From positions 62,001 to 126,000 of the forward strand of contig CAJAIJ010000037.1 of NCBI GenBank assembly GCA_903939845.1: a stretch of DNA of 64,000 nt, given 5' to 3'. This document shows, piece after piece, positions 1 through 64,000 of the stretch. This DNA is from an uncultured Solirubrobacterales bacterium (GTDB taxonomy: Bacteria; Actinomycetota; Thermoleophilia; Solirubrobacterales; 70-9). The notes under the pieces are model-generated. The model searched no databases, was not told where the DNA came from, and saw only the letters and a list, made by a program, of their open reading frames with translations. A program made the position numbers and the translations under genes. Each line of letters begins with the position of its first letter. Position 1 is the first letter of the stretch.

Positions 1-803
1 CCTACACCCGCGGTTGGGAAGGCGGCCTGAAGGCGCTCGCGATCTACCGCGACGGTTCGAAGACGGCCCAGGCCCTGAGGACGGACGCCCAGGACGAGAA
101 GAATGCGGGTGCCGACGCCGAAGCAACCGGACCGGTCCGTCACCGGATGCCGAAGACCCGGGAGTCGGTGACCCACAAGTTCTCGGTCGGCGGCCACGAG
201 GGATACATCACGGCCGGCAAGTACGAGGACGGAAATGTCGGCGAGATCTTCCTGACCGACATCGGCAAGGAAGGCTCGACGATGCGGGGCATGATGAACG
301 CCTTCGCGACGGCGATCTCCCTCGGCCTCCAGTACGGGGTGCCGCTCGAGGTCTTCGTGAAGAAGTTCAGCTACATGAGGTTCGACCCGGAGGGAATCAC
401 CGGCAACCCGGAGATCCCGTTCGCCAAGTCGATGCCGGACTACATCATGAGGTGGCTGGCCTCGCAGTTCGTCGAGGACACGGACTTCCTCGAGGAGCAG
501 GGGATCCTGACCAGCGAGGTCCGGAACCGCAAGGAGGCCGAAGAAACCGGCCACACCAACGGGAACGGGAATGGGAATGGCAACGGAAACGGGAACGGCC
601 ATCACGGTCCCGACGCCGGTGGCTCCTCGGTTCCGGCCGGAACCGCCCTCACCGACGAGGTGCCGGTTGTTCCGGCCAAGGTCCAGGTATCCAGCGGAGC
701 GGCAGAGCTCGGCCCGGCCTGTGACCAGTGCGGCGGGATGATGCAGAGGACGGGGAGTTGTTACACCTGCTCGTCTTGCGGCAACAACACCGGCTGCGGC
801 TGA
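1..803 (+). CDS. nrdJ: Vitamin B12-dependent ribonucleotide reductase, C-terminal part (5' end outside window)
   Basis: The reading frame is open from base 3 and ends at TGA 801-803. It carries the C-terminal part of a class II (adenosylcobalamin) ribonucleoside-diphosphate reductase, which makes deoxynucleotides for DNA synthesis. Visible marks are the RGWEGGLKALAIYRDGSK segment at the window edge, the GNVGEIFLTDIGKEGSTMRG segment, and a terminal zinc-ribbon-like Cys cluster CDQCGG...CYTCSSCGNNTGC whose last cysteines probably re-reduce the active site. Between the core and the Cys tail is a flexible linker with seven Asn-Gly pairs, typical of a swinging tail. The catalytic core and start lie upstream of the window. 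Identity is secure from the tail and the conserved block just before it. Confidence 0.93.
   Translation, partial: YTRGWEGGLKALAIYRDGSKTAQALRTDAQDEKNAGADAEATGPVRHRMPKTRESVTHKFSVGGHEGYITAGKYEDGNVGEIFLTDIGKEGSTMRGMMNAFATAISLGLQYGVPLEVFVKKFSYMRFDPEGITGNPEIPFAKSMPDYIMRWLASQFVEDTDFLEEQGILTSEVRNRKEAEETGHTNGNGNGNGNGNGNGHHGPDAGGSSVPAGTALTDEVPVVPAKVQVSSGAAELGPACDQCGGMMQRTGSCYTCSSCGNNTGCG
558..599 (+). repeat. Hexanucleotide (Asn-Gly)7 coding repeat in nrdJ
   Basis: Seven consecutive AAY/AAC-GGN codon pairs encode NGNGNGNGNGNGNG. The copies differ at third positions, so it is a degenerate microsatellite. It sits in the linker between the reductase core and the Cys-rich tail, where length is probably tolerated. 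Confidence 0.85.
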
Positions 804-825
804 GGGTTCAGGACCGGCGCCGGGG

Positions 826-1011
826 GGCGTCTGTGACCATTCGTCGTGCGTAGCACTGTCGAACGGTCACATCCTTCCGCGGCTTGGTCCTGAACTCCTC
901 AGGGAGTTTCCGATCCTCCCTGGGAGTAGCCCCCTCGACCTTTGGGCTGTGCGTCTTGCACTATCCCTCCGATCGAGAGGGCCTATTGCTTGCCTCTGAG
1001 CGCGGAATCAA
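826..1011. repeat. Intergenic tandem repeat, copy 1
   Basis: This copy has a 30-bp box (826-855, GGCGTCTGTGACCATTCG...) followed by a 147-bp block (865-1011). The block recurs at 1089-1235 with one visible mismatch. Inverted repeats suggest RNA or cruciform structure: GTGACC 833-838 with GGTCAC 865-870, enclosing TTCG 840-843/CGAA 860-863 and GTGC 846-849/GCAC 853-856; ACTCCTCAGGGA 894-905 with TCCCTGGGAGT 917-927; and CCCTC 965-969 with GAGGG 977-981. Short open frames across it are translations of the repeat and not convincing genes. I do not recognise the element. Confidence 0.85.
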
Positions 1012-1042
1012 CGTGGTCGAGGGACCGGAATCAGCGCCGGGG

Positions 1043-1235
1043 GGCGTCTGTGACCATTCGTCGTGCGTGGCACTGACAAATCTCTTTGGGTCACATCCTT
1101 CCGCGGCTTGGTCCTGAACTCCTCAGGGAGTTTCCGATCCTCCCTGGGAGTAGCCCCCTCGACCTTTGGGCTGTGCGTCTTGCACTATCCCTCCGATCGA
1201 GAGGGCCTACTGCTTGCCTCTGAGCGCGGAATCAA
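1043..1235. repeat. Intergenic tandem repeat, copy 2
   Basis: Second copy of the element, offset 217 bp for the 30-bp box (1043-1072) and 224 bp for the 147-bp block (1089-1235). The GTGACC (1050-1055)/GGTCAC (1089-1094) arms and the GTGC/GCAC tip (1063-1066/1070-1073) are kept, but the bases between tip and distal arm have been replaced by a longer stretch, so the middle TTCG/CGAA pairing is lost. Conserved arms with changed spacer suggest that the hairpin, not the exact sequence, is maintained. Confidence 0.85.
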
Positions 1236-1253
1236 GACCCTGCGTCAGTAGGC

Positions 1254-1283
1254 GGCGTCTGTGACCATTCGTCGTGCGTGGCA
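1254..1283. repeat. Intergenic tandem repeat, truncated third copy
   Basis: Only the 30-bp box is present (GGCGTCTGTGACCATTCG... through GGCA). The 147-bp block and the GGTCAC partner arm are missing. It ends about 80 bp before the start of the membrane-protein gene at 1365. Together the three copies fill most of the 560-bp space between nrdJ and that gene. Confidence 0.8.
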
Positions 1284-1364
1284 TTTCGGGGCCGTGTCCG
1301 GAGGGCCGGGGATACTGGCGCCCAGGAGCTGGGAGCACGGAGGCCTGGACCGAGGAGGTTGGAG

Positions 1365-1844
1365 ATGGACCGCGAGGATCCGCGTATTTCGAAGTACCTG
1401 ATGCTGGCGACCTATCTGATCGGGGGCGCCGGTATCGCGATCGGTTATTCGACCGTCTATGACGACCCGCCGAGCCTGACTCTTGCCGCGCTGCTGGGTG
1501 CCGGGATACCGGGAGTGCTCTCCTGGCTGAGGCATTCGGTGTTCCACCGGTCCGACGCGAAGCGGATGGGCTGGGATCTCGGTGTGAGGAACGGTTTCCA
1601 GATCGAGACCGGTGTAGCCAACCTGGCCTGGGGCGTGATGGCGATCCTCGCCGTGGCATTCGACTGGGGGATCGTCGCCGAAGGGGCTTCGCTGCTCGTA
1701 TTCGGGCTCTACCTGGCCGGCTGCTCGGTGATGGTCGCGCTTTCTCCGAAGGACGACAAGGGCCACCGGGCCGGAGCGATCATCGGGATGGCGGCGGCAG
1801 CCGTATTCCTCGTCAATCTCGGCATCCAGGGGATCGTCGCCTGA
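1365..1844 (+). CDS. Small membrane protein, unknown function (159 aa)
   Basis: I place the start at ATG 1365 because GAGGAGG (1352-1358) is well spaced before it, while the longer frame from 1278 runs into the repeat. The protein has an acidic/basic N-terminus (MDREDPRISKYL) and four hydrophobic segments at about residues 12-30, 40-52, 85-125 (probably two helices) and 135-157. The segment NGFQIETGVANLAWGV is strikingly patterned and may place it in a small DUF6790-like membrane family; I am not certain of this. No catalytic motif is visible. It converges with the SDR gene downstream, with a hairpin between them. Confidence 0.75.
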   Translation: MDREDPRISKYLMLATYLIGGAGIAIGYSTVYDDPPSLTLAALLGAGIPGVLSWLRHSVFHRSDAKRMGWDLGVRNGFQIETGVANLAWGVMAILAVAFDWGIVAEGASLLVFGLYLAGCSVMVALSPKDDKGHRAGAIIGMAAAAVFLVNLGIQGIVA

Positions 1845-1857
1845 GGACGACCGGCCG

Positions 1858-1873
1858 GGAGCTGCTCAGCTCC
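1858..1873. terminator. Candidate bidirectional terminator hairpin
   Basis: GGAGCT 1858-1863 and AGCTCC 1868-1873 form a 6-bp stem with a GCTC loop between the convergent membrane-protein and SDR genes, overlapping the SDR stop codon. There is no U-tract, so support is modest. Confidence 0.3.
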
Positions 1874-2699
1874 GGGTGAAGCGGAGGAAGACCCGGTCGA
1901 GGATCGAGTAGTAGCGGACCGGGAACAGCCGGACGAGGAGGTCGAAGAGGACGGCATCGGGGCCGACCCGGATCCGGGCGCGACCCTTCTCGATCCCGTT
2001 CCGGATGATCGTGGCTGCCCGTTCCGGGGAAGTGAGGGCGACGGACTGGAAGCGGGCCGAGGCGTCGCCATGCTCGCGATTGCCGGCATCGTCCTCGTGG
2101 AACCGGGCGTTGGAGATGATCGCGGTCCTTACCCCGCCCGGATGGACCGAAGCGACCCGGACCCCCGTCCCCCGGAGCTCGTGCCGGAGTGCCTCGGTAA
2201 AACCCTTGACTGCATGCTTGGAGGCACAGTAGGCGGTCTGGTGCGGGTAGCCCATCAGGCCAAACACGCTCGAGGTATTGACGATCGTCCCCGACCCCTG
2301 GCGCCTCATGATCGGGAGGAAGGCGTGGCAGCCGTTGACCACACCGGTGTAGTTGACATCCATGACCCACTCGTCGTCCTCGGGCGAGGCATCACTGAAG
2401 GACTGGATCACGGTCACTCCGGCGTTGTTGATCAGGCACCCGATCGGGGTCTCGGTCCACTGGTCTACCTCCACCGCGAATGCCATGAAGGCCGAGCGGT
2501 CCCTGACATCCAGCTCCCGGGCGAGGACATCGCCCTCGATCATCTCGGCGGTGGCGGCGAGACCGTCCCGATCGACATCGGTAATCGCCACGGGACTGCC
2601 CTCGCGGGCGAACTGGATGGCGAGTTCTCGACCCATGCCGGACCCGGCGCCGGTGATGACGACGACCCTGCCCGTCATTTGATTGCGGGAGCCAAACAT
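1866..2699 (-). CDS. Short-chain dehydrogenase/reductase (SDR), 277 aa
   Basis: Classical SDR that probably oxidises or reduces an alcohol/ketone with NAD(H). Motifs are the cofactor loop TGAGSGMG (residues 16-23), an aspartate after beta-2 (ITDVD, D41) suggesting NAD rather than NADP, NNAG (91-94), and the catalytic YxxxK as YCASK (Y157, K161) with the upstream Ser in NTSS. The C-terminal tail of about 60 residues with VRLFPVRYYSILDRVF could be membrane-associating. The ATG overlaps the stop of the upstream monooxygenase gene as TGATG, so the two are translationally coupled and probably act on the same substrate. A second ATG at residue 8 is a possible alternative start. Substrate unknown. 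Confidence 0.9.
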   Translation of the reverse strand: MFGSRNQMTGRVVVITGAGSGMGRELAIQFAREGSPVAITDVDRDGLAATAEMIEGDVLARELDVRDRSAFMAFAVEVDQWTETPIGCLINNAGVTVIQSFSDASPEDDEWVMDVNYTGVVNGCHAFLPIMRRQGSGTIVNTSSVFGLMGYPHQTAYCASKHAVKGFTEALRHELRGTGVRVASVHPGGVRTAIISNARFHEDDAGNREHGDASARFQSVALTSPERAATIIRNGIEKGRARIRVGPDAVLFDLLVRLFPVRYYSILDRVFLRFTRS

Positions 2700-4210
2700 C
2701 AGGCCCCGACCCTATCCGTTGAGGGCCTGCCCTCGCCGGTCGCGACGGTGCGGTAGCGGGTCCGATCGAAACGCTCGAGCCGGCGCCGGAAGCGGTGGGC
2801 GAAGGAGGGCCAGATGGTGGCGTTTCGACCGGTGCTATCGAGGTACCAGCTCTGGCAGCCACCGGTGAGCCAGACCGTCTTGCGACTCATCCGGTCGATC
2901 ATCCGCTGCCAATCCCGCTGCGCCTCGGGCAACGGCTCGATCGCCGAACCGGGCCGGATGGTGGAGACCGCGGATGCGATGTATTCGGCCTGGGCCTCGG
3001 TCATGACCAGGATCGAGGTGTGGCCGAGGCCGGAGTTCGGCCCGGTGAACATGAAGAAGTTCGGGAAGCCCGCGATCGCGGTCGCGTCGAGGGCGACCGG
3101 GCTGCCTCGCCAGGCCTCGTGAAGAGTTCCCTGCCTGCCGTGGATCCAGTCGCCCATGGGGGCGTCGGTCGCCCTGAACCCGGTGCAGAGGACGATCGCA
3201 TCGACCGGGTGTTCGACTCCTGCCCGGTCGGTGATCGAGTCCTCCCCTACCTCGGCTACACCTGCGGTGACCAGGTCGACGTTCGGTGCCGTGATCGCGG
3301 GATACCACTCGTCCGAGGGCAGGATTCGCTTGCAACCGAAGGCGTAGTCGGGGGTGAGCTTCTCCCTGAGGACGGGATCCGGGACCGATTCCTCGAGGTG
3401 ACGGCTTGCCATCCTCTCGCCGATCTTCGAGAGCCACGGCCTCATCAGCGGCAGGACGTAGAACTCCCGGCCCCAGTAGAACGAGGTCCGAACCACCTTC
3501 TGGAGTGCCGGGAAACGGCTGAAGAGCCGTCGCTCGAGCCCGGAGATCCGGCGGTTTTGCCTCGGCATGATCCAGGGAGGGGTGCGTTGGAAGAGCACCA
3601 GCCTCTCGACCTCGGGCCTGATCGAAGGGACGATCTGTATCGCCGAGGCACCGGTCCCGATCACGGCGACCCGCCTGCCCGCGAGCTCGAGCGAGTGATC
3701 CCACCTGGCAGAGTGGAACACCGGGCCGTCGAAGCGATCGAGGCCGGGGATGTCCGGGATTGCCGGGGTGCTGAGGCCGCCGACCGCGCTGATCAGGATC
3801 TCGGCCGTCCTCTCCCCCTCGCTCGTCTCGAGCCTCCACAGTCCCGACCCTCCGTCCCAGGTGGCCGCCCTCATCTCGCAGCCGAAGTGGACGAACGGCC
3901 GGATTCCCTGATCGGTCGCCACCTGCTCGATGTAGGCCTGGATCTCGGGGCCCGGCGAGAAGGCTTTGGACCAGGACGGATTCGGTGCAAAGGAGAGCGA
4001 GTAGAGGTGAGAGGGAACGTCACAGGCGCACCCGGGATAGGTGTTGTCGCGCCAGGTGCCGCCGACCTCGTCGGCCTGCTCGAGGACGACCAGATCCCGC
4101 TCACCGTCGAGAAGGAGTCGGCGGGCCATGGTCAGGCCCGAGAACCCGGCACCGACGATTGCGATCCGGGAGTGTCTCGGACTTCCTTCTGCCGCGGCCA
4201 TCCCTGACAT
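2699..4210 (-). CDS. Flavin-dependent monooxygenase, Baeyer-Villiger type (503 aa)
   Basis: FAD/NADPH monooxygenase that inserts one oxygen atom from O2 into a ketone or hydroxylates a soft nucleophile. The N-terminal Rossmann motif GAGFSG (residues 20-25) binds FAD; VGGTWRDNTYPGCACD (49-64) is typical of the BVMO/FMO class; the class fingerprint FxGxxxHxxxW is seen as FDGPVFHSARW (160-170); a second Rossmann motif GTGASA (185-190) binds NADPH. Length is normal. It is the first gene of a two-gene unit with the SDR. An alcohol-dehydrogenase/BVMO pair commonly turns secondary alcohols into ketones and then esters, and this resembles the mycobacterial mymA-type neighbourhood. Exact substrate cannot be told. 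A second possible ATG lies three codons inside. Confidence 0.9.
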   Translation of the reverse strand: MSGMAAAEGSPRHSRIAIVGAGFSGLTMARRLLLDGERDLVVLEQADEVGGTWRDNTYPGCACDVPSHLYSLSFAPNPSWSKAFSPGPEIQAYIEQVATDQGIRPFVHFGCEMRAATWDGGSGLWRLETSEGERTAEILISAVGGLSTPAIPDIPGLDRFDGPVFHSARWDHSLELAGRRVAVIGTGASAIQIVPSIRPEVERLVLFQRTPPWIMPRQNRRISGLERRLFSRFPALQKVVRTSFYWGREFYVLPLMRPWLSKIGERMASRHLEESVPDPVLREKLTPDYAFGCKRILPSDEWYPAITAPNVDLVTAGVAEVGEDSITDRAGVEHPVDAIVLCTGFRATDAPMGDWIHGRQGTLHEAWRGSPVALDATAIAGFPNFFMFTGPNSGLGHTSILVMTEAQAEYIASAVSTIRPGSAIEPLPEAQRDWQRMIDRMSRKTVWLTGGCQSWYLDSTGRNATIWPSFAHRFRRRLERFDRTRYRTVATGEGRPSTDRVGA

Positions 4211-4273
4211 TCAACACCAGGCCGGGGCCCGGCAGACACCCGGTCCGATTGGACTTGCGACGGGTCCGGGGGG

Positions 4274-4328
4274 TAGTCTTCCGGACGTGTTCGATCAGCC
4301 CACAGGCGAGATCCGGAGCCTCTGTTGA
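4274..4328 (+). promoter_or_regulatory. Candidate leaderless leader-peptide ORF coupled to the 4325 gene
   Basis: A TANNNT box (TAGTCT, 4274-4279) is followed after 7 nt by GTG 4287, which opens a 13-codon frame (MFDQPTGEIRSLC) ending at TGA 4326-4328. That stop overlaps the TTG start of the next gene as TTGA. The arrangement would give a leaderless transcript whose first short peptide is coupled to the following gene. No experimental support; the box spacing is the main argument. Confidence 0.4.
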
Positions 4329-4645
4329 AGCGCCCCTGCGCACTGGGGGCCGCCGCCCTGGTCGGGGCGATCGGGATCGCTCTGGCCCTGATGAACTACC
4401 TGGCCGACCGGGCCGACGAGAAGCTCGAGGCGGTCAACCCGTTCGGGGGCGACGATACTCCGGAGCCGGTGACCGAGGCGGCAAAGGTCGAGGGCGGCAC
4501 TCGAAAGGCCCATTCGGTCGGTCCTACGGACACCGCTTCGATGACCAAGGCCGAGCTCTACGAGAAGGCGACCGCACTCGGGGTCAAGGGCCGCTCGAAG
4601 ATGACCAAGGCCGAGCTGGCCGAGGCGATCGAGAAGGCCTCCTGA
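4325..4645 (+). CDS. Small protein with N-terminal membrane helix and C-terminal Rho_N/SAP-like motif (106 aa)
   Basis: The TTG start at 4325 is preceded by GGAG (4314-4317) and overlaps the stop of a 13-codon leader ORF. Residues 5-22 (CALGAAALVGAIGIALAL) form one membrane or signal-anchor helix, followed by a charged linker. The C-terminus contains two related stretches, MTKAELYEKATALGVKGRS and MTKAELAEAIEKA, the helix-turn-helix pattern of Rho termination factor N-terminal/SAP-type domains, which can contact nucleic acid. A membrane-tethered nucleic-acid-binding or structural role is possible but unproven. It reads into the HAD gene 38 bp downstream. Confidence 0.7.
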   Translation: MKRPCALGAAALVGAIGIALALMNYLADRADEKLEAVNPFGGDDTPEPVTEAAKVEGGTRKAHSVGPTDTASMTKAELYEKATALGVKGRSKMTKAELAEAIEKAS

Positions 4646-4683
4646 CCCGATTCCCCGGGCGCTGTCGCAGGTAGCCTGCGGCG

Positions 4684-5469
4684 ATGGCGATCATCGACCG
4701 ATACGACGGCCTCCTGATCGATATCGACGGGGTGGTTCGGGTGGGCGATGAGTTCCTGCCCGATGCGCGTGATGCGATCACCGAGCTCGAGGCCCGGGGT
4801 CTCCCCTATGCGTTCGTGACCAACAGTCCTCGGTTGACTCCGGCCGAACATGCCGAAGAGCTCAGGGCGGGCGGCGTCCCGGTCCCGGACGGGGGTGTCG
4901 TGACCGCGGCCGAGACCCTCATCTCCTTCATCCTCGACCTCACCGGTGCCGGCATCGGAGCCGTGGTCGTCGGGACCGATTCTTTCCGCCGCCAGGTCGC
5001 GGAGGCAGGGATCGAGGAGGTCGCGCTCGACCGGTGGGAGGATGCGACCGCCGTGATGGTCTCGGGCCATGACCGGTTCGACTACGGAGAGCTGAAGGCG
5101 GCCGCGATGGCGGCGCGGGCCGGAGCGGTACTGGCCGCCACCGGCAGCGACCCGACGATGCCGATGCCGGATGGCCACTGGCCCGGGACCGGATCGATCC
5201 TGGCCGCGATCGAGACTGCCTCGGGGGCTCAGGCGACCGTCACCGGCAAGCCCTTCCCGGCGATATTCGAGGCCGGTCTCGAAGCGATAGGGAGGCCGGG
5301 GAAGGTCGCCATGATCGGGGATCGATCCGACACCGACGTTGCCGGCGCACAGGCCGTAGGCCTGGACGGGATCCTCGTCTCGCGTCCGGAATCGGCCTCC
5401 GCACAGCCCGGGGTCGAAGGGGTCGATCCCGACCACCGGATCGGGTCGCTCCTCGATCTGTTTTCATGA
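4684..5469 (+). CDS. HAD-superfamily IIA phosphatase, NagD-like (261 aa)
   Basis: Hydrolyses small phosphate esters through an aspartyl-phosphate. Motif I is DIDGVV (D13, D15), motif II is the TNS of FVTNSP (46-48), motif III lysine is in TGKPFP, and motif IV is MIGDRSDTDVAGA, which binds Mg2+. The cap sits between motifs II and III as in the C2/NagD subfamily. Members act on p-nitrophenylphosphate, UMP, glycerol phosphate or phosphoglycolate, so the substrate is open. The ATG lies 6 nt after TAGCCT (4672-4677), suggesting a leaderless mRNA, and there is no Shine-Dalgarno. The next gene starts 4 bp after its stop. Confidence 0.9.
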   Translation: MAIIDRYDGLLIDIDGVVRVGDEFLPDARDAITELEARGLPYAFVTNSPRLTPAEHAEELRAGGVPVPDGGVVTAAETLISFILDLTGAGIGAVVVGTDSFRRQVAEAGIEEVALDRWEDATAVMVSGHDRFDYGELKAAAMAARAGAVLAATGSDPTMPMPDGHWPGTGSILAAIETASGAQATVTGKPFPAIFEAGLEAIGRPGKVAMIGDRSDTDVAGAQAVGLDGILVSRPESASAQPGVEGVDPDHRIGSLLDLFS

Positions 5470-5473
5470 AGTC

Positions 5474-6079
5474 ATGGCAGCTCTGGCTCTTTCGATCTTC
5501 TTGATCTGGATGTTGGTCACCTTCATCGGAAAGAGCGTCGCGATGAAACGGAAGACCGGGTTTTCCGGCTTCCACGGGATGGCGGACGACGAGGCTCCCA
5601 CCGCCCGCCTGGCCGGCGGCCTGATCATCATCGGCACCATCGGGGCCTTGATCGCGCCGATCCTCGAGCTGGTCGGGGCGATCGGGCCGTTCGTGTCGAT
5701 GACCGACGACTGGATCGGATGGGTCGGGCTCGCCCTGACGGTTGTCGGCGCCATCGTGTCTCTGGTGGCGCAGGCCGCCATGGGCGAATCCTGGAGGATC
5801 GGGGTCGACCCCGGCGAGAGAACCGAGCTGGTCACGGGCGGGCTGTTCAGATGGTCACGTAATCCGTTCTTCGGGGCCGTCTACGTCTTTGCCCTGGGGC
5901 TCTTCCTGATGGTCCCCAACCCGGTCTCGGTGGTCGCCGGTCTCTGCCTGTTCATCGGATTCGAGATCCAGGTGCGGGTCGTGGAGGAACCGAACCTGAG
6001 GGCCGTCTTCGGAGAGGAATACGAGGACTACGGCCGCAGGGTCGGCCGTTTCGCGCCCGGTATCGGTCGGTTCGGCTAG
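5474..6079 (+). CDS. Isoprenylcysteine carboxyl methyltransferase (ICMT/PEMT)-like membrane methyltransferase (201 aa)
   Basis: Polytopic membrane protein with hydrophobic segments at about residues 2-18, 45-63, 78-98 and 125-155. The C-terminal half has the ICMT/PEMT hallmark: FRWSRNPFFGAVYVFALG (membrane re-entry with RNP) then RVVEEPNLRAVFGEEYEDYGRRVGRF, the SAM-binding EE...F...Y..Y...V.R pattern. In bacteria the methyl acceptor is rarely known and may be a lipid or small amine. It follows the HAD gene by 4 bp and is likely co-transcribed, though a functional link is not evident. Confidence 0.85.
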   Translation: MAALALSIFLIWMLVTFIGKSVAMKRKTGFSGFHGMADDEAPTARLAGGLIIIGTIGALIAPILELVGAIGPFVSMTDDWIGWVGLALTVVGAIVSLVAQAAMGESWRIGVDPGERTELVTGGLFRWSRNPFFGAVYVFALGLFLMVPNPVSVVAGLCLFIGFEIQVRVVEEPNLRAVFGEEYEDYGRRVGRFAPGIGRFG

Positions 6080-6085
6080 GCCCGC

Positions 6086-6934
6086 TCAGGTCGGCGGAGG
6101 GATGCAGGGGTCCCAGGGCAGCGCGAAGAGGTCGTAATCCTTCGAGATCGCGCTGAATCCGAGGTCCACGGCCCGGTCGCAGAAAGCCGACGTCGGGAGT
6201 TCGTATTCGACTGAGAAGACCGCCTTGCCCCTGTTGAGGAAAGGACGGTACTGCCCGCACTCGTCGTACTGGAAACACTGCTCGACCACCGCGAAGTCGA
6301 ATGCTCCTGCGAGCTCTCGGGCCTGAGGACCGTCGTTCTTCAGGCCTGCCGCCAGACGATTGCGGTGAGCCAGCCGGGCCAGCCACCGGTTGTAGCGGAG
6401 CTGTTCAGTCCGGGTGATCGAGAACCCGGTCGGGTTCTCCCAGCCGTTGACGTTGTCGAACTCGACCCCGTGAAAGCCCTTCCTCCGACAGTTGCGGACC
6501 CGATCTTCGATCACCGGAGCAAACAGGCGGTACCTCGAGACATCGAGCCATCGCTCGTCTGGATAGCCGTCGTACCTCTTGCCGAGCACGCGGCCCGGGA
6601 AGCGGTTCCGGTCGGAGCGAAAGTTCTCCCAACTGCCTGCATTCAGGTAGCAGATGACCTTCACGCCCTTCTTCCGCAGAGCCTGAACAGTCTCGCGTGA
6701 GGTGAAGTCGCCGTCGGTCTCGAACACCGGAGCCGGGACCGAGCGGTCTATTTTCCCCTGCAGCTGGAACTGCCAGGCCTGAACCGTCGGTTTCGGCTTC
6801 CACCAGGCCTGTGCCTGCATCGGCACCGTCATGGCAATCAGACCGATGGCGAGCATGAGCACGCCGATACGGAACCTCGATTTCCTGCCCGACTTCACTG
6901 CTTCGAGCATAGCTCCCGGTCTGACCCGGGTCAT
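6086..6934 (-). CDS. Exported GH114-like glycoside hydrolase (endo-alpha-1,4-polygalactosaminidase family), 282 aa
   Basis: A basic N-terminus, a hydrophobic stretch (about residues 23-40, IGVLMLAIGLIAMTVP) and AQA before WWKPK suggest a signal peptide, so the protein is secreted or tethered. The mature part has the GH114 TIM-barrel pattern: WQFQLQGKID near the start, VKVICYLNAGSWENFR, the RWLDVS segment, the GVEFDNVNGWENPTGF strand with likely acidic catalytic residues, and LKNDGPQ. Family members cleave galactosamine-containing polysaccharides such as exopolysaccharide. The start (6934) lies 6 bp after the stop of the ThyX-like gene, so they are co-transcribed. Actual substrate is inferred only from the family. 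Confidence 0.8.
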   Translation of the reverse strand: MTRVRPGAMLEAVKSGRKSRFRIGVLMLAIGLIAMTVPMQAQAWWKPKPTVQAWQFQLQGKIDRSVPAPVFETDGDFTSRETVQALRKKGVKVICYLNAGSWENFRSDRNRFPGRVLGKRYDGYPDERWLDVSRYRLFAPVIEDRVRNCRRKGFHGVEFDNVNGWENPTGFSITRTEQLRYNRWLARLAHRNRLAAGLKNDGPQARELAGAFDFAVVEQCFQYDECGQYRPFLNRGKAVFSVEYELPTSAFCDRAVDLGFSAISKDYDLFALPWDPCIPPPT

Positions 6935-6940
6935 CGGGTA

Positions 6941-8566
6941 TCAGCCCAGGTCGCTCATGCCCGGGGGTGCCTTGGTGGTCCCGGCTGCCACGGCCTGCTG
7001 CTTGGCATGGGTCCGGACCTCGGAGAGGATCCGCTCGAGCCGCTCTTCCTCGGAGTCATCGACGAACTCCATCGCGGCAGCGACCGACGGGTGCTCGGCC
7101 GCGATCGCCCGATGCATCGCGATGGCGACGGCGCGGTAGGTGGGGTGCCCCTCCCTGCCCGACCTCAACTCGATCAGCTGCATCGCCTCGCGGGCGTTCA
7201 TGTCGAGCACGTACCGAATCCGGTAGCCGAGGCAGAGGGCGTAAGGGGCGAGTTCGGGGGCTCCGGACTCGACCAGGCGTCCATATTCGTCACCGGAGAT
7301 CTCGAGCGCACGGCGATACTCGTCGGCAACGCCGGCCGCCTCGAGCTCCTCGGGGACCCAGGCCCCGAGGTCGGGCGAGAGCGTCTGCCACTGACAGGTC
7401 AGGATCCGGTGACGCTGGAGGTCTCTGAAGGCGCCATAGTCGGAGACGATCTCGAACCGGTAGGAAGCCGTCTCGAAACCGCGGCCGGGCCGATGGCGCC
7501 GGTTGCGGCGGTTCCCGATCAGAGCGGCCATCAGGCCGGCTCGCTCGTCGGCGTCCATCGCCTCGACCCTTGCCCTGGTCTCGGCCTCTGAAACCCCGGC
7601 CGCTTCGAACAGCCCCGACGCGAGGATCTCGGCCTCGGAACTCCTGACCTCGATCAGCTCCACCGAGGGGCCGGGGTCTTCGGTGGACGAGCGATCGAGG
7701 CCGAGCCTGGAGACCCACTCCTCGGTCGCCTGCCTGCGCTCGGTCAGGTAGGAGATCCACTCTCCTCCACGATCCGGCCTGTCCACCCTGGCGACGAAGC
7801 TCGGCATCACCTTCTTGAGCTCATCGAGGATCATGCCGCCGAAGTCGCGGGCCTCGGGGAGAGGAGAGGCCATCAGCCTGAGCAGCATCTGCTCGTAGGC
7901 CTGACCCGAGGCGAACACCCCGACATGACTCATGGTCGAGGCCGGCAGGAGCCCCCGCAGCAGGTCGAGCGCCTTGGCCCGAATCGAAGACTTCCAGGCT
8001 CCCTCGGGCTCGTCCCCCCTCGGCCACCTCTCGGCCGCCCATGCCTCGACCCTCGGGATCAGGTCCGAGTAGATCCCGAAGACCTCGTCCATGGCCCGGG
8101 CATAAGGCTCCCCGAGCACATCCTCGCGGTAGTAGCGGTAGCCACCGCCTGGCATCTCGCGGTCGTAGGGGATGTAGCGGGTCGACTGTTCGAGGTAGGC
8201 GGCCAGCCGGCCGCGCTGGAGCTGCTTGGTGAGGATGTTGGAGACCCACTCGCAGGCGATGTGGGCACCGCCGACCTGGGCGATCGAGTCGTCTCCGTAG
8301 CCGACGAAGATCCGGTCGTAGAGATCGGCCGCCCGCTTGCCCTCCTCTCCGTCGAACGGCCGACCGCCCTCGGGCATCTCGGCCGCGAACTCATCGAGAT
8401 AGAGACGACGGAGCGTTCCCTGATAGCGCGAGTAGCGGGCGAACAGGGCTCCCTTGACGGTCTCGGGCAGGTTGGTGAGTGCGAAGACGGGCCGATCGGT
8501 GTTGGTGAAATGCGGGCCGAGGAGAGCCTCTTCCTCGGCGGTGAACTGTTCGACCGGATAGATCAC
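6941..8566 (-). CDS. Double-domain ThyX-like protein (541 aa), both motifs degenerate
   Basis: Two ThyX-type (flavin-dependent thymidylate synthase) halves in one chain. Canonical ThyX carries RHRxxSxNExSxRY. The N-terminal half has RGRLAAYLEQSTRY (residues 118-131), keeping E, S and RY but with His replaced by Gly. The C-terminal half has RHR at 385-387 but Thr at the catalytic Ser position (395) and no following RY. True ThyX is about 220-260 aa and tetrameric, so this is a tandem-duplicated paralogue that may not make dTMP. GTG start at 8566, 6 nt after TAGTTT (8578-8573, minus strand), looks leaderless. The GH114 gene follows. Confidence 0.8.
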   Translation of the reverse strand: MIYPVEQFTAEEEALLGPHFTNTDRPVFALTNLPETVKGALFARYSRYQGTLRRLYLDEFAAEMPEGGRPFDGEEGKRAADLYDRIFVGYGDDSIAQVGGAHIACEWVSNILTKQLQRGRLAAYLEQSTRYIPYDREMPGGGYRYYREDVLGEPYARAMDEVFGIYSDLIPRVEAWAAERWPRGDEPEGAWKSSIRAKALDLLRGLLPASTMSHVGVFASGQAYEQMLLRLMASPLPEARDFGGMILDELKKVMPSFVARVDRPDRGGEWISYLTERRQATEEWVSRLGLDRSSTEDPGPSVELIEVRSSEAEILASGLFEAAGVSEAETRARVEAMDADERAGLMAALIGNRRNRRHRPGRGFETASYRFEIVSDYGAFRDLQRHRILTCQWQTLSPDLGAWVPEELEAAGVADEYRRALEISGDEYGRLVESGAPELAPYALCLGYRIRYVLDMNAREAMQLIELRSGREGHPTYRAVAIAMHRAIAAEHPSVAAAMEFVDDSEEERLERILSEVRTHAKQQAVAAGTTKAPPGMSDLG

Positions 8567-8636
8567 CGCCCGAAACTAACAGGCCGACCGGAAGTGTTCG
8601 ACCCGGGCCGAACGGCCCTCGGAAGGGGCTATCCGA

Positions 8637-8993
8637 TCAGGCCGGAGACGACTCCATCAGCTCGACCAGATGGCCGGAGGGGCCTGTCGCCTTCGCCCTC
8701 GGAGAGCCCCAGTACTCGGCCCCGGGGACGACCTCGAAACCGGCCTCGCGAACCGCCTCGACCGTAGCCTCGAAATCGTCTGCGACCAGAGCGAGATGCC
8801 CGGAGGCAGGCAGCTGGGGTTCGGGGACCGGGAGCAGGTGGACCTGCTGTTCACCTGCCTGCATCCAGACCGAGGAGCCGCCGATCCCCTCGGGAGGATC
8901 GACCCGGGCGAAGCCGAGGAGCTCCCAGAATCGGATCTCATCGGCAATCAGGTCGTCGCCGATCTCGAGCGATACGTGCTGGATCCGTGGCAT
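8637..8993 (-). CDS. VOC (glyoxalase/bleomycin-resistance) family protein (118 aa)
   Basis: Single vicinal-oxygen-chelate domain: HVSLEIGDDLIADEIRFWE at the start (beta-alpha with metal-ligand His), GGSSVWMQAG in the middle, SGHLALVADDFEATVEAVRE (second module) and ATGPSGHLVELMES at the end, with a likely terminal metal-ligand Glu. Such proteins are metal-dependent lyases, dioxygenases or epimerases, or bind drugs; sequence alone does not select among them. It is a stand-alone gene between the AEC transporter and the ThyX-like gene, both on the same strand. Confidence 0.85.
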   Translation of the reverse strand: MPRIQHVSLEIGDDLIADEIRFWELLGFARVDPPEGIGGSSVWMQAGEQQVHLLPVPEPQLPASGHLALVADDFEATVEAVREAGFEVVPGAEYWGSPRAKATGPSGHLVELMESSPA

Positions 8994-9023
8994 CGCGTGA
9001 TCATCCCAGCCCGGGCGCCGAAA

Positions 9024-9944
9024 TCAACCGAAGACGCTCCATGCGAGCCCGACCAAGACCACGATCGCGGTGGTCCACCCCACCGCCTCGGCCGTCGTCC
9101 TGAGGTCGAGACCGTATGCGTGGGCGACGATCATCGAATTCAGGCCGGCCGGCATCGCTGCCAGGAGGAAGAAGGATCGGGGGATCCCGGTGAATGGCAT
9201 GGCGAGAAGGGAGAGGGCGGCCGGGGAGACGACCAGCCGGGAGAAGGCGACCGTGGCCACCCGGGAGTTCAGTCCGGGCAGGGTCGGCAGACGCTCAGCC
9301 CGCTGGGCCTCGGCGATCACGGCACCGACCGCGAAGAAGCCGACCGGAAGGACGAGCGCGACCAGGACCCAGGAGACCTCGACCAGGAAGTCGGGCGTGG
9401 CCGAGGCCGGGAAGAGCGCGCCCAGGACCGCGGCGTAGAGCAGGGGGTTCTTCAGGAAGAAGGATCGGAGCCGCTCCGAGAAGCCGGCTCCGGCCCGGGT
9501 TCCGAAGGCGGCTCCCACTCCGAAGGCAAACACGGTCAGGGCGATTCCGGAGACGACGACGTCATAGGCGACGCCCTGCGAGAGATCGTCTCCACCCATC
9601 AGGGTGAGGACGAGTGGATAGCCGAGGTAGCCCGTGTTCGAGGTGACCGAGCAACAGATCACGGCCCCGGCGACCGGTCGGTCCAGATCGAGGAGCCGGG
9701 TCGAGATCAGCCAGGCGACCGCTCCGACAACGGCGACCGAGGTGACCCCGAGAACGAGGCCCACCCCTAGTCCTGCATCGAAGTCGGTCTCTGCCAGATT
9801 GACGAAGACGATCGGGGGAAGCACGAAATAGAGGAGGATCACGAGCGACCGGCGGGAGCCGGAGCCGGCCCGATCGGGCCACCTCCTCTCGGCCAGGAGT
9901 CCGACCACGGTCGAGGCGAGTATGGCCGCTGCGATCCAGATCAC
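9024..9944 (-). CDS. AEC-family (auxin efflux carrier-like) membrane transporter (306 aa)
   Basis: About ten hydrophobic segments spread over the length, the expected size for the AEC/malonate-efflux family. Typical features are the LYFVLPPIVFVNLAE segment near residue 40, the CCSVTSNTGYLGYPLVL helix breaker with NTGYLGYP, and the terminal repeat MPAGLNSMIVAHAYGLD. Members export or import small carboxylates and related compounds. GTG start at 9944. It sits 46 bp downstream of the last complex I gene (nuoN ends at 9991) on the same strand, so read-through transcription is possible, but it is not part of complex I. Confidence 0.87.
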   Translation of the reverse strand: MIWIAAAILASTVVGLLAERRWPDRAGSGSRRSLVILLYFVLPPIVFVNLAETDFDAGLGVGLVLGVTSVAVVGAVAWLISTRLLDLDRPVAGAVICCSVTSNTGYLGYPLVLTLMGGDDLSQGVAYDVVVSGIALTVFAFGVGAAFGTRAGAGFSERLRSFFLKNPLLYAAVLGALFPASATPDFLVEVSWVLVALVLPVGFFAVGAVIAEAQRAERLPTLPGLNSRVATVAFSRLVVSPAALSLLAMPFTGIPRSFFLLAAMPAGLNSMIVAHAYGLDLRTTAEAVGWTTAIVVLVGLAWSVFG

Positions 9945-9990
9945 GGGTGTCGCTCCGGTGGCTCGGCGACCATCGGCGGGCCGAAGGGCC

Positions 9991-11499
9991 TCAACCGGTC
10001 AGACTGAGGATCGCGTCCCCTGCCCGGGAGGCGAAGTCGTAGAGCGGGTCGGGGAAGATCCCGAAGAAGATCACGGCGACGGAGGCGATCACGATCGGCA
10101 CCACGAGGCCGAGATCCTTCCAGGGAGGGGTTCCGCCGGTGACCAGGAGGTCTCCGTCGATGTGGCCGTCTTCGCCCTGAGGCGCCGGATCGTTGGTCCA
10201 CATCACCGCGACCACCCGCAGGTAGTAGGCGAGCGAGAGCATGGTCCCGATCACGATCACGATCGCGAGCCAGACCCAGTTCTGATCGGCGAGGGCCTCG
10301 ATCAGGAAGACCTTGCCGAGAAAGCCTGCGGTCGGAGGCAGGCCGGCGAGACCGAGCATCGCGATCGTCATCGGCCAGGCGACGATGCGGTGGGAGTTGC
10401 CGGCGCCCCTGAGCGAGGCGATCGAGTCCGACCCGGTCATCCGCTCGTGCACGATCAGTGCACCGAAGGCGGCCAGATTCATCGCCAGGTAGGCGGCGAG
10501 ATAGAAGGTGAGGGCATCGACGCCGTCGGCGGTTGCGACGATGATGCCGGCCAGCATGTAGCCGGCCTGGGCGACGCCGGAGTAGCCGAGCATCCGCTTC
10601 AGTGAGCTCTGGGTCAGGGCGCCGAGGTTTCCGATCGCGATCGAGAGCGTCGCGAGCACGGCCAGAATCACATCCCACTGATCGGTCTCGGGTGCCAGCG
10701 CGACCAGGAAGAAACGGGCGAAGACGGCGAATGCAGCGAGCTTGGTAGCCCCCGACATGAAGGCCGTGACCGGGGTCGGCGCACCCTGGTAGACGTCGGG
10801 CGTCCACTGGTGAAACGGGGCGATCGAGACCTTGAAGGCGAGCCCGACCGTGATCATCCCGATGCCGAACAGGACGAGTGAATCCGAGATGACACCGCCC
10901 TTGGTCAGGCCTTCGGCGATTGCCTGGAACCCGACTTCGCCACCGGAGCCGCCATAGATCATCGCCATGCCGAACAGGAGGGTGGCCGAGCCGAGCGATC
11001 CGATGATCAGGTACTTGAGTCCTGCCTCCAGCGAGCCGGGCCGACGGAGGTCGGTTGCGCAGAGCACATAGAGCGGGATCGAGAAGAACTCCAGGGCCAG
11101 GAAGAAGATGATCAGATCGTTGGCCATGGTCAGCATGACCATCCCGAAGACGGAGCTGAGCAGCATCGCCAGGAAGTCGGGCCTTCCGACCTGTCGTCCG
11201 GCGATGTCGCCGGCGGCGTAGAGGACCGCGACGATGCCGGCGATCAGGATCAGGAGGGAGAAGGTGGTCGAGAGTCCGTCGATCCGCAGCGAACCGGAAA
11301 CCAGGTCGGCCTCGGTGCCGAACTGCCAGACCAGACAGCCGGCCGCAACGGCCATCGAGAGGATCGCGAGGCCCGGAGCCAGCCTCTTCAGGGGTCTGAA
11401 GACCGCCGTGAGCACGATCGCGACGAGGCCGACCGCGAGGGCGATCAGGGGTGAGAGTGCCGCGTAGTCGAGCGTCGGTGCCTCGAAAGTTCCGGTCAC
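9991..11499 (-). CDS. nuoN: NADH-quinone oxidoreductase subunit N
   Basis: Antiporter-like membrane subunit of complex I, part of the proton-pumping arm. About 14 hydrophobic helices; the proton-channel core is seen in FHQWTPDVYQGAPTPVTAFMS and the preceding lysine-bearing helix (FKVSIAPFHQW). 502 aa is the usual length. It is the last nuo gene; its ATG overlaps the nuoM stop by 4 nt, indicating translational coupling. Confidence 0.97.
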   Translation of the reverse strand: MTGTFEAPTLDYAALSPLIALAVGLVAIVLTAVFRPLKRLAPGLAILSMAVAAGCLVWQFGTEADLVSGSLRIDGLSTTFSLLILIAGIVAVLYAAGDIAGRQVGRPDFLAMLLSSVFGMVMLTMANDLIIFFLALEFFSIPLYVLCATDLRRPGSLEAGLKYLIIGSLGSATLLFGMAMIYGGSGGEVGFQAIAEGLTKGGVISDSLVLFGIGMITVGLAFKVSIAPFHQWTPDVYQGAPTPVTAFMSGATKLAAFAVFARFFLVALAPETDQWDVILAVLATLSIAIGNLGALTQSSLKRMLGYSGVAQAGYMLAGIIVATADGVDALTFYLAAYLAMNLAAFGALIVHERMTGSDSIASLRGAGNSHRIVAWPMTIAMLGLAGLPPTAGFLGKVFLIEALADQNWVWLAIVIVIGTMLSLAYYLRVVAVMWTNDPAPQGEDGHIDGDLLVTGGTPPWKDLGLVVPIVIASVAVIFFGIFPDPLYDFASRAGDAILSLTG

Positions 11500-12974
11500 C
11501 TGGTCACCTCGGTGAAGGCAGCTACGGCCTGCTCGACCGCCACGGCGGTATCGGAGAGGACGATCTGGGGGGCGAAGGCGAGGATCACAACGACCAGCAG
11601 CATCGGGACGACGATCAGGCCGTCGCGAAGGGAGATCTCCCGGTCATCCGCACCGTCGGGGAGCGGGTTGTGCATCGTTCGCTGGTACATGCGAAGCGCG
11701 TAGTAGGCGGCCAGTGCCACCCCTGAGGAGGCGACGATCGCGATCGCCACGTCGGTCTGGAAGACGCCGTTGAGGATCAGGAACTCACCGATGAAGTTCG
11801 GTGAGCCGGGCAGGGCCAGGGTCGCCATCGTCGCGATGAGGAAGATCACGGCCAGGATCGGAGCCCGTTTGGCCAGCCCGCCCATCGGCCCGATGTTCTC
11901 GGTCCCGAACCGCTCCGCGAGGAGGCCGACGATCAGGATCGCCGGGACGACCACGAGGCCGTGGTTGACCATCTGGAAGAGGGCGCCGTTGGCCCCGGTC
12001 TCGTCGAGGGCGAAGATGCCGAGCGTGATGAAGCCGAGCTGGGCGATCGAGGAGAACCCGATGATCAGCCTGAGGTCGAGCTTGGTGAAGGCGACGACCG
12101 AGCCGTAGATGATCGAGGCGACGGCGAAGATCAGGATCGCCGTCTGGAACAGCTCGGCCGCGTCGGGCATGATCGGGAGAACTACCCGGAGGAAGCCGTA
12201 GGCACCGACCTTCGAGAGCACGGCCGAGAAGACGGCCAGTGCCGGCAGCGGTGCGGCCCGGTAGGCGTCGGGCATCCAGCCATGTAGCGGGAAGGCCGGC
12301 ATCTTGACGAAGAAGGCCGCAGCGAACAGCCAGAAGATCCAGTTCTGGTAGGACTCGCCTAGACCGCGCTCGATCAGGTCGGGGATGTAGTAGGTCAGTC
12401 CGGTGCCGGGCTCGCCGGCGAAGGCCCCGACCGAAACGGCGCCGACGACCATCAGCAACGAACCGATCAGGGTGAAGATCAGCATCTTGACCGTGGCCGC
12501 CCCGGCCGTGATCCCCTCTCTGTCGGTGCCCCAGATCCCGAACAGGAAGTAGAACGGGACGATCATCAGGTCGAAGAAGACGACGAAGAGGATCAGGTCC
12601 TGGGCGAGGAAGGCCCCGAGAGTCGCGGTTTCGCCGAGCAGCAACATGAAGTAGAAGAGCCGTTCGCGATCTCCACCGGCTCTGCGCGAGGCGGCGAACG
12701 CCACCGCCGGGACCCACGCCAGCGCGGTCAGGAGCACGAGGAAGATCGAAATCCCGTCGACCCCGAGCGCGTAGGAGATCCCGAGGTCGGGGATCCAGGG
12801 GGTCTTCTCCACGTACTGGAGACCGCCGGATCCGTCGAAACCGATCGCCATGACCGCTGCGATCACGAGGGTCGCGACCGACCCGATCAGGGCGACGACC
12901 CAGGCCCGGTAGGCGGGCACCAACAGTGCGACGAGGCCGAAAGCGAGGGGAAGCCAGAGCAGGATCGAGAGCAT
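11496..12974 (-). CDS. nuoM: NADH-quinone oxidoreductase subunit M
   Basis: Antiporter-like membrane subunit (492 aa) with 14 predicted helices. Diagnostic segments are the VKMPAFPLHGWMPDAYRAAP channel loop, the LSKVGAYGFLR helix with its conserved Lys, and SSIAQLGFITLGIFAL. It starts 4 bp after nuoL and overlaps nuoN by 4 nt. With NuoL and NuoN it forms the three proton-translocating modules. Confidence 0.97.
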   Translation of the reverse strand: MLSILLWLPLAFGLVALLVPAYRAWVVALIGSVATLVIAAVMAIGFDGSGGLQYVEKTPWIPDLGISYALGVDGISIFLVLLTALAWVPAVAFAASRRAGGDRERLFYFMLLLGETATLGAFLAQDLILFVVFFDLMIVPFYFLFGIWGTDREGITAGAATVKMLIFTLIGSLLMVVGAVSVGAFAGEPGTGLTYYIPDLIERGLGESYQNWIFWLFAAAFFVKMPAFPLHGWMPDAYRAAPLPALAVFSAVLSKVGAYGFLRVVLPIMPDAAELFQTAILIFAVASIIYGSVVAFTKLDLRLIIGFSSIAQLGFITLGIFALDETGANGALFQMVNHGLVVVPAILIVGLLAERFGTENIGPMGGLAKRAPILAVIFLIATMATLALPGSPNFIGEFLILNGVFQTDVAIAIVASSGVALAAYYALRMYQRTMHNPLPDGADDREISLRDGLIVVPMLLVVVILAFAPQIVLSDTAVAVEQAVAAFTEVTR

Positions 12975-12978
12975 GGGT

Positions 12979-14988
12979 TCAGATGCTCCTGATCAGGAAG
13001 TAGAGGCCGATGCCGACGACGCCGGCGACCATCACGGCCGCGTAGCTCCGGAGCATCCCGGTCTGGAGATCACGGACGGCGACGCCGGCGGAGCGGACGA
13101 GATAGGTCGTCCCCGAGACGAGTCCACCGGCCACATAGGGCTCGATGATGCGGTCCGCGAAACGGCCGAGGGCGAGCACGGGACGAACGATGAGGAAGTC
13201 GATGATCTCGTCGCCGTACCACTTGTTCAGGAAGAGGACGTAGAGCGGGCGGAAGCGACGACGGGCAGCCTCCGGAATCGAGGGTCGGCCGACCCAGAGG
13301 ACCCAGGCGACCGCGATGCCGACGATCGCGATCAGACCGCCGATGACGAGACCGAGCCAGGCCTTCCCGACTGACGGATGCATCGCCGCGAGCGGCGAAC
13401 CCTCGAAGGTCGGCTCGAGGAAGTGAGCGATGACCTCGGTGACGCCCGGGATCTGGACGAAACCTCCGATCAGAGCCAACACCCCGAGCATCGCCATGCC
13501 GAATCGCATTCCTCTGGCCTGCTCGGCAATGTGGTGCTCTTCTCCCGGGTAGCCGACCTCGTAGTCCTCGGGCTGTCCGGTGACCGGGTTCTCGGGCTCG
13601 GCATGAACGACGTGGCCGGTCTCGATCAGGTGCTCGGCCTCCGGGCAGGGCTTGCCGGGAAGGATCCGGAAGATGATCCGGAACGAGTAGAGCGCGGTCA
13701 TGAAGGCGCCGATGTAGCAACCGACCGCGACCCAGAAGTACCAGTCCCCCCGATAGAGGGCGAAGTCGATGATCTCGTCCTTGGAGAACCAGCCCGAGGT
13801 GCCGGGGAATCCGGCCAGGGCGAGCGATCCGATGACCAGCATCGTCGCCGTGAAGGGAAGTGCCTTCTCGAAGCCCTTCATCCGGTCGATGTTCTGGATG
13901 TTGGCCATGGCGGCGATGACCGAGCCGGCAGCCATGAACAGCAGCGCCTTGAAGAAGGCGTGGGTCATCAGGTGGAACATCCCGGCCGAATAGGCGCCGA
14001 TCCCGACCGCGACGAACATGTAGCCGATCTGGCTCATCGTCGAGTAGGCGATGATCCGCTTCAGGTCGGTGACGACGAGGGCGATCGTGCCGGCGACCAG
14101 GAGCGTGACCAGGCCGACGATCGCGGCCACGTCGGCGGCAGACGGGGCGAGCTCGAACAGGGTCCAGGACCGGGCGACCAGGTAGACGCCCGCGGTGACC
14201 ATGGTGGCGGCATGGATCAGTGACGAGACCGGAGTCGGACCCTCCATCGCGTCCGCCAGCCAGGTGTGGAACGGCATCTGGGCCGACTTGGCGAAGGCAC
14301 CGACCAGGAGCAGCAGGCAGATCGCGACGATCGTCCACTCGTTGGTCGAGAAGACCTCGGGCGCCTTCTCGAAGACGGCCCGGTAGTCGAGGACGCCGAG
14401 TTCACGGAAGATCAGGATCGCGGCCAGAACCAGCCCTATGTCCCCGACGACATTGATCACGAAGGCCTTCATGCCGGCTCGCGTGGCGGTCGATCGGCGG
14501 AACCAGAAACTGATCAGGGCATACGAGGCGAACCCGACGAAGGCCCAGCCGACGATCAGGAGCACGAAGTTGCCGGCGAGGACCAGCAGGAGCATCGAGA
14601 AGACGAAGAAGTTGAGGTAGCTGAAGAAGCGGTGGTAGCCCTGATCGGACTGCATGTAGGAGAACGAATAGATGTGGATCAGGGTCGAGACGCCGGTGAC
14701 CACGAGGACCATGAAGACGGCGAGGGGGTCGACATATATCCCGAGATCGACCTCGAGGTCACCGACCGAGGCGTAATCCCAGAGCGATGAGGTCGCGTAC
14801 CGGGCGTCCGACGGCTCGCCCTGCAGCGCGACGAGGGCCCCGATCCCGGCAAGGAACGAGAGCAGGATCGCGGCCACACCGATCCGGCCGGCCGTGCGAT
14901 CGGAGACCGAACGGAAGGTCAGCCCGATGACGATCGAGCCGAGCAGGGGAAAGAGGAGGACGAGCCACCCCCAGATTGCGGCGCTCAA
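12979..14988 (-). CDS. nuoL: NADH-quinone oxidoreductase subunit L
   Basis: Distal antiporter-like subunit, 669 aa, longest of the family because of the C-terminal lateral helix and anchor. The core motif FHTWLADAMEGPTPVSSLIH is intact, followed by TMVTAGVYLVAR. A hydrophilic loop with PGKPCPEAEHLIETGHVVHA and an EHH segment (around residues 445-490) is longer than in enteric NuoL; it probably lies outside the helix bundle. Its start overlaps the nuoK stop by 4 nt. Confidence 0.97.
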   Translation of the reverse strand: MSAAIWGWLVLLFPLLGSIVIGLTFRSVSDRTAGRIGVAAILLSFLAGIGALVALQGEPSDARYATSSLWDYASVGDLEVDLGIYVDPLAVFMVLVVTGVSTLIHIYSFSYMQSDQGYHRFFSYLNFFVFSMLLLVLAGNFVLLIVGWAFVGFASYALISFWFRRSTATRAGMKAFVINVVGDIGLVLAAILIFRELGVLDYRAVFEKAPEVFSTNEWTIVAICLLLLVGAFAKSAQMPFHTWLADAMEGPTPVSSLIHAATMVTAGVYLVARSWTLFELAPSAADVAAIVGLVTLLVAGTIALVVTDLKRIIAYSTMSQIGYMFVAVGIGAYSAGMFHLMTHAFFKALLFMAAGSVIAAMANIQNIDRMKGFEKALPFTATMLVIGSLALAGFPGTSGWFSKDEIIDFALYRGDWYFWVAVGCYIGAFMTALYSFRIIFRILPGKPCPEAEHLIETGHVVHAEPENPVTGQPEDYEVGYPGEEHHIAEQARGMRFGMAMLGVLALIGGFVQIPGVTEVIAHFLEPTFEGSPLAAMHPSVGKAWLGLVIGGLIAIVGIAVAWVLWVGRPSIPEAARRRFRPLYVLFLNKWYGDEIIDFLIVRPVLALGRFADRIIEPYVAGGLVSGTTYLVRSAGVAVRDLQTGMLRSYAAVMVAGVVGIGLYFLIRSI

Positions 14989-15284
14989 CCCTTCAGCTCC
15001 TTGATCTCGTCGACGTCGAGCGGAATCCGGCGGCGGAACATCGCCACGACCAGGCCGAGGCCCACCACGACCTCGCAGGCGGCGACGACGAGGACGATGA
15101 GGACCAGTATCTGGCCGTCCTGATCACCGGTCATCCGGCTGAACGCGAGAAGTGCCAGGGCACCGGCTCCGAGCATGAGCTCGAGGCAGAGCAGCATCAC
15201 GACCGGGTTGCGGCGCACGGTGAGGCCGGCGAGGCCGACCGCAAACAGGAGTGCCGCGAGGATCACGAACCACTCGATCGTCAT
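14985..15284 (-). CDS. nuoK: NADH-quinone oxidoreductase subunit K
   Basis: Short membrane subunit (99 aa) with three helices. The two buried glutamates required for coupling in the family are visible as E35 (LLCLELMLGA) and E71 (VAACEVVVGL). It overlaps nuoJ by 4 nt upstream and nuoL by 4 nt downstream. Confidence 0.97.
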   Translation of the reverse strand: MTIEWFVILAALLFAVGLAGLTVRRNPVVMLLCLELMLGAGALALLAFSRMTGDQDGQILVLIVLVVAACEVVVGLGLVVAMFRRRIPLDVDEIKELKG

Positions 15285-15808
15285 GACTCGACTCCCTCCT
15301 CCCCGGGCTTGCGTCCGGCGAGGACGATCGCCGCGACCGCGGTGACCAGGAGCAGAAGGGAGGCGACCTCGAACGCGATCAGGAAGTCCTCGAGCAGCAG
15401 CAGGCCGATCGAAGCCGGAGTGCCGAACCCGGCTTCGAGATCGGATGCGCCCTCGGTCCCGAGGGCGACGAGGGAGGAGCCGAGGACGGCGATCGAGATC
15501 TCGATGAAGATCGCGGCGGCGAGGACCGGTCCGAGCACGCGGAGGCGCGGGATCGGGTCGAACAGGGGCTCCTCGATCCCGCCGACGTAGGCCGCGACGA
15601 AGACATAGATGACCATCACGGCCCCGGCGTATACGACGATCTGGGCCGCCGCCAAAAACTGGGCCTCGAGCAGCAGGAAGAGGACGGCGAGGAAGATCAG
15701 GTGCACGACCAGCGAGAGCACCGAGTAGAAGGGGTTCTTCAGGAACACCACGCCGACGGCGCCACCGAGGGCACCGATTGCGGCCAGGAAGAAGAGAACC
15801 TCGAGCAC
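15281..15808 (-). CDS. nuoJ: NADH-quinone oxidoreductase subunit J
   Basis: Membrane subunit with five hydrophobic helices in 175 aa, including the flexible helix segment VVYAGAVMVIYVFVAAYV (family hallmark, pi-bulge region). GTG start directly abuts the nuoI TAG stop. Ends with a short charged tail (AGRKPGEEGVES), overlapping nuoK by 4 nt. Confidence 0.96.
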   Translation of the reverse strand: MLEVLFFLAAIGALGGAVGVVFLKNPFYSVLSLVVHLIFLAVLFLLLEAQFLAAAQIVVYAGAVMVIYVFVAAYVGGIEEPLFDPIPRLRVLGPVLAAAIFIEISIAVLGSSLVALGTEGASDLEAGFGTPASIGLLLLEDFLIAFEVASLLLLVTAVAAIVLAGRKPGEEGVES

Positions 15809-16339
15809 CTACTCGCCCTCGCGTCTCAGCGGTGCCCGCTCGATCGGATCGGCCAGGAGCATCTCCTTGGTGAAGATCAGATCGGACCGGTTGTAATCGG
15901 CCATCTCGTAGTCATGCCCCATCGTGATCGCGTCGAACGGGCAGGCCAGCTCGCAGTAGCCGCAGAAGATGCAGCGCGAGAGGTTGATCTCGTAGACGGC
16001 GGCGTAGCGCTCGCCTGCCGAAACCCGGTCTTCGGGGTCGTTCTCGGCCGCGACGACCCGGATGCACTGGGCCGGACAGGCAGCGGCGCAGAGCGAGCAG
16101 CCGACGCACTTCTCGAGACCGGTGTCCTCGAACTTGTGCAGCTTGTGACGGCCCCGGAAGCGCGGGTAGACCGGGGTCTTCTCCTCCGGATACTGGATCG
16201 TCACCGGCTTCTCGAACATCCGGGCCATGGTCGTCCTGAGGCCCCTCAGGGTCTCGCCGAAGGCACGGTAGGCGCCGCCGGCCCCTCCGGGTTCGGGACC
16301 TCGGGGAACGACCTTGATCTCTTCGGGACCTATCTTCAT
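15809..16339 (-). CDS. nuoI: NADH-quinone oxidoreductase subunit I (8Fe ferredoxin type)
   Basis: Peripheral-arm subunit carrying clusters N6a and N6b on the path to quinone. Two CxxCxxCxxxCP motifs are present: [12 protein letters not shown] (C78, C81, C84, C88) and [12 protein letters not shown] (C123, C126, C129, C133). I use ATG 16339 (MKIGPEEIK), which overlaps the nuoH stop as ATGA; the frame stays open upstream but that part is a shadow of nuoH. 176 aa. Confidence 0.96.
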
Positions 16340-17340
16340 ATGACCACCACCAGGATCGCCGTAACGAGGATGTTGAGGGTTGCGAGCGGAATCAGGATCT
16401 TCCAGCCGAAGCTCATCAGCTGGTCGTAACGGAATCGAGGAAGGGTAGCCCTGATCCAGATGAAGAAGAAGGTGACCACTCCCATCTTGGCCAGCATCCA
16501 GATCGGGTCGAGCCACGACGGACCGGGCCCCATCCATCCACCGAGGTACATGGTGGCGGTGATGCCCGAGATGACCAGGATCTCCATGTACTCGGCGAAG
16601 AAGTAGGAACCGAACCGCATCCCGCCGTACTCGGTCGAGTAGCCGGCGACCAGCTCGGCGTCGGCTTCTGGGAGGTCGAACGGAACCCGGTTCGTCTCGG
16701 CAAATCCGGCGGTCAGGAAGATCAGGAATCCGACGAACTGGGGCAGGATGTACCAGATCTCACCCTGGGCCTTGACGATGTCGACCAGGGAGAGGGATCC
16801 GGCCATCAGCACTACGCCGAGCAGCGACAGGCCCATGGCCAGCTCGTAGGAGATCAGCTGGGCGGCCGAGCGCATCGCGCCGAGGAACGAGTACTTCGAA
16901 CCCGAGGCCCATCCACCGAGCAGGAGGCCGTAGAAGGCGAGTGCGCCGAAGGCGAAGAAGTAGAGGATCCCGATCGGGACGTCGATCCCGTAAAGACCTA
17001 CCCCGCCCTGGACGTCACCGAAGGGCAGGATGGCGAGGACGAGGACTGCCGAGAGGATCGAGAGGGCCGGTGCGATCTCGTAGAGGAAGGGAACGGCGCC
17101 CTTGGGACGGAAGCCCTGTTTGGAGAGGAGCTTGCCGACGTCGGCCAGGGGCTGGAGCGCCCCGAACGGCCCGACCCGGTTCGGGCCGTAGCGCTGCTGG
17201 AACCTTCCGAGCAGCTTTCGCTCGGCCAGAAGGACCACAGGCACGATGCTGAGGATCACGATGAAGATGATCAGGGACTTCACGATCATCACCCAGCTCG
17301 CTTCGACGAACGTGGTGTCTGCCAGGAGCGGTGTGATCAC
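16336..17340 (-). CDS. nuoH: NADH-quinone oxidoreductase subunit H
   Basis: Membrane subunit that forms the quinone chamber with NuoB and NuoD. 334 aa, about eight helices. Recognisable parts are the [20 protein letters not shown] loop near residue 50 and [20 protein letters not shown] with the glutamates of the quinone-coupling axis. Overlaps nuoG upstream and nuoI downstream by 4 nt each. Confidence 0.97.
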
Positions 17341-20012
17341 TCGCCGCCCTCGCTGGTGTCACCGGCCTCGCCGGAATCCGGCGTGGCACCCCCCGCGGTC
17401 ACCAGGTCGAGCTCGATCCTGGGCGGCCCGATCTCGACAGCGGCTGGACGACCGTTCGAGAACAGGTTGGCGTTGTCGGAAATCGTGCCTTCGATCAGGA
17501 AGCAGGTGCCCTCCGGCAGCGCGGTCCGGATCGCGACCCTTGCGTTCACGAAGTGACTGCCGGAGCTGACCGAGACCTCGTCGCCGGTCTTCAGCTCCAG
17601 TCGGCGGGCATCGGCGGATGAGATCTCGAGACGCTGGGCCGGACTGAGGAAGCGGAGGGCCGGGCTGAGGTCGGTGGTCGCGTCTGCCCAGAGGTCGCGG
17701 TAGGTCCCGAGGGTCAGGGCGCCGGTGGTGGTGGAGGATGGTTCGGGTTCCACATCCTCCGGCGGGACTACGCCTCCGGGTGCGGAACCCGAACCATCCC
17801 TGCCAACAGTCGGCCCTTCTTCGGAGTCGAACCCCGCGGGTTGGGTGGAGCTCAGAGGTCCACCGGGCTCGCCCGTTGAAGGGTTGGGGGGTGTGGATGT
17901 GACGGTCTCTTCGTTCCCGGAATCCGGTGTCAGGGGATCGGGGGTCGGGTCGCCGAGCCGGGTTGCGGCGGGCCGGTCCTGCCACCGGACCCCGCGGCCG
18001 CCGATCACGGCGTCATCGAGCCCCTCATAGAACGGAACTGCATCGGCAACGGCGGCGAGTGCGTCAGGGGCCGAACCGATCCCGGTCTCGTGGCCGAGCA
18101 GAGCCGAGAGTTCGGCCAGGACCATCCAGCCCGGTCGGATATCGCCCGGTCGGGCCGCAGAGGGCCGGACCCTCTGGAGCCGTCCCTCTGGATGTGTGAC
18201 CGTGGCGTCCTTCTCGGCGTGGCTCTCGAGCGGGAACAGGACGTCGGCGAATTCGGTCGAAGCGTTCGCCTCCATCGAGAAGCAGACCACGTGGTCGGCA
18301 GCTTCGAGTGCCCGGCGCCAGCCCTCGGTATCGGGGAGGTCCCGGATCGGATCGATGCCGAAAAGGACTATCGACTCGATCTCGCCGGACTCGAGCCCGG
18401 CCCTGATCGCGTCGGTGTCGCGGCCGGGATCGAGAGGAGTGAAGCCGGGGCCTGCGTCGGGCAGACAGCCGACCTCTCGCAGGCCGCGGCCGTTTGCCGT
18501 CTCGGGGATCCCGATCAGGCCGGATTCCTGCTCGGCAGCGATGCCTGCCGCCTCGGCAAGTCGTGCCAGTGCAGCCAGCGCGGCCGGGCCATCATCGCCT
18601 CGCCCGATCCGCTCGCCCCAGACGATCACGGTGTGGCCGGACCGGTTGACCAGGCCGGCGATCCCGTCCCCGGATCCGGCGGCGACCTCGTCGGCGATGG
18701 ACGAGAGCCAGGCCGAAGCGGTGCCGGGATCGAAACGCTCGACCTCGGACGCGCCGCCATCGAGAGCGGTCGGGCGGTCGGTCGCGACCGCGAGTGCGGT
18801 GCCGTGCCGCCGCACGGCCTTCCGGATCCTGAGGTCGAAGGAAGGCGCCGAGTGGATCGGATCGGTACCCACGACCAGAACGAGGTCTGCGTGGTCGATG
18901 TCGACCACCCTGGCCGAGATCGCGGGATCTGCCAGGGCGAGGGCGTCGGCCGCACCGAAACCGGGGCCGCGTCGGGAATCGATGTCGGAAGACCCGAGTG
19001 CTCGACGAATCATGCGCTGGAGGAGGTAGCCCTCCTCATTCGAGGCCTCACCGACGAGGACGGCCGTCTTCGAGCCGGCACGGAGCAGGCCGTCGGCCGC
19101 CAGCTCGACCGCCTCTCCCCATCCGGCCGGGACCGGCTGACCGTCTTCGAACCGGACCGGGTTGAGGACCCGATCGGCCGAATACATGGCCTGGAAGCCG
19201 TAGCGACCCTTGTCGCAGAGCCAACCGTCATCGACCTCGGGGTTGTCGCGGGCGAGCACCCGCTTGACCTGTTCGTCACGGACGGTGAAGCTGACGTTGC
19301 ACTGGCTCGGGCAGAGCGTGCAGACCGAACCGCCCTGCTCGATGTCCCAGGGACGGGCCTGGAAGCGATAGGTGTAGGAGGTGAGTGCCCCGACCGGACA
19401 GAGCTCGGTGATGTTCCCCTGGAACGGAGCGATGTAGGGCCGGTCGTCGAAGGTCCCGACATAGGTCGAGTCGCCGCGCTCGAGCAGCTGGAGCTGGGAG
19501 TCCTCGGAGACCTCCTGGCTGAAGCGGACGCAGCGGTAACAGAGGATGCAGCGCTCGCGATCGATTGCGACCAGCGGCGAGAGCGGGACCGGCTTCTCGA
19601 AGTGGCGCTTCTGGTCGACCATTCGGTTGCGGTCCGGGCCCCAGCCCATCGAGATGTCCTGGAGGGGGCACTCGCCGCCCTTGTCGCAGACCGGACAGTC
19701 GAGCGGGTGGTTGACGAGCAGGAACTCGACCACTGCCTCCTGGGCCTCCTTGACCTGGGCGGTCTGGGTGTGGACGACCATGCCGTCGCGCACCGGAGTG
19801 GAGCAGGCGGTCTGGAGCTTCGGGATCCCCTCGATCTCGACCAGGCACATGCGGCAGGCACCCACCGGATCGCCGAGCTTCGGCTCGTAACAGAAGACCG
19901 GGATCTCGACGTCGCCGAGACGGGCGGCATCGACCAGCATCGTTCCCTCGTCGGCTTCGATCTCGCGACCGTCGACCGTCAGGATGATCCGGTTGAGCTT
20001 CTCAGCCGGCAT
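17337..20012 (-). CDS. nuoG: NADH-quinone oxidoreductase subunit G, with low-complexity insert
   Basis: Large iron-sulfur subunit of the NADH-dehydrogenase module (891 aa). Cluster ligands in order: a [2Fe-2S] set (CYEPKLGDPVGACRMC...CSTPV), the His-ligated HPLDCPVCDKGGECPLQ, CILCYRCVRFSQE...CPVGALT, and CTLCPSQCNVSF...LCDKGRYG for the off-path N7 cluster. The rest is a molybdopterin-oxidoreductase-like fold. Around residues 684-762 there is a Pro/Ser/Thr/Gly-rich insert (TPPNPSTGEPGGPLSSTQP and following), unusual for this position; it is encoded by DNA with a perfect 16-bp inverted repeat. Overlaps nuoF by 11 nt and nuoH by 4 nt. Confidence 0.96.
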   Translation of the reverse strand: MPAEKLNRIILTVDGREIEADEGTMLVDAARLGDVEIPVFCYEPKLGDPVGACRMCLVEIEGIPKLQTACSTPVRDGMVVHTQTAQVKEAQEAVVEFLLVNHPLDCPVCDKGGECPLQDISMGWGPDRNRMVDQKRHFEKPVPLSPLVAIDRERCILCYRCVRFSQEVSEDSQLQLLERGDSTYVGTFDDRPYIAPFQGNITELCPVGALTSYTYRFQARPWDIEQGGSVCTLCPSQCNVSFTVRDEQVKRVLARDNPEVDDGWLCDKGRYGFQAMYSADRVLNPVRFEDGQPVPAGWGEAVELAADGLLRAGSKTAVLVGEASNEEGYLLQRMIRRALGSSDIDSRRGPGFGAADALALADPAISARVVDIDHADLVLVVGTDPIHSAPSFDLRIRKAVRRHGTALAVATDRPTALDGGASEVERFDPGTASAWLSSIADEVAAGSGDGIAGLVNRSGHTVIVWGERIGRGDDGPAALAALARLAEAAGIAAEQESGLIGIPETANGRGLREVGCLPDAGPGFTPLDPGRDTDAIRAGLESGEIESIVLFGIDPIRDLPDTEGWRRALEAADHVVCFSMEANASTEFADVLFPLESHAEKDATVTHPEGRLQRVRPSAARPGDIRPGWMVLAELSALLGHETGIGSAPDALAAVADAVPFYEGLDDAVIGGRGVRWQDRPAATRLGDPTPDPLTPDSGNEETVTSTPPNPSTGEPGGPLSSTQPAGFDSEEGPTVGRDGSGSAPGGVVPPEDVEPEPSSTTTGALTLGTYRDLWADATTDLSPALRFLSPAQRLEISSADARRLELKTGDEVSVSSGSHFVNARVAIRTALPEGTCFLIEGTISDNANLFSNGRPAAVEIGPPRIELDLVTAGGATPDSGEAGDTSEGGE
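17736..17799. repeat. Perfect 16-bp inverted repeat inside nuoG
   Basis: GGATGGTTCGGGTTCC (17736-17751) and GGAACCCGAACCATCC (17784-17799) are exact reverse complements separated by 32 bp. A second, mutually exclusive pair, GGAGGATG 17733-17740 with CATCCTCC 17753-17760, overlaps the left arm. Both lie in the low-complexity in-frame insert of NuoG. Confidence 0.9.
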
Positions 20013-21432
20013 CGGGGCTCTCCTGTTCGGAGACCGGGATCGGCCTGCCCTGGAGTCGCTCGCGTTCGAGCAGGTCGGTCAGGTTCAGGTCGGAAGTACC
20101 GGTTCCGCCATCGATGCCGTTACCACCATTGCCCCCGTGGTCACCGTTCGTGGTCGGGATCCGGGCGAGGGCCGCCTCTGCGATCACCTGCTCGAACTCG
20201 TCGCGGAACTTGGCGACCATGGCGCTGACCGGCATCGCCATCGAATCGCCGAGCACGCAGAGGCAGTGGCCGATGATGTTCTGCTGGACCGAGGTGATGA
20301 TGTCGAGCTCCATCGGGGTCGCCTCTCCCCTGACGACCCGCTCGAGCATCTTGACCGTCCAGTTGGTGCCCTCACGACAGGGAGTGCACTTGCCGCAGGA
20401 CTCGTGGTGGTAGAAGCGGGCGGTCCGGAGCGCCATGTGGGGAATCGAGACCGAATCATCGGCGACGATGATCGAGCCGGAACCGAGCATCGAGCCGGCC
20501 TCGGCCATCGCCTCGAAGCTGTAGGGCAGGTCGAGTTCGGCCGGGGTCAGGACCGGCGAAGAAGAGCCACCGGGGTAGAAGGCCTTCACGTCGTGGCCGT
20601 CGAGCGGGCCTCCGGCCAGTCCGAATATCAGGTCCCTGAGGCTGATCCCGAGCTCGACTTCGTAGTTGCCGGGGCGGCGGACCCCACCAGAGATCGAGAC
20701 GACCTTGGTCCCGGGCGACTGCTCGGTCCCGAAGCTCCTGAACCACTCGGCTCCGTTGGCGACGATGTGGCTGACGTTGCTGAGCGTCTCGACGTTGTTG
20801 ATCAGGGTCGGCCCTCCGTAGAGGCCCTGGACGGCCGGGAAGGGAGGCTTGAGCCGGGGGTTGCCGCGCTTGCCCTCGAGTGCGTCGAGCAGGGCGGTCT
20901 CCTCACCGCAGATGTAGGCGCCGGCCCCTCGGTGGACGACGAGATCGAGGCTGTAGCCGGAGCCGAGGATGTCCTCGCCGAGGAACCCCGCCTCATACGC
21001 CTCCTCGACGGCCCGGTCGAGGATGTCGGCCTGCCGGTCGTATTCGCCCCGGATGAAGATGAAGGCATGGCCGGCCCCTGCCGCGTAGGAGGCGATCGCG
21101 ATTCCCTCGATCAGCTGGTGGGGGTTGCGCTGCATCAGCTCGCGGTCCTTGAAGGCACCCGGCTCGGACTCGTCGGCGTTGCAACACACATACTTGTCCT
21201 GGTCGCCGCGGGGCAGGAACGAGACCTTCTTGCCCATCGAGAACCCGGCACCTCCCCGGCCCCTGAGGCCGGACTCCTCGAGGACCTCGACTATCTCGTC
21301 CGGCTCCATCGACTTGAGTGCCTTCTGGAAAGTCTCGTAACCACCGTAGGAGCGATAGCCCTCGATCGTGGCGAGGGCCGGGTCCTCGGCGTGGCGGAGC
21401 AGGATCCGGGTTTCGTGGACCTGGCCGCTCAT
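20002..21432 (-). CDS. nuoF: NADH-quinone oxidoreductase subunit F
   Basis: NADH- and FMN-binding subunit (476 aa). The glycine-rich RGRGGAGFSMGKK binds NADH/FMN, GAGAYICGEETALLDALEGK forms the flavin site, and ESCGKCTPCREGT plus a later Cys ligate the N3 [4Fe-4S] cluster. C-terminal extension of about 45 residues rich in Gly/Asp/Leu (GGNGGNGIDGGTG) is not conserved in other families I know. Overlaps nuoE by 4 nt. Confidence 0.97.
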   Translation of the reverse strand: MSGQVHETRILLRHAEDPALATIEGYRSYGGYETFQKALKSMEPDEIVEVLEESGLRGRGGAGFSMGKKVSFLPRGDQDKYVCCNADESEPGAFKDRELMQRNPHQLIEGIAIASYAAGAGHAFIFIRGEYDRQADILDRAVEEAYEAGFLGEDILGSGYSLDLVVHRGAGAYICGEETALLDALEGKRGNPRLKPPFPAVQGLYGGPTLINNVETLSNVSHIVANGAEWFRSFGTEQSPGTKVVSISGGVRRPGNYEVELGISLRDLIFGLAGGPLDGHDVKAFYPGGSSSPVLTPAELDLPYSFEAMAEAGSMLGSGSIIVADDSVSIPHMALRTARFYHHESCGKCTPCREGTNWTVKMLERVVRGEATPMELDIITSVQQNIIGHCLCVLGDSMAMPVSAMVAKFRDEFEQVIAEAALARIPTTNGDHGGNGGNGIDGGTGTSDLNLTDLLERERLQGRPIPVSEQESPDAG

Positions 21433-22154
21433 CGGTTCGGTCCCTTCAGGGAGGCCACCTTCGGGTCGTCGGTCGGGTCCTGCCCGCCGGCCAGGGGCCG
21501 CTCGGAGAGGGCTCGGCCCGAGGGCGGATCCTCGCCCTTCCTGACCGCCTCGACTATCGCCGTGACGTCGTCTCCGGTGAGTGGCCCGAAATAGCGCTCG
21601 TCGACCGAGGCCATCGGAGCGAGGTCACAGGCGCCGAGGCACTCGAAGCCCGAGACGAAGAACTGGCCGTCTTCGGAGACGCCGCCGCCATGGCCGGCAT
21701 CGCCACGGTCCACCCCGGTCGCCCGACAGAAGGCGTCGAGCAACTCGTCGCCTCCCCTCATCCAGCAGGAGATGTTGGTGCATACCCGGATCTGGCTGCG
21801 ACCGGCCGGCTCGAGGAAGAAGAGGTCGTAGAAGCTGGCGACCGATTCCAGGTAGGCCGGAGTGAACTGCATCACGGCCGCGGCCTGACGAATCCCGTCG
21901 GGAGTGCACCAGCCGTAGTAGCGCTGGATCGCCCAGAGGGCCGGGATCGAAGCCGAGCGACGATCCGGGTAGCGGGCCATCGAGGCCTCGATCTTCTCGC
22001 GGAGTTCGTCGGGGCAGTCGACGTCTGCGATGTCCGGGATCTCCTGGGGGTCGCCCAGAGGTTCGCGGCCGGTGGTGTTGGCCCGGTCGACGGGGAGCCC
22101 GGGCGAGGCGAAGTCGTCAGGCGGGAAATGCGGCGGTTCGGGGAAGACGGCCAT
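21429..22154 (-). CDS. nuoE: NADH-quinone oxidoreductase subunit E
   Basis: [2Fe-2S] thioredoxin-fold subunit. Ligand pairs are VCTNISCWMRGG and FECLGACDLAPM. Start at ATG 22154, where the stop of nuoD and this ATG overlap as TGATG; the longer frame upstream is a shadow of nuoD. The 241-aa chain has an extra N-terminal 40 residues rich in Pro (FPEPPHFPPDDFASPGLP) and a C-terminal tail, so it is longer than typical NuoE (about 165-200 aa). Confidence 0.95.
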   Translation of the reverse strand: MAVFPEPPHFPPDDFASPGLPVDRANTTGREPLGDPQEIPDIADVDCPDELREKIEASMARYPDRRSASIPALWAIQRYYGWCTPDGIRQAAAVMQFTPAYLESVASFYDLFFLEPAGRSQIRVCTNISCWMRGGDELLDAFCRATGVDRGDAGHGGGVSEDGQFFVSGFECLGACDLAPMASVDERYFGPLTGDDVTAIVEAVRKGEDPPSGRALSERPLAGGQDPTDDPKVASLKGPNR

Positions 22155-23413
22155 CAGCGGTCGATCCCTCCGAGGATCGGGTCGAGCATGGCCAGGGTCT
22201 GGATCAGGTCGGCGACGTACTCGCCGATCGCCATGTCCCTCAGCGCCTGGAGATTTACGAACGACGGATCCCGGAAATGGACCCGGACCGGCTTCGCGGA
22301 GCCGTCGGCGACGACGAAGCAGCCGAGCTCGCCCCGGGGCGATTCGATCGCGTTGTAGACCTCGCCGGGAGCGACCCGGAAGCCCTCGGTGACGAGCTTG
22401 AAGTGGTGGATCAATGACTCCATCGAGGTCGAGAGCTCGGAGCGAGGCGGCAGCACGTACTTCCGGTCGTCGGCGATCCATGGACCCTCTGGCAGGCCGT
22501 CGAGGCACTGTTCGATGATCTTGAGGGACTCCTTCATCTCGGCCAGCCGGACCCGGTAGCGGTCGTATCCGTCGCCGACGGTTCCTACGGGCACGTCGAA
22601 GTCGAGCTCGTCATAGACCAGGTAGCCGGCCTCCTTCCGGAGGTCCCACGGCTCCCCGGCCGCCCTCAGGAGCGGGCCGGTGACCCCCAGTTCGAGCAGG
22701 CGTTCGCGCTCGACGATGCCGATGCCCTTGGTCCTGATCAGGAAGATCTCGTTGCGGTCGAGCAGGGCTTCGTACTGGGAGAGGCCCTTCCGGATCACGT
22801 CGATCAGCTCGCGGGCCTTGGCCTCCCAGCCGGCCGGAATGTCCTCGGCGACGCCTCCGACCTGGAAGTAGCGGGTGTGCATCCGCTGGCCGGTCGACAT
22901 CTCGAACAGGTCGAGTACCCGATCGCGGTCACGGAAGCAGTAGAAGTAGACGCTCATCGCGCCGATGTCGAGTGCGGTGGTGCCGAGCCAGACGAGATGG
23001 GAATGGAGTCTGTTGAGCTCCATGTGCAGCACACGCAGGTACTGGGCGCGGCGCGGCACCTCGAGGCCGGTCAGGGTCTCGACCGCCCCACAGTAGGCCT
23101 GCATGTTGAAGAAGTAGGAGAGGTAGTCCATCCGCTCTACGAACGGGATCACCTTCCAGTAGGCCATCGACTCGCAGGACTTCTCGATTCCGGTGTGGAC
23201 GTAGCCGACGATCGGCTTCAGGTCCTTGACGACCTCGCCTTCGAGGTCGACCAGGAGCCGCAGCACCCCGTGCGTCGCGGGGTGGTGCGGGCCCATGTTG
23301 ACGGTCATCATTTCCTGCTCGGGTTCGAGCTCTACCGTGATCCCGGGAGCCACTCCCTCGATCTCGGCCACGACCTCGCCTGCAGTGCGACCCTCGTAGC
23401 TCACCGCAACCAC
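22154..23413 (-). CDS. nuoD: NADH-quinone oxidoreductase subunit D
   Basis: 49-kDa-type subunit that forms the quinone site with NuoB. NMGPHHPATHGVLR carries the conserved His of the quinone pocket, and GYVHTGIEKSCESMAYWK and NRLHSHLVWLGTTALD are family hallmarks. 419 aa, normal length. Starts 15 bp after the nuoC stop; the spacer has CCACCTCA written twice. NuoC and NuoD are separate here, not fused as in enteric bacteria. Confidence 0.97.
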   Translation of the reverse strand: MVAVSYEGRTAGEVVAEIEGVAPGITVELEPEQEMMTVNMGPHHPATHGVLRLLVDLEGEVVKDLKPIVGYVHTGIEKSCESMAYWKVIPFVERMDYLSYFFNMQAYCGAVETLTGLEVPRRAQYLRVLHMELNRLHSHLVWLGTTALDIGAMSVYFYCFRDRDRVLDLFEMSTGQRMHTRYFQVGGVAEDIPAGWEAKARELIDVIRKGLSQYEALLDRNEIFLIRTKGIGIVERERLLELGVTGPLLRAAGEPWDLRKEAGYLVYDELDFDVPVGTVGDGYDRYRVRLAEMKESLKIIEQCLDGLPEGPWIADDRKYVLPPRSELSTSMESLIHHFKLVTEGFRVAPGEVYNAIESPRGELGCFVVADGSAKPVRVHFRDPSFVNLQALRDMAIGEYVADLIQTLAMLDPILGGIDR

Positions 23414-23428
23414 CTCACCGTGACCACC

Positions 23429-23977
23429 TCATTGCCACCACCCCGGATTCTCAACCTCGTCACGGGTGAAGATGACCGGCTCTCCGCCGATCGGGAAGTC
23501 GCGACGCTGGGGGTGGCCACCGTAATCCTCGGGCATGAACATCCGGCGCAGGTCGGGGTGGCCGCGGAAGACGATCCCGAAGAAGTCGTACGCCTCGCGC
23601 TCCTGGAAGTCAGCGGTCGGAAAGAGCTCGATGCAGGAGTCGATTTCCGGTAAGGGTGAGGTGGTGGAGGAAGAGGGAGAGGCGGGATCGGCCAGCAGGG
23701 CCTTGACGCGGAGCCGCTCGTAGCGGTCCCGGTTGAGCAGCTCGTAGTGGACGGCGAAGCGGGGCTCGGCCGGCAGGTAGTCGGCCGCGTGCAGGGAGGA
23801 GAGGAAGGTGTATTCCTGACCGGGGGTGTCACGCAGCCAGGCGAGGACCTCGAGGATCGCGTCGGGATCGACGACGAGAGCGGCCTGCTCACGATCGTAG
23901 GTGGCGTCGACAACGGCCTCGGGCCGGACCCGGTTGAGCTCGGCCATGATCAGTTCGAGTCCGGGTCCGTCAGGCAT
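23429..23977 (-). CDS. nuoC: NADH-quinone oxidoreductase subunit C
   Basis: 30-kDa-type subunit of the connecting module (182 aa). Signature [20 protein letters not shown] followed by [20 protein letters not shown]. The start is ATG 23977 (MPDGPGLEL), which overlaps the nuoB stop by 8 nt; the long upstream extension of the frame is a nuoB shadow. A short Ser/Thr/Pro insert ([12 protein letters not shown]) interrupts the region before the signature. Confidence 0.95.
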
Positions 23978-24680
23978 CGAGCACCTCCCTCGCCTTGCGG
24001 TAGGCATCCAGCGCCTCCTCGGAAGGCTTCGAACCGGAGCCCCCTCTGGCCCACTCCTCGGTCCCGGTGGCGTTGTAGCGGGTCCGCCATCCCGGGTCGG
24101 GGTTGCCCATGATCTTCCGCTGGAGCTTGTTGAAGCCGTACATGAGGGCTTCCGGTCTGGGCGGGCAGCCGGGGACGTGGACGTCCACGGGCATGAACTT
24201 GTCGGCACCCTGGACGACCGCGTAGTTGGCGAACATGCCACCGCTGGACGAACAGGCGCCCATCGATATCGCCCACTTGGGCTCGAGCATCTGGTCGTAG
24301 ATCCGGCGGACGACAGGGGCCATCTTCACCGAAACCCGTCCCGAGAGGATGATCAGATCGGCCTGCCTCGGGGAGGCGCGGAAGGCCTCGGCCCCGAACC
24401 GGGCGATGTCATAACGCGGCGAGACCGTGGACATCATCTCGATCGCGCAGCAGGCGAGACCGAAGGTAGCGGGGAAGATCGAGTTGGCCCTGGCGACGTT
24501 GAGGATCTTCTCCAGGGTCGTGGTCATGACCCGCTCCTCCACGTAGGCGTCGAGGTCGGCACCCTCGAGATCGCCCCGGAGCATGTCCCGCGCCTTGAGT
24601 TGGCGGGCTCGCAGCTCCTCGGGACTCCCGGGCTGTTCGAGCGAAGAGTGGACCCTGAGCTTCTGGCGTTCTATCTCCAA
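23970..24680 (-). CDS. nuoB: NADH-quinone oxidoreductase subunit B
   Basis: Carries the terminal cluster N2 next to quinone. Cluster cysteines are in [23 protein letters not shown] and [12 protein letters not shown]. The start is uncertain. TTG 24680 overlaps the end of nuoA by 10 nt, has AAGGGGG 7 nt upstream and fits the overlapping style of the operon, giving 236 aa with an N-terminal extension of about 55 residues. ATG 24584 (MLRGDLEG) would give 204 aa, nearer the family norm. C-terminal tail ([19 protein letters not shown]) is an additional extension. Confidence 0.93.
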
Positions 24681-25051
24681 TCCAGTGCCCCCTTCCTCCA
24701 GACGTAGATGAACGCGACGAACAGGAGCGCCACGAAGATGATCACTTCGACCAGGACGAAGAGCGAGTCGGCGGCGCTGAAGATCGTGGCCACCGGGTAG
24801 AGGAAGACGACCTCGATGTCGAACAGGATGAAGAGCATCGCGACCAGGTAGAAGCTGACCCCGAAACGGAAGCTGCTGGAGACCTCGGAGGGCAGCCCGC
24901 ACTCGTAGGGATCGGCCTGACGGGCGGCCGCACTCTGCTTCAGGGACTTCGGCCGCTTCGGTCCGAGGACGAGATTCAGGGTCGCGAAGGCCCCTCCGAC
25001 GAGGATCCCTAATGTTGCGAAGACCAGAACTGGAAGGTATTGCTGGAGCAT
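24671..25051 (-). CDS. nuoA: NADH-quinone oxidoreductase subunit A
   Basis: First gene of the complex I operon. 126 aa, three helices with the conserved cytoplasmic loop containing DPYECGLP and the acidic helix [16 protein letters not shown] 25051 ([10 protein letters not shown]) chosen because the frame upstream to 25144 has no membrane-protein character. The 170-bp space to the divergent gene at 25222 probably holds the operon promoter. Confidence 0.95.
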
Positions 25052-25111
25052 CGGACCTGAGACATCTTTCCTGCCGGTCGGTCGACCGGATCGAGGGGTT
25101 TCGCTCCACCC

Positions 25112-25174
25112 TTTATACAGATACCTCCACCCGGTTTGTATCAAGTTGCTACATAGTGATTTTTCGCATTAGAA
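25112..25174. promoter_or_regulatory. Candidate divergent promoters between nuoA and the 25222 gene
   Basis: This is the most A/T-rich stretch of the region. Plus strand: TTGCTA 25146-25151, 17-bp spacer, TTAGAA 25169-25174, pointing to the 25222 gene. Minus strand: TTGATA 25144-25139, then TGTATA 25119-25114 (19-bp spacer) or TATAAA 25117-25112, pointing to nuoA. Spacing on the minus strand is not ideal. Confidence 0.35.
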
Positions 25175-25221
25175 AGCGGCGAGAACGAAGGGAATCCGAC
25201 CATCGAGGGCGGGATTGAAAG

Positions 25222-25659
25222 ATGAGTGAGGCCTATACAGCGACTGCGATCGCGGTGATCGTCCTGAACCTGGTCGCCGGCCTGCTCGGAGCCGGCTCCT
25301 GGAAGCTGAACAGACCCTCGATCGGGTTCTGGTATCTGCTCAGGGTCGCCCAGGTGGCGACACTCGTCTTCGTGCTGTTCGAGGGCATCCTGTGGGCCAC
25401 CGCGGGCCAGGCCGAGGACGGACTGCACTACGTCTACGCCTTCCTGCCGGTCATCGCCATGCTCCTGGCCGAAGGCATGCGCGGCGCGTCGGCCAGCCAG
25501 GAGCTCGGTGAACGGGACTTCCAGACCCTCTCCGAGGAGGACCGTCAGATGGTCGCCCTGGCGATCGTGAGGAGGGAGACCGGTGTGATGACGGTCTCGA
25601 CCTTGGTCGTCGCCTTCCTGGTCTGGCGGGCAGTGATCACCACGGCCGGAATCTTCTAG
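25222..25659 (+). CDS. Membrane protein, unknown function (145 aa), divergent from complex I
   Basis: Four hydrophobic segments (about residues 5-25, 35-55, 70-85 and 122-142) with a charged cytoplasmic loop QELGERDFQTLSEEDRQMV between the third and fourth. No family recognised. It is transcribed away from nuoA and shares its intergenic region, so it may respond to the same signals. GGGCGGG about 9 nt before ATG is a weak ribosome-binding site. It converges with the flavin reductase gene. Confidence 0.75.
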   Translation: MSEAYTATAIAVIVLNLVAGLLGAGSWKLNRPSIGFWYLLRVAQVATLVFVLFEGILWATAGQAEDGLHYVYAFLPVIAMLLAEGMRGASASQELGERDFQTLSEEDRQMVALAIVRRETGVMTVSTLVVAFLVWRAVITTAGIF

Positions 25660-25674
25660 ACCTGGTCGGGCGGC

Positions 25675-26166
25675 TCAGGAATCGGGACCGAGGGCCCGGA
25701 AGAGGCCGCCGTGATAGACGAGCGGAACGGCTCCGTCCGACTCGAAGTCGGCCTCCAGGACCTCGCCGGTGACGATCACATGGTCGCCGGCCGCGATCAG
25801 GTCACGGAGCGAGCAGACGATCCAGGCCGGACTTCCCCCGACCAGCGGGACTCCGGAGTGCTCCCGCCAGGAGACCGAACCCCATTTGCTCTCCTGATCG
25901 ACCTTCGAGGCGAAGACCTCCGCGGCATCGCGCTGATCGTGTCCGAGCACGCTGATCGAGAACCGATCGGCCCCCTGAACTGCCCTCAAGGTCCGGGAAC
26001 CCTGGTCGAGACAGACCAGCATCATCATCGGGTCGAGCGAGAGGGAACAGACGGCCGACGCGGTCGCCCCGGTCGGGCCCTCGGGGCCGAGAGCGCCGAC
26101 CACCGTCACACCGGTCGGCATCAGACCGATCGCCTGTCGGAACTCCTTTTCATCGGGAGGGCACAT
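25675..26166 (-). CDS. Flavin reductase-like domain protein (163 aa)
   Basis: Single FMN-binding split-barrel domain. Typical positions: MPTGVTVVGALG near the start, ATASAVCSLSLDPMMMLVCLDQGS (flavin-phosphate contact), DRFSISVLGHDQ, and the GDHVIVTGEVLEADF strand near the end followed by PLVYHGGLFRAL. Such proteins supply reduced FMN to monooxygenases or have stand-alone oxidoreductase roles. A BVMO exists at 2699-4210 but is far away and normally uses its own NADPH, so no partner is proposed. The start is divergent from the cytochrome c gene with overlapping promoter boxes. Confidence 0.88.
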   Translation of the reverse strand: MCPPDEKEFRQAIGLMPTGVTVVGALGPEGPTGATASAVCSLSLDPMMMLVCLDQGSRTLRAVQGADRFSISVLGHDQRDAAEVFASKVDQESKWGSVSWREHSGVPLVGGSPAWIVCSLRDLIAAGDHVIVTGEVLEADFESDGAVPLVYHGGLFRALGPDS

Positions 26167-26178
26167 CGTGTGCGGCAG

Positions 26179-26188
26179 ACACTATGCT
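26179..26188. promoter_or_regulatory. Overlapping divergent -10 boxes
   Basis: TATGCT (26183-26188, plus) lies 9 nt before the cytochrome c ATG. TAGTGT (26184-26179, minus) lies 12 nt before the flavin reductase ATG. They share the central TA. The spacing implies leaderless or nearly leaderless mRNAs in both directions. Confidence 0.5.
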
Positions 26189-26197
26189 TCCGGACCA

Positions 26198-26593
26198 ATG
26201 AGTGCCAGCATCACATCCAGGGTCCCCAAGGCAGTGGCTCTGATCGCCGTGGTCGGATCCCTCGGCCTCTCCGGATGCAGCTTCGGCGAGGACGGGATCA
26301 CGGTCTCGAAGGACTCCCCTGAGTATGAAGGGGCCGAGCTCTTCGCAGCCAACTGTGCAGGCTGCCACACGCTCTCGGCATCGGGATCGGTCGGAACCGG
26401 CAACCGGGGAACCCGGGTGCAGGGTCCCAACCTGAACCAGCGGCCGGAAACCAAGGAGTCGGTTCTCTACGCAATCCGCAACGGTGGTTACTCGGGAGCG
26501 ATCATGCCCCAGAACATCGTCGTCGGAGAAGAAGCCGAGAAGGTCGCGAGCTTCGTAGCCGAGTACGCCGGCACCGAGTCGGCCTCCAAGTAA
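26198..26593 (+). CDS. Lipoprotein c-type cytochrome (131 aa)
   Basis: Signal peptide with lipobox LSGC (lipidated Cys27), so the mature protein is anchored to the outer face of the membrane. One haem-c site CAGCH (C53-H57), with the likely Met ligand in IMPQ (M103); class I cytochrome c fold (YEGAELFAANCAGCHTLS ... GPNLNQRP ... YAIRNGGYSGAIMP). It probably shuttles electrons to a terminal oxidase; no oxidase gene is nearby. I prefer ATG 26198 over the upstream frame because the signal peptide begins there and a TATGCT box sits 9 nt before it. Confidence 0.9.
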   Translation: MSASITSRVPKAVALIAVVGSLGLSGCSFGEDGITVSKDSPEYEGAELFAANCAGCHTLSASGSVGTGNRGTRVQGPNLNQRPETKESVLYAIRNGGYSGAIMPQNIVVGEEAEKVASFVAEYAGTESASK

Positions 26594-26606
26594 GCGGTCG
26601 GGCGGA

Positions 26607-27875
26607 ATGCTCGACCTGAAGCTGATCCGCTCCGAGCCAGAGCGAGTTCGGGCTGCCCTGGCGAGGCGCGGGGCCGCCGACCGGATCGACGATCTGCTCG
26701 AGCTCGACCGTCGCCGTCGTGAACTCCTTCCCGGGATCGAAGGAGCCCGGAGCGAACGCAAGGCCGCATCGGAGAGGATCGGGGAAGCCAAGAAGCAGGG
26801 TCTGGAGGCCGACGAGGAAGTCGCCCGGGTGCGCGACCTCAAGGCCGAGATCGAGACCCTCGAGAACGAGCTCGAGGGGATCGAGGGCGAGCTCGAGGTC
26901 CTGGCGGCAGCGCTGCCGAACATTCCCGAGGACGATGCGCCGGACGGAATGACCGAAGAGGACGCCGTGGTCGTGCGGGAGGTCGGAGCACAACCCTCGT
27001 TCGGGTTCGAGCCGCGCGATCACATCGAACTGACCGAACCGAGCGGGCTGATCGAGATGGAGCAGGCCGCGAAGACGTCGGGGTCGCGATTCGCCTACCT
27101 GAAGGGGGACCTCGTCCTGCTCGAACTGGCGCTGGTCCGTTGGGCGATCGGGCTTCTGGCCGAGGCCGGCTTCGAACCCGTCGCACCACCGGTCCTGGTC
27201 CGGGAAGAGGCCCTGTTCGGGACCGGCTTCCTGCCCGGTGACCGGGACCAGATCTATGAGATCGAGAAGGACGAGCTCTTCCTGGTAGGCACGGCCGAGG
27301 TTCCGCTGGCATCCCTCCAGGCCGGCCAGATACTCGAGGCCGACGAGCTGCCGATCCGTTACGCCGGCTTCTCGACCTGCTTCAGGCGGGAGGCCGGGGC
27401 TGCCGGACGGGACACCCGGGGGATCTTCAGGGTCCACCAGTTCGACAAGGTCGAGATGTTCTCGTTCGTCACCCCCGACCGGGCGAGGGACGAGCACGAA
27501 AGGATCCTCGCGATCGAGGAACGGATGCTGACCGAACTCGGGCTGCCCTACCGGGTGGTGGACGTGGCGGTCGGAGACCTCGGGGGGTCGGCAGCCCGGA
27601 AGTTCGACTGCGAGGCATGGATCCCGAGCCAGGGCAGGTACCGGGAGCTCACCTCCTGTTCGAACACGACGGACTTCCAGGCGAGACGGCTCGGCTGCCG
27701 ATTCAGGCCGGAACCCGGAGGCCAGCCGGAGTTCCTCAACACCTTGAACGGCACCGCCATCGCGGTCGGCCGTACGATCATCGCGATCCTCGAGAACCAC
27801 CAGCGTGAGGACGGGTCGGTCGCGATACCCGAGGTCTTGCAGGAAGCCGGTGCTCCTGCCACAATGCTTTCGTAA
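26607..27875 (+). CDS. serS: Seryl-tRNA synthetase
   Basis: Class II aminoacyl-tRNA synthetase that charges tRNA-Ser. N-terminal coiled-coil arm (about residues 25-105, heptad-rich ERKAASERIGEAKKQ...) that grips the long variable arm; catalytic core with motif 2 (FRREAGAAGRDTRGIFRVHQ) and motif 3 (NTLNGTAIAVGRTIIAILEN). 422 aa, normal. Begins 13 bp after the cytochrome gene. The stop codon lies inside a palindrome (27871-27886), and a promoter-like pair for the next transcription unit lies within its 3' end. Confidence 0.97.
   Translation: MLDLKLIRSEPERVRAALARRGAADRIDDLLELDRRRRELLPGIEGARSERKAASERIGEAKKQGLEADEEVARVRDLKAEIETLENELEGIEGELEVLAAALPNIPEDDAPDGMTEEDAVVVREVGAQPSFGFEPRDHIELTEPSGLIEMEQAAKTSGSRFAYLKGDLVLLELALVRWAIGLLAEAGFEPVAPPVLVREEALFGTGFLPGDRDQIYEIEKDELFLVGTAEVPLASLQAGQILEADELPIRYAGFSTCFRREAGAAGRDTRGIFRVHQFDKVEMFSFVTPDRARDEHERILAIEERMLTELGLPYRVVDVAVGDLGGSAARKFDCEAWIPSQGRYRELTSCSNTTDFQARRLGCRFRPEPGGQPEFLNTLNGTAIAVGRTIIAILENHQREDGSVAIPEVLQEAGAPATMLS
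27837..27865 (+). promoter_or_regulatory. Candidate promoter in the 3' end of serS
   Basis: TTGCAG (27837-27842), 17-bp spacer, CACAAT (27860-27865). Transcription would begin near 27872 and produce the structured leader before the response-regulator gene. The -10 matches four of six consensus positions. Confidence 0.3.
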
Positions 27876-27886
27876 CACGCGTTACG
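27871..27886. promoter_or_regulatory. Palindrome overlapping the serS stop codon
   Basis: CGTAAC (27871-27876) and GTTACG (27881-27886) form perfect 6-bp arms around ACGC. It could be an operator for a dimeric regulator (it lies at the predicted transcription start) or a small RNA hairpin. Confidence 0.45.
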
Positions 27887-27910
27887 CTTCGAGTACCAAG
27901 TATCTGAACG

Positions 27911-28113
27911 GGAACGTCCGGTAGCTGGCCGAAAGGCGTTCGTTCCGGGGGAGGTCGAGCCTCCCCACAAAGAGGATCCAGGTGATCCGAAGGAACAGGG
28001 GGCAGTGATGCCCGGCCGACAGAAGGGATTGGGAAGAGTCTTGGCGCAGAGAGGGAGACCGGAGTCCGGAGGGTTCGGGACAGGCAAGCCCCACCCCTTT
28101 CGGGTCACCGAAC
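27911..28113 (+). ncRNA. Structured leader RNA between serS and a response-regulator gene, unassigned
   Basis: The 260-bp space has no gene but several nested complementary arms. GTTCC 27942-27946 pairs with GGAAC 27992-27996 and encloses two hairpins, GGGGGAGG 27947-27954/GCCTCCCC 27959-27966 (TCGA loop) and GGATC 27974-27978/GATCC 27984-27988, forming a three-way junction. GGGCA 28000-28004/TGCCC 28009-28013 (GTGA loop) follows. Further on GTTCGG 28073-28078 pairs with CCGAAC 28108-28113 around an ACCC...GGGT hairpin. CGTTCC 27941-27946 can alternatively pair with GGAACG 27911-27916, a switch-like choice. I could not match it to a known riboswitch class. Confidence 0.5.
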
Positions 28114-28135
28114 GGAGCGGTCCGAAGGGCGAGCG

Positions 28136-28777
28136 TTGAACGGGTCGGCGAAGGTCGTCGTCTGCGACGACCACGAGATGGTCCGGAAGGCCCTGATCGA
28201 CCGAATCGACCGGATCGAGAACGTCGCGGCCACCGGAGGTACCGACTCTGCCGAGGCACTCCTGGGCGGGATCGACGGCGACGTGCCGGATCTGGCGGTG
28301 ATCGACATCGAACTCCCGGGCGGGACCGACGGTCTCAACCTGACTGCCGAGTTGACCGGCCGCTACCCGGAGCTCCGGGTGCTCGTGCTCAGTGCCCACG
28401 ATGGCGCCGATCTAATCGAGGAGGCGAGGGAGTCCGGGGCCCGGGGCTTCCTGTCGAAGTCCGATACGCCCGATGCCCTCGAAGAGGCGATCACGGCGGT
28501 CCTTTCGGGCCGCGAGTGGTTCCCCGATGACGGCGGACGGCCGACCGGAGAGCTCGAGAGGGTGCTCCGCCTGACGGCTCGGGAGCGAGAGGTACTCGAT
28601 CGGGTGGGCGAGGGACTGAAGGCCGAGGAGGTAGCCAGGAAGCTGGGGATCAAGAAGGCGACGGTCTACACCCATGTCAGGAACGCGATTGCGAAGCTCG
28701 GGGTCTCGAGCCGAACCCAGGCCGTGGCCCTGGTGACCAGATATCGATACCTCGACCCGGACAGGGTCGAGAACTAG
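28136..28777 (+). CDS. NarL/LuxR-type response regulator (213 aa)
   Basis: DNA-binding response regulator. Receiver domain: acidic pair D11/D12, phospho-acceptor D57 (AVIDIELPGG), switch Ser86 (VLSAHDG) and Lys108 (FLSKSD). C-terminal LuxR-type helix-turn-helix about residues 146-205 (LTAREREVLDRVGEGLKAEE..., recognition helix near KKATVYTHVRNAIAKLG). TTG start at 28136, with AGGG about 8 nt upstream. No histidine kinase is adjacent, so the partner is elsewhere (orphan). The long, structured leader suggests post-transcriptional control. Confidence 0.9.
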   Translation: MNGSAKVVVCDDHEMVRKALIDRIDRIENVAATGGTDSAEALLGGIDGDVPDLAVIDIELPGGTDGLNLTAELTGRYPELRVLVLSAHDGADLIEEARESGARGFLSKSDTPDALEEAITAVLSGREWFPDDGGRPTGELERVLRLTAREREVLDRVGEGLKAEEVARKLGIKKATVYTHVRNAIAKLGVSSRTQAVALVTRYRYLDPDRVEN

Positions 28778-28784
28778 TCGGCTG

Positions 28785-28803
28785 CCGGCTCAGTCCGAGC
28801 CGG
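28785..28803. terminator. Candidate bidirectional terminator hairpin
   Basis: CCGGCTC 28785-28791 and GAGCCGG 28797-28803 form a perfect 7-bp stem with a 5-nt loop, between the convergent response-regulator and msrB genes and overlapping the msrB stop. No U-tract. Confidence 0.4.
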
Positions 28804-29209
28804 AGAAGTCCAGGGCATGACCGTTCATGCAGTAGCGCTGCCCGGTAGGGCCGGGTCCGTCGTCGAAGACGTGACCCAGGTGGGCGTCACACCTGCTGCA
28901 TACGACCTCGGTCCGGACCATCCCGTGCGAGGCGTCCTGCCTGAGCTCGACGTTGTCGGAGTTCGAGACCTCGAAGAAGCTGGGCCACCCGGTTCCGGAG
29001 TCGAACTTGGCATCAGAGGAGAAGAGCTCGGCACCACAGCAGGCGCAGGAATATGTCCCGTCCTCCTTGCGATCGAGGTGCGGGCCGGTGAAGGGACGCT
29101 CGGTCCCGGCCTTCCTCGTCACCTCGTAGGCCTCGGGGCTGAGCTCGGCCCGCCACTGATCATCGGACTTGACGACCTTGCCGGCCGGAGATTCATCTGA
29201 TTGATCCAT
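28790..29209 (-). CDS. msrB: Peptide-methionine (R)-S-oxide reductase
   Basis: Repairs oxidised methionine (R-sulfoxide) in proteins. The structural zinc site is CACCGAELF and [16 protein letters not shown], and the catalytic cysteine is in RYCMNGHAL. The GTGWPSFFE segment is the substrate-binding signature. 139 aa, single-domain MsrB. The ATG lies 6 nt after TACAAT (29221-29216, minus strand), a strong leaderless arrangement. Confidence 0.96.
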
Positions 29210-29294
29210 GTCCCGATTGTATCCGCGTTCGGGGCCCTGCCCCTAGTATGAGTCCGGTCCCACTGCACGACCGCAGCGGGCGAAGGAGGAGCAC

Positions 29295-31289
<1,995 letters not shown>

Positions 31290-31359
31290 TCAGGCAGGGG
31301 TCGGACCCGGTGACACCGAAGCGGCGGAGCCGGGCCTCCACCGGGCGATCACCCGCCGG

Positions 31360-32616
31360 ATGCTCATCTTCTTCGTGCTGGGCGACATCCTCGGGGCCGG
31401 GATCTACGCCCTGGTCGGGGAGGTCGGGGCCAAGACCGGTGGTGCGATCTGGGCTCCCTTCCTGCTTGCACTCTTCCTGGCGGTCTTCACGGCCTTCTCC
31501 TACGCCGAACTCGTGACCAAGTACCCCCGGGCGGCCGGGGCGGCGCTCTACGTCAACAGGGCCTTTCGCATGCCGTTCCTGACATTCGTAGTCGCCTTCG
31601 CGGTGCTGGCCTCGGGGCTGGCCTCGGCCGCGACGATCGGCCGCGCCTTCGGTGGCCAGTATCTCTCTGCCTTCGTCGCCTGGCCGACCGTGGCGGTAGG
31701 GCTCGGGTTCCTCGCCATGATCGCGGTGATCAACCTTCGCGGCATCCGGGAGAGTATGCGGTTCAACTTCGCCCTGACCCTGATCGAAGTCGCGGGACTG
31801 CTGCTCGTGGTCGTGATCGGTGTGACCGCCCTTGCGGACGGACTCGGCGATCCGTCGAGGGTGCTCGAGTTCGACCGCGACACCTCCGTGTTCATGGCGA
31901 TCCTCGGGGGTGCCGGGATCGCCTTCTTCGCTCTGATCGGATTCGAAGACTCGGTCAACCTCGCCGAGGAGGCCCGCCGACCACGGGTCGACTACCCGTG
32001 GGCACTGTTCGGAGGCCTTATGGCAGCAGGCGCGATCTACCTGGCGGTCACCCTCGTGGCCTCGATGGTGGTCCCGGTGGATCGGCTCGCGTCATCGAGC
32101 GCCCCGCTACTGGAGGTGACCTCGGTCGGGCCGCTCGCGGTCCCGGACCGGCTCTTCTCGGCAATCGCGCTCTTCGCGCTTGCAAACGGAGCCCTGATCA
32201 ACCTGATCATGGCGTCGCGTCTGATGTACGGGATGGCCGAGCAGGGTGTCGTGCCGGGGGTGCTGGGCAGGGTGCTGCCAAAGCGGGGAACGCCCTGGGT
32301 CGCGATCGTCTTCACGACCGCTCTGGCAGCGGGCCTGCTCGTGACCGGCGACCTCGGAGACCTGGCCGAGACGACCGTCCTCCTGCTCCTCGCCGTATTC
32401 GCGATCGTCAACGTGGCAGTACTGGTGCTCAGACGCGACCCGGTCGACTTCGAGCACTTCCGGTCACCGACCGCGATGCCGGTGATCGGCTTCATCGTGT
32501 CGATCGGCCTGATGACGACCAAGGATGGCGAGGTCTTCCTGAGGGCCGCGATCCTGGTCGGAGTCGGAGCGCTGCTCTGGGTGGTGAGTCGACTGATCCA
32601 GGGCGACCGAGGGTAG
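31360..32616 (+). CDS. APC-family amino-acid permease (418 aa)
   Basis: About 11-12 hydrophobic helices. Family signs are the helix-1 unwound segment FFVLGDILGAGIYALVG, then YAELVTKYPRAAGAALYVNRAF in helices 2-3, GFEDSVNLAEEARRP in helix 6/loop, and the NVAVLVLRR region near the end. Likely imports or exchanges an amino acid or amine with protons. The start is uncertain: ATG 31360 cuts into the helix-1 lead-in and has no ribosome-binding site. The frame is open back to the acs stop and encodes a plausible lead (GLHRAITRR), but without ATG/GTG/TTG. It may be coupled to acsA. Confidence 0.85.
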   Translation: MLIFFVLGDILGAGIYALVGEVGAKTGGAIWAPFLLALFLAVFTAFSYAELVTKYPRAAGAALYVNRAFRMPFLTFVVAFAVLASGLASAATIGRAFGGQYLSAFVAWPTVAVGLGFLAMIAVINLRGIRESMRFNFALTLIEVAGLLLVVVIGVTALADGLGDPSRVLEFDRDTSVFMAILGGAGIAFFALIGFEDSVNLAEEARRPRVDYPWALFGGLMAAGAIYLAVTLVASMVVPVDRLASSSAPLLEVTSVGPLAVPDRLFSAIALFALANGALINLIMASRLMYGMAEQGVVPGVLGRVLPKRGTPWVAIVFTTALAAGLLVTGDLGDLAETTVLLLLAVFAIVNVAVLVLRRDPVDFEHFRSPTAMPVIGFIVSIGLMTTKDGEVFLRAAILVGVGALLWVVSRLIQGDRG

Positions 32617-32635
32617 TGCCGGCCCGGCCGGTGGC

Positions 32636-33649
32636 CTAGCCGTCCCGCTTCTTGCGCTTGCGCAGTTCGGGCGGAGGGTCACCCTGGGGTAGCTCTCCTG
32701 CCTCCGGCATCTCTTCTGCCTCTCCCTCGATCACATCTCCGGAATCGTCCGCAGCAGGACCACCGTCGTCCTCCGCCGGCCTGCCCCCGAACAATGAACC
32801 ACCCTTCGGCCAGGGTTCGGCCTCGCCCGAGGCCCAGGCGGGTGGACGCCCACCGGGAACCCAGCCGGCCAGCAGGAAGCCGAGATAGACGAACCAGACG
32901 AGCGTGAACAGCGTGAAGAAGACGAAGACGGCGCCGAGCGCGATCCCGAGAGATCCCCAGAACCTGGTCAGGAGTCCCGTCCTCAACCCCCAGAGGGACG
33001 TGTAGACGACCGCGATCGTGAAGCCGAGGAGACCGGCGAGGCCGAAACCGGTCTCGAACCCCGAAAGTGAAGACGCGGTGCGCTCCTGCCTTGCTGCCTC
33101 GTTCTCACATTCCGTCGTCGCTTCGGCGCGGGTAAGTCCCTCACCGCCCGATTCGCCCTGATCGCCGGTCGTCGCGTCTCCTCCGTTCGCCTCGGAACCA
33201 TCGGCCTGGCCCCCGGGGGACTGCTTATCCTGAATGCACTCGGCGTATTCCGAAGCCGGGGTGGCGACGAAGTCCGAGGCGGCTCCGGTCACTGCGACTG
33301 CACTCAGGACCGAGCCGACCGCGAGGAAGAGGGGTGCGACTACGACGAGGCCGATCAGCCCCTTCTTCACCCGGGGTGCCCGGGCCTCGGCGGCCTTGAA
33401 CAGGTAGACGAGCGGAGCTGCCAGGAGCAGCCACCCGAGAGCCTGGAGGAGGCTCGCCAGCATGATCCCGCCGGAATCGGCATCGATGTCGCGGAGGCGG
33501 TCGGCGATGCCTTCCGAAGTCCTGACCGCAGCGGCGGAATCGCCGAAGGTCGCGAGGATCAGGGCCACCCCGGCGATTGCCGCGAGTCCTACCGGCAGCG
33601 CGAACCGCTTCTCCCTCGCCAGTATCTGGTCCTTCTCGGTCATGTTCAA
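32636..33649 (-). CDS. Membrane protein with long charged C-terminal tail, unknown function (337 aa)
   Basis: Four to six hydrophobic segments (about 17-35, 63-83, 95-120, 205-228, 235-262), a hydrophilic extracytoplasmic loop of about 75 residues with two cysteines (YAECIQDKQ..., TTECENEAARQ) that could form a disulfide, and a cytoplasmic C-terminal tail of about 60 residues full of Asp/Glu/Pro/Gly ending in basic RKRKKRDG. No family I can name with confidence. It is convergent with the permease gene. Confidence 0.75.
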   Translation of the reverse strand: MNMTEKDQILAREKRFALPVGLAAIAGVALILATFGDSAAAVRTSEGIADRLRDIDADSGGIMLASLLQALGWLLLAAPLVYLFKAAEARAPRVKKGLIGLVVVAPLFLAVGSVLSAVAVTGAASDFVATPASEYAECIQDKQSPGGQADGSEANGGDATTGDQGESGGEGLTRAEATTECENEAARQERTASSLSGFETGFGLAGLLGFTIAVVYTSLWGLRTGLLTRFWGSLGIALGAVFVFFTLFTLVWFVYLGFLLAGWVPGGRPPAWASGEAEPWPKGGSLFGGRPAEDDGGPAADDSGDVIEGEAEEMPEAGELPQGDPPPELRKRKKRDG

Positions 33650-33703
33650 GTTTCGGTCGTCCCGAAGATTCGGTGAATGGACTCCATCCGGAACCCGGCA
33701 AGC

Positions 33704-33940
33704 CTACCTGCTGCGATCCCCTTCGCCCTTGCCGGCGGCGGAAAGGGGGTCGCGCTCCGAGTCGCTCCTGACCGGGTAGTACTCGTAGTCGACCGGCTCC
33801 GCGACCCGGGAGATCCGGTCGCCGACCGCCAGCACCAGATCGAGCAGGGGGGCGGCGATGGAGATCGCCTTCTCGAACCTGCCGCGGACGGGGTCGGTGA
33901 CCGGCCCGGAGTCGTGCCTGTCGAGATCGCCGTCGTCCAT
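33704..33940 (-). CDS. Small hypothetical protein (78 aa)
   Basis: MDDGDLDRHDS... with a central amphipathic/hydrophobic segment ISIAAPLLDLVLAVGDRI and a C-terminus rich in charged residues (DYEYYPVRSDSERD). I take ATG 33940 because TAGCGT lies 8 nt before it and the longer frame overlaps the opposite-strand gene. Could be a small regulator or a membrane-peripheral protein. Unknown function. Confidence 0.5.
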   Translation of the reverse strand: MDDGDLDRHDSGPVTDPVRGRFEKAISIAAPLLDLVLAVGDRISRVAEPVDYEYYPVRSDSERDPLSAAGKGEGDRSR

Positions 33941-33947
33941 GTCCGAA

Positions 33948-33954
33948 TACGCTA
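33948..33954. promoter_or_regulatory. Symmetric divergent -10 box (TANNNTA)
   Basis: TACGCTA reads as TACGCT towards the 33966 gene (12 nt to ATG) and as TAGCGT towards the 33940 gene (8 nt to ATG). One symmetric box could serve both directions. Confidence 0.5.
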
Positions 33955-33965
33955 CATCGGTCTCG

Positions 33966-34589
33966 ATGGAAGTGGATCTGCCGAAAGTTCCCCTCGAAGC
34001 CGGGCTCGGGCCCGAGAACCCGCCCTGCCCTGCCTGCGGCGAGCCGCTGTTCCCATGGCTGGAGCTGCCCGGAGGCAAGGGCCTCGCCCGCCGGTGCGAG
34101 GCCTGTGGGCTAGGCGTGCTCGCGGAGACCGGAGACTCGGGAATGGCCCTGACGGACTTCGATCTCGGTCGGACCGACGACGGTCTGATCGCCTTCGACA
34201 ACAGGGCCTCGTTCCAGGCTTCGTTGACCGGCGCTGGCTGGGCCGGACTCGAGACCGAACGGTCCTACCGATTCACTCCCGAGGCAGTGGCGAGACTCGT
34301 GGCCTTTCGGGACCAGAAGGTGGTCGGACGCAAGCTCGCTTTCGGCCGCAGCCTGATCGGGATGTGGCAGAGCGCCATCAACACCTTCACCTTCGGGCAC
34401 AACGTCGCACTCGGGACTCTCGGGGATACCCCGTCGGTCGAGGCCGACAGGGCCTGGAAGAGGGCCCTCGACTGGTTCATCACGGTCGTGCTGGCCGTGC
34501 CGGTCTTCATTCTCGCCCTCCCGCTGGAGGCACTTGCGACCCTGGTCGGACGGGCCGGCTGCTATCGGGTCGAGCTCGAAGTCCTCTGA
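33966..34589 (+). CDS. Zinc-ribbon membrane protein, unknown function (207 aa)
   Basis: The N-terminus has a CPAC...CEAC zinc ribbon (NPPCPACGEPLF...RRCEACGLGV). The middle resembles a small domain with many aromatic and basic residues (RSYRFTPEAVARLVAFRDQKVVGRKLAFG). The C-terminus has one long hydrophobic helix pair (FITVVLAVPVFILALPLEALATLVG). The start at ATG 33966 (MEVDLPKVP) is chosen because the divergent gene's promoter box lies just upstream; ATG 33939 is excluded by that reasoning but cannot be ruled out. I see no catalytic motif. Confidence 0.65.
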   Translation: MEVDLPKVPLEAGLGPENPPCPACGEPLFPWLELPGGKGLARRCEACGLGVLAETGDSGMALTDFDLGRTDDGLIAFDNRASFQASLTGAGWAGLETERSYRFTPEAVARLVAFRDQKVVGRKLAFGRSLIGMWQSAINTFTFGHNVALGTLGDTPSVEADRAWKRALDWFITVVLAVPVFILALPLEALATLVGRAGCYRVELEVL

Positions 34590-34615
34590 GCGTCCGGCCC
34601 CGGCCGGACCGCGCT

Positions 34616-35356
34616 TCAGAGTGCTTCGGCTACGGCGGAGGGGCCATCCGACTCGAGCCCGATCGACTCCGATCCACCCAATCGGGCGACGAAGGCGGCG
34701 GCGGCATCGGTCAGGACCTCAGGGGCGGTAGGGGTAGAGGCGACGGTGACCCGGCCGGACAGTCCGGATAGACGGGTCGGATCGAGAGGCCAGGCCGGGA
34801 CGGCCGGAAGCTCGACCAGGAAGGACCTCGCGGCCGAAGGGCCCCTGAATGCGAGTCGACCGAGTCGATCGGCACCTGCCCCCAATGTGGTGAGGGCGCC
34901 CCCGAGGAAGAGCTCGTAGGCAGCTTCTTCGCCCTCCTCTTCGACGGCGATCCGGATCAGCTCGACGTCGGTCGAGATGCCGGCGGTGGCCCCGGGGAGG
35001 GTGCCGAACAGTGGCGGGTCGACCATCACGACCCGCTCTATCGCCCCGGGGTTGGCGAGGCCGAGTTCGAAGGCGATCACGGCTCCGATGTCGACTCCGA
35101 CCACGGTTAGACCGCCGGTCCCGATCGCTTCGGGCACCGAACCGGCGACGGCTATCGCCTGCTCGGCGATCGAGGTCTTGCGGTAGTCCTCGGGAGCCGG
35201 GCTCTCGCCCCACCCCGTCCGGTCGGCGGACGTGACCGTCCAGTTCCCGGCGAGCTGCGGGACTACGTCATCGAAATACCGGGAGGAGGTCGCGGTCCCG
35301 TGGATCAGGAGAAGGCCGGGGCCCTCTCCGGTCGTCTCCGAGCGAAGCGTGCTCAG
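34616..35356 (-). CDS. Alpha/beta-hydrolase-fold protein with CTG start and no catalytic His seen (246 aa)
   Basis: The core is an alpha/beta hydrolase: oxyanion strand LLLIHGTATSSRYF, GWGESPAPEDY, and a nucleophile-elbow strand VVGVDIGAVIAFELG with Asp where Ser is usual, as in haloalkane dehalogenases and epoxide hydrolases. There is no His near the C-terminus (ending SIGLESDGPSAVAEAL), so the triad looks incomplete. No ATG/GTG/TTG covers the N-terminal part containing the HG motif. CTG 35356 overlaps the upstream stop as CTGA and has AGGG 6 nt upstream, so a CTG start with translational coupling is most likely. The only usual start in frame (GTG 35137) would delete the first strands. Confidence 0.65.
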   Translation of the reverse strand: MSTLRSETTGEGPGLLLIHGTATSSRYFDDVVPQLAGNWTVTSADRTGWGESPAPEDYRKTSIAEQAIAVAGSVPEAIGTGGLTVVGVDIGAVIAFELGLANPGAIERVVMVDPPLFGTLPGATAGISTDVELIRIAVEEEGEEAAYELFLGGALTTLGAGADRLGRLAFRGPSAARSFLVELPAVPAWPLDPTRLSGLSGRVTVASTPTAPEVLTDAAAAFVARLGGSESIGLESDGPSAVAEAL

Positions 35357-35622
35357 CGCAGACCCTGGCGAGCCTCGCGAACCAGGGTGACGGCCTCGGG
35401 GAAGACGACCCTGATCGCGTCTCGAACCTGTACGGCCTGCTCGTCGCTACCGCCGCTCAGCTCCAGCCGGTTGATCGCTGCGACCGTCATGTCGACGGCG
35501 AGCTTGATCGCGTTGTCGGCCCAGGCGACCTCCTGCGAGGACTGCATCTGGTCGGCCATCTCCTGCATGCGGGCGCGGAGGGCGTCGGGATCTCCAAACA
35601 TGTCGAACGGTGAACCTTCCAT
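35353..35622 (-). CDS. Small hypothetical protein (89 aa)
   Basis: Mostly alpha-helical and acidic (MEGSPFDMFGDPDALRARMQEMADQMQSS...), with a coiled-coil-like middle (NAIKLAVDMTVAAINRLELSGG) and no membrane helix. ATG 35622 sits 6 nt after TACATT (35634-35629, minus strand), suggesting leaderless translation. Its stop is overlapped by the hydrolase gene's CTG. Function unknown; it may modulate the neighbouring hydrolase-like protein. Confidence 0.6.
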   Translation of the reverse strand: MEGSPFDMFGDPDALRARMQEMADQMQSSQEVAWADNAIKLAVDMTVAAINRLELSGGSDEQAVQVRDAIRVVFPEAVTLVREARQGLR

Positions 35623-35690
35623 GAGGGAAATGTAGCCGTTCGAGGAGCCCGGGCAGAGACAGGACAGAGATCGCGGCCGAGTATCGGCCG

Positions 35691-36362
35691 ATGAAGTCGG
35701 GTTCATCACACACAGCGGGTGAAGACGGTTCGGCATCGGTCGAGCAGGCCGGATTGATCTTCCTCATCTGCCTGGCGCTGACGGCCGGACTGATCCTGGT
35801 GGCGGGACAGGCCGGTTCCGACATCGGAAGGGGGGTCGGAGTCCGGATAGCCAACCGGATCGCCTGCGGACCGGTCGGGCCGGGGGCCTGCCGATCCCAC
35901 CCGGTGATCGAGGCGTATGGCGAGAGGGTTGCGAAAGCGATCCGGGCCCTTGCCCCCGGGCCGATGGTCTTGACCGACGGCTCGGGGCGGACTCTGCTCC
36001 CGGTCGACTTCCGTTACTGCCGGCAGCCCTCCTGTGCCGAGGTCGATCCCGGCCGCCCCGACTTCGAGCTGACCGCCTCGAACCGGCGGACCACCTGGTT
36101 CACCGAGGTGAGCAGTTCGAAGGCAGGGCACCTCGTGACCTGGTGGGGCTGGTGGCCCGGAATCGGTTGGCGTGCGATCCGACGGACGATCGGAGACGGG
36201 GATCTGGATGCCCATGCCGGTGTTCGCGTGACCCTGAAGGATCGCCCGCGCCTGGTTCCGCTCGAGGCGCTCGACGGCCGGAACCACAGGGAGTTCCGGG
36301 GCATCGAGAGGCCTCCCTGGCAGTGGAGGGTCGAGTCCGACCATGGCGCGAGGAACAACTAG
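35691..36362 (+). CDS. TadE-like pilus/export pseudopilin protein (223 aa)
   Basis: Short charged N-terminus, then EDGSASVEQAGLIFLICLALTAGLILVAG (about residues 11-39): a signal-anchor helix with Glu at the start, as in TadE/Flp-type pseudopilins (consensus G-S-x-x-V-E). The remaining domain is extracytoplasmic with several cysteines (IACGPVGPGACR, YCRQPSCAE) that may pair, and a Trp-rich stretch (WWGWWPGIGW). No tad/flp machinery is nearby, so the role in secretion or pilus assembly is inferred only from the N-terminus. Confidence 0.6.
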   Translation: MKSGSSHTAGEDGSASVEQAGLIFLICLALTAGLILVAGQAGSDIGRGVGVRIANRIACGPVGPGACRSHPVIEAYGERVAKAIRALAPGPMVLTDGSGRTLLPVDFRYCRQPSCAEVDPGRPDFELTASNRRTTWFTEVSSSKAGHLVTWWGWWPGIGWRAIRRTIGDGDLDAHAGVRVTLKDRPRLVPLEALDGRNHREFRGIERPPWQWRVESDHGARNN

Positions 36363-36454
36363 CCGAACTCCGGCCCGGGCTCGATCCAGACCAGCCAGTT
36401 CCTGATAACTTCGTCGAGTCAATCGAGGGATCATCAACCAATGGGGGTAATTGC

Positions 36455-36853
36455 ATGCGTCGTATGTTGCTAGTCGTTTTCCCGGTCGCAGTGGCGCTCC
36501 TGGCAGGTTGCGGGGAGGATTCCGAGTTGACGTCACTCAAGGGCACCTGGGTCGGTCAGGGCTCCGGCTACAACGACGGCACTTTCGAGGAGCGAACGGC
36601 TCGACTGGTCATCACCGAGACCAGAGAGGATGGAGACGTCTTCGTTGGCTACAAGCAGACGAAGGCAGACGGCGAACCCTTCGGACCCAGGGAAACCATT
36701 CAGGGTGGTATCGGTCCCGACGACACGATCTCGATCGCAGACGAGGACGGGATCAACTTCTTCGAGTTCTCTGAAGGCAACCTCGTCGGTCAGTACCTCG
36801 AATCGGGAAAGAAGGACAGCACCGTCAAGAATTACACGCTGGTCCGCAAGTAA
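36455..36853 (+). CDS. Small lipoprotein, unknown function (132 aa)
   Basis: Signal peptide MRRMLLVVFPVAVALLAGC with lipobox LAGC (Cys19), so it is membrane-anchored outside. The mature part looks like a small beta-barrel: LTSLKGTWVGQGSGYNDG, ARLVITETREDGDVFVGYKQT, DDTISIADEDGINFFEFSEGNLVGQYL, KNYTLVRK. This resembles lipocalin-like or stress-related small lipoproteins, but no family is certain. GGGGG 36443-36447 before the ATG may be its ribosome site. The upstream frame lacks a signal peptide, so I start at 36455. Confidence 0.75.
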   Translation: MRRMLLVVFPVAVALLAGCGEDSELTSLKGTWVGQGSGYNDGTFEERTARLVITETREDGDVFVGYKQTKADGEPFGPRETIQGGIGPDDTISIADEDGINFFEFSEGNLVGQYLESGKKDSTVKNYTLVRK

Positions 36854-36897
36854 CCAACCCTCGTCGATCCTCCTTCGTTCGGGGACTCGGCCCCCGC

Positions 36898-37779
36898 TTA
36901 CCAGGCGGCCCGACACTCCTCCATGACTCCGGCTCCCTCCCGGAGCGGGATTCCCTCTACCGACCCGGTGAAGGTTCCGAAGCGGTGGCGGTAGTAGGAG
37001 CGAACCAGGCCGAAGTCGTCCTCACGAAACCGCTCGGCTCGGTCGCCGAATTGGAACTCCAGGTCCGAGCCGTCCTCGAATCGAACTCCGTCGAGATCCC
37101 GGAAGACGACCGGCCCGGCTTCATGCGGGACACCGTCGACCCAGACCGACCGCTCGCTCGAAGACAGGGGATCGTTGACCCCCGAGACGAGGTTCCACCC
37201 GATCGCCCGACCGTCGGTCGAGGTGCCTATTCCGGCCGACCAGAGCCAGGCCGTGTGCCTGGTGTGGTAGCCGACGGTCTCGTCGTCGACCCCGATTCCC
37301 GCTACCTCCCACCGTCTACCGAAGGCATCCACCTCCCCTTCGATCGGAAGGCCGACCCGCTTGCGGGTCCAGACCCAGCCCCTGCCGCTCGGGCAGACCG
37401 TCTCGACCGGAACCGAGTCCCCGAGCCTGAGCGTGGCGCGGACACCGTCGGCCTCGAGGCGGGCATAGTCGGAGTCGATCGAAACCTCGGGCGAGAAGGG
37501 GTCGAGTTGGGTGTGGTCGAGCACCCGACCTGAGGCCCTGTCCCAGACACACCAGAAGCACTGCCTCACCGGACCGACCTCGAACCTGACCATGAACAGC
37601 ATCAGCTCCTCTCCGTAGAAACCGATGTAGCGCCAACGCTTGCGGGGCCGACCCTTCCAGAGGATCGGCATCGGGTCCGGAGGAAGGGGCAACCGCGGTC
37701 GGTCGGGACCGGGGCCTCGCCATGGAATGGCGCTGGTCGGGTTCGCCCCGTCCACGGGCTGGGAGTCTCGCGGCTCCAT
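36898..37779 (-). CDS. DUF2804 family protein (293 aa)
   Basis: Matches DUF2804 by the RWRYIGFYGEELMLFMVRFEVGP segment near residue 50, HTAWLWSAGIG in the middle and the C-terminal GVMEECRAAW. The family is widespread in actinobacteria, with unknown activity; some members are associated with lipid or carotenoid metabolism, which I cannot verify here. ATG 37779 is preceded by TAGTGT 9 nt away on the minus strand. Confidence 0.85.
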   Translation of the reverse strand: MEPRDSQPVDGANPTSAIPWRGPGPDRPRLPLPPDPMPILWKGRPRKRWRYIGFYGEELMLFMVRFEVGPVRQCFWCVWDRASGRVLDHTQLDPFSPEVSIDSDYARLEADGVRATLRLGDSVPVETVCPSGRGWVWTRKRVGLPIEGEVDAFGRRWEVAGIGVDDETVGYHTRHTAWLWSAGIGTSTDGRAIGWNLVSGVNDPLSSSERSVWVDGVPHEAGPVVFRDLDGVRFEDGSDLEFQFGDRAERFREDDFGLVRSYYRHRFGTFTGSVEGIPLREGAGVMEECRAAW

Positions 37780-37787
37780 GCCGCGAT

Positions 37788-37794
37788 TACACTA
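37788..37794. promoter_or_regulatory. Symmetric divergent -10 box (TANNNTA)
   Basis: TACACTA serves as TACACT for the sulfotransferase ATG (8 nt) and TAGTGT for the DUF2804 ATG (9 nt). The entire intergenic space is 22 bp, so both mRNAs must be leaderless or nearly so. Confidence 0.6.
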
Positions 37795-37801
37795 CACCGC
37801 C

Positions 37802-38839
37802 ATGCCTGAGGCCCCGAACACCGAAACAGACGATCTGGAAACTGCTGACGACCGCGTCTCGGACGCCGTCCCGGGCGGGCTCGAAGCCTCTTTCGACCAG
37901 GCCGACGACGCGATGTGCTCGAGGGCCCGTGAGCGGTTCACCGGCGACAGGGGCCGGAGCGGAAAGATTCGACGGGGCCGCCACGCGACGATGCCGAACC
38001 TGATCATCATCGGCGGCCTGAAGTGCGGCACGACCTCGATCCACCACTACCTCGGCCTCCATCCGGACATCCACATGTCGAAGCCGAAGGAGCTGAACTT
38101 CTTCGCTGAGGAACAGAACTGGGATCTCGGCCTCGACTGGTACGCCAACCGGTTCGACGACCGGTTCGCGGTCAACGGGGAGTCCTCGCCCCACTACACG
38201 AACAGACCCAGGTTCAACGGGGTGGCCGAGCGGATCGACGAGAACTGCCCGGACGTGAAGCTGATCTACATGGTCCGCGACCCGATCAAGCGGATCCTCT
38301 CCCACTGGGTTCATGCGACCGGTGCCGGTTACGAGACCCGCGAGTTCGTAGAGACCCTCTCGCAGCCCGATACCTCCTACATCCACCGGTCCATGTACTG
38401 GATGCAGCTGCAGCCCTACCTCGAGTACTTCGACCGCGACCGGATCGCGGTGATCACCCAGGAGGAGCTCGGTCGGGATCGGGAAGGCACGATGCGCAAG
38501 GCCTTCTCGTTCCTCGGCGTCGACGAGGACTTCACCTCCGAACAGTTCGACCGGGAGTGGGAGAAGTCGAGCGCGAAGCAGGACGGCAAGTACCAGATCA
38601 TGGAAAAGGTCGTGAAGCTGCCCGGCTTCCGGTCACTGGACAGGAACTTCGACCGGCTGCCGGAATCGATGCGATGGATGGTCGAGAAGGTCGTCCACAG
38701 CCCCGACAAGCCACCGGCGCCCAAGCCCGAGATCCCCGACGATCTGATGGTGACGCTCAAGGGGCGGTTCCGTGATGACGTGGCCGGCCTGACCGCCTGG
38801 GTAGGTCACGACTTCGAGGGTTGGTACGACTACTCGTAG
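37802..38839 (+). CDS. PAPS-dependent sulfotransferase (345 aa)
   Basis: Transfers sulfate from 3'-phosphoadenosine-5'-phosphosulfate. The 5'-phosphosulfate loop is GLKCGTTSIHHYL (K74), and the 3'-phosphate-binding motif is MVRDPIKRILSHW (R159, S167). The approximately 60-residue N-terminus is acidic then basic and not part of the core. Acceptor unknown; bacterial relatives sulfate polysaccharides, lipids or secondary metabolites. I start at ATG 37802 (MPEAPNTETD) because of the promoter box; ATG 37778 would be impossible under that promoter. Confidence 0.9.
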   Translation: MPEAPNTETDDLETADDRVSDAVPGGLEASFDQADDAMCSRARERFTGDRGRSGKIRRGRHATMPNLIIIGGLKCGTTSIHHYLGLHPDIHMSKPKELNFFAEEQNWDLGLDWYANRFDDRFAVNGESSPHYTNRPRFNGVAERIDENCPDVKLIYMVRDPIKRILSHWVHATGAGYETREFVETLSQPDTSYIHRSMYWMQLQPYLEYFDRDRIAVITQEELGRDREGTMRKAFSFLGVDEDFTSEQFDREWEKSSAKQDGKYQIMEKVVKLPGFRSLDRNFDRLPESMRWMVEKVVHSPDKPPAPKPEIPDDLMVTLKGRFRDDVAGLTAWVGHDFEGWYDYS

Positions 38840-38896
38840 TCGGACTCGGTCGCCACTGGCTCACGAGCCGGTGCGCATCCACTACCTTCCGTTCCG

Positions 38897-39646
38897 GTGG
38901 AACGGCTCTTCTCATCCGAAGGACACCCGGCCCCGGCCGATGTGACGGTCGATGAAGTGGTCCGTGCCCTCGACCCTTCAGCCGAGGCCCCGGAGGACCG
39001 GCCGTTCGTTGCGGCCAACATGGTCACGACGCTCGACGGCCGGGCCGCTGTCGAGGGCGGCTCGACCGGACTGGGCGGACCGACCGACTCGAAGCTGCTC
39101 CTGGGCCTGAGGACGAGATTCGACGCCGTGCTGATCGGAGCCGGGACGCTCCGGGCGGAGGGGTATGGACCGATCATCCGGGATGCAGCAATCCGGGAGC
39201 TCCGGGAGGCCGAGGGGAAGGAGCCCTGCCCGATCACCGTGGTCCTGACGAGGTCGGGAGACCTCCCCTTCGAGTGCGATCTGTTCACCGAGGGGATCGG
39301 ACGGGTGGTGATCGTGACCGACGGCATGGGAGAGCTGCCGCCGACGACGACCCCGATCGAGGTGGTGAGGCCGGACGGGGGCGACTCGGTGGCGACCGCG
39401 ATCCGGCACCTCCACGGAGACGGAGTCCGATCGATCCTCTGCGAGGGCGGGCCGGACGTGCTCGGTCAGCTGATCGATGCCGGGTTGCTCGACGAGCTCT
39501 TCCTCACGCTGACCCCGATCGTCACCGGCGAGGCCGACGCGCCGAGGGTCGTTGAAGGGATGACAGAGGGTCCTCGCGAGTTCGAACTGGTCGACGTGCT
39601 GACGGCCGATGGCGACCTGTTCACGCGGTATCGGCCGCGCAGGTAG
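38897..39646 (+). CDS. RibD C-terminal/dihydrofolate reductase-fold oxidoreductase (249 aa)
   Basis: NADPH-dependent reductase domain of the RibD (pyrimidine reductase) superfamily: NMVTTLDGRAA near the start, DAVLIGAGTLRAEGYGP, SILCEGGPDVLGQLIDAGLLDELFLTLTPIVTG. Such stand-alone proteins act in riboflavin/deazaflavin biosynthesis or as general DHFR-fold reductases. GTG start at 38897, 8 nt after TACCTT (38883-38888), so probably leaderless. The acyl-CoA dehydrogenase gene starts 11 bp later. Confidence 0.87.
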   Translation: MERLFSSEGHPAPADVTVDEVVRALDPSAEAPEDRPFVAANMVTTLDGRAAVEGGSTGLGGPTDSKLLLGLRTRFDAVLIGAGTLRAEGYGPIIRDAAIRELREAEGKEPCPITVVLTRSGDLPFECDLFTEGIGRVVIVTDGMGELPPTTTPIEVVRPDGGDSVATAIRHLHGDGVRSILCEGGPDVLGQLIDAGLLDELFLTLTPIVTGEADAPRVVEGMTEGPREFELVDVLTADGDLFTRYRPRR

Positions 39647-39656
39647 CCTCCGGAGC

Positions 39657-40886
39657 ATGGATTTCTCACCAGGCAAAGAGGTCGAGGCCCTGCTCGGACG
39701 AGTCAGGGCCTTCATGGACGAGCACATCTACCCGCGCGAGGTCGAGCTGCACCTGGCCCTGGACGAGGAGGTCGGACCGGGAGTTCCCTACCCGACGGGG
39801 TTGGCCGAGATCAGGGAGAAAGCGAAGGCCGAGGGCCTCTGGAACCTGTTCCTGCCTGATGACGAATACGGGATGGGGCTGACCAACTGGCAGTACGCCT
39901 TCCTCTGTGAGGAGATGGGTCGGAGCCCGCTTCTGGCTCCGATGGCCTTCAACTGCGCCGCTCCCGATACCGGAAACATGGAAATCCTGACCGAGTACGC
40001 GACTGCCGAGCAGCGCGAAAGGTGGCTGATCCCCCTGCTCGAAGGCTCGATCCGGAGCTGCTTCTCGATGACCGAACCCGAGACCTCGGGCTCAGACCCG
40101 ACCGGGCTCGCCGCGAAGGCCGAGCTCGAGGGTGGAGAGTGGTCTATCAACGGGCGCAAGTGGTACACGTCCGGTGCCAACGGGGCGGCGGTCGCGATCG
40201 CGATGGTCAACACCGAGCCCGACGCCGGGCCCTACCAGCGGGCATCGATGATCCTGGTCCCGACCGACAGCCAGGGTTTCGAGATGATCCGGCCGCTCTC
40301 GGTCATGGGACATACGGCCGGCCCGGGACACTGGGAGGTCGGCTACAAGGACTGTCGGGTTCCCGAGGAGAGTCTGCTTGGCACCAGAGGTGCCGGATTC
40401 CTGATCGCCCAGGACCGTCTCGGTCCGGGGCGCATCCACCACTGCATGAGGGCGATCGGAACGGCCGAAAGGGCGATCGAACTGATGTGCCTGAGAGCCG
40501 CCGATCGCGAGGCCTTCGGCGGGCCACTTGCCGACAAGCAGTTCGTCCAGGACTTCATCGCGAAATCGCGGATGGAGATAGATCAGGCCAGATTGCTGAC
40601 GCTGAAGGCTGCCTGGATGATGGACGAGGTCGGCAAGCGTGCCGCCCGTCAGGAGATCTCGATGATCAAGGTCGTCGCCGCGAACATGGTGATGGACGTG
40701 CTCGACCGGGCGATGCAGGTGCACGGCGGGCTCGGCATGACCGACGACACGCCGCTGGCGATGATGTGGAGGTTCAGCCGGATGCTGAGGCTGGCCGACG
40801 GTGCCGACGAGGTCCACAAGATGGTGATCGCCCGCCGCGAGGTCGGCAGGCAGCTCAAGAAGCGCGAAGCCGCAGAGACCGGCTGA
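39657..40886 (+). CDS. Acyl-CoA dehydrogenase family protein (409 aa)
   Basis: FAD enzyme introducing an alpha-beta double bond into acyl-CoA. Typical: EGLWNLFLPDDEYGMGLTN, CFSMTEPETSGSDPTG (flavin/substrate), RKWYTSGANGAAVAIAM, GPGRIHHCMRAIGTAERA, and MQVHGGLGMTDDTPLAMMWRFSRMLRLADG near the end; the acidic catalytic base expected late in the sequence is not certain from reading alone. Starts at ATG 39657, 7 nt after TAGCCT (39644-39649), although it follows the reductase gene by only 11 bp, so it may have an internal promoter. Convergent with the APH-like gene. Confidence 0.92.
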   Translation: MDFSPGKEVEALLGRVRAFMDEHIYPREVELHLALDEEVGPGVPYPTGLAEIREKAKAEGLWNLFLPDDEYGMGLTNWQYAFLCEEMGRSPLLAPMAFNCAAPDTGNMEILTEYATAEQRERWLIPLLEGSIRSCFSMTEPETSGSDPTGLAAKAELEGGEWSINGRKWYTSGANGAAVAIAMVNTEPDAGPYQRASMILVPTDSQGFEMIRPLSVMGHTAGPGHWEVGYKDCRVPEESLLGTRGAGFLIAQDRLGPGRIHHCMRAIGTAERAIELMCLRAADREAFGGPLADKQFVQDFIAKSRMEIDQARLLTLKAAWMMDEVGKRAARQEISMIKVVAANMVMDVLDRAMQVHGGLGMTDDTPLAMMWRFSRMLRLADGADEVHKMVIARREVGRQLKKREAAETG

Positions 40887-40907
40887 CCAGGGTTCGAGTC
40901 GTCAGCC
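40881..40907. terminator. Candidate bidirectional terminator hairpin
   Basis: GGCTGAC 40881-40887 and GTCAGCC 40901-40907 form a perfect 7-bp inverted repeat containing both convergent stop codons (TGA on each strand). Confidence 0.4.
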
Positions 40908-41939
40908 GATCCGCTCGGTCGCCTCGAGAGCGGCCCGGGCGAGGCTCTCGACCGCGGTCGCGAACTCATCTCCGGCGGCGTCGGCGTCCTCGCCGTACTG
41001 ACCTCCGCGGAAGCGGGCAAGCACGCCTTCGATGATGACGGCCAGTTTCCAGTAGCCGAGGGCGACGAAGTAGTCGAGCTCGGCGACGTCCCGGCCCGAA
41101 GTCTCGGCGTAACGGGCGACGAGGTCGGCCCTGGAAGGGAATCCGGGTTCGGCCGTAGCCGGTCGGAAGATCGAGATCCCCTCGTCACCGGCCTCGGCCC
41201 AATAGACCATCAGGAGCCCGAGATCCGCCCTGGGGTCGCCCAGTGTGCAGAGCTCCCAGTCGACTACCGCCGCGACCTCGCCTTCGGGCGAGTAGATGAC
41301 GTTGTCGAGCCTGAAGTCCCCGTGGACGATCGTGGTCTCCCGTTGGGCTGGCACCGAGGCCGAGAGCCTCGTGAAGACCTCTTCGACCTCGGCCAGCTCG
41401 CGGGTCTTCGACTGCTGCCACTGGGATGACCACCGGGCCAGCTGGCGCTCCACATATCCCTCCCGGCGACCGAGATCGCCGAGTTCGACCTGATCCGGGT
41501 CGACCGCGTGGATCGCCGCCAGAACGTCGGCGAGACCATTCCCAATCCGGATTCGGTCCTCGGTGGCCGGAAAGAGTGCGGCCTGCTCGGGAGCCCTCAG
41601 GACCGGTCCCTCGACGAAGTCCATGACGTAGAAGGGAGCGCCCGTCACCTCTTCGTCGGAACAGAATCCGACGACCGGTGGCACCGGCACCTCGGTCGAT
41701 GCCAGGGCCGAGACGACCTTCACCTCGCGACCCATGTCATGGGCGGTCCCGAGTCCCTTGCCGAGGGGTGGCCTGCGAAGGACCCACCGGGTCCCGGACT
41801 GGTCGGTCACGAGGAACGTCAGGTTGGAGAGGCCGCCATGGATCGGCTCGTAGTCGAGCGGCGGCTCGATAGATGGAACCTTTTCGCGGAACCACTCTTC
41901 GAGCGGTCCTCGCGAGATCGCCTCTCCCTCCACGGACAT
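40902..41939 (-). CDS. APH-like phosphotransferase (ACAD10/11-type kinase family), 345 aa
   Basis: Aminoglycoside-phosphotransferase fold: ATP loop GGLSNLTFLVTDQSGTRWVLRRPP, catalytic HGDFRLDN (IVHGDFRLDNVIY) and VVDWELCTLGDPRADLG (Mg-binding Asp). The family includes the kinase half of ACAD10/11, which phosphorylates hydroxyacyl-CoAs, and lies next to an acyl-CoA dehydrogenase here, so a role in hydroxy-acid catabolism is plausible. Drug resistance is unlikely. ATG 41939 (MSVEGEAIS); the long upstream frame to 42377 is a shadow. Confidence 0.88.
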   Translation of the reverse strand: MSVEGEAISRGPLEEWFREKVPSIEPPLDYEPIHGGLSNLTFLVTDQSGTRWVLRRPPLGKGLGTAHDMGREVKVVSALASTEVPVPPVVGFCSDEEVTGAPFYVMDFVEGPVLRAPEQAALFPATEDRIRIGNGLADVLAAIHAVDPDQVELGDLGRREGYVERQLARWSSQWQQSKTRELAEVEEVFTRLSASVPAQRETTIVHGDFRLDNVIYSPEGEVAAVVDWELCTLGDPRADLGLLMVYWAEAGDEGISIFRPATAEPGFPSRADLVARYAETSGRDVAELDYFVALGYWKLAVIIEGVLARFRGGQYGEDADAAGDEFATAVESLARAALEATERIG

Positions 41940-41950
41940 AGCAACGCCCA

Positions 41951-41976
41951 AGGTTACGGAAAAGGGGATGTAGAGT
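41951..41976. promoter_or_regulatory. Divergent -10 boxes for the kinase-like and histidine kinase genes
   Basis: TAACCT (41956-41951, minus) lies 11 nt before ATG 41939. TAGAGT (41971-41976, plus) lies 8 nt before ATG 41985. Two non-overlapping boxes separated by 14 bp. Confidence 0.45.
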
Positions 41977-41984
41977 GACGCGGG

Positions 41985-43076
41985 ATGTCTGGCGCGGAGG
42001 TCGAGATCGGGGACGTGGTCCCGGCCGCAACGGCGGTGGAGATCCTGAATACCCAGGTCGGTGGCATGCTGGTGCTCTCGCCGGACTTCAGGGTTCTGTG
42101 GGTGAACGACTCGGTCAAGGCGGTCGCCCCCCGATTCGACCAGGGAGCCGATGTCCGCGGTCTCCTGCTCGAGCTGAGCGAGGAGCAGAAGGTCGATCGG
42201 CTCCTCTTCAACCGCGAGCGGGTGCTGGCCCCGGCCGAGCCGGACGGACCCGACCTCTACTGGCTGATGCACCCCCAACAGATGGACGACGGAAATCTCC
42301 TCCTCTACCTGTGGGATCCCGACATCTCCGAAGACCTCCATGACCGCCGGATCTCGTTCCTGGCCGGCGCCGCCCACGAGATCCGGTCGCCGCTCTCGGT
42401 GATACTCGGGTTCGCCGAGATCCTCGAGATGGAAACCGGTCGTTTGAGCGAGTCCCAGAGGGAGGCGCTAGAGATGATCATCCTCAACACCCGCTATCTG
42501 GAACGTCTGGTCGCCGACGTCATGGATCTGACCAGGAACAGCTTCGGTGAGCTTCCGCTCGACATCTGCCCGACCGATGTGGCGGCGGTGGCCCGGGAGG
42601 TACGCGAGAGCATCGAGCCCAGGGTCGCGGAGAAGGGACAGACGATCGATTACTCCGTCGATGGCGAGGTGCCCCCGATCGAGGCCGACCCCGACCGGGT
42701 CCGGCAGATCATCTGGAACCTGGTCCAGAACTCCAACGCTCACTGTCCGGCAGGAACGTCGATCGCGATCGCGTGCCGGCTCGACGCCAACGGAGAGCAC
42801 GTCGAGGTGGAGGTGAGAGACGACGGGCCCGGGATCTCCTTCGAGGACCCGGCCGATGCCTTCCGGTCTTTCGCGAGCACCGGACCACAGGACCCGGCCT
42901 CGATGAGCGGGGCCGGGATCGGACTCTCGATCACCAAGCGTCTGGTCCAGCTCCACCGCGGCCAGATCCTGCTCGATACCGAACCCGACTCGGGCACCCG
43001 GTTCACGGTCAGGCTGCCGGTCGATCGTGATGCTGCACAGCCGTCCTACAGACCGGGACCGGTCGGAGAGTCGTGA
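41985..43076 (+). CDS. Soluble sensor histidine kinase (363 aa)
   Basis: No membrane helix, so it senses a cytoplasmic signal. The N-terminus (residues 15-115) resembles a PAS domain (AVEILNTQVGGMLVLSPDFRVLWVNDS). DHp domain with phospho-accepting H131 in FLAGAAHEIRSPLSVI. ATPase: N-box NLVQNSNAHC (N245/N249), DDGPGIS (G1), GAGIGLSITKR (G2). The stop overlaps the start of the response-regulator gene by 4 nt (GTGA), so kinase and receiver are made together. Signal unknown. Confidence 0.93.
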   Translation: MSGAEVEIGDVVPAATAVEILNTQVGGMLVLSPDFRVLWVNDSVKAVAPRFDQGADVRGLLLELSEEQKVDRLLFNRERVLAPAEPDGPDLYWLMHPQQMDDGNLLLYLWDPDISEDLHDRRISFLAGAAHEIRSPLSVILGFAEILEMETGRLSESQREALEMIILNTRYLERLVADVMDLTRNSFGELPLDICPTDVAAVAREVRESIEPRVAEKGQTIDYSVDGEVPPIEADPDRVRQIIWNLVQNSNAHCPAGTSIAIACRLDANGEHVEVEVRDDGPGISFEDPADAFRSFASTGPQDPASMSGAGIGLSITKRLVQLHRGQILLDTEPDSGTRFTVRLPVDRDAAQPSYRPGPVGES

Positions 43077-43450
43077 CCGACGTCCTGGTTGCCGACGACT
43101 CGCCGCCTATCCGTCTCCTGATCAAGAGGAGGCTCGAAATGGCCGGTCACCGGGTGTTCGAGGCCGGTGACGGCCATGAGGCGATCGAGATCCTCGAGAG
43201 TCAGGTCGGCAGCTACGAGATCGAACTCGTGATCCTCGATGCCGCAATGCCGAATATGACCGGCGCGGATGCCCTGCATGAGATCAGGGAGAGGTGGCCG
43301 GGGCTGCCGGTGATCGGGCTGAGTGCCAGCCTCGACCTGGGTGAACGCCCCGAGTGGGAGTCAGCTGCCGACTTCATCGGCAAGCCGATCGACTTCGACC
43401 GGCTGCTGACCGGGATCCGGCAGCTTACGAGCGGGCTACCTCAACCCTGA
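43073..43450 (+). CDS. Single-domain response regulator, CheY-like (125 aa)
   Basis: A lone receiver domain: acidic pair D8/D9, phospho-acceptor D56 (VILDAAMPNMTG), switch Ser84 (IGLSAS), Lys104 (FIGKPID). It has no output domain, so it acts by protein-protein interaction or in a relay. It overlaps the histidine kinase by 4 nt and is convergent with the helicase gene, whose stop lies inside it (26-bp overlap). Confidence 0.93.
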   Translation: MTDVLVADDSPPIRLLIKRRLEMAGHRVFEAGDGHEAIEILESQVGSYEIELVILDAAMPNMTGADALHEIRERWPGLPVIGLSASLDLGERPEWESAADFIGKPIDFDRLLTGIRQLTSGLPQP

Positions 43451-44975
43451 TATCGGCGTCCTTGAGGCGGGAACCATCCAGCCTCTCGACCGTCTGCTCG
43501 GCCACGTCGGAATCGACCTCGACGAAAGAGAACCTGTCCAGCACCCGGATCGCCGAGATCTGGGAGTCCTCCAGAACTGCGCCTTCGCGAAGTGCCCACT
43601 CGAGGTCGTCCTCGGTGAGCCCGCTCCGCCTGCCGCGGTTGATGAAGAGCTTGGTGGCTCCGTCGGTCGCCTCGGCCGGCTCGCCTCGGTCGTCCCGACC
43701 GCCGGTGGCCGCCGGTTCGGCCCGTGACTCCTCGGCGGGGGCTTCCTCTCCCTCGGCAATCACGGCCGGCTCGTTGCCTTCCCGGCGTCTGCGGCGGCGG
43801 GGCGGGCGGGCGTGCTCGATCCGATCCTCGGGCGCCTCCCAGGCCGTGATCGTCGTACCTGCCTCCTTCTCGATCACGGCGAGGTCCGGCCGCTGGTCCG
43901 GGGTCACGAAGGTGATCGCCCTGCCGGTCCGGCCGGCTCGACCGGTCCGGCCGATCCTGTGGACGTAGGTCTCGGAGGAGTTCGGAATGTCGTAGTTGAT
44001 GATGTGGGTCACGTGCTCGATGTCGAGGCCACGAGCGGCGATGTCGGTTGCGACCAGCAGCGGGACCCTCCCGCCCTTGAAGGCGATCATCACGCCGTCC
44101 CTGGTGCCCTGGCTCAAATCTCCGTGCAGAGCCTTGACGTTCATCCCCCGGTTTTTGAGATCCCGCTCGAGCCGGCTGGCGCCGATCTTGGTCCGACAGA
44201 ACATGATCGCCTGCTCGGGCTCTTCGGCCTTGAGCAGCTCGATCAGACGATCGGTCTTCTGTTTCCCGGCGACCTCGACGAAAGCCTGACTGACGGAGTC
44301 CACGGTCAGCTTCTTCGGGGTGATCTTGACCGTGACCGGGTCGTACATGTAAGTCTCGGCGAGTCGCTTGATCGGGGGCGGCATGGTGGCCGAGAACAGA
44401 GCCGTCTGACGTCCCGAGGGACACATGCGGATGATCTTCTCCACGTCCTCGATGAAGCCGAGGTCGAGCATCTCGTCGGCTTCGTCGAGCACCACGAACC
44501 TGGCGGCGGTCAGGACAAGAGAGCGGCGCGAAATCAGATCCTTCACCCGGCCGACGGTGGCCACGACCACATGGGCTCCGGCCCTCAGCTGTGCCTGCTG
44601 GCTCTTGATCGGAGCGCCACCGAAGACGGCGACGATCTCGATGTCGAGGTGTTCTGCATACGAGCGAAGCTCCTGGGTGACCTGGATGCAGAGCTCGCGG
44701 GTCGGGGTCAGGATGATCGCCTGGACCTCGTCGCTGGCCGGATCGAGGTACTGGAGCATCGGCAGGCCGAAGGCCGCCGTCTTGCCGGTCCCCGTCTGGG
44801 CCTGACCGATCACGTCGAGGCCGTCGAGCAGGGCCGGGATCGCCTGTTCCTGAATCGGGCTCGGGTCTTTGAAGCCGATCTCATCGATCGCCTGAAGGAG
44901 CTCGGAGTTGAGTCCGAGCTCTGCGAACGTCCTGGTCTCGGCGTCCGTCTCGGCTCTGGTTTCGGTGTCGCTCAT
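43425..44975 (-). CDS. DEAD-box RNA helicase with DbpA-like C-terminal domain (516 aa)
   Basis: ATP-dependent RNA helicase. Q-motif FKDPSPIQEQ, Walker A AQTGTGKT (59-66), PTRELC, DEAD box VLDEADEM, SAT motif FSATMPPP, and HRIGRTGRAGRTG (motif VI). After the core: an Arg-rich and acidic linker (RPPRRRRRREG then EEAPAEESRAEP), then a C-terminal DbpA-type RNA-binding domain (KLFINRGRRSGLTEDDLEWALREGA...). Acts in ribosome assembly or mRNA turnover. ATG 44975 overlaps the stop of the MDR gene as TGATG. The upstream frame to 45287 is a shadow. Confidence 0.95.
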   Translation of the reverse strand: MSDTETRAETDAETRTFAELGLNSELLQAIDEIGFKDPSPIQEQAIPALLDGLDVIGQAQTGTGKTAAFGLPMLQYLDPASDEVQAIILTPTRELCIQVTQELRSYAEHLDIEIVAVFGGAPIKSQQAQLRAGAHVVVATVGRVKDLISRRSLVLTAARFVVLDEADEMLDLGFIEDVEKIIRMCPSGRQTALFSATMPPPIKRLAETYMYDPVTVKITPKKLTVDSVSQAFVEVAGKQKTDRLIELLKAEEPEQAIMFCRTKIGASRLERDLKNRGMNVKALHGDLSQGTRDGVMIAFKGGRVPLLVATDIAARGLDIEHVTHIINYDIPNSSETYVHRIGRTGRAGRTGRAITFVTPDQRPDLAVIEKEAGTTITAWEAPEDRIEHARPPRRRRRREGNEPAVIAEGEEAPAEESRAEPAATGGRDDRGEPAEATDGATKLFINRGRRSGLTEDDLEWALREGAVLEDSQISAIRVLDRFSFVEVDSDVAEQTVERLDGSRLKDADIRVEVARS

Positions 44976-45928
44976 CAGGTGAGGAGGGGATCGATCAGCA
45001 ATTTGCCGACCGTGCCCCGCGAGGCTATACGTTCGAGCGCCTCGGCCGCTTCTGCCAGCGGCCATGTACCGCCGATCACAGTCTTCAGTCGACCGGATGC
45101 GGCCAGCTCGAAGACCCTCTCCAGACTCCCGGAGACGAGCTCGGGACGGGCAAGGACGTGGTTCATCCAGAAACCGGCCACGGACCAGCTGTTCTTCAGC
45201 AACCGGCCGGTCCGGATCTCGTTCTGCTGGCGCGAGGCAATACCGAAGACGACCATCCGGCCGAACGGGGCCAGCGCCTCGAGGCATTGGTCGAACGCGG
45301 GGCCACCGGCCGTCTCGACGATCACGTCGACCGGTGCACCGCCATTTGCCTCGATCACGGCCTCGGTCAGGTGATCGCCACGGGAGTCGATCGCGGCATC
45401 GGCTCCGAGCTCCAGGACGAAGTCCCGCTTCTCGGGGGACGAGGCCAGGCCGATCACCCTTCCGGCTCCGAGCTGGCGCGCGATCTGGACCACGAGGCTT
45501 CCGGTGCCACCCGCAGCCGCGTTGACGACCACCGACTCTCCCGGTCTCAGACCGGCCGAGACCCGGAGCATCGCGTCGGCCGAGAGGCCCTGGACCAGGA
45601 GGGCCGCAGCCTCGTCGTCGTCCACCGAATCGGGAATCCGGACCAGAGCGGCGACATCAACGGCGGCCAGCTCGGCATAGGCCCCGTTCGGGACGATCGC
45701 GGCGACCCGGATGCCCTCGGGCGTGGTGCCGACGAGCTCGACCCCGGGCACGAGCGGAAGCTGCTGGGCTGCGACGTACTCGTTGCGGGTGGTGAGCGTG
45801 TCGGCGAAATTGACCCCTGCCCGGACGACCCTGACCAGGGTCTGACCCGGTCCCGGCACCGGGTCGGGCAACTCGACCAGCTCCATCGCATCGGGTCCTC
45901 CGAACTCGGAGATCTGCATCGCCCTCAT
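44975..45928 (-). CDS. Zinc-independent quinone oxidoreductase/MDR family protein (317 aa)
   Basis: Medium-chain dehydrogenase/reductase. MQISEFGGPDAMELVELPDP start, VVNAAAGGTGSLVVQIARQLGAG (NADPH-binding), IGLASSPEKRDFVLELGADAAID, and the terminal EAAEALERIASRGTVGKLLI. The Cys ligands of the catalytic zinc are not seen, consistent with the quinone-reductase branch. ATG 45928 chosen; the longer frame to 46036 overlaps the divergent promoter region. Followed by the helicase gene with 1-nt overlap of stop and start. Confidence 0.9.
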   Translation of the reverse strand: MRAMQISEFGGPDAMELVELPDPVPGPGQTLVRVVRAGVNFADTLTTRNEYVAAQQLPLVPGVELVGTTPEGIRVAAIVPNGAYAELAAVDVAALVRIPDSVDDDEAAALLVQGLSADAMLRVSAGLRPGESVVVNAAAGGTGSLVVQIARQLGAGRVIGLASSPEKRDFVLELGADAAIDSRGDHLTEAVIEANGGAPVDVIVETAGGPAFDQCLEALAPFGRMVVFGIASRQQNEIRTGRLLKNSWSVAGFWMNHVLARPELVSGSLERVFELAASGRLKTVIGGTWPLAEAAEALERIASRGTVGKLLIDPLLT

Positions 45929-46073
45929 GCGCCCATGTTGGCAGGACTGCGCCGGATCCGTGCGGGCAGCACTAGGATCACGGACGCCCGAAGTCGTCGG
46001 CCTACAGGACTGATGCCGGAGCCGACACGGGACCATTCAGGGAAACGACAGAGAACCGGGAGACACCAGCCAG

Positions 46074-46988
<915 letters not shown>

Positions 46989-47097
46989 TCGAAGACTTTC
47001 CCGAGTAACGCGGGCTTGCCATCCCGATCCCGTCAGGTGCGATACTGACCGACAGACGGAGAGAAAGAGAGCAACAGGAGAAGGGCGCGAGACAGGT

Positions 47098-48471
47098 ATG
47101 CCGAACGAAACCGAGGTTGTAGCCGAAGAGACGGTGGCAAACTCCGAAGAAACCCTCACGGTCACGGACAACCGGACCGGCAAGAGCTACGAGCTGCCGA
47201 TCGTCGACGACACGATCCGGGCAATGGATCTGAGGCAGATCAAGGTCCGTGAAGAGGACTTCGGGATGATGGCCTTCGACCCGGCCTTCACCAACACGGC
47301 CGCCTGCAGGTCGTCGATCACCTACATCGACGGCGAGGCCGGAATCCTCGAACACCGTGGGATCCCGATCGAGCAGCTCTGCGAGCACTCGACCTTCCTC
47401 GAGGTCGCCTACCTCCTGGTCTACGGGGAGCTGCCGACCAGGCCCCAGCTCGAGGACTGGACATTCGACATCACGACCCACACCTTCGTCCACGAGGACA
47501 TCAAGCAGTTCCTCAAGGGCTTCCGCTATGACGCCCACCCGATGGGGATGCTGCTCGCCACCGTAGGTGCGCTCTCGACCTTCTACCCGGGATCGAAGAA
47601 CACGGGTGACCAGATCGAGCGCTACCTGGCGACCATCCGCCTGCTGGCCAAGGTCCCGACTCTCGCCGCCTTCTCCTATCGGCACAACATGGGTCTCCCC
47701 TACGTCTACCCGGACAACGACCTCTCCTACTCCGAGAACTTCCTCTCGATGCTGTTCAAGATGACCGAGGTCAAGTACGAGCCCGACCCGAGACTGGCCA
47801 GGGCGCTCGACGTCCTCTTCATCCTCCATGCCGACCACGAGCAGAACTGCTCGACCAGCGCCGTGCGTGACGTAGGTTCCTCGGACGTCGACCCCTACTC
47901 GGCCGTTGCCGCCGGAGTCGCAGCCCTCTACGGACCGCTCCATGGCGGAGCCAACGAGGCCGTCCTGAAGATGTTGCGGCGGATCGGTTCGGTCGAGGAG
48001 ATCCCGGCCTTCCTCGAGAGCGTCAAGAACCGCGAGGAGAAGCTGATGGGCTTCGGGCACCGGGTCTACAAGAACTACGACCCGCGGGCAAAGATCATCA
48101 AGAGCCATGCCGATGGCGTTTTCGAGGCCACTGAGTACAACCCGCTGGTGGAGATCGCGACCGAGCTGGAGAAGCGAGCTCTCGACGACGAGTTCTTCAC
48201 CTCGAGGAAGCTCTACCCGAACGTCGACTTCTACTCGGGGATCATCTATGAGGCACTGAAGATCCCGCCCGAGATGTTCACCGTGATCTTCGCGATCCCG
48301 AGGACCGCCGGGTGGCTCGCCCAATGGATGGAGATGTCCGACGATCCCGACAAGAAGATCTCGCGGCCTCGCCAGATCTACTGCGGTCGACGTAACGAGG
48401 ACTACGTCCCGCTGGGCGAGCGGGAAGGTCCCGACACGATCGAGGGACCTCCGGCCACCCGCCCCTCCTGA
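47098..48471 (+). CDS. gltA: Citrate synthase
   Basis: Condenses acetyl-CoA with oxaloacetate. 457 aa. SSITYIDGEAGILEHRGIPIEQL near residue 60, the catalytic His in YGPLHGGANEAV (about residue 283), GFGHRVYKNYDPRAKI with the second His (about 320), and the C-terminal IPRTAGWLAQWMEM. The length and the N-terminal extension match hexameric (type II-like) actinobacterial citrate synthases. GATACT (about 47040) may be the -10 with TTGCCA upstream, although the spacer is long. Confidence 0.96.
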   Translation: MPNETEVVAEETVANSEETLTVTDNRTGKSYELPIVDDTIRAMDLRQIKVREEDFGMMAFDPAFTNTAACRSSITYIDGEAGILEHRGIPIEQLCEHSTFLEVAYLLVYGELPTRPQLEDWTFDITTHTFVHEDIKQFLKGFRYDAHPMGMLLATVGALSTFYPGSKNTGDQIERYLATIRLLAKVPTLAAFSYRHNMGLPYVYPDNDLSYSENFLSMLFKMTEVKYEPDPRLARALDVLFILHADHEQNCSTSAVRDVGSSDVDPYSAVAAGVAALYGPLHGGANEAVLKMLRRIGSVEEIPAFLESVKNREEKLMGFGHRVYKNYDPRAKIIKSHADGVFEATEYNPLVEIATELEKRALDDEFFTSRKLYPNVDFYSGIIYEALKIPPEMFTVIFAIPRTAGWLAQWMEMSDDPDKKISRPRQIYCGRRNEDYVPLGEREGPDTIEGPPATRPS

Positions 48472-48487
48472 CCTCCGGGATCCGGCA

Positions 48488-48832
48488 TTGGCCGCCTGGA
48501 AGATGACAGTGCGCGAGGGTTCGAACGTGTCGAGGACGAACTTCGACGACCTCGATTCGGCAATCACCGCCGCTCGCGAGAAGACGGCCGAGATCCTGAC
48601 CGGCCAGCCGATGAAGCCGGTCAAGGCGATCCGGGACTACGAGCCGGCCCAGCTGGTGCGAGCCAGGATCGAGATTTCGGGAAAGGGTCTGATCTCGCCA
48701 CCGACGGCCGGAGTCGACATCCAGGGCGACCTCACCCTGACCGGGTTCACCGGAGGGATAAGGCGCAAGCCGCTCGAGGGCGACTCGCTGCGCGAGGTGT
48801 TCAGGGAGATCCGGGAGGCCCTCGAGAAATGA
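48488..48832 (+). CDS. Small hypothetical protein (114 aa)
   Basis: Mixed alpha/beta with no membrane segment: MTVREGSNVSRTNFDDLDSAITAAREK..., YEPAQLVRARIEISGKGLISPPTAGVDIQGDLTLTGFTGGIRRKPL. TTG start at 48488 or ATG 48503 (MTVREGS), both possible. Stop overlaps the next gene as ATGA. It follows citrate synthase by 16 bp, so may belong to that transcript. No function recognised. Confidence 0.65.
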   Translation: MAAWKMTVREGSNVSRTNFDDLDSAITAAREKTAEILTGQPMKPVKAIRDYEPAQLVRARIEISGKGLISPPTAGVDIQGDLTLTGFTGGIRRKPLEGDSLREVFREIREALEK

Positions 48833-49158
48833 ACGGACCATCCGGAACGTCAGGGCAGGAGATCCCCAAGGGGTCATACCCGGCCGGCAGGCGGGTTCGG
48901 CTTCCTGCAGGTGCCGAGCGGCCGATCACGATCTTCGTGAACGGGGTCCCGCAGAGCGAAGGCGAGGACTACGCGATCGAGTCGGGGACCGTGGTCTTCA
49001 CCCGGCAGCTCCTGAAAGAAGAGATCGGACTCGGCCGTTGGGTGGCGATGCTCCTCGGTCTGTTCGGCACCTATCGGGTCAACGAGACGGTCGACGTCGA
49101 GTTCGGCCGCGGTGGTCGGCGAGAGCTGGCCTCCGACCTGAAGATCCTGCCGGACTGA
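48829..49158 (+). CDS. Small hypothetical protein (109 aa), coupled to the previous gene
   Basis: An extended beta-like N-terminus (YPAGRRVRLPAGAERPITIFVNGVPQSEGEDYAIESGTVVFT) that resembles a small immunoglobulin- or carbohydrate-like fold, then a short hydrophobic segment WVAMLLGLFGTYRVNETVDVEFG. No family known. Starts within the stop of its neighbour (ATGA), so the pair is made together. Confidence 0.65.
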   Translation: MNGPSGTSGQEIPKGSYPAGRRVRLPAGAERPITIFVNGVPQSEGEDYAIESGTVVFTRQLLKEEIGLGRWVAMLLGLFGTYRVNETVDVEFGRGGRRELASDLKILPD

Positions 49159-49168
49159 CCGGGCAGGC

Positions 49169-50086
49169 CTAGTCGAAGACGTACAGGAGCAGGAAGGCCG
49201 CCAGAGCGAAGACGACTCCGGCCGCGATCATCCCCTTGTCCTCGGCGACGATGGCTGCGGTCGAGCGGTCGTCCGAGCGATCGTAGATCAGGTAGAGGTA
49301 GCGGAAGATCCCGTAGACCACGGGAGGGATGGTCAGCATCATCCGACTGCCGATGAGCGGCGAGTAGACCGTGTAGATCGCGTAGCTGATCACGGTCGCA
49401 GTGGTCACCATCGCGACCATCTGGTCGAGGAAGGGGAGCGAGTAGTGCTCCAGGACCGGACGCGAGGAGGTTCCCTCGTGGAGCTCCGAGACGGCCTCCT
49501 GGCGGCGCTTGGTGAAGCCGAGGAAGCAGGCGAGGGCGCCGGTGCAGAGGATCAGCCACTCGGAAGCCGTGGTATCGACCGCCTCGGCGCCGGCCATCAC
49601 CCTGAGGATGAACAGGGCGGCCAGGGTCATCACGTCGATGATCACGATCTGCTTGAGACCGAACGAGTAGCCCATCTGGATCACGCCGTAGCCGGCAACC
49701 ATCAGCCCGACCTGCCACCCGACGGCCAGGAAGGCGAGGACGAGAGCACCGGCGGCGAGGACGGCGGCGAGGACCCAGGCGGCGGAGATCGGGAGCTGGC
49801 CGGCCGCGATCGGCCTGAATCGCTTCTTCGGGTGCTGCCTGTCCAGTTCGACGTCGTTGAGGTCATTGACGAAGTAGCCGGCGCTGGAGATGGCGCAGAA
49901 GGCGACGAAGGTGAGGAAGGCCTGGCCGACCGCCCAGGGATCCGTTACCTGACCGGAGAAGAGAAGGCCGGCGAAGACGAGGACGTTCTTGACCCACTCG
50001 TGGGGACGGGCCGTCTTCAGGGCCGCCCTGAAGGGAGACCTGTCGGGCAGGCCGGGAGGGCTGTTTTCAGTGGTGGTTGATTCCAT
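49169..50086 (-). CDS. UbiA-family prenyltransferase, decaprenyl-phosphate phosphoribosyltransferase-like (305 aa)
   Basis: Polytopic (about nine helices). RPHEWVKNVLVFAGLLFS start, first Asp-rich motif NDLNDVELDRQHPKKRFRPIAAG, second region FGLKQIVIIDVMTLAALFILRVMAG and TKRRQEAVSELHEGTSSRPVLEHYSLPF. This pattern is that of the branch that transfers 5-phosphoribose to decaprenyl phosphate, the first committed step for arabinose donors in mycobacteria. In this lineage the product may serve another wall polymer. 108 bp after the AGPS-like gene on the same strand. Confidence 0.87.
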   Translation of the reverse strand: MESTTTENSPPGLPDRSPFRAALKTARPHEWVKNVLVFAGLLFSGQVTDPWAVGQAFLTFVAFCAISSAGYFVNDLNDVELDRQHPKKRFRPIAAGQLPISAAWVLAAVLAAGALVLAFLAVGWQVGLMVAGYGVIQMGYSFGLKQIVIIDVMTLAALFILRVMAGAEAVDTTASEWLILCTGALACFLGFTKRRQEAVSELHEGTSSRPVLEHYSLPFLDQMVAMVTTATVISYAIYTVYSPLIGSRMMLTIPPVVYGIFRYLYLIYDRSDDRSTAAIVAEDKGMIAAGVVFALAAFLLLYVFD

Positions 50087-50194
50087 CGATCGGGAGGTCC
50101 GAAAAGGGGGAGGCGGGACCGGTCGGCAAGGCTAGCGCCTGGCCCCGTCCCCGGAGAGGGCGGCGGGACCGGTGAAGCCAGTCCTTCATGGCGC

Positions 50195-51835
50195 TCAGGT
50201 CGGGTCCGGTCGGTCGACCAGGACTCCGGGGTTGAGCATCCAGGAGGGATCGACCCCGGACTTGGCCGACGCGAGCGCTGCGGCGAACGGCTCCGGCCGC
50301 TGGCGGTCATACCACGGCCTGTGGTCCCTGCCGACGGCGTGGTGATGGGTGATCGTGCCTCCGGCGGTTGCGATCGCCTCCGAGGCCGCCCGCTTGATCT
50401 CGTCCCACTGCTCGACCTCGCCCCCCCTGACCGCCGGGGCGATCACGGTGAAATAGGGGGCGGCGCCATCGGGGTATACATGGGTCAGCCGGCAGGTGAC
50501 CCTCGGCGGCAGGCTCCCGGGAGTTCCGGCATCGAGCGCGGCCCGAACGGTCGCCTCGACCACAGAGCCGTGGAACTCGGCGAACCGATCCCAGGTGATC
50601 GCGCTCTCGAAGGTCTCGCTGAGAACGCCGCAGCAGACGAGGGTGTCCCGCAGGTAGGGGGCCATCAGGAAGGCGGTTCGCCACCGCCCCGCACCGGACT
50701 CGTCCTCGCCGTCCGGTCCCTGGCCGTCCACGACCCTCCGGGCACGGACCTCGCCGCCGCTGGCCGTTGCGATCCCGACTGCCCGATCGAGCATCTCCCC
50801 GACCGGGACCGTGGCCGACTCGAAGCCCAACAGGAGGAGGTCTTCTGAGCCGTCACCGGCCATCATCATGGCGGCTTCGTTTCGATCGATCAGTCGGCAG
50901 TTCGAGGGTGCCAGACCGGACTGGGCAATCTCCCGGACGGCTCCGGTGGCGGCCTCGACGAAGTCCGTGAAACCGATCGTGGCCGATGCCCTGAAGACGG
51001 GTCGGGGCCGAACCCGCACCCAGGAGTCGGTGATCACACCGAGGGTTCCCTCCGATCCGATCAACAGCCGGTCCGGGGAGGGTCCGGCGCCCGAGCCGGG
51101 AAGGCGCCGGCTCTGCCAGAGCCCGGAAGGGGTGACGGCGGTCACCGACTCGACCAGATCGTCGATGTGGGTCTCCCCGGTGGCGAAGTGTCCGCCGGCC
51201 CGGGTCGCGACCCAGCCCCCGAGGGTCGAGAACTCGAAGGACTGCGGGAAGTGCCTGAGGGTCAGATCGTGTTCACGCAACATCGCCTCCAGCGCCGGAC
51301 CCCTGGCCCCGGCTTCGATCCGGGCCGATCCCGAAACGGAATCCACCTCGAGGACAGAAGCCATCTCCCTGAGATCGAGGCTGATCACGGGCCGCTCCGG
51401 ATCATCGAGTCTGGGTTCGACCCCGCCTACGACCGAGGTGCCCCCACCGAAAGGGATCACTGCGGCCCCCGCCGAGTCGGCCCGCTCGAGTACGAGCTCG
51501 ACCTCCTCGCGATCGGCCGGGAAGGCGACGACGTCGGGAGGGTTCTCGAACTCACCGCGGTGGCCCCGGACGACATCCCGATAGGCCTTGCCGAGCGAGT
51601 GGACCAGGCGCTCGTGCCGGTCGGAGGTGAAGAGCCCCTCGCGACCCTCGGGCAACTCGATGCGAGGCCCGGCGAGAACGACCTCTTCGGCGGCGACGGG
51701 CTCGACCGGCTCCTCCCCGAAGCCGAACATCTGACGGACCCCGGACGCCGCCTCGTTCAGTTCACGGGACGACGGAGCCTGGTCCTCGAAACCCCAGCCC
51801 CAGTGCTTAAGACGACGCACCGACGAATCGGCCAC
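50195..51835 (-). CDS. Alkyldihydroxyacetonephosphate synthase (AGPS)-like FAD flavoprotein (546 aa)
   Basis: FAD-binding (PCMH/VAO-type) enzyme. HWGWGFED at the N-terminus and HHHAVGRDHRPWYDRQRPEPF near the C-terminus with LNPGVL are typical AGPS signatures; FAD-binding VIPFGGGTSVVGG, then FSTLGGWVATRAGGHF and RLLIGSEGTLGVI. AGPS replaces the acyl chain of acyl-DHAP by a long-chain alcohol to form the ether bond of alkylglycerolipids. Its 5' neighbour is a fatty acyl-CoA reductase-like gene 4 bp upstream on the same strand, which would make the alcohol. Function as AGPS remains to be shown; some actinobacterial relatives have other roles. Confidence 0.82.
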   Translation of the reverse strand: MADSSVRRLKHWGWGFEDQAPSSRELNEAASGVRQMFGFGEEPVEPVAAEEVVLAGPRIELPEGREGLFTSDRHERLVHSLGKAYRDVVRGHRGEFENPPDVVAFPADREEVELVLERADSAGAAVIPFGGGTSVVGGVEPRLDDPERPVISLDLREMASVLEVDSVSGSARIEAGARGPALEAMLREHDLTLRHFPQSFEFSTLGGWVATRAGGHFATGETHIDDLVESVTAVTPSGLWQSRRLPGSGAGPSPDRLLIGSEGTLGVITDSWVRVRPRPVFRASATIGFTDFVEAATGAVREIAQSGLAPSNCRLIDRNEAAMMMAGDGSEDLLLLGFESATVPVGEMLDRAVGIATASGGEVRARRVVDGQGPDGEDESGAGRWRTAFLMAPYLRDTLVCCGVLSETFESAITWDRFAEFHGSVVEATVRAALDAGTPGSLPPRVTCRLTHVYPDGAAPYFTVIAPAVRGGEVEQWDEIKRAASEAIATAGGTITHHHAVGRDHRPWYDRQRPEPFAAALASAKSGVDPSWMLNPGVLVDRPDPT

Positions 51836-51838
51836 CGG

Positions 51839-53878
51839 CTACCAGTGCACGCCGCGCAGCAGGTGGGCGAAGGCGACCGCCTCGGCCGAGGTCGCCTCGA
51901 TCTGCTGCTCGACCTCCGCCTCGGTCCCGGTCCCGGTCCCGGCCTCGGTCCCGGTCTTGGCCGAAGCCGCCTTCGACTCGGGGAAGAGCTTGTAGCCCAT
52001 GTTGAGGACCCGGTCGCTGGTCTTGGGCGAGAGCGCATAGAGCAGCTCGCCGAAGTTGCCGAGGGCGGTTGCGACCTTCTTCGGCCGGTCGATCATCGCC
52101 CCGGTGATCATCTCGGCAGCGTCATCGGGGCTGCTGGTCGGGAATGCGTCGTACATCCGGGTGGGGGCGATCATCGGAGTCCGGACCAGTGGCATGTAGA
52201 TCGCCGTGATGTGGACCCCGTCGTCGATCACCTCGGACGCGACCGAACGGCCGAAGGCGTCGAGTGCCGCCTTGGAGGCGATGTAGGCCGAGAACCTCGG
52301 CACGTTGGTCTGGACCCCGATCGAGGAGACGTTGATGATGTGACCGCTCTTTCGCTCCCGCATCTTCGGCAGGAGCGCCAGGATCAACTTCAGCGAACCG
52401 AAGTAGTTGAGCTGCATGGTCCGCTCGTAGTCGTGGAACCGGTCGTAGGAGAGCCCGACCGAACGCCGGATCGATCGACCGGCATTGTTGACGAGGATGT
52501 CCACGTGGCCGTGCTCCTCCAGGACCTCGCCAGCCATCCGCTCGACGTCCTCGACATCGGAGAGATCACAGGGATGTATCGAGGCCAATCCGCCAGTCCT
52601 CTCTATCTCTTCCTTGAGCTCGGCAAGCTTGTCCGTGGAGCGAGCCACGAGCAGGACCCGGCCACCGGCCTCTCCGACCTTGAGCGCCGTGGCCCGGCCG
52701 ATTCCGGAAGAGGCCCCGGTGATCATCACGTTGCGGCCCCGGACGGCTCCGGTCAACGTCCGGTCCCTGGGCAGTCCGGGGTCGAGGTTCTGCTCCCAGT
52801 ACTCCCAGAGGCGATCGGCGTAGGCCGCGAGCGGGGGCACCGAGATGTCGGTACCCGCCAGAGCGTCGAGCGTGTTCGAGCAGTCGAAGTCGGTCGGGTA
52901 GTTGACGTAGACCAGGACCTCGGACGGGATCCCGAGTTCGTCGAGCGCGAGGCGGGCAGCGAGGCGGGCCGGAGCCAGAAGGCCGAGCCCGGCGAGTCCA
53001 CCGGTCAACGAGGAGGGAACGAGATCGAGCAGGCGGGAGTCCAGCCTGACCGACATCTGCGGAGCATGGGCTTCGCGGGCGAACAGGTTGATGATCTGCC
53101 CCGCGGTCAACGGGTCGGGGTCGGTCAGGTGGAAGGTCTGACCGTCACGGCCCTCGAGATGGGCAATGTGATCCATCGCGGCGGCCACGAAGTCGACCGG
53201 GACGACGTTGATCCGGCGGCCTTCGATACCTACGGTCGGAAGCCAGTCGGGCAACACCGAACCGAAACGCTTGATCGCACTGAAGAAGTAGTAGGGACCG
53301 TCGATCTTGTCCATCTCGCCGGTTTCGGAATCGCCGACGACGACCCCCGGTCGGTAGACCCGGAAAGGCCGGTCGAGGTCCTCCCTGACGATCTTCTCGG
53401 ACTCGTGCTTGGTCCGGAAGTAGGCGTGCTGATCGAGATCGGTCGCCTGCTCGAACATGTTCTCGCGCCAGGTGCCCCGGTAGAGGCCGGCCGCCGCGAT
53501 CGAGCTGGCGAGATGGAAACAGCCGACTCCGAGCTGATTTGCCAGCTGGACGGCGTTCCGGGTTCCGTCCACGTTGCCCTTCTCGATGGTGGCAGCGTCT
53601 GCCTTCATGTCGTAGATCGCGGCGAGGTGGAAGAAGTGGTCGATCTTGCCTGTCAGCTCCTCGATCCGGTCTTCGTCCAGACCCATCATCGGTTCCGAGA
53701 TGTCGCCGATCACCGGGACTACCTCGAACCCGGCGGTACCCCAGCCGGCGATCAGGTCCTCGAGCCGGCCCTTCGACTCCTCCCTGACCAGCGCGTACAC
53801 GGTGCCGCCCCGGGCCAGGAGCTTCCCGATCAGGTAGCGACCGATGAAACCTGTCCCTCCGGTGACGAAGTAGTTCAT
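51839..53878 (-). CDS. Fused SDR, fatty acyl-CoA reductase-like (679 aa)
   Basis: Two Rossmann domains. N-terminal NAD_binding_4/Male-sterile type (TGGTGFIG at residues 6-13; YFRTKHESEKIV with Y and K of the YxxxK site), then a classical SDR (MITGASSGIGRAT, NNAGRSIRR, YIASKAALDAFG). This architecture and size match bacterial fatty acyl-CoA reductases (Marinobacter FACoAR, mycobacterial AcrA1) that reduce acyl-CoA to fatty alcohol. A low-complexity TGTEAGTGTGTEAE tail near the C-terminus arises from short repeats. GGAGGAG 6 nt before ATG 53878. Adjacent to the AGPS-like gene. Confidence 0.82.
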   Translation of the reverse strand: MNYFVTGGTGFIGRYLIGKLLARGGTVYALVREESKGRLEDLIAGWGTAGFEVVPVIGDISEPMMGLDEDRIEELTGKIDHFFHLAAIYDMKADAATIEKGNVDGTRNAVQLANQLGVGCFHLASSIAAAGLYRGTWRENMFEQATDLDQHAYFRTKHESEKIVREDLDRPFRVYRPGVVVGDSETGEMDKIDGPYYFFSAIKRFGSVLPDWLPTVGIEGRRINVVPVDFVAAAMDHIAHLEGRDGQTFHLTDPDPLTAGQIINLFAREAHAPQMSVRLDSRLLDLVPSSLTGGLAGLGLLAPARLAARLALDELGIPSEVLVYVNYPTDFDCSNTLDALAGTDISVPPLAAYADRLWEYWEQNLDPGLPRDRTLTGAVRGRNVMITGASSGIGRATALKVGEAGGRVLLVARSTDKLAELKEEIERTGGLASIHPCDLSDVEDVERMAGEVLEEHGHVDILVNNAGRSIRRSVGLSYDRFHDYERTMQLNYFGSLKLILALLPKMRERKSGHIINVSSIGVQTNVPRFSAYIASKAALDAFGRSVASEVIDDGVHITAIYMPLVRTPMIAPTRMYDAFPTSSPDDAAEMITGAMIDRPKKVATALGNFGELLYALSPKTSDRVLNMGYKLFPESKAASAKTGTEAGTGTGTEAEVEQQIEATSAEAVAFAHLLRGVHW

Positions 53879-54079
53879 CTCTTCTCCTCCGAAATCCGAA
53901 TTCCGTGATCTTGCCCGGGCCGAGCCCGAAGCCGGCCTCCTGCTCGATGCCGTCCGTGAAAGAACGACAGGAATGACCTTACCGGCCCTGCGCCCGGGGG
54001 GTGGAACGTGACGGATAGGTTGCACCCACCCCGGGCCGTTCACATCCGGGTCGGGTCGGTTGCCTAGACTCCAAAGGGA

Positions 54080-57000
54080 ATGTCCGAAACGACGATCGTT
54101 CAGGTGACGATGCCCGAGATGGGCGAGTCCGTGACCGAGGGGACCGTGCTGGAATGGCACGTCTCGGTCGGCGACGTCGTGGAAGAAGGCCAGACCCTGG
54201 TCGAGGTCTCGACCGACAAGGTCGACGCCGAGGTTCCGGCACCCAGAGCAGGGCGGATCACGAAGCTCTGCGCCGAGCCCGACGACGAGGTCGCGGTCGG
54301 CGACCCGCTTGCCGAGCTCGACCCGAACGACACCGAAGGAACCGCGGGCGGAGCCAGCGATGCGGCGACGATCGACGCCTCGGGGAACGGAAGTCGGAGC
54401 AACGGGAGCGGGAATGGATCTGCCGCAGTCGCCGAGTCCACGACCGGCGAGGCGAGGGCGACACCGATCGCGCGGAGGGTCGCAGCGGCCGAGGGCGTGG
54501 ACCTGGGCTCGATCGATGGATCGGGTCCGGGAGGCAAGGTCAAGCGTGCCGATGTCGAGGCAGTCGCGAACGGAGGCCCCGCGGCGGCCGCCACGAGTTC
54601 GGAGACCGCCCTCCGCGGTGCGTCCGGAATGCTCGCCAGAGCGATGGACGAGAGCCGCTCGATCCCGACCGCGACCTCCTTCAGGACGCTTGCAGTCGAC
54701 ACTCTCGACGCCAAACGGAAAGCACTCAACGCCGGACTCGCAGAGCGCGGGATGAAGGTCTCGTTCACGCACCTGGTGGCCTGGGCGATCACCGTCGCCT
54801 ATCGGGACTGGCCGGTTATGGCGCGGCACTTCGAAGACCGGGACGGAAAGCCGTTCGTGATCGACGATGGAGGCCTCAACCTCGGCATCGCTGTCGACAT
54901 CGAGCGCGAGGACGGAACCCGGAGCCTGATGGTCCCCTCGATCAAGGGAGCCGACGGGATGGACTTCGCCGCTTTCCACGCCGCATACGAAGGGCTGATC
55001 GCCAAGGCCAGGGACGGCGCCCTAACGGCTGACGACATGACTCTCACCAACCTGACCCTGACCAACCCGGGCGGGATCGGAACGGTCGCCTCGGTGCCCC
55101 GGCTGATGACCGGCCAGGGGGCGATCATCGCGACCGGCTCGATCGCATACCCGCCGGAATGGTCACATGCCGACCCCGGATCGATCGCGGCCTCGGGAGT
55201 CTCGAAGGTGATGACGATGACCTCGACCTACGACCACCGGATCATCCAGGGGGCCGAGTCGGGCAACTTCCTGAAGGCGATCGATGCCCTGCTCGGCGGA
55301 AGCGGCGATTTCTACGAATCGATCGCGGCAGACCTCGGCACTGACCCGACCCCGGTCGCGACCGCGGCACCGAAGGCATCGTCGAGAGCGGTCTCCAACG
55401 GGACGGTCGCGGCGGCGGCTGGACCTGGAACGGCGACGGGAGGAGGCGAGGTCAGCCAGGAGATGCTCCAGGCCGTTCAGGCCGCAACCTCGCTGCTGAA
55501 GGCCTACAGGACCCACGGCCATCTGGCGGCGAGCCTCGACCCGCTCGGGAGCAAGCCGAAGGGCGACCCGGCGCTCGACCCCGAAAACCTCCACTTGACC
55601 CCGGAGCTGATGTCGAAGATCCCGGCCTCGATCCTCAGGATCGGCGTGCCGGGCGAGACCCTGCTCGAGGCCCTGCCGAGGATGAAGGCCGCCTACACCG
55701 GGACGACCGCCTACCAGTTCGAGCACATCTCCTCCCACCAGCAGCGGGTCTGGATGAGGGAGATGATCGAGACCGGAGCCTTCCGCAAGCCCCTGGATCG
55801 GGAGGAGCAGAAGCGTCTTCTCGCCCGTCTGGTCGAGGTGTTCGAGTTCGAGCGATTCCTCGAAAAGGCCTACCTGGGCCAGAAGATCTTCTCGATCGAG
55901 GGCCTCGACGTGATGGTCCCGATGCTCGACGAGATCGCGACCCTTGCCCTGAACGACGGTGCCGGCGAGGTCGTCCTCGGCATGGCCCATCGGGGTCGGC
56001 TCTCGGTCCTCGCCCACAACGTCGGACGATCGATCGAATCGATCTTCGCCGAGTTCGAGGGGTCGAAGCGCCTGGAGGATGTGAAGGCCGTGGCGGCGAT
56101 CCCGCACGGTGGCACCGGTGACGTCAAGTACCACTACGGCCACGAGGGCACCTACGAAAACCACGAGGGCAACACGATCGACGTCCACCTCTATCCGAAC
56201 CCGAGCCATCTGGAGTCGGTGAACCCGGTGGTGACGGGAGCAGCGAGGTACTCCCAGAACGTTCGCGAGGGTGCCGATCTCGACCACAGGACCAGCCATG
56301 CAGTTCCGGTCCTGATCCACGGCGATGCAGCCTTCCCGGGCCAGGGTGTCGTCGCCGAGACCCTGAACCTGCTCGCACTCGACGGCTACTCGGTCGGCGG
56401 AACGATCCACATCATCTCCAACAACCAGATCGGGTTCACCACCGACCCGACCGATGCCCGGTCGACTCCCTACGCCGCCGATATGGCCAAGGGCTTCAAC
56501 GTCCCGATCATCCACGTGAACGCCGATGACGTCGAGGCCTGCTCTCAGGCAATCAGGCTGGCGATGGCCTACCGGCGGGAGTGGAACCGCGACATCGTGA
56601 TCGACGTGGTCGGCTACCGCAGGTTCGGACACAACGAGACCGACGAGCCGGCCTACACCCAGCCGGTGATGACTTCGATGATCAAGGGCCATCCCCCGGT
56701 CTCGGAGGTCTACACCTCGAAGCTGATCGCGGAGAAGGCGGTCACCGAGCAGGAGGTCGAGGCGCTGGCCGAGGCCCGGCGCACAGAGATGCGGGAGACC
56801 CTCGACGAACTCCGCCGCAAGATGGACAGCGGCGTGTACGAGGACCCGACCGTGACCTCGACCGGAACGAGCGAGCTGAACCGCGGGGCCAGCCCGCCAG
56901 TCAAGACCGCCGTGCCCGAGGACAGGCTCCGGATCCTGAACGATGCCCTGGTCGAGGTCCCCGAGGACTTCACGATCCAGCGCAAGCTGAAGAAGCCGTT

Positions 57001-58072
57001 GTCGAGGAGGGTCGAGGCACTCGACGAGGGCGGGATCGACTTCGCCCAGGCAGAGTCCCTGGCGTTCGCCTCGCTGCTCGAAGAGGGTGTGCACGTTCGG
57101 CTGACCGGTCAGGACAGCGAGCGGGGAACCTTCTCCCAGCGTCACCTGGTCCTCCACGACGAGCACGACGGCCGGCCATGGGCCCCGATCCAGAACCTCG
57201 AGCAGGCCACCGCTCCGTTCGAGCTCTACAACAGTCCCCTTTCCGAAGCCGGCTGCCTCGGGTTCGAATACGGCTACTCCTCGTCCAACCCCGATTCACT
57301 GGTTCTCTGGGAGGCCCAGTTCGGCGACTTCGCCAACTCGGCCCAGGTGATCATCGACACCTTCATCGCCTCGGGCGAGGCGAAGTGGGGCCTGACCACG
57401 AGGCTGACGATGCTTCTGCCGCACGGACACGAAGGTGCCGGTCCCGAGCACTCGAGCGCCAGGATGGAGCGTTTCCTCTCGCTGGCGGCCGAGGGCAACA
57501 TGCGGATCGCGAATCCCTCGACCGCCGCCCAGTACTTCCACCTGCTCAGGCGTCAGGCGATGATCAGGAAGCCGAGACCCCTGGTCGTCTTCACCCCCAA
57601 GGGTCTCCTCAGGCAGCCGGCCGCCGCCGCCCGCCTCGACCAGCTCGTCAACGAGCACTTCCACTTCATCCTCGAGGATCCCCGCGCTGTCAAGCGACGC
57701 AAGAAGGTCGAGCGTCTGGTCCTCTGCTCCGGCCGGATCTACTACGACCTCGACTCGTCCGAGGCCCGGGAGGGCGCCGAGAACGTCGCGGTCGGGAGGG
57801 TCGAGCTGCTCTATCCGTTCGCCGAGGAACAGGTCGAGCAGATGATCGCCTCCTACCCGAACCTCAAGGAGGTCGTCTGGGTTCAGGAGGAGCCGAAGAA
57901 CATGGGTGCCTGGAGCGTGATGAGAAGGCGTCTGCCGGACCTGTTGCCGGATGGAGTCGCTCTCGAGTACGTGGGCAGACCGGGCAGGTCGAGTCCCGGA
58001 GAGGGTTACTCGGTGACACATGTGCGCGAGCAGGAGAGAATCGTCCTGACCGCTCTCACGGTCGGGGCCTGA
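54080..58072 (+). CDS. kgd: Multifunctional 2-oxoglutarate dehydrogenase: lipoyl-PSBD-E2-E1 fusion (1330 aa)
   Basis: One chain combining E2 and E1 of the 2-oxoglutarate dehydrogenase complex (TCA cycle). Order: lipoyl domain (about 5-80, lipoyl Lys47 in STDKVDAE), Ser/Gly/Asn linker, peripheral-subunit-binding domain (126-163, ATPIARRVAAAEGVDLGSI), E2 catalytic domain (about 195-425, catalytic DHRIIQGAESGNF near residue 385), E1 (about 450-1330) with MAHRGRLSVLAHNV, HYGHEGTYE, HLESVNPVV, LIHGDAAFPGQGVV, NNQIGFTTDP (TPP/Mg). Actinobacterial Kgd/OdhA normally lacks the lipoyl and binding domains; having them is notable. ATG 54080 follows TAGACT (54065-54070) by 9 nt and an AAAGGG stretch. Confidence 0.93.
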   Translation: MSETTIVQVTMPEMGESVTEGTVLEWHVSVGDVVEEGQTLVEVSTDKVDAEVPAPRAGRITKLCAEPDDEVAVGDPLAELDPNDTEGTAGGASDAATIDASGNGSRSNGSGNGSAAVAESTTGEARATPIARRVAAAEGVDLGSIDGSGPGGKVKRADVEAVANGGPAAAATSSETALRGASGMLARAMDESRSIPTATSFRTLAVDTLDAKRKALNAGLAERGMKVSFTHLVAWAITVAYRDWPVMARHFEDRDGKPFVIDDGGLNLGIAVDIEREDGTRSLMVPSIKGADGMDFAAFHAAYEGLIAKARDGALTADDMTLTNLTLTNPGGIGTVASVPRLMTGQGAIIATGSIAYPPEWSHADPGSIAASGVSKVMTMTSTYDHRIIQGAESGNFLKAIDALLGGSGDFYESIAADLGTDPTPVATAAPKASSRAVSNGTVAAAAGPGTATGGGEVSQEMLQAVQAATSLLKAYRTHGHLAASLDPLGSKPKGDPALDPENLHLTPELMSKIPASILRIGVPGETLLEALPRMKAAYTGTTAYQFEHISSHQQRVWMREMIETGAFRKPLDREEQKRLLARLVEVFEFERFLEKAYLGQKIFSIEGLDVMVPMLDEIATLALNDGAGEVVLGMAHRGRLSVLAHNVGRSIESIFAEFEGSKRLEDVKAVAAIPHGGTGDVKYHYGHEGTYENHEGNTIDVHLYPNPSHLESVNPVVTGAARYSQNVREGADLDHRTSHAVPVLIHGDAAFPGQGVVAETLNLLALDGYSVGGTIHIISNNQIGFTTDPTDARSTPYAADMAKGFNVPIIHVNADDVEACSQAIRLAMAYRREWNRDIVIDVVGYRRFGHNETDEPAYTQPVMTSMIKGHPPVSEVYTSKLIAEKAVTEQEVEALAEARRTEMRETLDELRRKMDSGVYEDPTVTSTGTSELNRGASPPVKTAVPEDRLRILNDALVEVPEDFTIQRKLKKPLSRRVEALDEGGIDFAQAESLAFASLLEEGVHVRLTGQDSERGTFSQRHLVLHDEHDGRPWAPIQNLEQATAPFELYNSPLSEAGCLGFEYGYSSSNPDSLVLWEAQFGDFANSAQVIIDTFIASGEAKWGLTTRLTMLLPHGHEGAGPEHSSARMERFLSLAAEGNMRIANPSTAAQYFHLLRRQAMIRKPRPLVVFTPKGLLRQPAAAARLDQLVNEHFHFILEDPRAVKRRKKVERLVLCSGRIYYDLDSSEAREGAENVAVGRVELLYPFAEEQVEQMIASYPNLKEVVWVQEEPKNMGAWSVMRRRLPDLLPDGVALEYVGRPGRSSPGEGYSVTHVREQERIVLTALTVGA

Positions 58073-58140
58073 GTCCCGATATCTCCCTGGAGCGGGTTTC
58101 CGAAGACGAAGGCGCTTCCGGATCCGGGAACGAGGGGTTT

Positions 58141-58180
58141 TCGACCTTAAATTCGGGTGGAAGCCACCGGTCGATTTATT
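58141..58180 (+). terminator. Candidate Rho-independent terminator after kgd
   Basis: TCGACC 58141-58146 pairs with GGTCGA 58169-58174, and GGTGG 58156-58160 with CCACC 58164-58168 (AAG loop). A 9-nt bulge lies on the 5' arm, and TTTATT follows. Well placed about 70 bp after the kgd stop. Confidence 0.55.
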
Positions 58181-58207
58181 GACTACTCGGGCAAACCGGT
58201 GTATACA
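58179..58207 (+). promoter_or_regulatory. Strong promoter for the DUF11 leader/gene
   Basis: TTGACT (58179-58184), 17-bp spacer, TATACA (58202-58207). This is the closest match to a vegetative sigma-70-type promoter that I found in the window. Transcription would start near 58214, leaving a leader of about 330 nt before ATG 58546. It begins exactly as the kgd terminator hairpin ends. Confidence 0.65.
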
Positions 58208-58213
58208 GAAGGT

Positions 58214-58489
58214 GTTCACCAGTCGAACGCCGGGGATTAGGGCCCCGGGTCAAAGGGAGGAGCAGGTAAGGCAGGCACCCGTGCCCTTGCTCAAAAATTT
58301 CTAAAGCCCGCTTCCGGTGGCTGAGTCCCCGGAAGCGTCGCGTCGGCATCCCTCCCTGGCTACCGACGCGCTGGCGTGGTGAGGGTCGCGCGGACCCCCT
58401 GCCTCCCGCGACCCTCACCCGCCGAACTTCTTCGATCCCCCTCTTCGCAGCTGCCGGTGACAACTCCGGCAGATCGCCTGTATCTCAGG
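58214..58489 (+). ncRNA. Long hairpin-array leader RNA upstream of the DUF11 gene, unassigned
   Basis: Eight consecutive inverted repeats without an intervening gene: GTTC/GAAC 58214-58228; CCGGGG/CCCCGG 58230-58248; GAGCA 58260-58264 with TGCTC 58288-58292 (inner GGCA/TGCC), followed by AAAAATTT; GCTTCCGG/CCGGAAGC 58310-58336; CGCGTCGG/CCGACGCG 58339-58370; GGTGAGGGTCGCG 58378-58390 with CGCGACCCTCACC 58407-58419 (perfect 13 bp, extendable by GGCG/CGCC around a 1-nt bulge); CTGCCGG/CCGGCAG 58451-58472; CCTG/CAGG 58477-58489. Could be an attenuator or riboswitch, or a separate RNA. I could not match a known class. Confidence 0.55.
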
Positions 58490-58545
58490 TAGTTTGCGGG
58501 ATCTCATCAATGGATTGACGAAACCGAAAGAGGAGTACACAGAGG

Positions 58546-61500
58546 ATGAAGTCAGGATTTGGTCGCATCGATCTCGAGGGACGCTCGCACCGCCGCCCAA
58601 TCTCGATCGCATTCGTATTGGTAGTGATCTCATCCCTCCTGCTCGCAGTCGCCGGCCCTGCAGCGGCCGATCGCCCGTTCTCCCCCAGATTCACCCAGAA
58701 CGTCCAGGGCGCAATCACCTTCGCGGCCAACACCGTCATGACCTGCCCGGACTCCGACTCCAGGTGCCCCGCGGCACAGGCGGGGACGGGATCGACCCTC
58801 AACAACAACCAGTTCAACATGCGCTACGTCGACATCGACGGCGACCCGGCTACTTTCAACTCGTCCTCGGCAGTGCTGACGATCCCCTCGGGGGCACAGG
58901 TCCTGTTCGCCGGGCTGTACTACGACGGCCAGACCACGGCCGGGGTTGGCGGCACGGCCGCACCGACGCCCTCCGCCCGCGGGACCGTCCGGCTCCGCGT
59001 GCCGGGCCTCCTCGGGTTCCAGACGCTCACGGCATCGGTCGACAACTCGACCTCGGGCAAGTACGCGGCCTTCGTGGACATCACTGACCAGGTGACAGGA
59101 GCGGGTTCCGGTTCCTACACGGTCGGCAACGTCCAGACCGGCACCGGCGAGGACCGGGGCGGTGGCTGGGCGATCGTCGTCGCCTACCGCGACCCTTCCG
59201 AACCGGCCCGGAACCTGACGATCTTCGACGGCCTCGAAACCGTTAGCCAGGGCGAGACCAAGACGATCGGGGTGACCGGGTTCCAGACCCCGGCCTCTGG
59301 CCCGGTCAGAACCAATGTCGGATTCGTGACCTACGAAGGAGATCGGGGCTCGACCGGAGACAGCGCGACCCTGAACGGGACGGTGCTCTCGAGTGCCACC
59401 AACCCTGCCAACAACTTCTTCAACAGCTCGATCTCGGAGAATGGCGTCCTGCTGACCGACAAGGACCCCGACTACAACAACCAGCTCGGCTTCGACGCCG
59501 TGCAGGTGAACGCCGACGGGATTCTGGCCAACGGGGCCACGAGCGCCGCGATCAGGCTGCAGACCAACAGGGACCAGTACATGCCACACGTGGTGACCTT
59601 CGCGACCGAAATCTTCTCGCCGACGATCGCGGCCGTCAAGACGGTCCAGAACATCACCAACCCGGCCCAGCCGGCGAGGTCCGGGGATGTCCTGCGCTAC
59701 CAGCTCCAGTACACGAACTCGGGCGGCGACGGTGCGACCCAGTTCATCGCCACCGACACGATCCCCGGCGGCACGACCTATGCCCCGGGAAGCCTGAAGA
59801 TCACCTCTGGCCCCAATGCGCCCGCCTCGCCGACCGACGCGATCGGAGACGACCTGGCCGAGTTCCTGCCGGCCTCGAACTCGGTCCGGTTCCGACTGGG
59901 CCAGGGTGCATCGAACACCTCGGGCGGCACGCTCTCGGCCGCGGGCGGACCGGCCACCACGACGACGATCACGTTCGAGGTGACGGTCGGCGACCTGCCA
60001 TCCGGGACCGCGATCTCGAACACGGGCGAGGCGGAGTTCCTCTCGCAGACGCTCAGCACGCCCCAGACGGCTGAGTCGAACACGGTCGTGAACGAAGTGA
60101 TCGCCCCTGACCTCGAGATGTCGAAGAACCATGTCGTGCCGATCGTGGGAGTCGATGTCGAGTTCACGCTCGGAGTCGAGAACGTCGGCACGGCCTCGAC
60201 CGACGGCTCGGCCGTGACCGTGACCGACTCGTTCGACCCCGCAGCCTTCTCGGCGATCAACATCACCTCGGCACCGGGCTGGAACTGCTCTGCAACGAGC
60301 GGGCTGAACCTGTCCTGTACCCGCACCGATGTCGTGGCAACCGGAGCCTCCTACCCGGGGATTCAGGTCACGGGCACCGTCGTTGCCTCGCCCCCGGCAA
60401 CCTTCACCAACGAAGCCGAGGTGGCGGGCGGCGGAGACAACACGCCCGGCAACAACCTCGCGGTCGACTTCCTGCCGGTCCCACCGACCTCCAGTGACCT
60501 CTCGATCGTCAAGACGGTTGCTCCGGCGACGGTCCTCCCCGGTCAGAGGGTCACCTACACCCTGGAGGTCGCGAATGCCGGGCCTTCGAATGCGACGGGA
60601 GTGACCGTCGAGGACTCCTGGGCCTTCAGCGGTCTGATCGACGTGACGGCAACACCGTCTCAGGGAACCTGTCCGACGGTCACGACCTCTTCGGTGCTCT
60701 GCGAGATCGGCAACCTGGCCACGGGCGGCACTGCAACGGTCGAGATCTCGGCGACGGTCGACTTCGACGACTCTTCGGGACTGCTCAACACGGCGTCGGT
60801 CGAAGGCGACCAGGCAGACCCGAGGCCCGACAACAACGAGTCTTCGGCCACCTTCGATGCCGCGGCCGCCTCGGACATCGAGGTCGTCAAGACGGCGGGC
60901 ACCGACCCGATCGCCGGCGAGGCTTTCAGCTACACGATCGACATCACCAACAACGGGCCTTCCGATGCCGACGGAGTCGTAGTCAACGAGCAGATCCCTG
61001 AACTGTTCCTTCCGGCCGAAGTCATCGGGCCGGGGTTTGCTTTCTGCTCGGCCGCGGAAGCAGGAGGGACCCTGTCCTGCACCTACGATGGCCCTCTGGC
61101 CGTCGGGGCGACCGCAACGCTCACCTTGATCGGAACTCTGGCTCCCGCCAGCGCCGGTGTACCAGTCATCAACACGGCTTCCGCCTATTCGAGCGAAGCC
61201 GACTCGAACCCGGACAACAACTCCTCCTCGGTCACGGTCATACCCCTCCCGTTCGCCGACATCGCGATGAGCAAGACGGCCAGTGCGGACTCGGTCGAGG
61301 CCGGCCAGACCGTGACCTGGACCTTCATCGTCCAGAACTTCGGCCCGCTCGATGCCGACCCGGTGATACTCGAGGACGAGCTGCCTGCCGGCCTTGCGAT
61401 CGTCTCCCTCCCGGATGGATGCGGAGTCGAGGAAACGACCCTTACCTGCAACCTCGGCGCGCTCGGGCTCGACGAATCCCGGACACTTGCCCTGACCGTG

Positions 61501-62010
61501 AGGCCCGGTCCGGCATTCGCGGGCGAGACGATCACGAACTCGGCCTCGGTGAGCTCTCCGAGGCCCGACCCGAACCAGGCCAACCAGTCCGACACCTCCT
61601 CGTTCGAGGTGACCTCCGGCAAGACCCGCCTGAAGCTCGACCAGACGGTGAACAGGAAGAAGGCCAGATCCGGTGGCAAGTTCGCCTTCGGAATCACCGT
61701 CAGCAACACTTCGGATACTTCGGCCTACGACTCGGTGGTATGCCAGAGGCTCCCCCGCGCCCTGAAGATAGTCAGAGCCCCGGGTGCGAAGATCGGCCCC
61801 GGCAGGAAGGCCTGCTGGACCATCGGCCGCCTCGATCCCGACAGGTCTAGGCAGTTCTCGGTCCTGACCCGCGGGTTCTCGAGCAGGACTACCTCGGCCA
61901 CCGCCCCGGTGACGCTCTCCGGCGAGAACGTCGTCGACGGAAGGCAGAGCAAGACGGTCCGGATCGTGGTGCCGCGGAAGCCGAAGCCACCCCAGCCCGT
62001 AGCCGGCTGA
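58546..62010 (+). CDS. Large secreted DUF11-repeat surface protein (1154 aa)
   Basis: Signal peptide (basic start, hydrophobic residues about 20-38, AAADRP cleavage region). The N-terminal domain (about 45-360) contains NVQGAITFAANTVMTCPD, LFAGLYYDGQTT and GWAIVVAYRDPSEPARNLTIFDG, like DUF3344/surface-adhesion domains. Then six DUF11-type repeats, each starting with a (D/E)xxxxKT strand and containing (T/N)NxGxSxAxxVxVxD-like strings, at about 362-515, 523-640, 650-775, 780-895, 900-1025 and 1030-1140. No LPXTG, terminal membrane helix or anchor is visible at the C-terminus (RKPKPPQPVAG). Probably a cell-surface or matrix protein. AAAGAGGAG lies before ATG 58546. Expression appears controlled by the long leader. 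Confidence 0.88.
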   Translation: MKSGFGRIDLEGRSHRRPISIAFVLVVISSLLLAVAGPAAADRPFSPRFTQNVQGAITFAANTVMTCPDSDSRCPAAQAGTGSTLNNNQFNMRYVDIDGDPATFNSSSAVLTIPSGAQVLFAGLYYDGQTTAGVGGTAAPTPSARGTVRLRVPGLLGFQTLTASVDNSTSGKYAAFVDITDQVTGAGSGSYTVGNVQTGTGEDRGGGWAIVVAYRDPSEPARNLTIFDGLETVSQGETKTIGVTGFQTPASGPVRTNVGFVTYEGDRGSTGDSATLNGTVLSSATNPANNFFNSSISENGVLLTDKDPDYNNQLGFDAVQVNADGILANGATSAAIRLQTNRDQYMPHVVTFATEIFSPTIAAVKTVQNITNPAQPARSGDVLRYQLQYTNSGGDGATQFIATDTIPGGTTYAPGSLKITSGPNAPASPTDAIGDDLAEFLPASNSVRFRLGQGASNTSGGTLSAAGGPATTTTITFEVTVGDLPSGTAISNTGEAEFLSQTLSTPQTAESNTVVNEVIAPDLEMSKNHVVPIVGVDVEFTLGVENVGTASTDGSAVTVTDSFDPAAFSAINITSAPGWNCSATSGLNLSCTRTDVVATGASYPGIQVTGTVVASPPATFTNEAEVAGGGDNTPGNNLAVDFLPVPPTSSDLSIVKTVAPATVLPGQRVTYTLEVANAGPSNATGVTVEDSWAFSGLIDVTATPSQGTCPTVTTSSVLCEIGNLATGGTATVEISATVDFDDSSGLLNTASVEGDQADPRPDNNESSATFDAAAASDIEVVKTAGTDPIAGEAFSYTIDITNNGPSDADGVVVNEQIPELFLPAEVIGPGFAFCSAAEAGGTLSCTYDGPLAVGATATLTLIGTLAPASAGVPVINTASAYSSEADSNPDNNSSSVTVIPLPFADIAMSKTASADSVEAGQTVTWTFIVQNFGPLDADPVILEDELPAGLAIVSLPDGCGVEETTLTCNLGALGLDESRTLALTVRPGPAFAGETITNSASVSSPRPDPNQANQSDTSSFEVTSGKTRLKLDQTVNRKKARSGGKFAFGITVSNTSDTSAYDSVVCQRLPRALKIVRAPGAKIGPGRKACWTIGRLDPDRSRQFSVLTRGFSSRTTSATAPVTLSGENVVDGRQSKTVRIVVPRKPKPPQPVAG

Positions 62011-62022
62011 GCCGGCCCGGAA

Positions 62023-64000
62023 TCAGCGTGAGTTGAGGTCGCGCAGGACGGTCTGGAGGATCCCGCCGTTGAGCAGGTAGCGGATCTCGTTCGGAGTGTC
62101 GAGCCGGACGGTCGCCTCGAACACGATCGGTTCCGCACCTTCACGCTCAGCGGTGACCATCACCGTCTTCGCCTGGCCATCCTCGAGGTCGCCGACCGAG
62201 AAGACCTCTTCGCCGGTGAGCCCGAGCGACTCGGCGGTCTGGCCTGACGGGAACTCCAGGGGCAGGACCCCCATGCCGATCAGGTTCGAGCGATGTATCC
62301 GCTCGTAGCTCTCGGCGATCACGGCCCGAACGCCGAGCAGCTTCGTGCCCTTTGCGGCCCAGTCTCGTGATGAGCCCGAGCCGTACTCCTTGCCGGCCAG
62401 AACGATCAGGGGGACCCCCTCGTCGGCGTATCGCATGGCGGCTTCGAAGATGGAGGTCTCCTCTCCTTCGGGCATGTATCGCGTGTAGCCGCCGGAGCGC
62501 TCTACGAGGAGGTTCCTCAGCCTGATGTTGGCGAAGGTGCCCCGGACCATCACCTCGTGGTTGCCCCGGCGGGACCCGTAGGAGTTGAAGTCGGCCGGTC
62601 CGATCCCCTGCTCGATCAGCCACTGGCCGGCCGGGCTGTCCTTCTTGATCGCCCCGGCCGGAGAGATGTGATCGGTCGTGATCGAGTCCCCGAGCAGGGC
62701 GAGAACCCTTGCCCCCTCGATCGGCTCGACACCGGGTGGGTCGGCCGGCATGTCCTCGAAGAAAGAGGGTCGCCTCACGTAAGTGGAGTCGGGCCAGGCG
62801 TAGATGTCGCCCTCGGGCACGGCTACCTCCTGCCACTCCTCGGCCCCGGTGAAGACCCCGGCGTAGCTGTCGGTGAACATCTCCCTCCGGATCGATTCGC
62901 CGACGACCCGGTCGACCTCCTCGAACTCGGGCCAGATGTCCGAGAGCAGGACGGCGTTGCCGTCCGGGTCGAAGCCGAGCGGCTCGGTGTCGAGGTCTAT
63001 GTCCATCCGGCCGGCCAGTGCGTATGCGACGACCAGCGGCGGAGACGCCAGGTAGTTGGCCTTGACGTCCTGGCTGATGCGTCCCTCGAAGTTCCGGTTT
63101 CCGGACAGGACCGAACAGACGACGAGATCGTTCTCCTCGATAGCGGCCGACATCGCGGGATCGAGCGGACCCGAGTTACCGATGCATGTGGTGCAGCCGT
63201 AGCCGACCAGATTGAACTGGAGTCCGTTCAGGTGTTCGGTAAGCCCGGCCCGATCGAGGTAATCGGTGACCACGGTCGAGCCCGGCGCCAGGGAGGTCTT
63301 GACCCAGGGCTTGCGCTCGAGGCCCCGCTCGAGTGCGTTCCTCGCCAGCAGGCCGGCCGCCACCATCACATACGGGTTCGAAGTGTTCGTGCAGGAGGTG
63401 ATCGCCGCGATTACGACCTTTCCGTGGTCGAGCTCGAACGAAGTGCCATCCTCGAGGGTGACCGAGATCGAGTCACGGCTGGTGCGCTCGATCACTGCCA
63501 GGTGAGGTGCATGGGCCGGTGCGGCATCGACGTCGCCGACCTCCTCGGCCGGGGGGTCGGAGGCCGGGAAGGATTCCTCCAGAGCCTCGTCGAGCGGGCT
63601 GAGGTCATTGGCCGCCTCGGAGTCGAACTCGGCCAGGGACTCCAGGAATGCCGACTTGGCGTCGACCAGCGAGACCCTGTCCTGGGGGCGCTTCGGTCCC
63701 GCGATCGAGGGGACGACCGAGTCGAGCTCCAGCTCGAGGGTGTCGGAGAAGACGGGGTCGGGCGAATCCGGGGTGTGGAACATGCCCTGCTCCCGCGTGT
63801 AGGCATCGACCAGCTCGATCGTCTCGGTCGGTCGGCCGGTCAGGTCGAGGTAGTTGAGGGTCTCGGCGTCGGGCGGGAAGATCGCACAGGTAGAGCCGAA
63901 CTCCGGCGACATGTTGCCGATCGTCGCCCGATCGGCAAGGGGTAGCGTCGCGAGCCCCGGTCCGTAGAACTCGACGAACTTGGTCACGACCCCCCGCTCC
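62023..64000 (-). CDS. acnA: Aconitate hydratase, C-terminal portion (5' end outside window)
   Basis: Converts citrate to isocitrate using a [4Fe-4S] cluster. The frame is open through the window edge at 64000, so the start and about the first 250 residues are missing. Visible: [28 protein letters not shown] (first cluster Cys), [12 protein letters not shown] (remaining Cys), [17 protein letters not shown], and [34 protein letters not shown] in the swivel domain. An acidic insert including [18 protein letters not shown] precedes the SCTNT motif. Convergent with the DUF11 gene, with GCTGA...TCAGC between. Confidence 0.95.

What the first reader, a model, noticed from the sequence alone, without database searches (positions are those of the whole stretch)
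50195..53878. Candidate two-gene ether-lipid module: fatty acyl-CoA reductase plus AGPS-like synthase
A 679-aa fused SDR with the architecture of fatty-alcohol-forming acyl-CoA reductases lies 4 bp upstream of an AGPS-like flavoprotein on the same strand. AGPS needs a fatty alcohol to make the alkyl-ether bond, so the pair supplies both steps after acyl-DHAP. Ether lipids are reported in some deep-branching actinobacteria, but their biosynthetic genes are poorly known.
Basis: partly seen in the sequence, partly recalled or inferred. Interest (0 to 1): 0.7.

Follow-up and report, generated by a model that had tools for sequence, protein, structure and literature searches.

The report
Bacterial gene pair for ether lipids
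Two neighbouring genes in an actinobacterium look like the enzyme that makes fatty alcohols and the enzyme that joins such alcohols to glycerol by an ether bond; this would be a new arrangement of a known pathway, but no ether lipid has been shown here.

Summary
A 679-aa two-domain reductase (51839-53878, -) lies 3 bases upstream of a 546-aa flavoprotein (50195-51835, -; GTG start). The reductase is an AcrB/PRK07201-type fatty acyl-CoA reductase (918 bits, cut-off 549). The flavoprotein belongs to the alkyl-DHAP synthase (AGPS) family, not to lactate/glycolate oxidases: sequence, AlphaFold model (37 best PDB matches all AGPS), active-site residues and trees agree. It lies in a bacterial clade ("A") separate from eukaryotic AGPS; I saw no paper assaying a member. 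In the window's family the pair is adjacent in 37 of 43 genomes that hold both; in 26 such genomes of three sister families it never is. An AGPS plus reductase/acyltransferase operon is already known in Myxococcus xanthus. Verdict: a new variant of a known kind, moderately interesting, directly testable by enzyme assay and lipid analysis.

The parts
51839..53878 (-). Fatty acyl-CoA reductase, AcrB/PRK07201 type, 679 aa, ATG start
   Evidence: NF005539 918 bits over cut-off 549, full length; 55% identical over residues 1-679 to a homologue in the Marinobacter denitrificans genome, L175
53174..53866 (-). N-terminal NAD_binding_4 (male sterility/thioester reductase-like) domain, residues 5-235, with TGGTGFIG at 6 and YFRTK at 153
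   Evidence: Pfam PF07993 154.5 bits; motifs located
52160..52732 (-). C-terminal short-chain dehydrogenase domain, residues 383-573, with TGASSGIG at 387, NNAG at 464, YIASK at 532
   Evidence: Pfam PF00106 178.3 bits; motifs located
50195..51835 (-). AGPS-family flavoprotein (alkyl-DHAP synthase-like, bacterial clade A), 546 aa, GTG start
   Evidence: PDB sequence matches, AlphaFold model mean pLDDT 87 with the 37 best Foldseek matches all AGPS, trees
51119..51538 (-). FAD_binding_4 domain of the AGPS-like protein, residues 100-239
   Evidence: Pfam PF01565 99.2 bits
50225..50998 (-). FAD-oxidase_C domain of the AGPS-like protein, residues 280-537, holding R314, R396, Y461 and H497-H499
   Evidence: Pfam PF02913 104.6 bits; residues
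49169..50086 (-). Neighbour, perhaps same transcript: UbiA-family protein resembling decaprenyl-phosphate phosphoribosyltransferase; a role in the module is not supported
   Evidence: NF008978 230 bits over cut-off 207, NF008977 228.3 bits under cut-off 234; downstream of AGPS on the same strand in 31 of 40 rows read, repeats and one row of another family included
54080..58072 (+). Neighbour only: divergent 2-oxoglutarate dehydrogenase (fused E2/E1); marks the older place of AGPS in the order
   Evidence: Pfam; kgd lies divergent within 3 kb of AGPS without the reductase in L127, L129, L134, L138, and not so in L125 and L136

Best explanation
The two genes form a co-directional unit that makes the first ether-bonded intermediate. 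Step 1 (inferred from family): the reductase uses NADPH to reduce a long-chain acyl-CoA, through the aldehyde, to a fatty alcohol; the N-terminal domain would do the first and the C-terminal domain the second reduction. Step 2 (inferred from family, fold and active-site residues): the FAD of the AGPS-like protein forms an adduct with acyl-DHAP, releases the fatty acid, and adds the fatty alcohol to give 1-O-alkyl-DHAP. Other enzymes would then reduce it to alkyl-glycerol-3-phosphate and feed it into phospholipids or neutral lipids. Shown here: families, fold, conserved residues, conserved linkage. Not shown: activities, substrates, ether lipids, the acyl-DHAP source and the later steps.
For: Reductase: NF005539/PRK07201, 918 bits, full length; both Rossmann and both YxxxK motifs present; PRK07201 is the profile used in print for AcrB, described as making fatty alcohol directly from acyl-CoA (PMC11948995, passages). 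AGPS: best sequence and structure matches are AGPS; residues matching Dictyostelium R352, R447, Y508, named as important by mutagenesis (PMC3509576, figure legend), are present as R314, R396, Y461, and the HHH run as 497-499; R314, Y461 and HHH are the same in 114 of 114 rows counted as clade A, while 0 of 7 GlcD/D-LDH rows have R314 or Y461, several of these rows being gapped there. Trees separate the AGPS clades from GlcD. Linkage: 37 of 43 genomes of family f1 with both genes have them adjacent on one strand, 32 of the 37 within 150 bases. Of 72 genomes with clade-A AGPS, 69 have the reductase; one of the 3 without (G015) ends its contig there. In one other actinobacterial MAG (L037) a clade-A AGPS has, 0.7 kb downstream on the same strand, an unrelated FAR1-type reductase (NAD_binding_4, weak Sterile) fused to a HAD phosphatase domain: a second, different pairing, 1 of the 73 loci without an AcrB-type neighbour.
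Against: No lipid data and no assay for this clade. The reductase occurs without clade-A AGPS in 20 of 101 genomes, and the association is not significant in the 64 best genomes (Fisher p 0.15; 0.0005 in all 101, without correction for kinship). A WS/DGAT match is present in 98 of 101 and in the own genome with HHAMIDG. The position of R396 varies in 20 of 114 clade-A rows and that of H195 in 7 of 114. No PlsB/GNPAT-type DHAP acyltransferase was recognised among six PF01553 proteins; the only PlsB matches are weak (22.6 bits against a cut-off of 618.5, L117). The Micromonospora genome of L074 has a clade-A AGPS but no reductase of this type at E<=1e-40, so the two are not tied outside the family. 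Regional synteny with kgd and UbiA is also high, which weakens linkage as evidence.
Confidence: 0.6

Rival explanations
1. The reductase serves wax-ester storage: it supplies fatty alcohol to WS/DGAT, and its place beside AGPS is regional synteny. AGPS works, if at all, with alcohol from this shared pool.
For: WS/DGAT matches in 98 of 101 genomes and intact motif in the own genome; 20 genomes have the reductase without clade-A AGPS; the reductase stands away from AGPS in the sister-family regions read; AcrB is reported almost exclusively in genomes with WS/DGAT, 94% (PMC11948995, passages); Mtb FCR1/Rv3391 and FCR2/Rv1543 make fatty alcohol for wax esters (PMC3522743, abstract; that they belong to the PRK07201 type is recalled).
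Against: Does not explain why the reductase came to lie next to AGPS and stayed within 150 bases in 32 of 37 adjacent pairs. Not exclusive of the best explanation: one alcohol pool can feed both.
Confidence: 0.22
2. Clade-A AGPS-like proteins have drifted to another substrate, for example another glycerone-phosphate ester or a real oxidation, so no alkyl ether is made.
For: Clade A is a group of its own (100/99), and the window protein is 31% identical to the guinea-pig AGPS fragments; the positions of H195 and R396 vary in part of the clade; no assayed member seen in the listings.
Against: The window protein keeps each catalytic residue checked; the 37 best structural matches are AGPS.
Confidence: 0.13
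3. The trio SDR, FAD enzyme and UbiA is a DprE2/DprE1/UbiA-like pathway for decaprenyl-phosphoryl arabinose.
For: A UbiA-family protein resembling decaprenyl-phosphate phosphoribosyltransferase follows AGPS.
Against: The flavoprotein has the FAD-oxidase_C domain, not the ALO domain that I recall for DprE1, and matches AGPS; the reductase is full-length PRK07201; UbiA was not found beside AGPS in L130 and L132 (G018, G023).
Confidence: 0.03

Closest known systems
MXAN_1676-MXAN_1675(-1674) operon of Myxococcus xanthus (AGPS plus FAR1/GNPAT fusion)
   Same: AGPS next to a fatty acyl-CoA reductase; disruption of MXAN_1676 gave only a minor reduction of ether lipids (PMC9131029, passages). I found such a layout in genome G117: L172 11056-12966 AGPS, then 8361-11054, 897 aa, NAD_binding_4 plus Acyltransferase.
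   Different: The AGPS of G117 is eukaryote-like (49% to guinea pig in two stretches) and in another clade; its reductase is FAR1-type fused to an acyltransferase. Here it is a two-domain AcrB-type reductase with no acyltransferase. MXAN_1676 itself was not compared by sequence.
Eukaryotic AGPS (guinea pig 4bby, Dictyostelium 2uuu)
   Same: Fold, FAD-binding domain and the catalytic residues checked.
   Different: 29-31% identity over the fragments compared; separate clade.
AcrB fatty acyl-CoA reductase (Marinobacter, PRK07201 profile)
   Same: Full-length match and motifs.
   Different: Known role is wax ester synthesis; I saw no paper that places an AcrB beside an AGPS (search; the passages of PMC11948995 link FarA and FcrA, not AcrB, with ether lipids).
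Ger/PlsA-PlsR and ElbD routes to bacterial ether lipids
   Same: Same class of product (PMC11868695 and PMC9702350, passages).
   Different: Other enzymes; PlsA/PlsR reduce an ester already in the lipid. Their presence in this genome was not searched.

Membership tests
AGPS (alkyl-DHAP synthase) family | VAO-type FAD-binding domain plus FAD-oxidase_C cap, closest to AGPS among solved relatives | tested here: met
AGPS (alkyl-DHAP synthase) family | Catalytic Arg/Arg/Tyr (Dictyostelium R352, R447, Y508) and HHH run | tested here: met
   R314, R396, Y461, H497-499; roles of the Arg/Tyr from the PMC3509576 figure legend, role of the His run recalled
AGPS (alkyl-DHAP synthase) family | Phylogenetic place with AGPS and apart from GlcD/D-LDH | tested here: met
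   but in its own clade A, not inside the guinea pig/G117 clade
AGPS (alkyl-DHAP synthase) family | Exchange of acyl for alkyl on acyl-DHAP | not testable with these tools
   Needs assay
AcrB-type fatty acyl-CoA reductase (PRK07201) | Full-length profile match above cut-off with both reductase domains and motifs | tested here: met
AcrB-type fatty acyl-CoA reductase (PRK07201) | Four-electron reduction of acyl-CoA to alcohol | not testable with these tools
   Inferred from family
MXAN_1676-1675-type AGPS operon | Eukaryote-like AGPS with a FAR1/GNPAT fusion | tested here: not met
   Different AGPS clade from the G117 example and no acyltransferase domain in the reductase
Aerobic plasmalogen pathway | CarF/TMEM189 desaturase (PF10520) | tested here: inconclusive
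   0 of 101 genomes, but none of the 14 control genomes rang either
Complete ether-lipid pathway | DHAP acyltransferase (GNPAT/PlsB-like) | tested here: inconclusive
   Six PF01553 proteins in a 92% complete MAG; only weak PlsB matches, far under cut-off; one of them may still do it
Lactate/glycolate oxidase (GlcD) | Score over the GlcD equivalog cut-off | tested here: not met
   TIGR00387 84.8 bits against cut-off 567.9

The most novel reading that the evidence does not exclude
A family of Solirubrobacterales-like bacteria runs a dedicated alkyl-ether route made of an AcrB-type reductase and a bacterial (clade-A) alkyl-DHAP synthase, independent of Ger/PlsAR and ElbD. It arose when a wax-type reductase came to lie between kgd and AGPS. 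The clade-A AGPS that stand mostly alone in Chloroflexota, Binatota, Myxococcota, Pseudomonadota and other Actinomycetota would then be a large unrecognised source of alkylglycerols.
Probability: 0.4. Interest if true: 0.6.

Novelty: new variant of a known kind. Interest (0 to 1): 0.4.

Why it matters
Alkylglycerols are used as biomarkers, but which bacteria make them and with which genes is known for few groups. A fixed pair of alcohol-maker and ether-maker in an actinobacterial family gives a simple genetic marker, ties an uncharacterised clade of AGPS-like proteins found in several phyla to a likely substrate, and can be tested with one enzyme assay and one lipid extraction.

Tried and rejected
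GlcD/D-lactate dehydrogenase: rejected on scores, active-site columns, structure and trees. DprE1/DprE2 analogue, suggested by the UbiA neighbour: rejected on domains. Plasmalogen desaturase: 0 of 101, inconclusive for want of a ringing control. GNPAT/PlsB and PlsY: none recognised in the own genome; the PlsY control rang in 8 of 14. The MXAN_1676 type in the two Archangium genomes: their clade-A gene shows neither an AcrB-type nor a hit of the G117 reductase/acyltransferase query in the 13.6-kb loci; the eukaryote-like AGPS turned up in 1 of 16 genomes searched there, G117, at 49% identity. The G117 query over the 80 loci hit L037 (103 bits) and, weakly, the AcrB genes of L005, L007 and L009. 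Literature: the terms Thermoleophilia plus ether lipid gave 0 papers; the searches listed no paper that I recognised as describing an AcrB-AGPS pair or an assayed clade-A AGPS, in a library of open-licence papers only, judged from listings and the passages cited. In the co-occurrence count clade-A AGPS was called present at best E below 1e-108, with G076 added by hand because only a contig-end fragment was found. The 114 rows called clade A are all rows not put by me in another group; 48 of them are in the trees.
Full report
What is there. The window lies in a 1.90-Mb, 59-contig, 92% complete genome. Its best named relatives by the AGPS gene are MAGs called Solirubrobacterales or Thermoleophilia. 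On the minus strand a 679-aa reductase (51839-53878) is followed after 3 bases by a 546-aa flavoprotein with a GTG start (50195-51835). A divergent 2-oxoglutarate dehydrogenase starts at 54080 (+), and a UbiA-family gene (49169-50086, -) follows.

Reductase. It carries NAD_binding_4 and adh_short domains and matches NF005539 (PRK07201) over its whole length with 918 bits against a cut-off of 549. Both nucleotide-binding and both YxxxK motifs are present. PRK07201 is the profile used in PMC11948995 for AcrB, described there as making fatty alcohol directly from acyl-CoA with NADPH (passages). A homologue in the Marinobacter denitrificans genome is 55% identical over residues 1-679.

Flavoprotein. 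phmmer against the PDB gives AGPS first (219 and 210 bits) and D-lactate dehydrogenase far behind (75 bits). The AlphaFold model from 45 aligned window and locus proteins, chosen out of 68, has mean pLDDT 87 and pTM 0.89; the first 37 Foldseek PDB matches are all AGPS chains, TM-score up to 0.85, then lactate dehydrogenases follow. Residues matching Dictyostelium R352, R447 and Y508, whose mutation is reported to matter (PMC3509576, figure legend), are R314, R396 and Y461; published and chain numbering differ by 3 (R447 and Y508, R352 counted by hand). R314, Y461 and H497-H499 are the same in 114 of 114 rows counted as clade A; H195 in 107 and R396 in 94 of 114. The roles of the histidines are recalled, not from a call.

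Tree. 136 distinct frames were found; 77 rows with the window and two PDB fragments were kept and 67 used, after dropping short rows and repeats. In this quick tree and in a careful tree of 63 rows (without Dictyostelium, the long GlcD row L155, and L169 and L171, two rows of unsure place), the window protein falls in a bacterial clade A (48 rows, 100/99) apart from GlcD/D-LDH, from the clade of guinea-pig AGPS with a protein of genome G117 (L172), and from clades B and C. The own genome also has a clade-B paralogue (G000:C29:33633-35240; 37% identical) which is likewise closest to AGPS in the PDB (269 bits).

Linkage. In 101 genomes of the own order clade-A AGPS is present in 72 and the reductase in 89; 69 have both, 3 AGPS only, 20 reductase only, 9 neither. 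In family f1, 43 genomes have both and 37 of them have the reductase upstream on the same strand; 32 of the 37 distances between match ends are at most 150 bases. The other 6 have the genes on different contigs; in G025 and G045 contig ends can explain it, in G023 the reductase is still beside kgd while AGPS lies elsewhere (L131, L132), and the other three are unresolved. In families f2 to f4, 26 genomes have both and none has them adjacent. Of six f2/f3 AGPS regions read, four (L127, L129, L134, L138) have kgd divergent within 3 kb of AGPS, two (L125, L136) do not, and none has the reductase there. Six other Solirubrobacterales-like loci (L014, L016, L017, L021, L033, L038), picked because one search suggested it, show the same kgd-AGPS neighbourhood within 1.7 kb. 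The simplest reading is that AGPS near kgd is older and the reductase came in between within f1. Among the best 80 of at least 577 relatives in genome contigs, 7 have an AcrB-type reductase beside AGPS: four titled Solirubrobacterales, one Thermoleophilia, one Actinobacteria, one only 'bacterium'; 65 of the 80 had 2.1 kb or more upstream to judge.

A second pairing. In L037, a MAG titled Actinobacteria bacterium, a clade-A AGPS (5950-7569) is followed on the same strand, after a short unassigned frame, by a 776-aa protein (8258-10588) with NAD_binding_4 (194 bits), a sub-cut-off Sterile match and a HAD phosphatase domain, that is, a FAR1-type reductase unrelated in layout to AcrB. It is 1 of the 73 loci without an AcrB-type neighbour, so it is suggestive only, but it links clade A with fatty-alcohol supply for a second time.

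Weak points of the linkage. Neighbours kgd and UbiA are also conserved, so regional synteny explains part of it. UbiA was found downstream on the same strand in 31 of 40 rows read, repeats and one f3 row included. In the 64 best genomes the co-occurrence of AGPS and reductase is not significant (p 0.15), and no correction for kinship was made. The Micromonospora genome of L074 has clade-A AGPS without an AcrB-type reductase at E<=1e-40, and the two Archangium genomes have only a 35-36% match to the N-terminal half.

Rest of the pathway. The own genome has six PF01553 acyltransferases, PlsC-like by their best general models; the only PlsB matches are weak (22.6 bits against 618.5). No PlsY was found (0 hits; control rang in 8 of 14). 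So the enzyme that would make acyl-DHAP is not identified, nor is the alkyl-DHAP reductase, though many SDR genes are present. No plasmalogen desaturase was found in 101 genomes, but no control rang. WS/DGAT matches are in 98 of 101 genomes; the own genome has two, one with HHAMIDG, so wax esters remain a real outlet for the alcohol.

Known relatives. In Myxococcus xanthus an operon holds AGPS (MXAN_1676, about 42% identical to human AGPS) and a FAR1/GNPAT fusion (MXAN_1675); disrupting MXAN_1676 lowers ether lipids only slightly (PMC9131029, passages). I found the same layout in genome G117 (L172). AGPS homologues have been reported in many phyla including Actinobacteria in the Black Sea (PMC11868695, passages). 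PMC11948995 links FarA and FcrA with AGPS or ElbD, and says acrB is found with WS/DGAT in 94% of cases (passages). The new element here is an AcrB-type reductase fixed beside a clade-A AGPS in one actinobacterial family.

Verdict. Observation confirmed; enzyme families well supported; ether-lipid function likely but unproven; new variant of a known kind; interest 0.4.

Noticed in passing
L037 5950-10588 (+): Clade-A AGPS followed by a FAR1-type reductase fused to a HAD phosphatase domain, with an AMP-binding protein at 795-2357 (-): a possible second ether-lipid locus type.
   Followed up: partly
L116 1324-3033 (+), G000:C16: A PlsC-like acyltransferase runs in frame, without a stop, into a GpsA-like glycerol-3-phosphate dehydrogenase: a possible 570-aa fusion.
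   Followed up: partly
G000 whole genome: No PlsY match although the control rang in 8 of 14 genomes, and no PlsB-type protein above cut-off among the PF01553 hits; the first acylation enzyme of phospholipid synthesis is not identified.
   Followed up: partly
L122 9600-11264 (+), G000:C29: A second AGPS-family protein (clade B) that scores higher against solved AGPS than the window protein; within about 8 kb lie an AMP-binding protein, a CDP-alcohol phosphatidyltransferase and an SDR.
   Followed up: partly
window 49169-50086 (-): UbiA-family protein resembling decaprenyl-phosphate phosphoribosyltransferase, downstream of AGPS in 31 of 40 rows read; its link to the pair is unexplained.
   Followed up: partly
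window 58546-62010 (+): 1154-aa frame with five DUF11 stretches, probably a surface protein.
   Followed up: no
AGPS clade A, 20 of 114 rows: The arginine matching Dictyostelium R447 is replaced by Q, H, L, M or K, which may mark a change of substrate in part of the clade.
   Followed up: no
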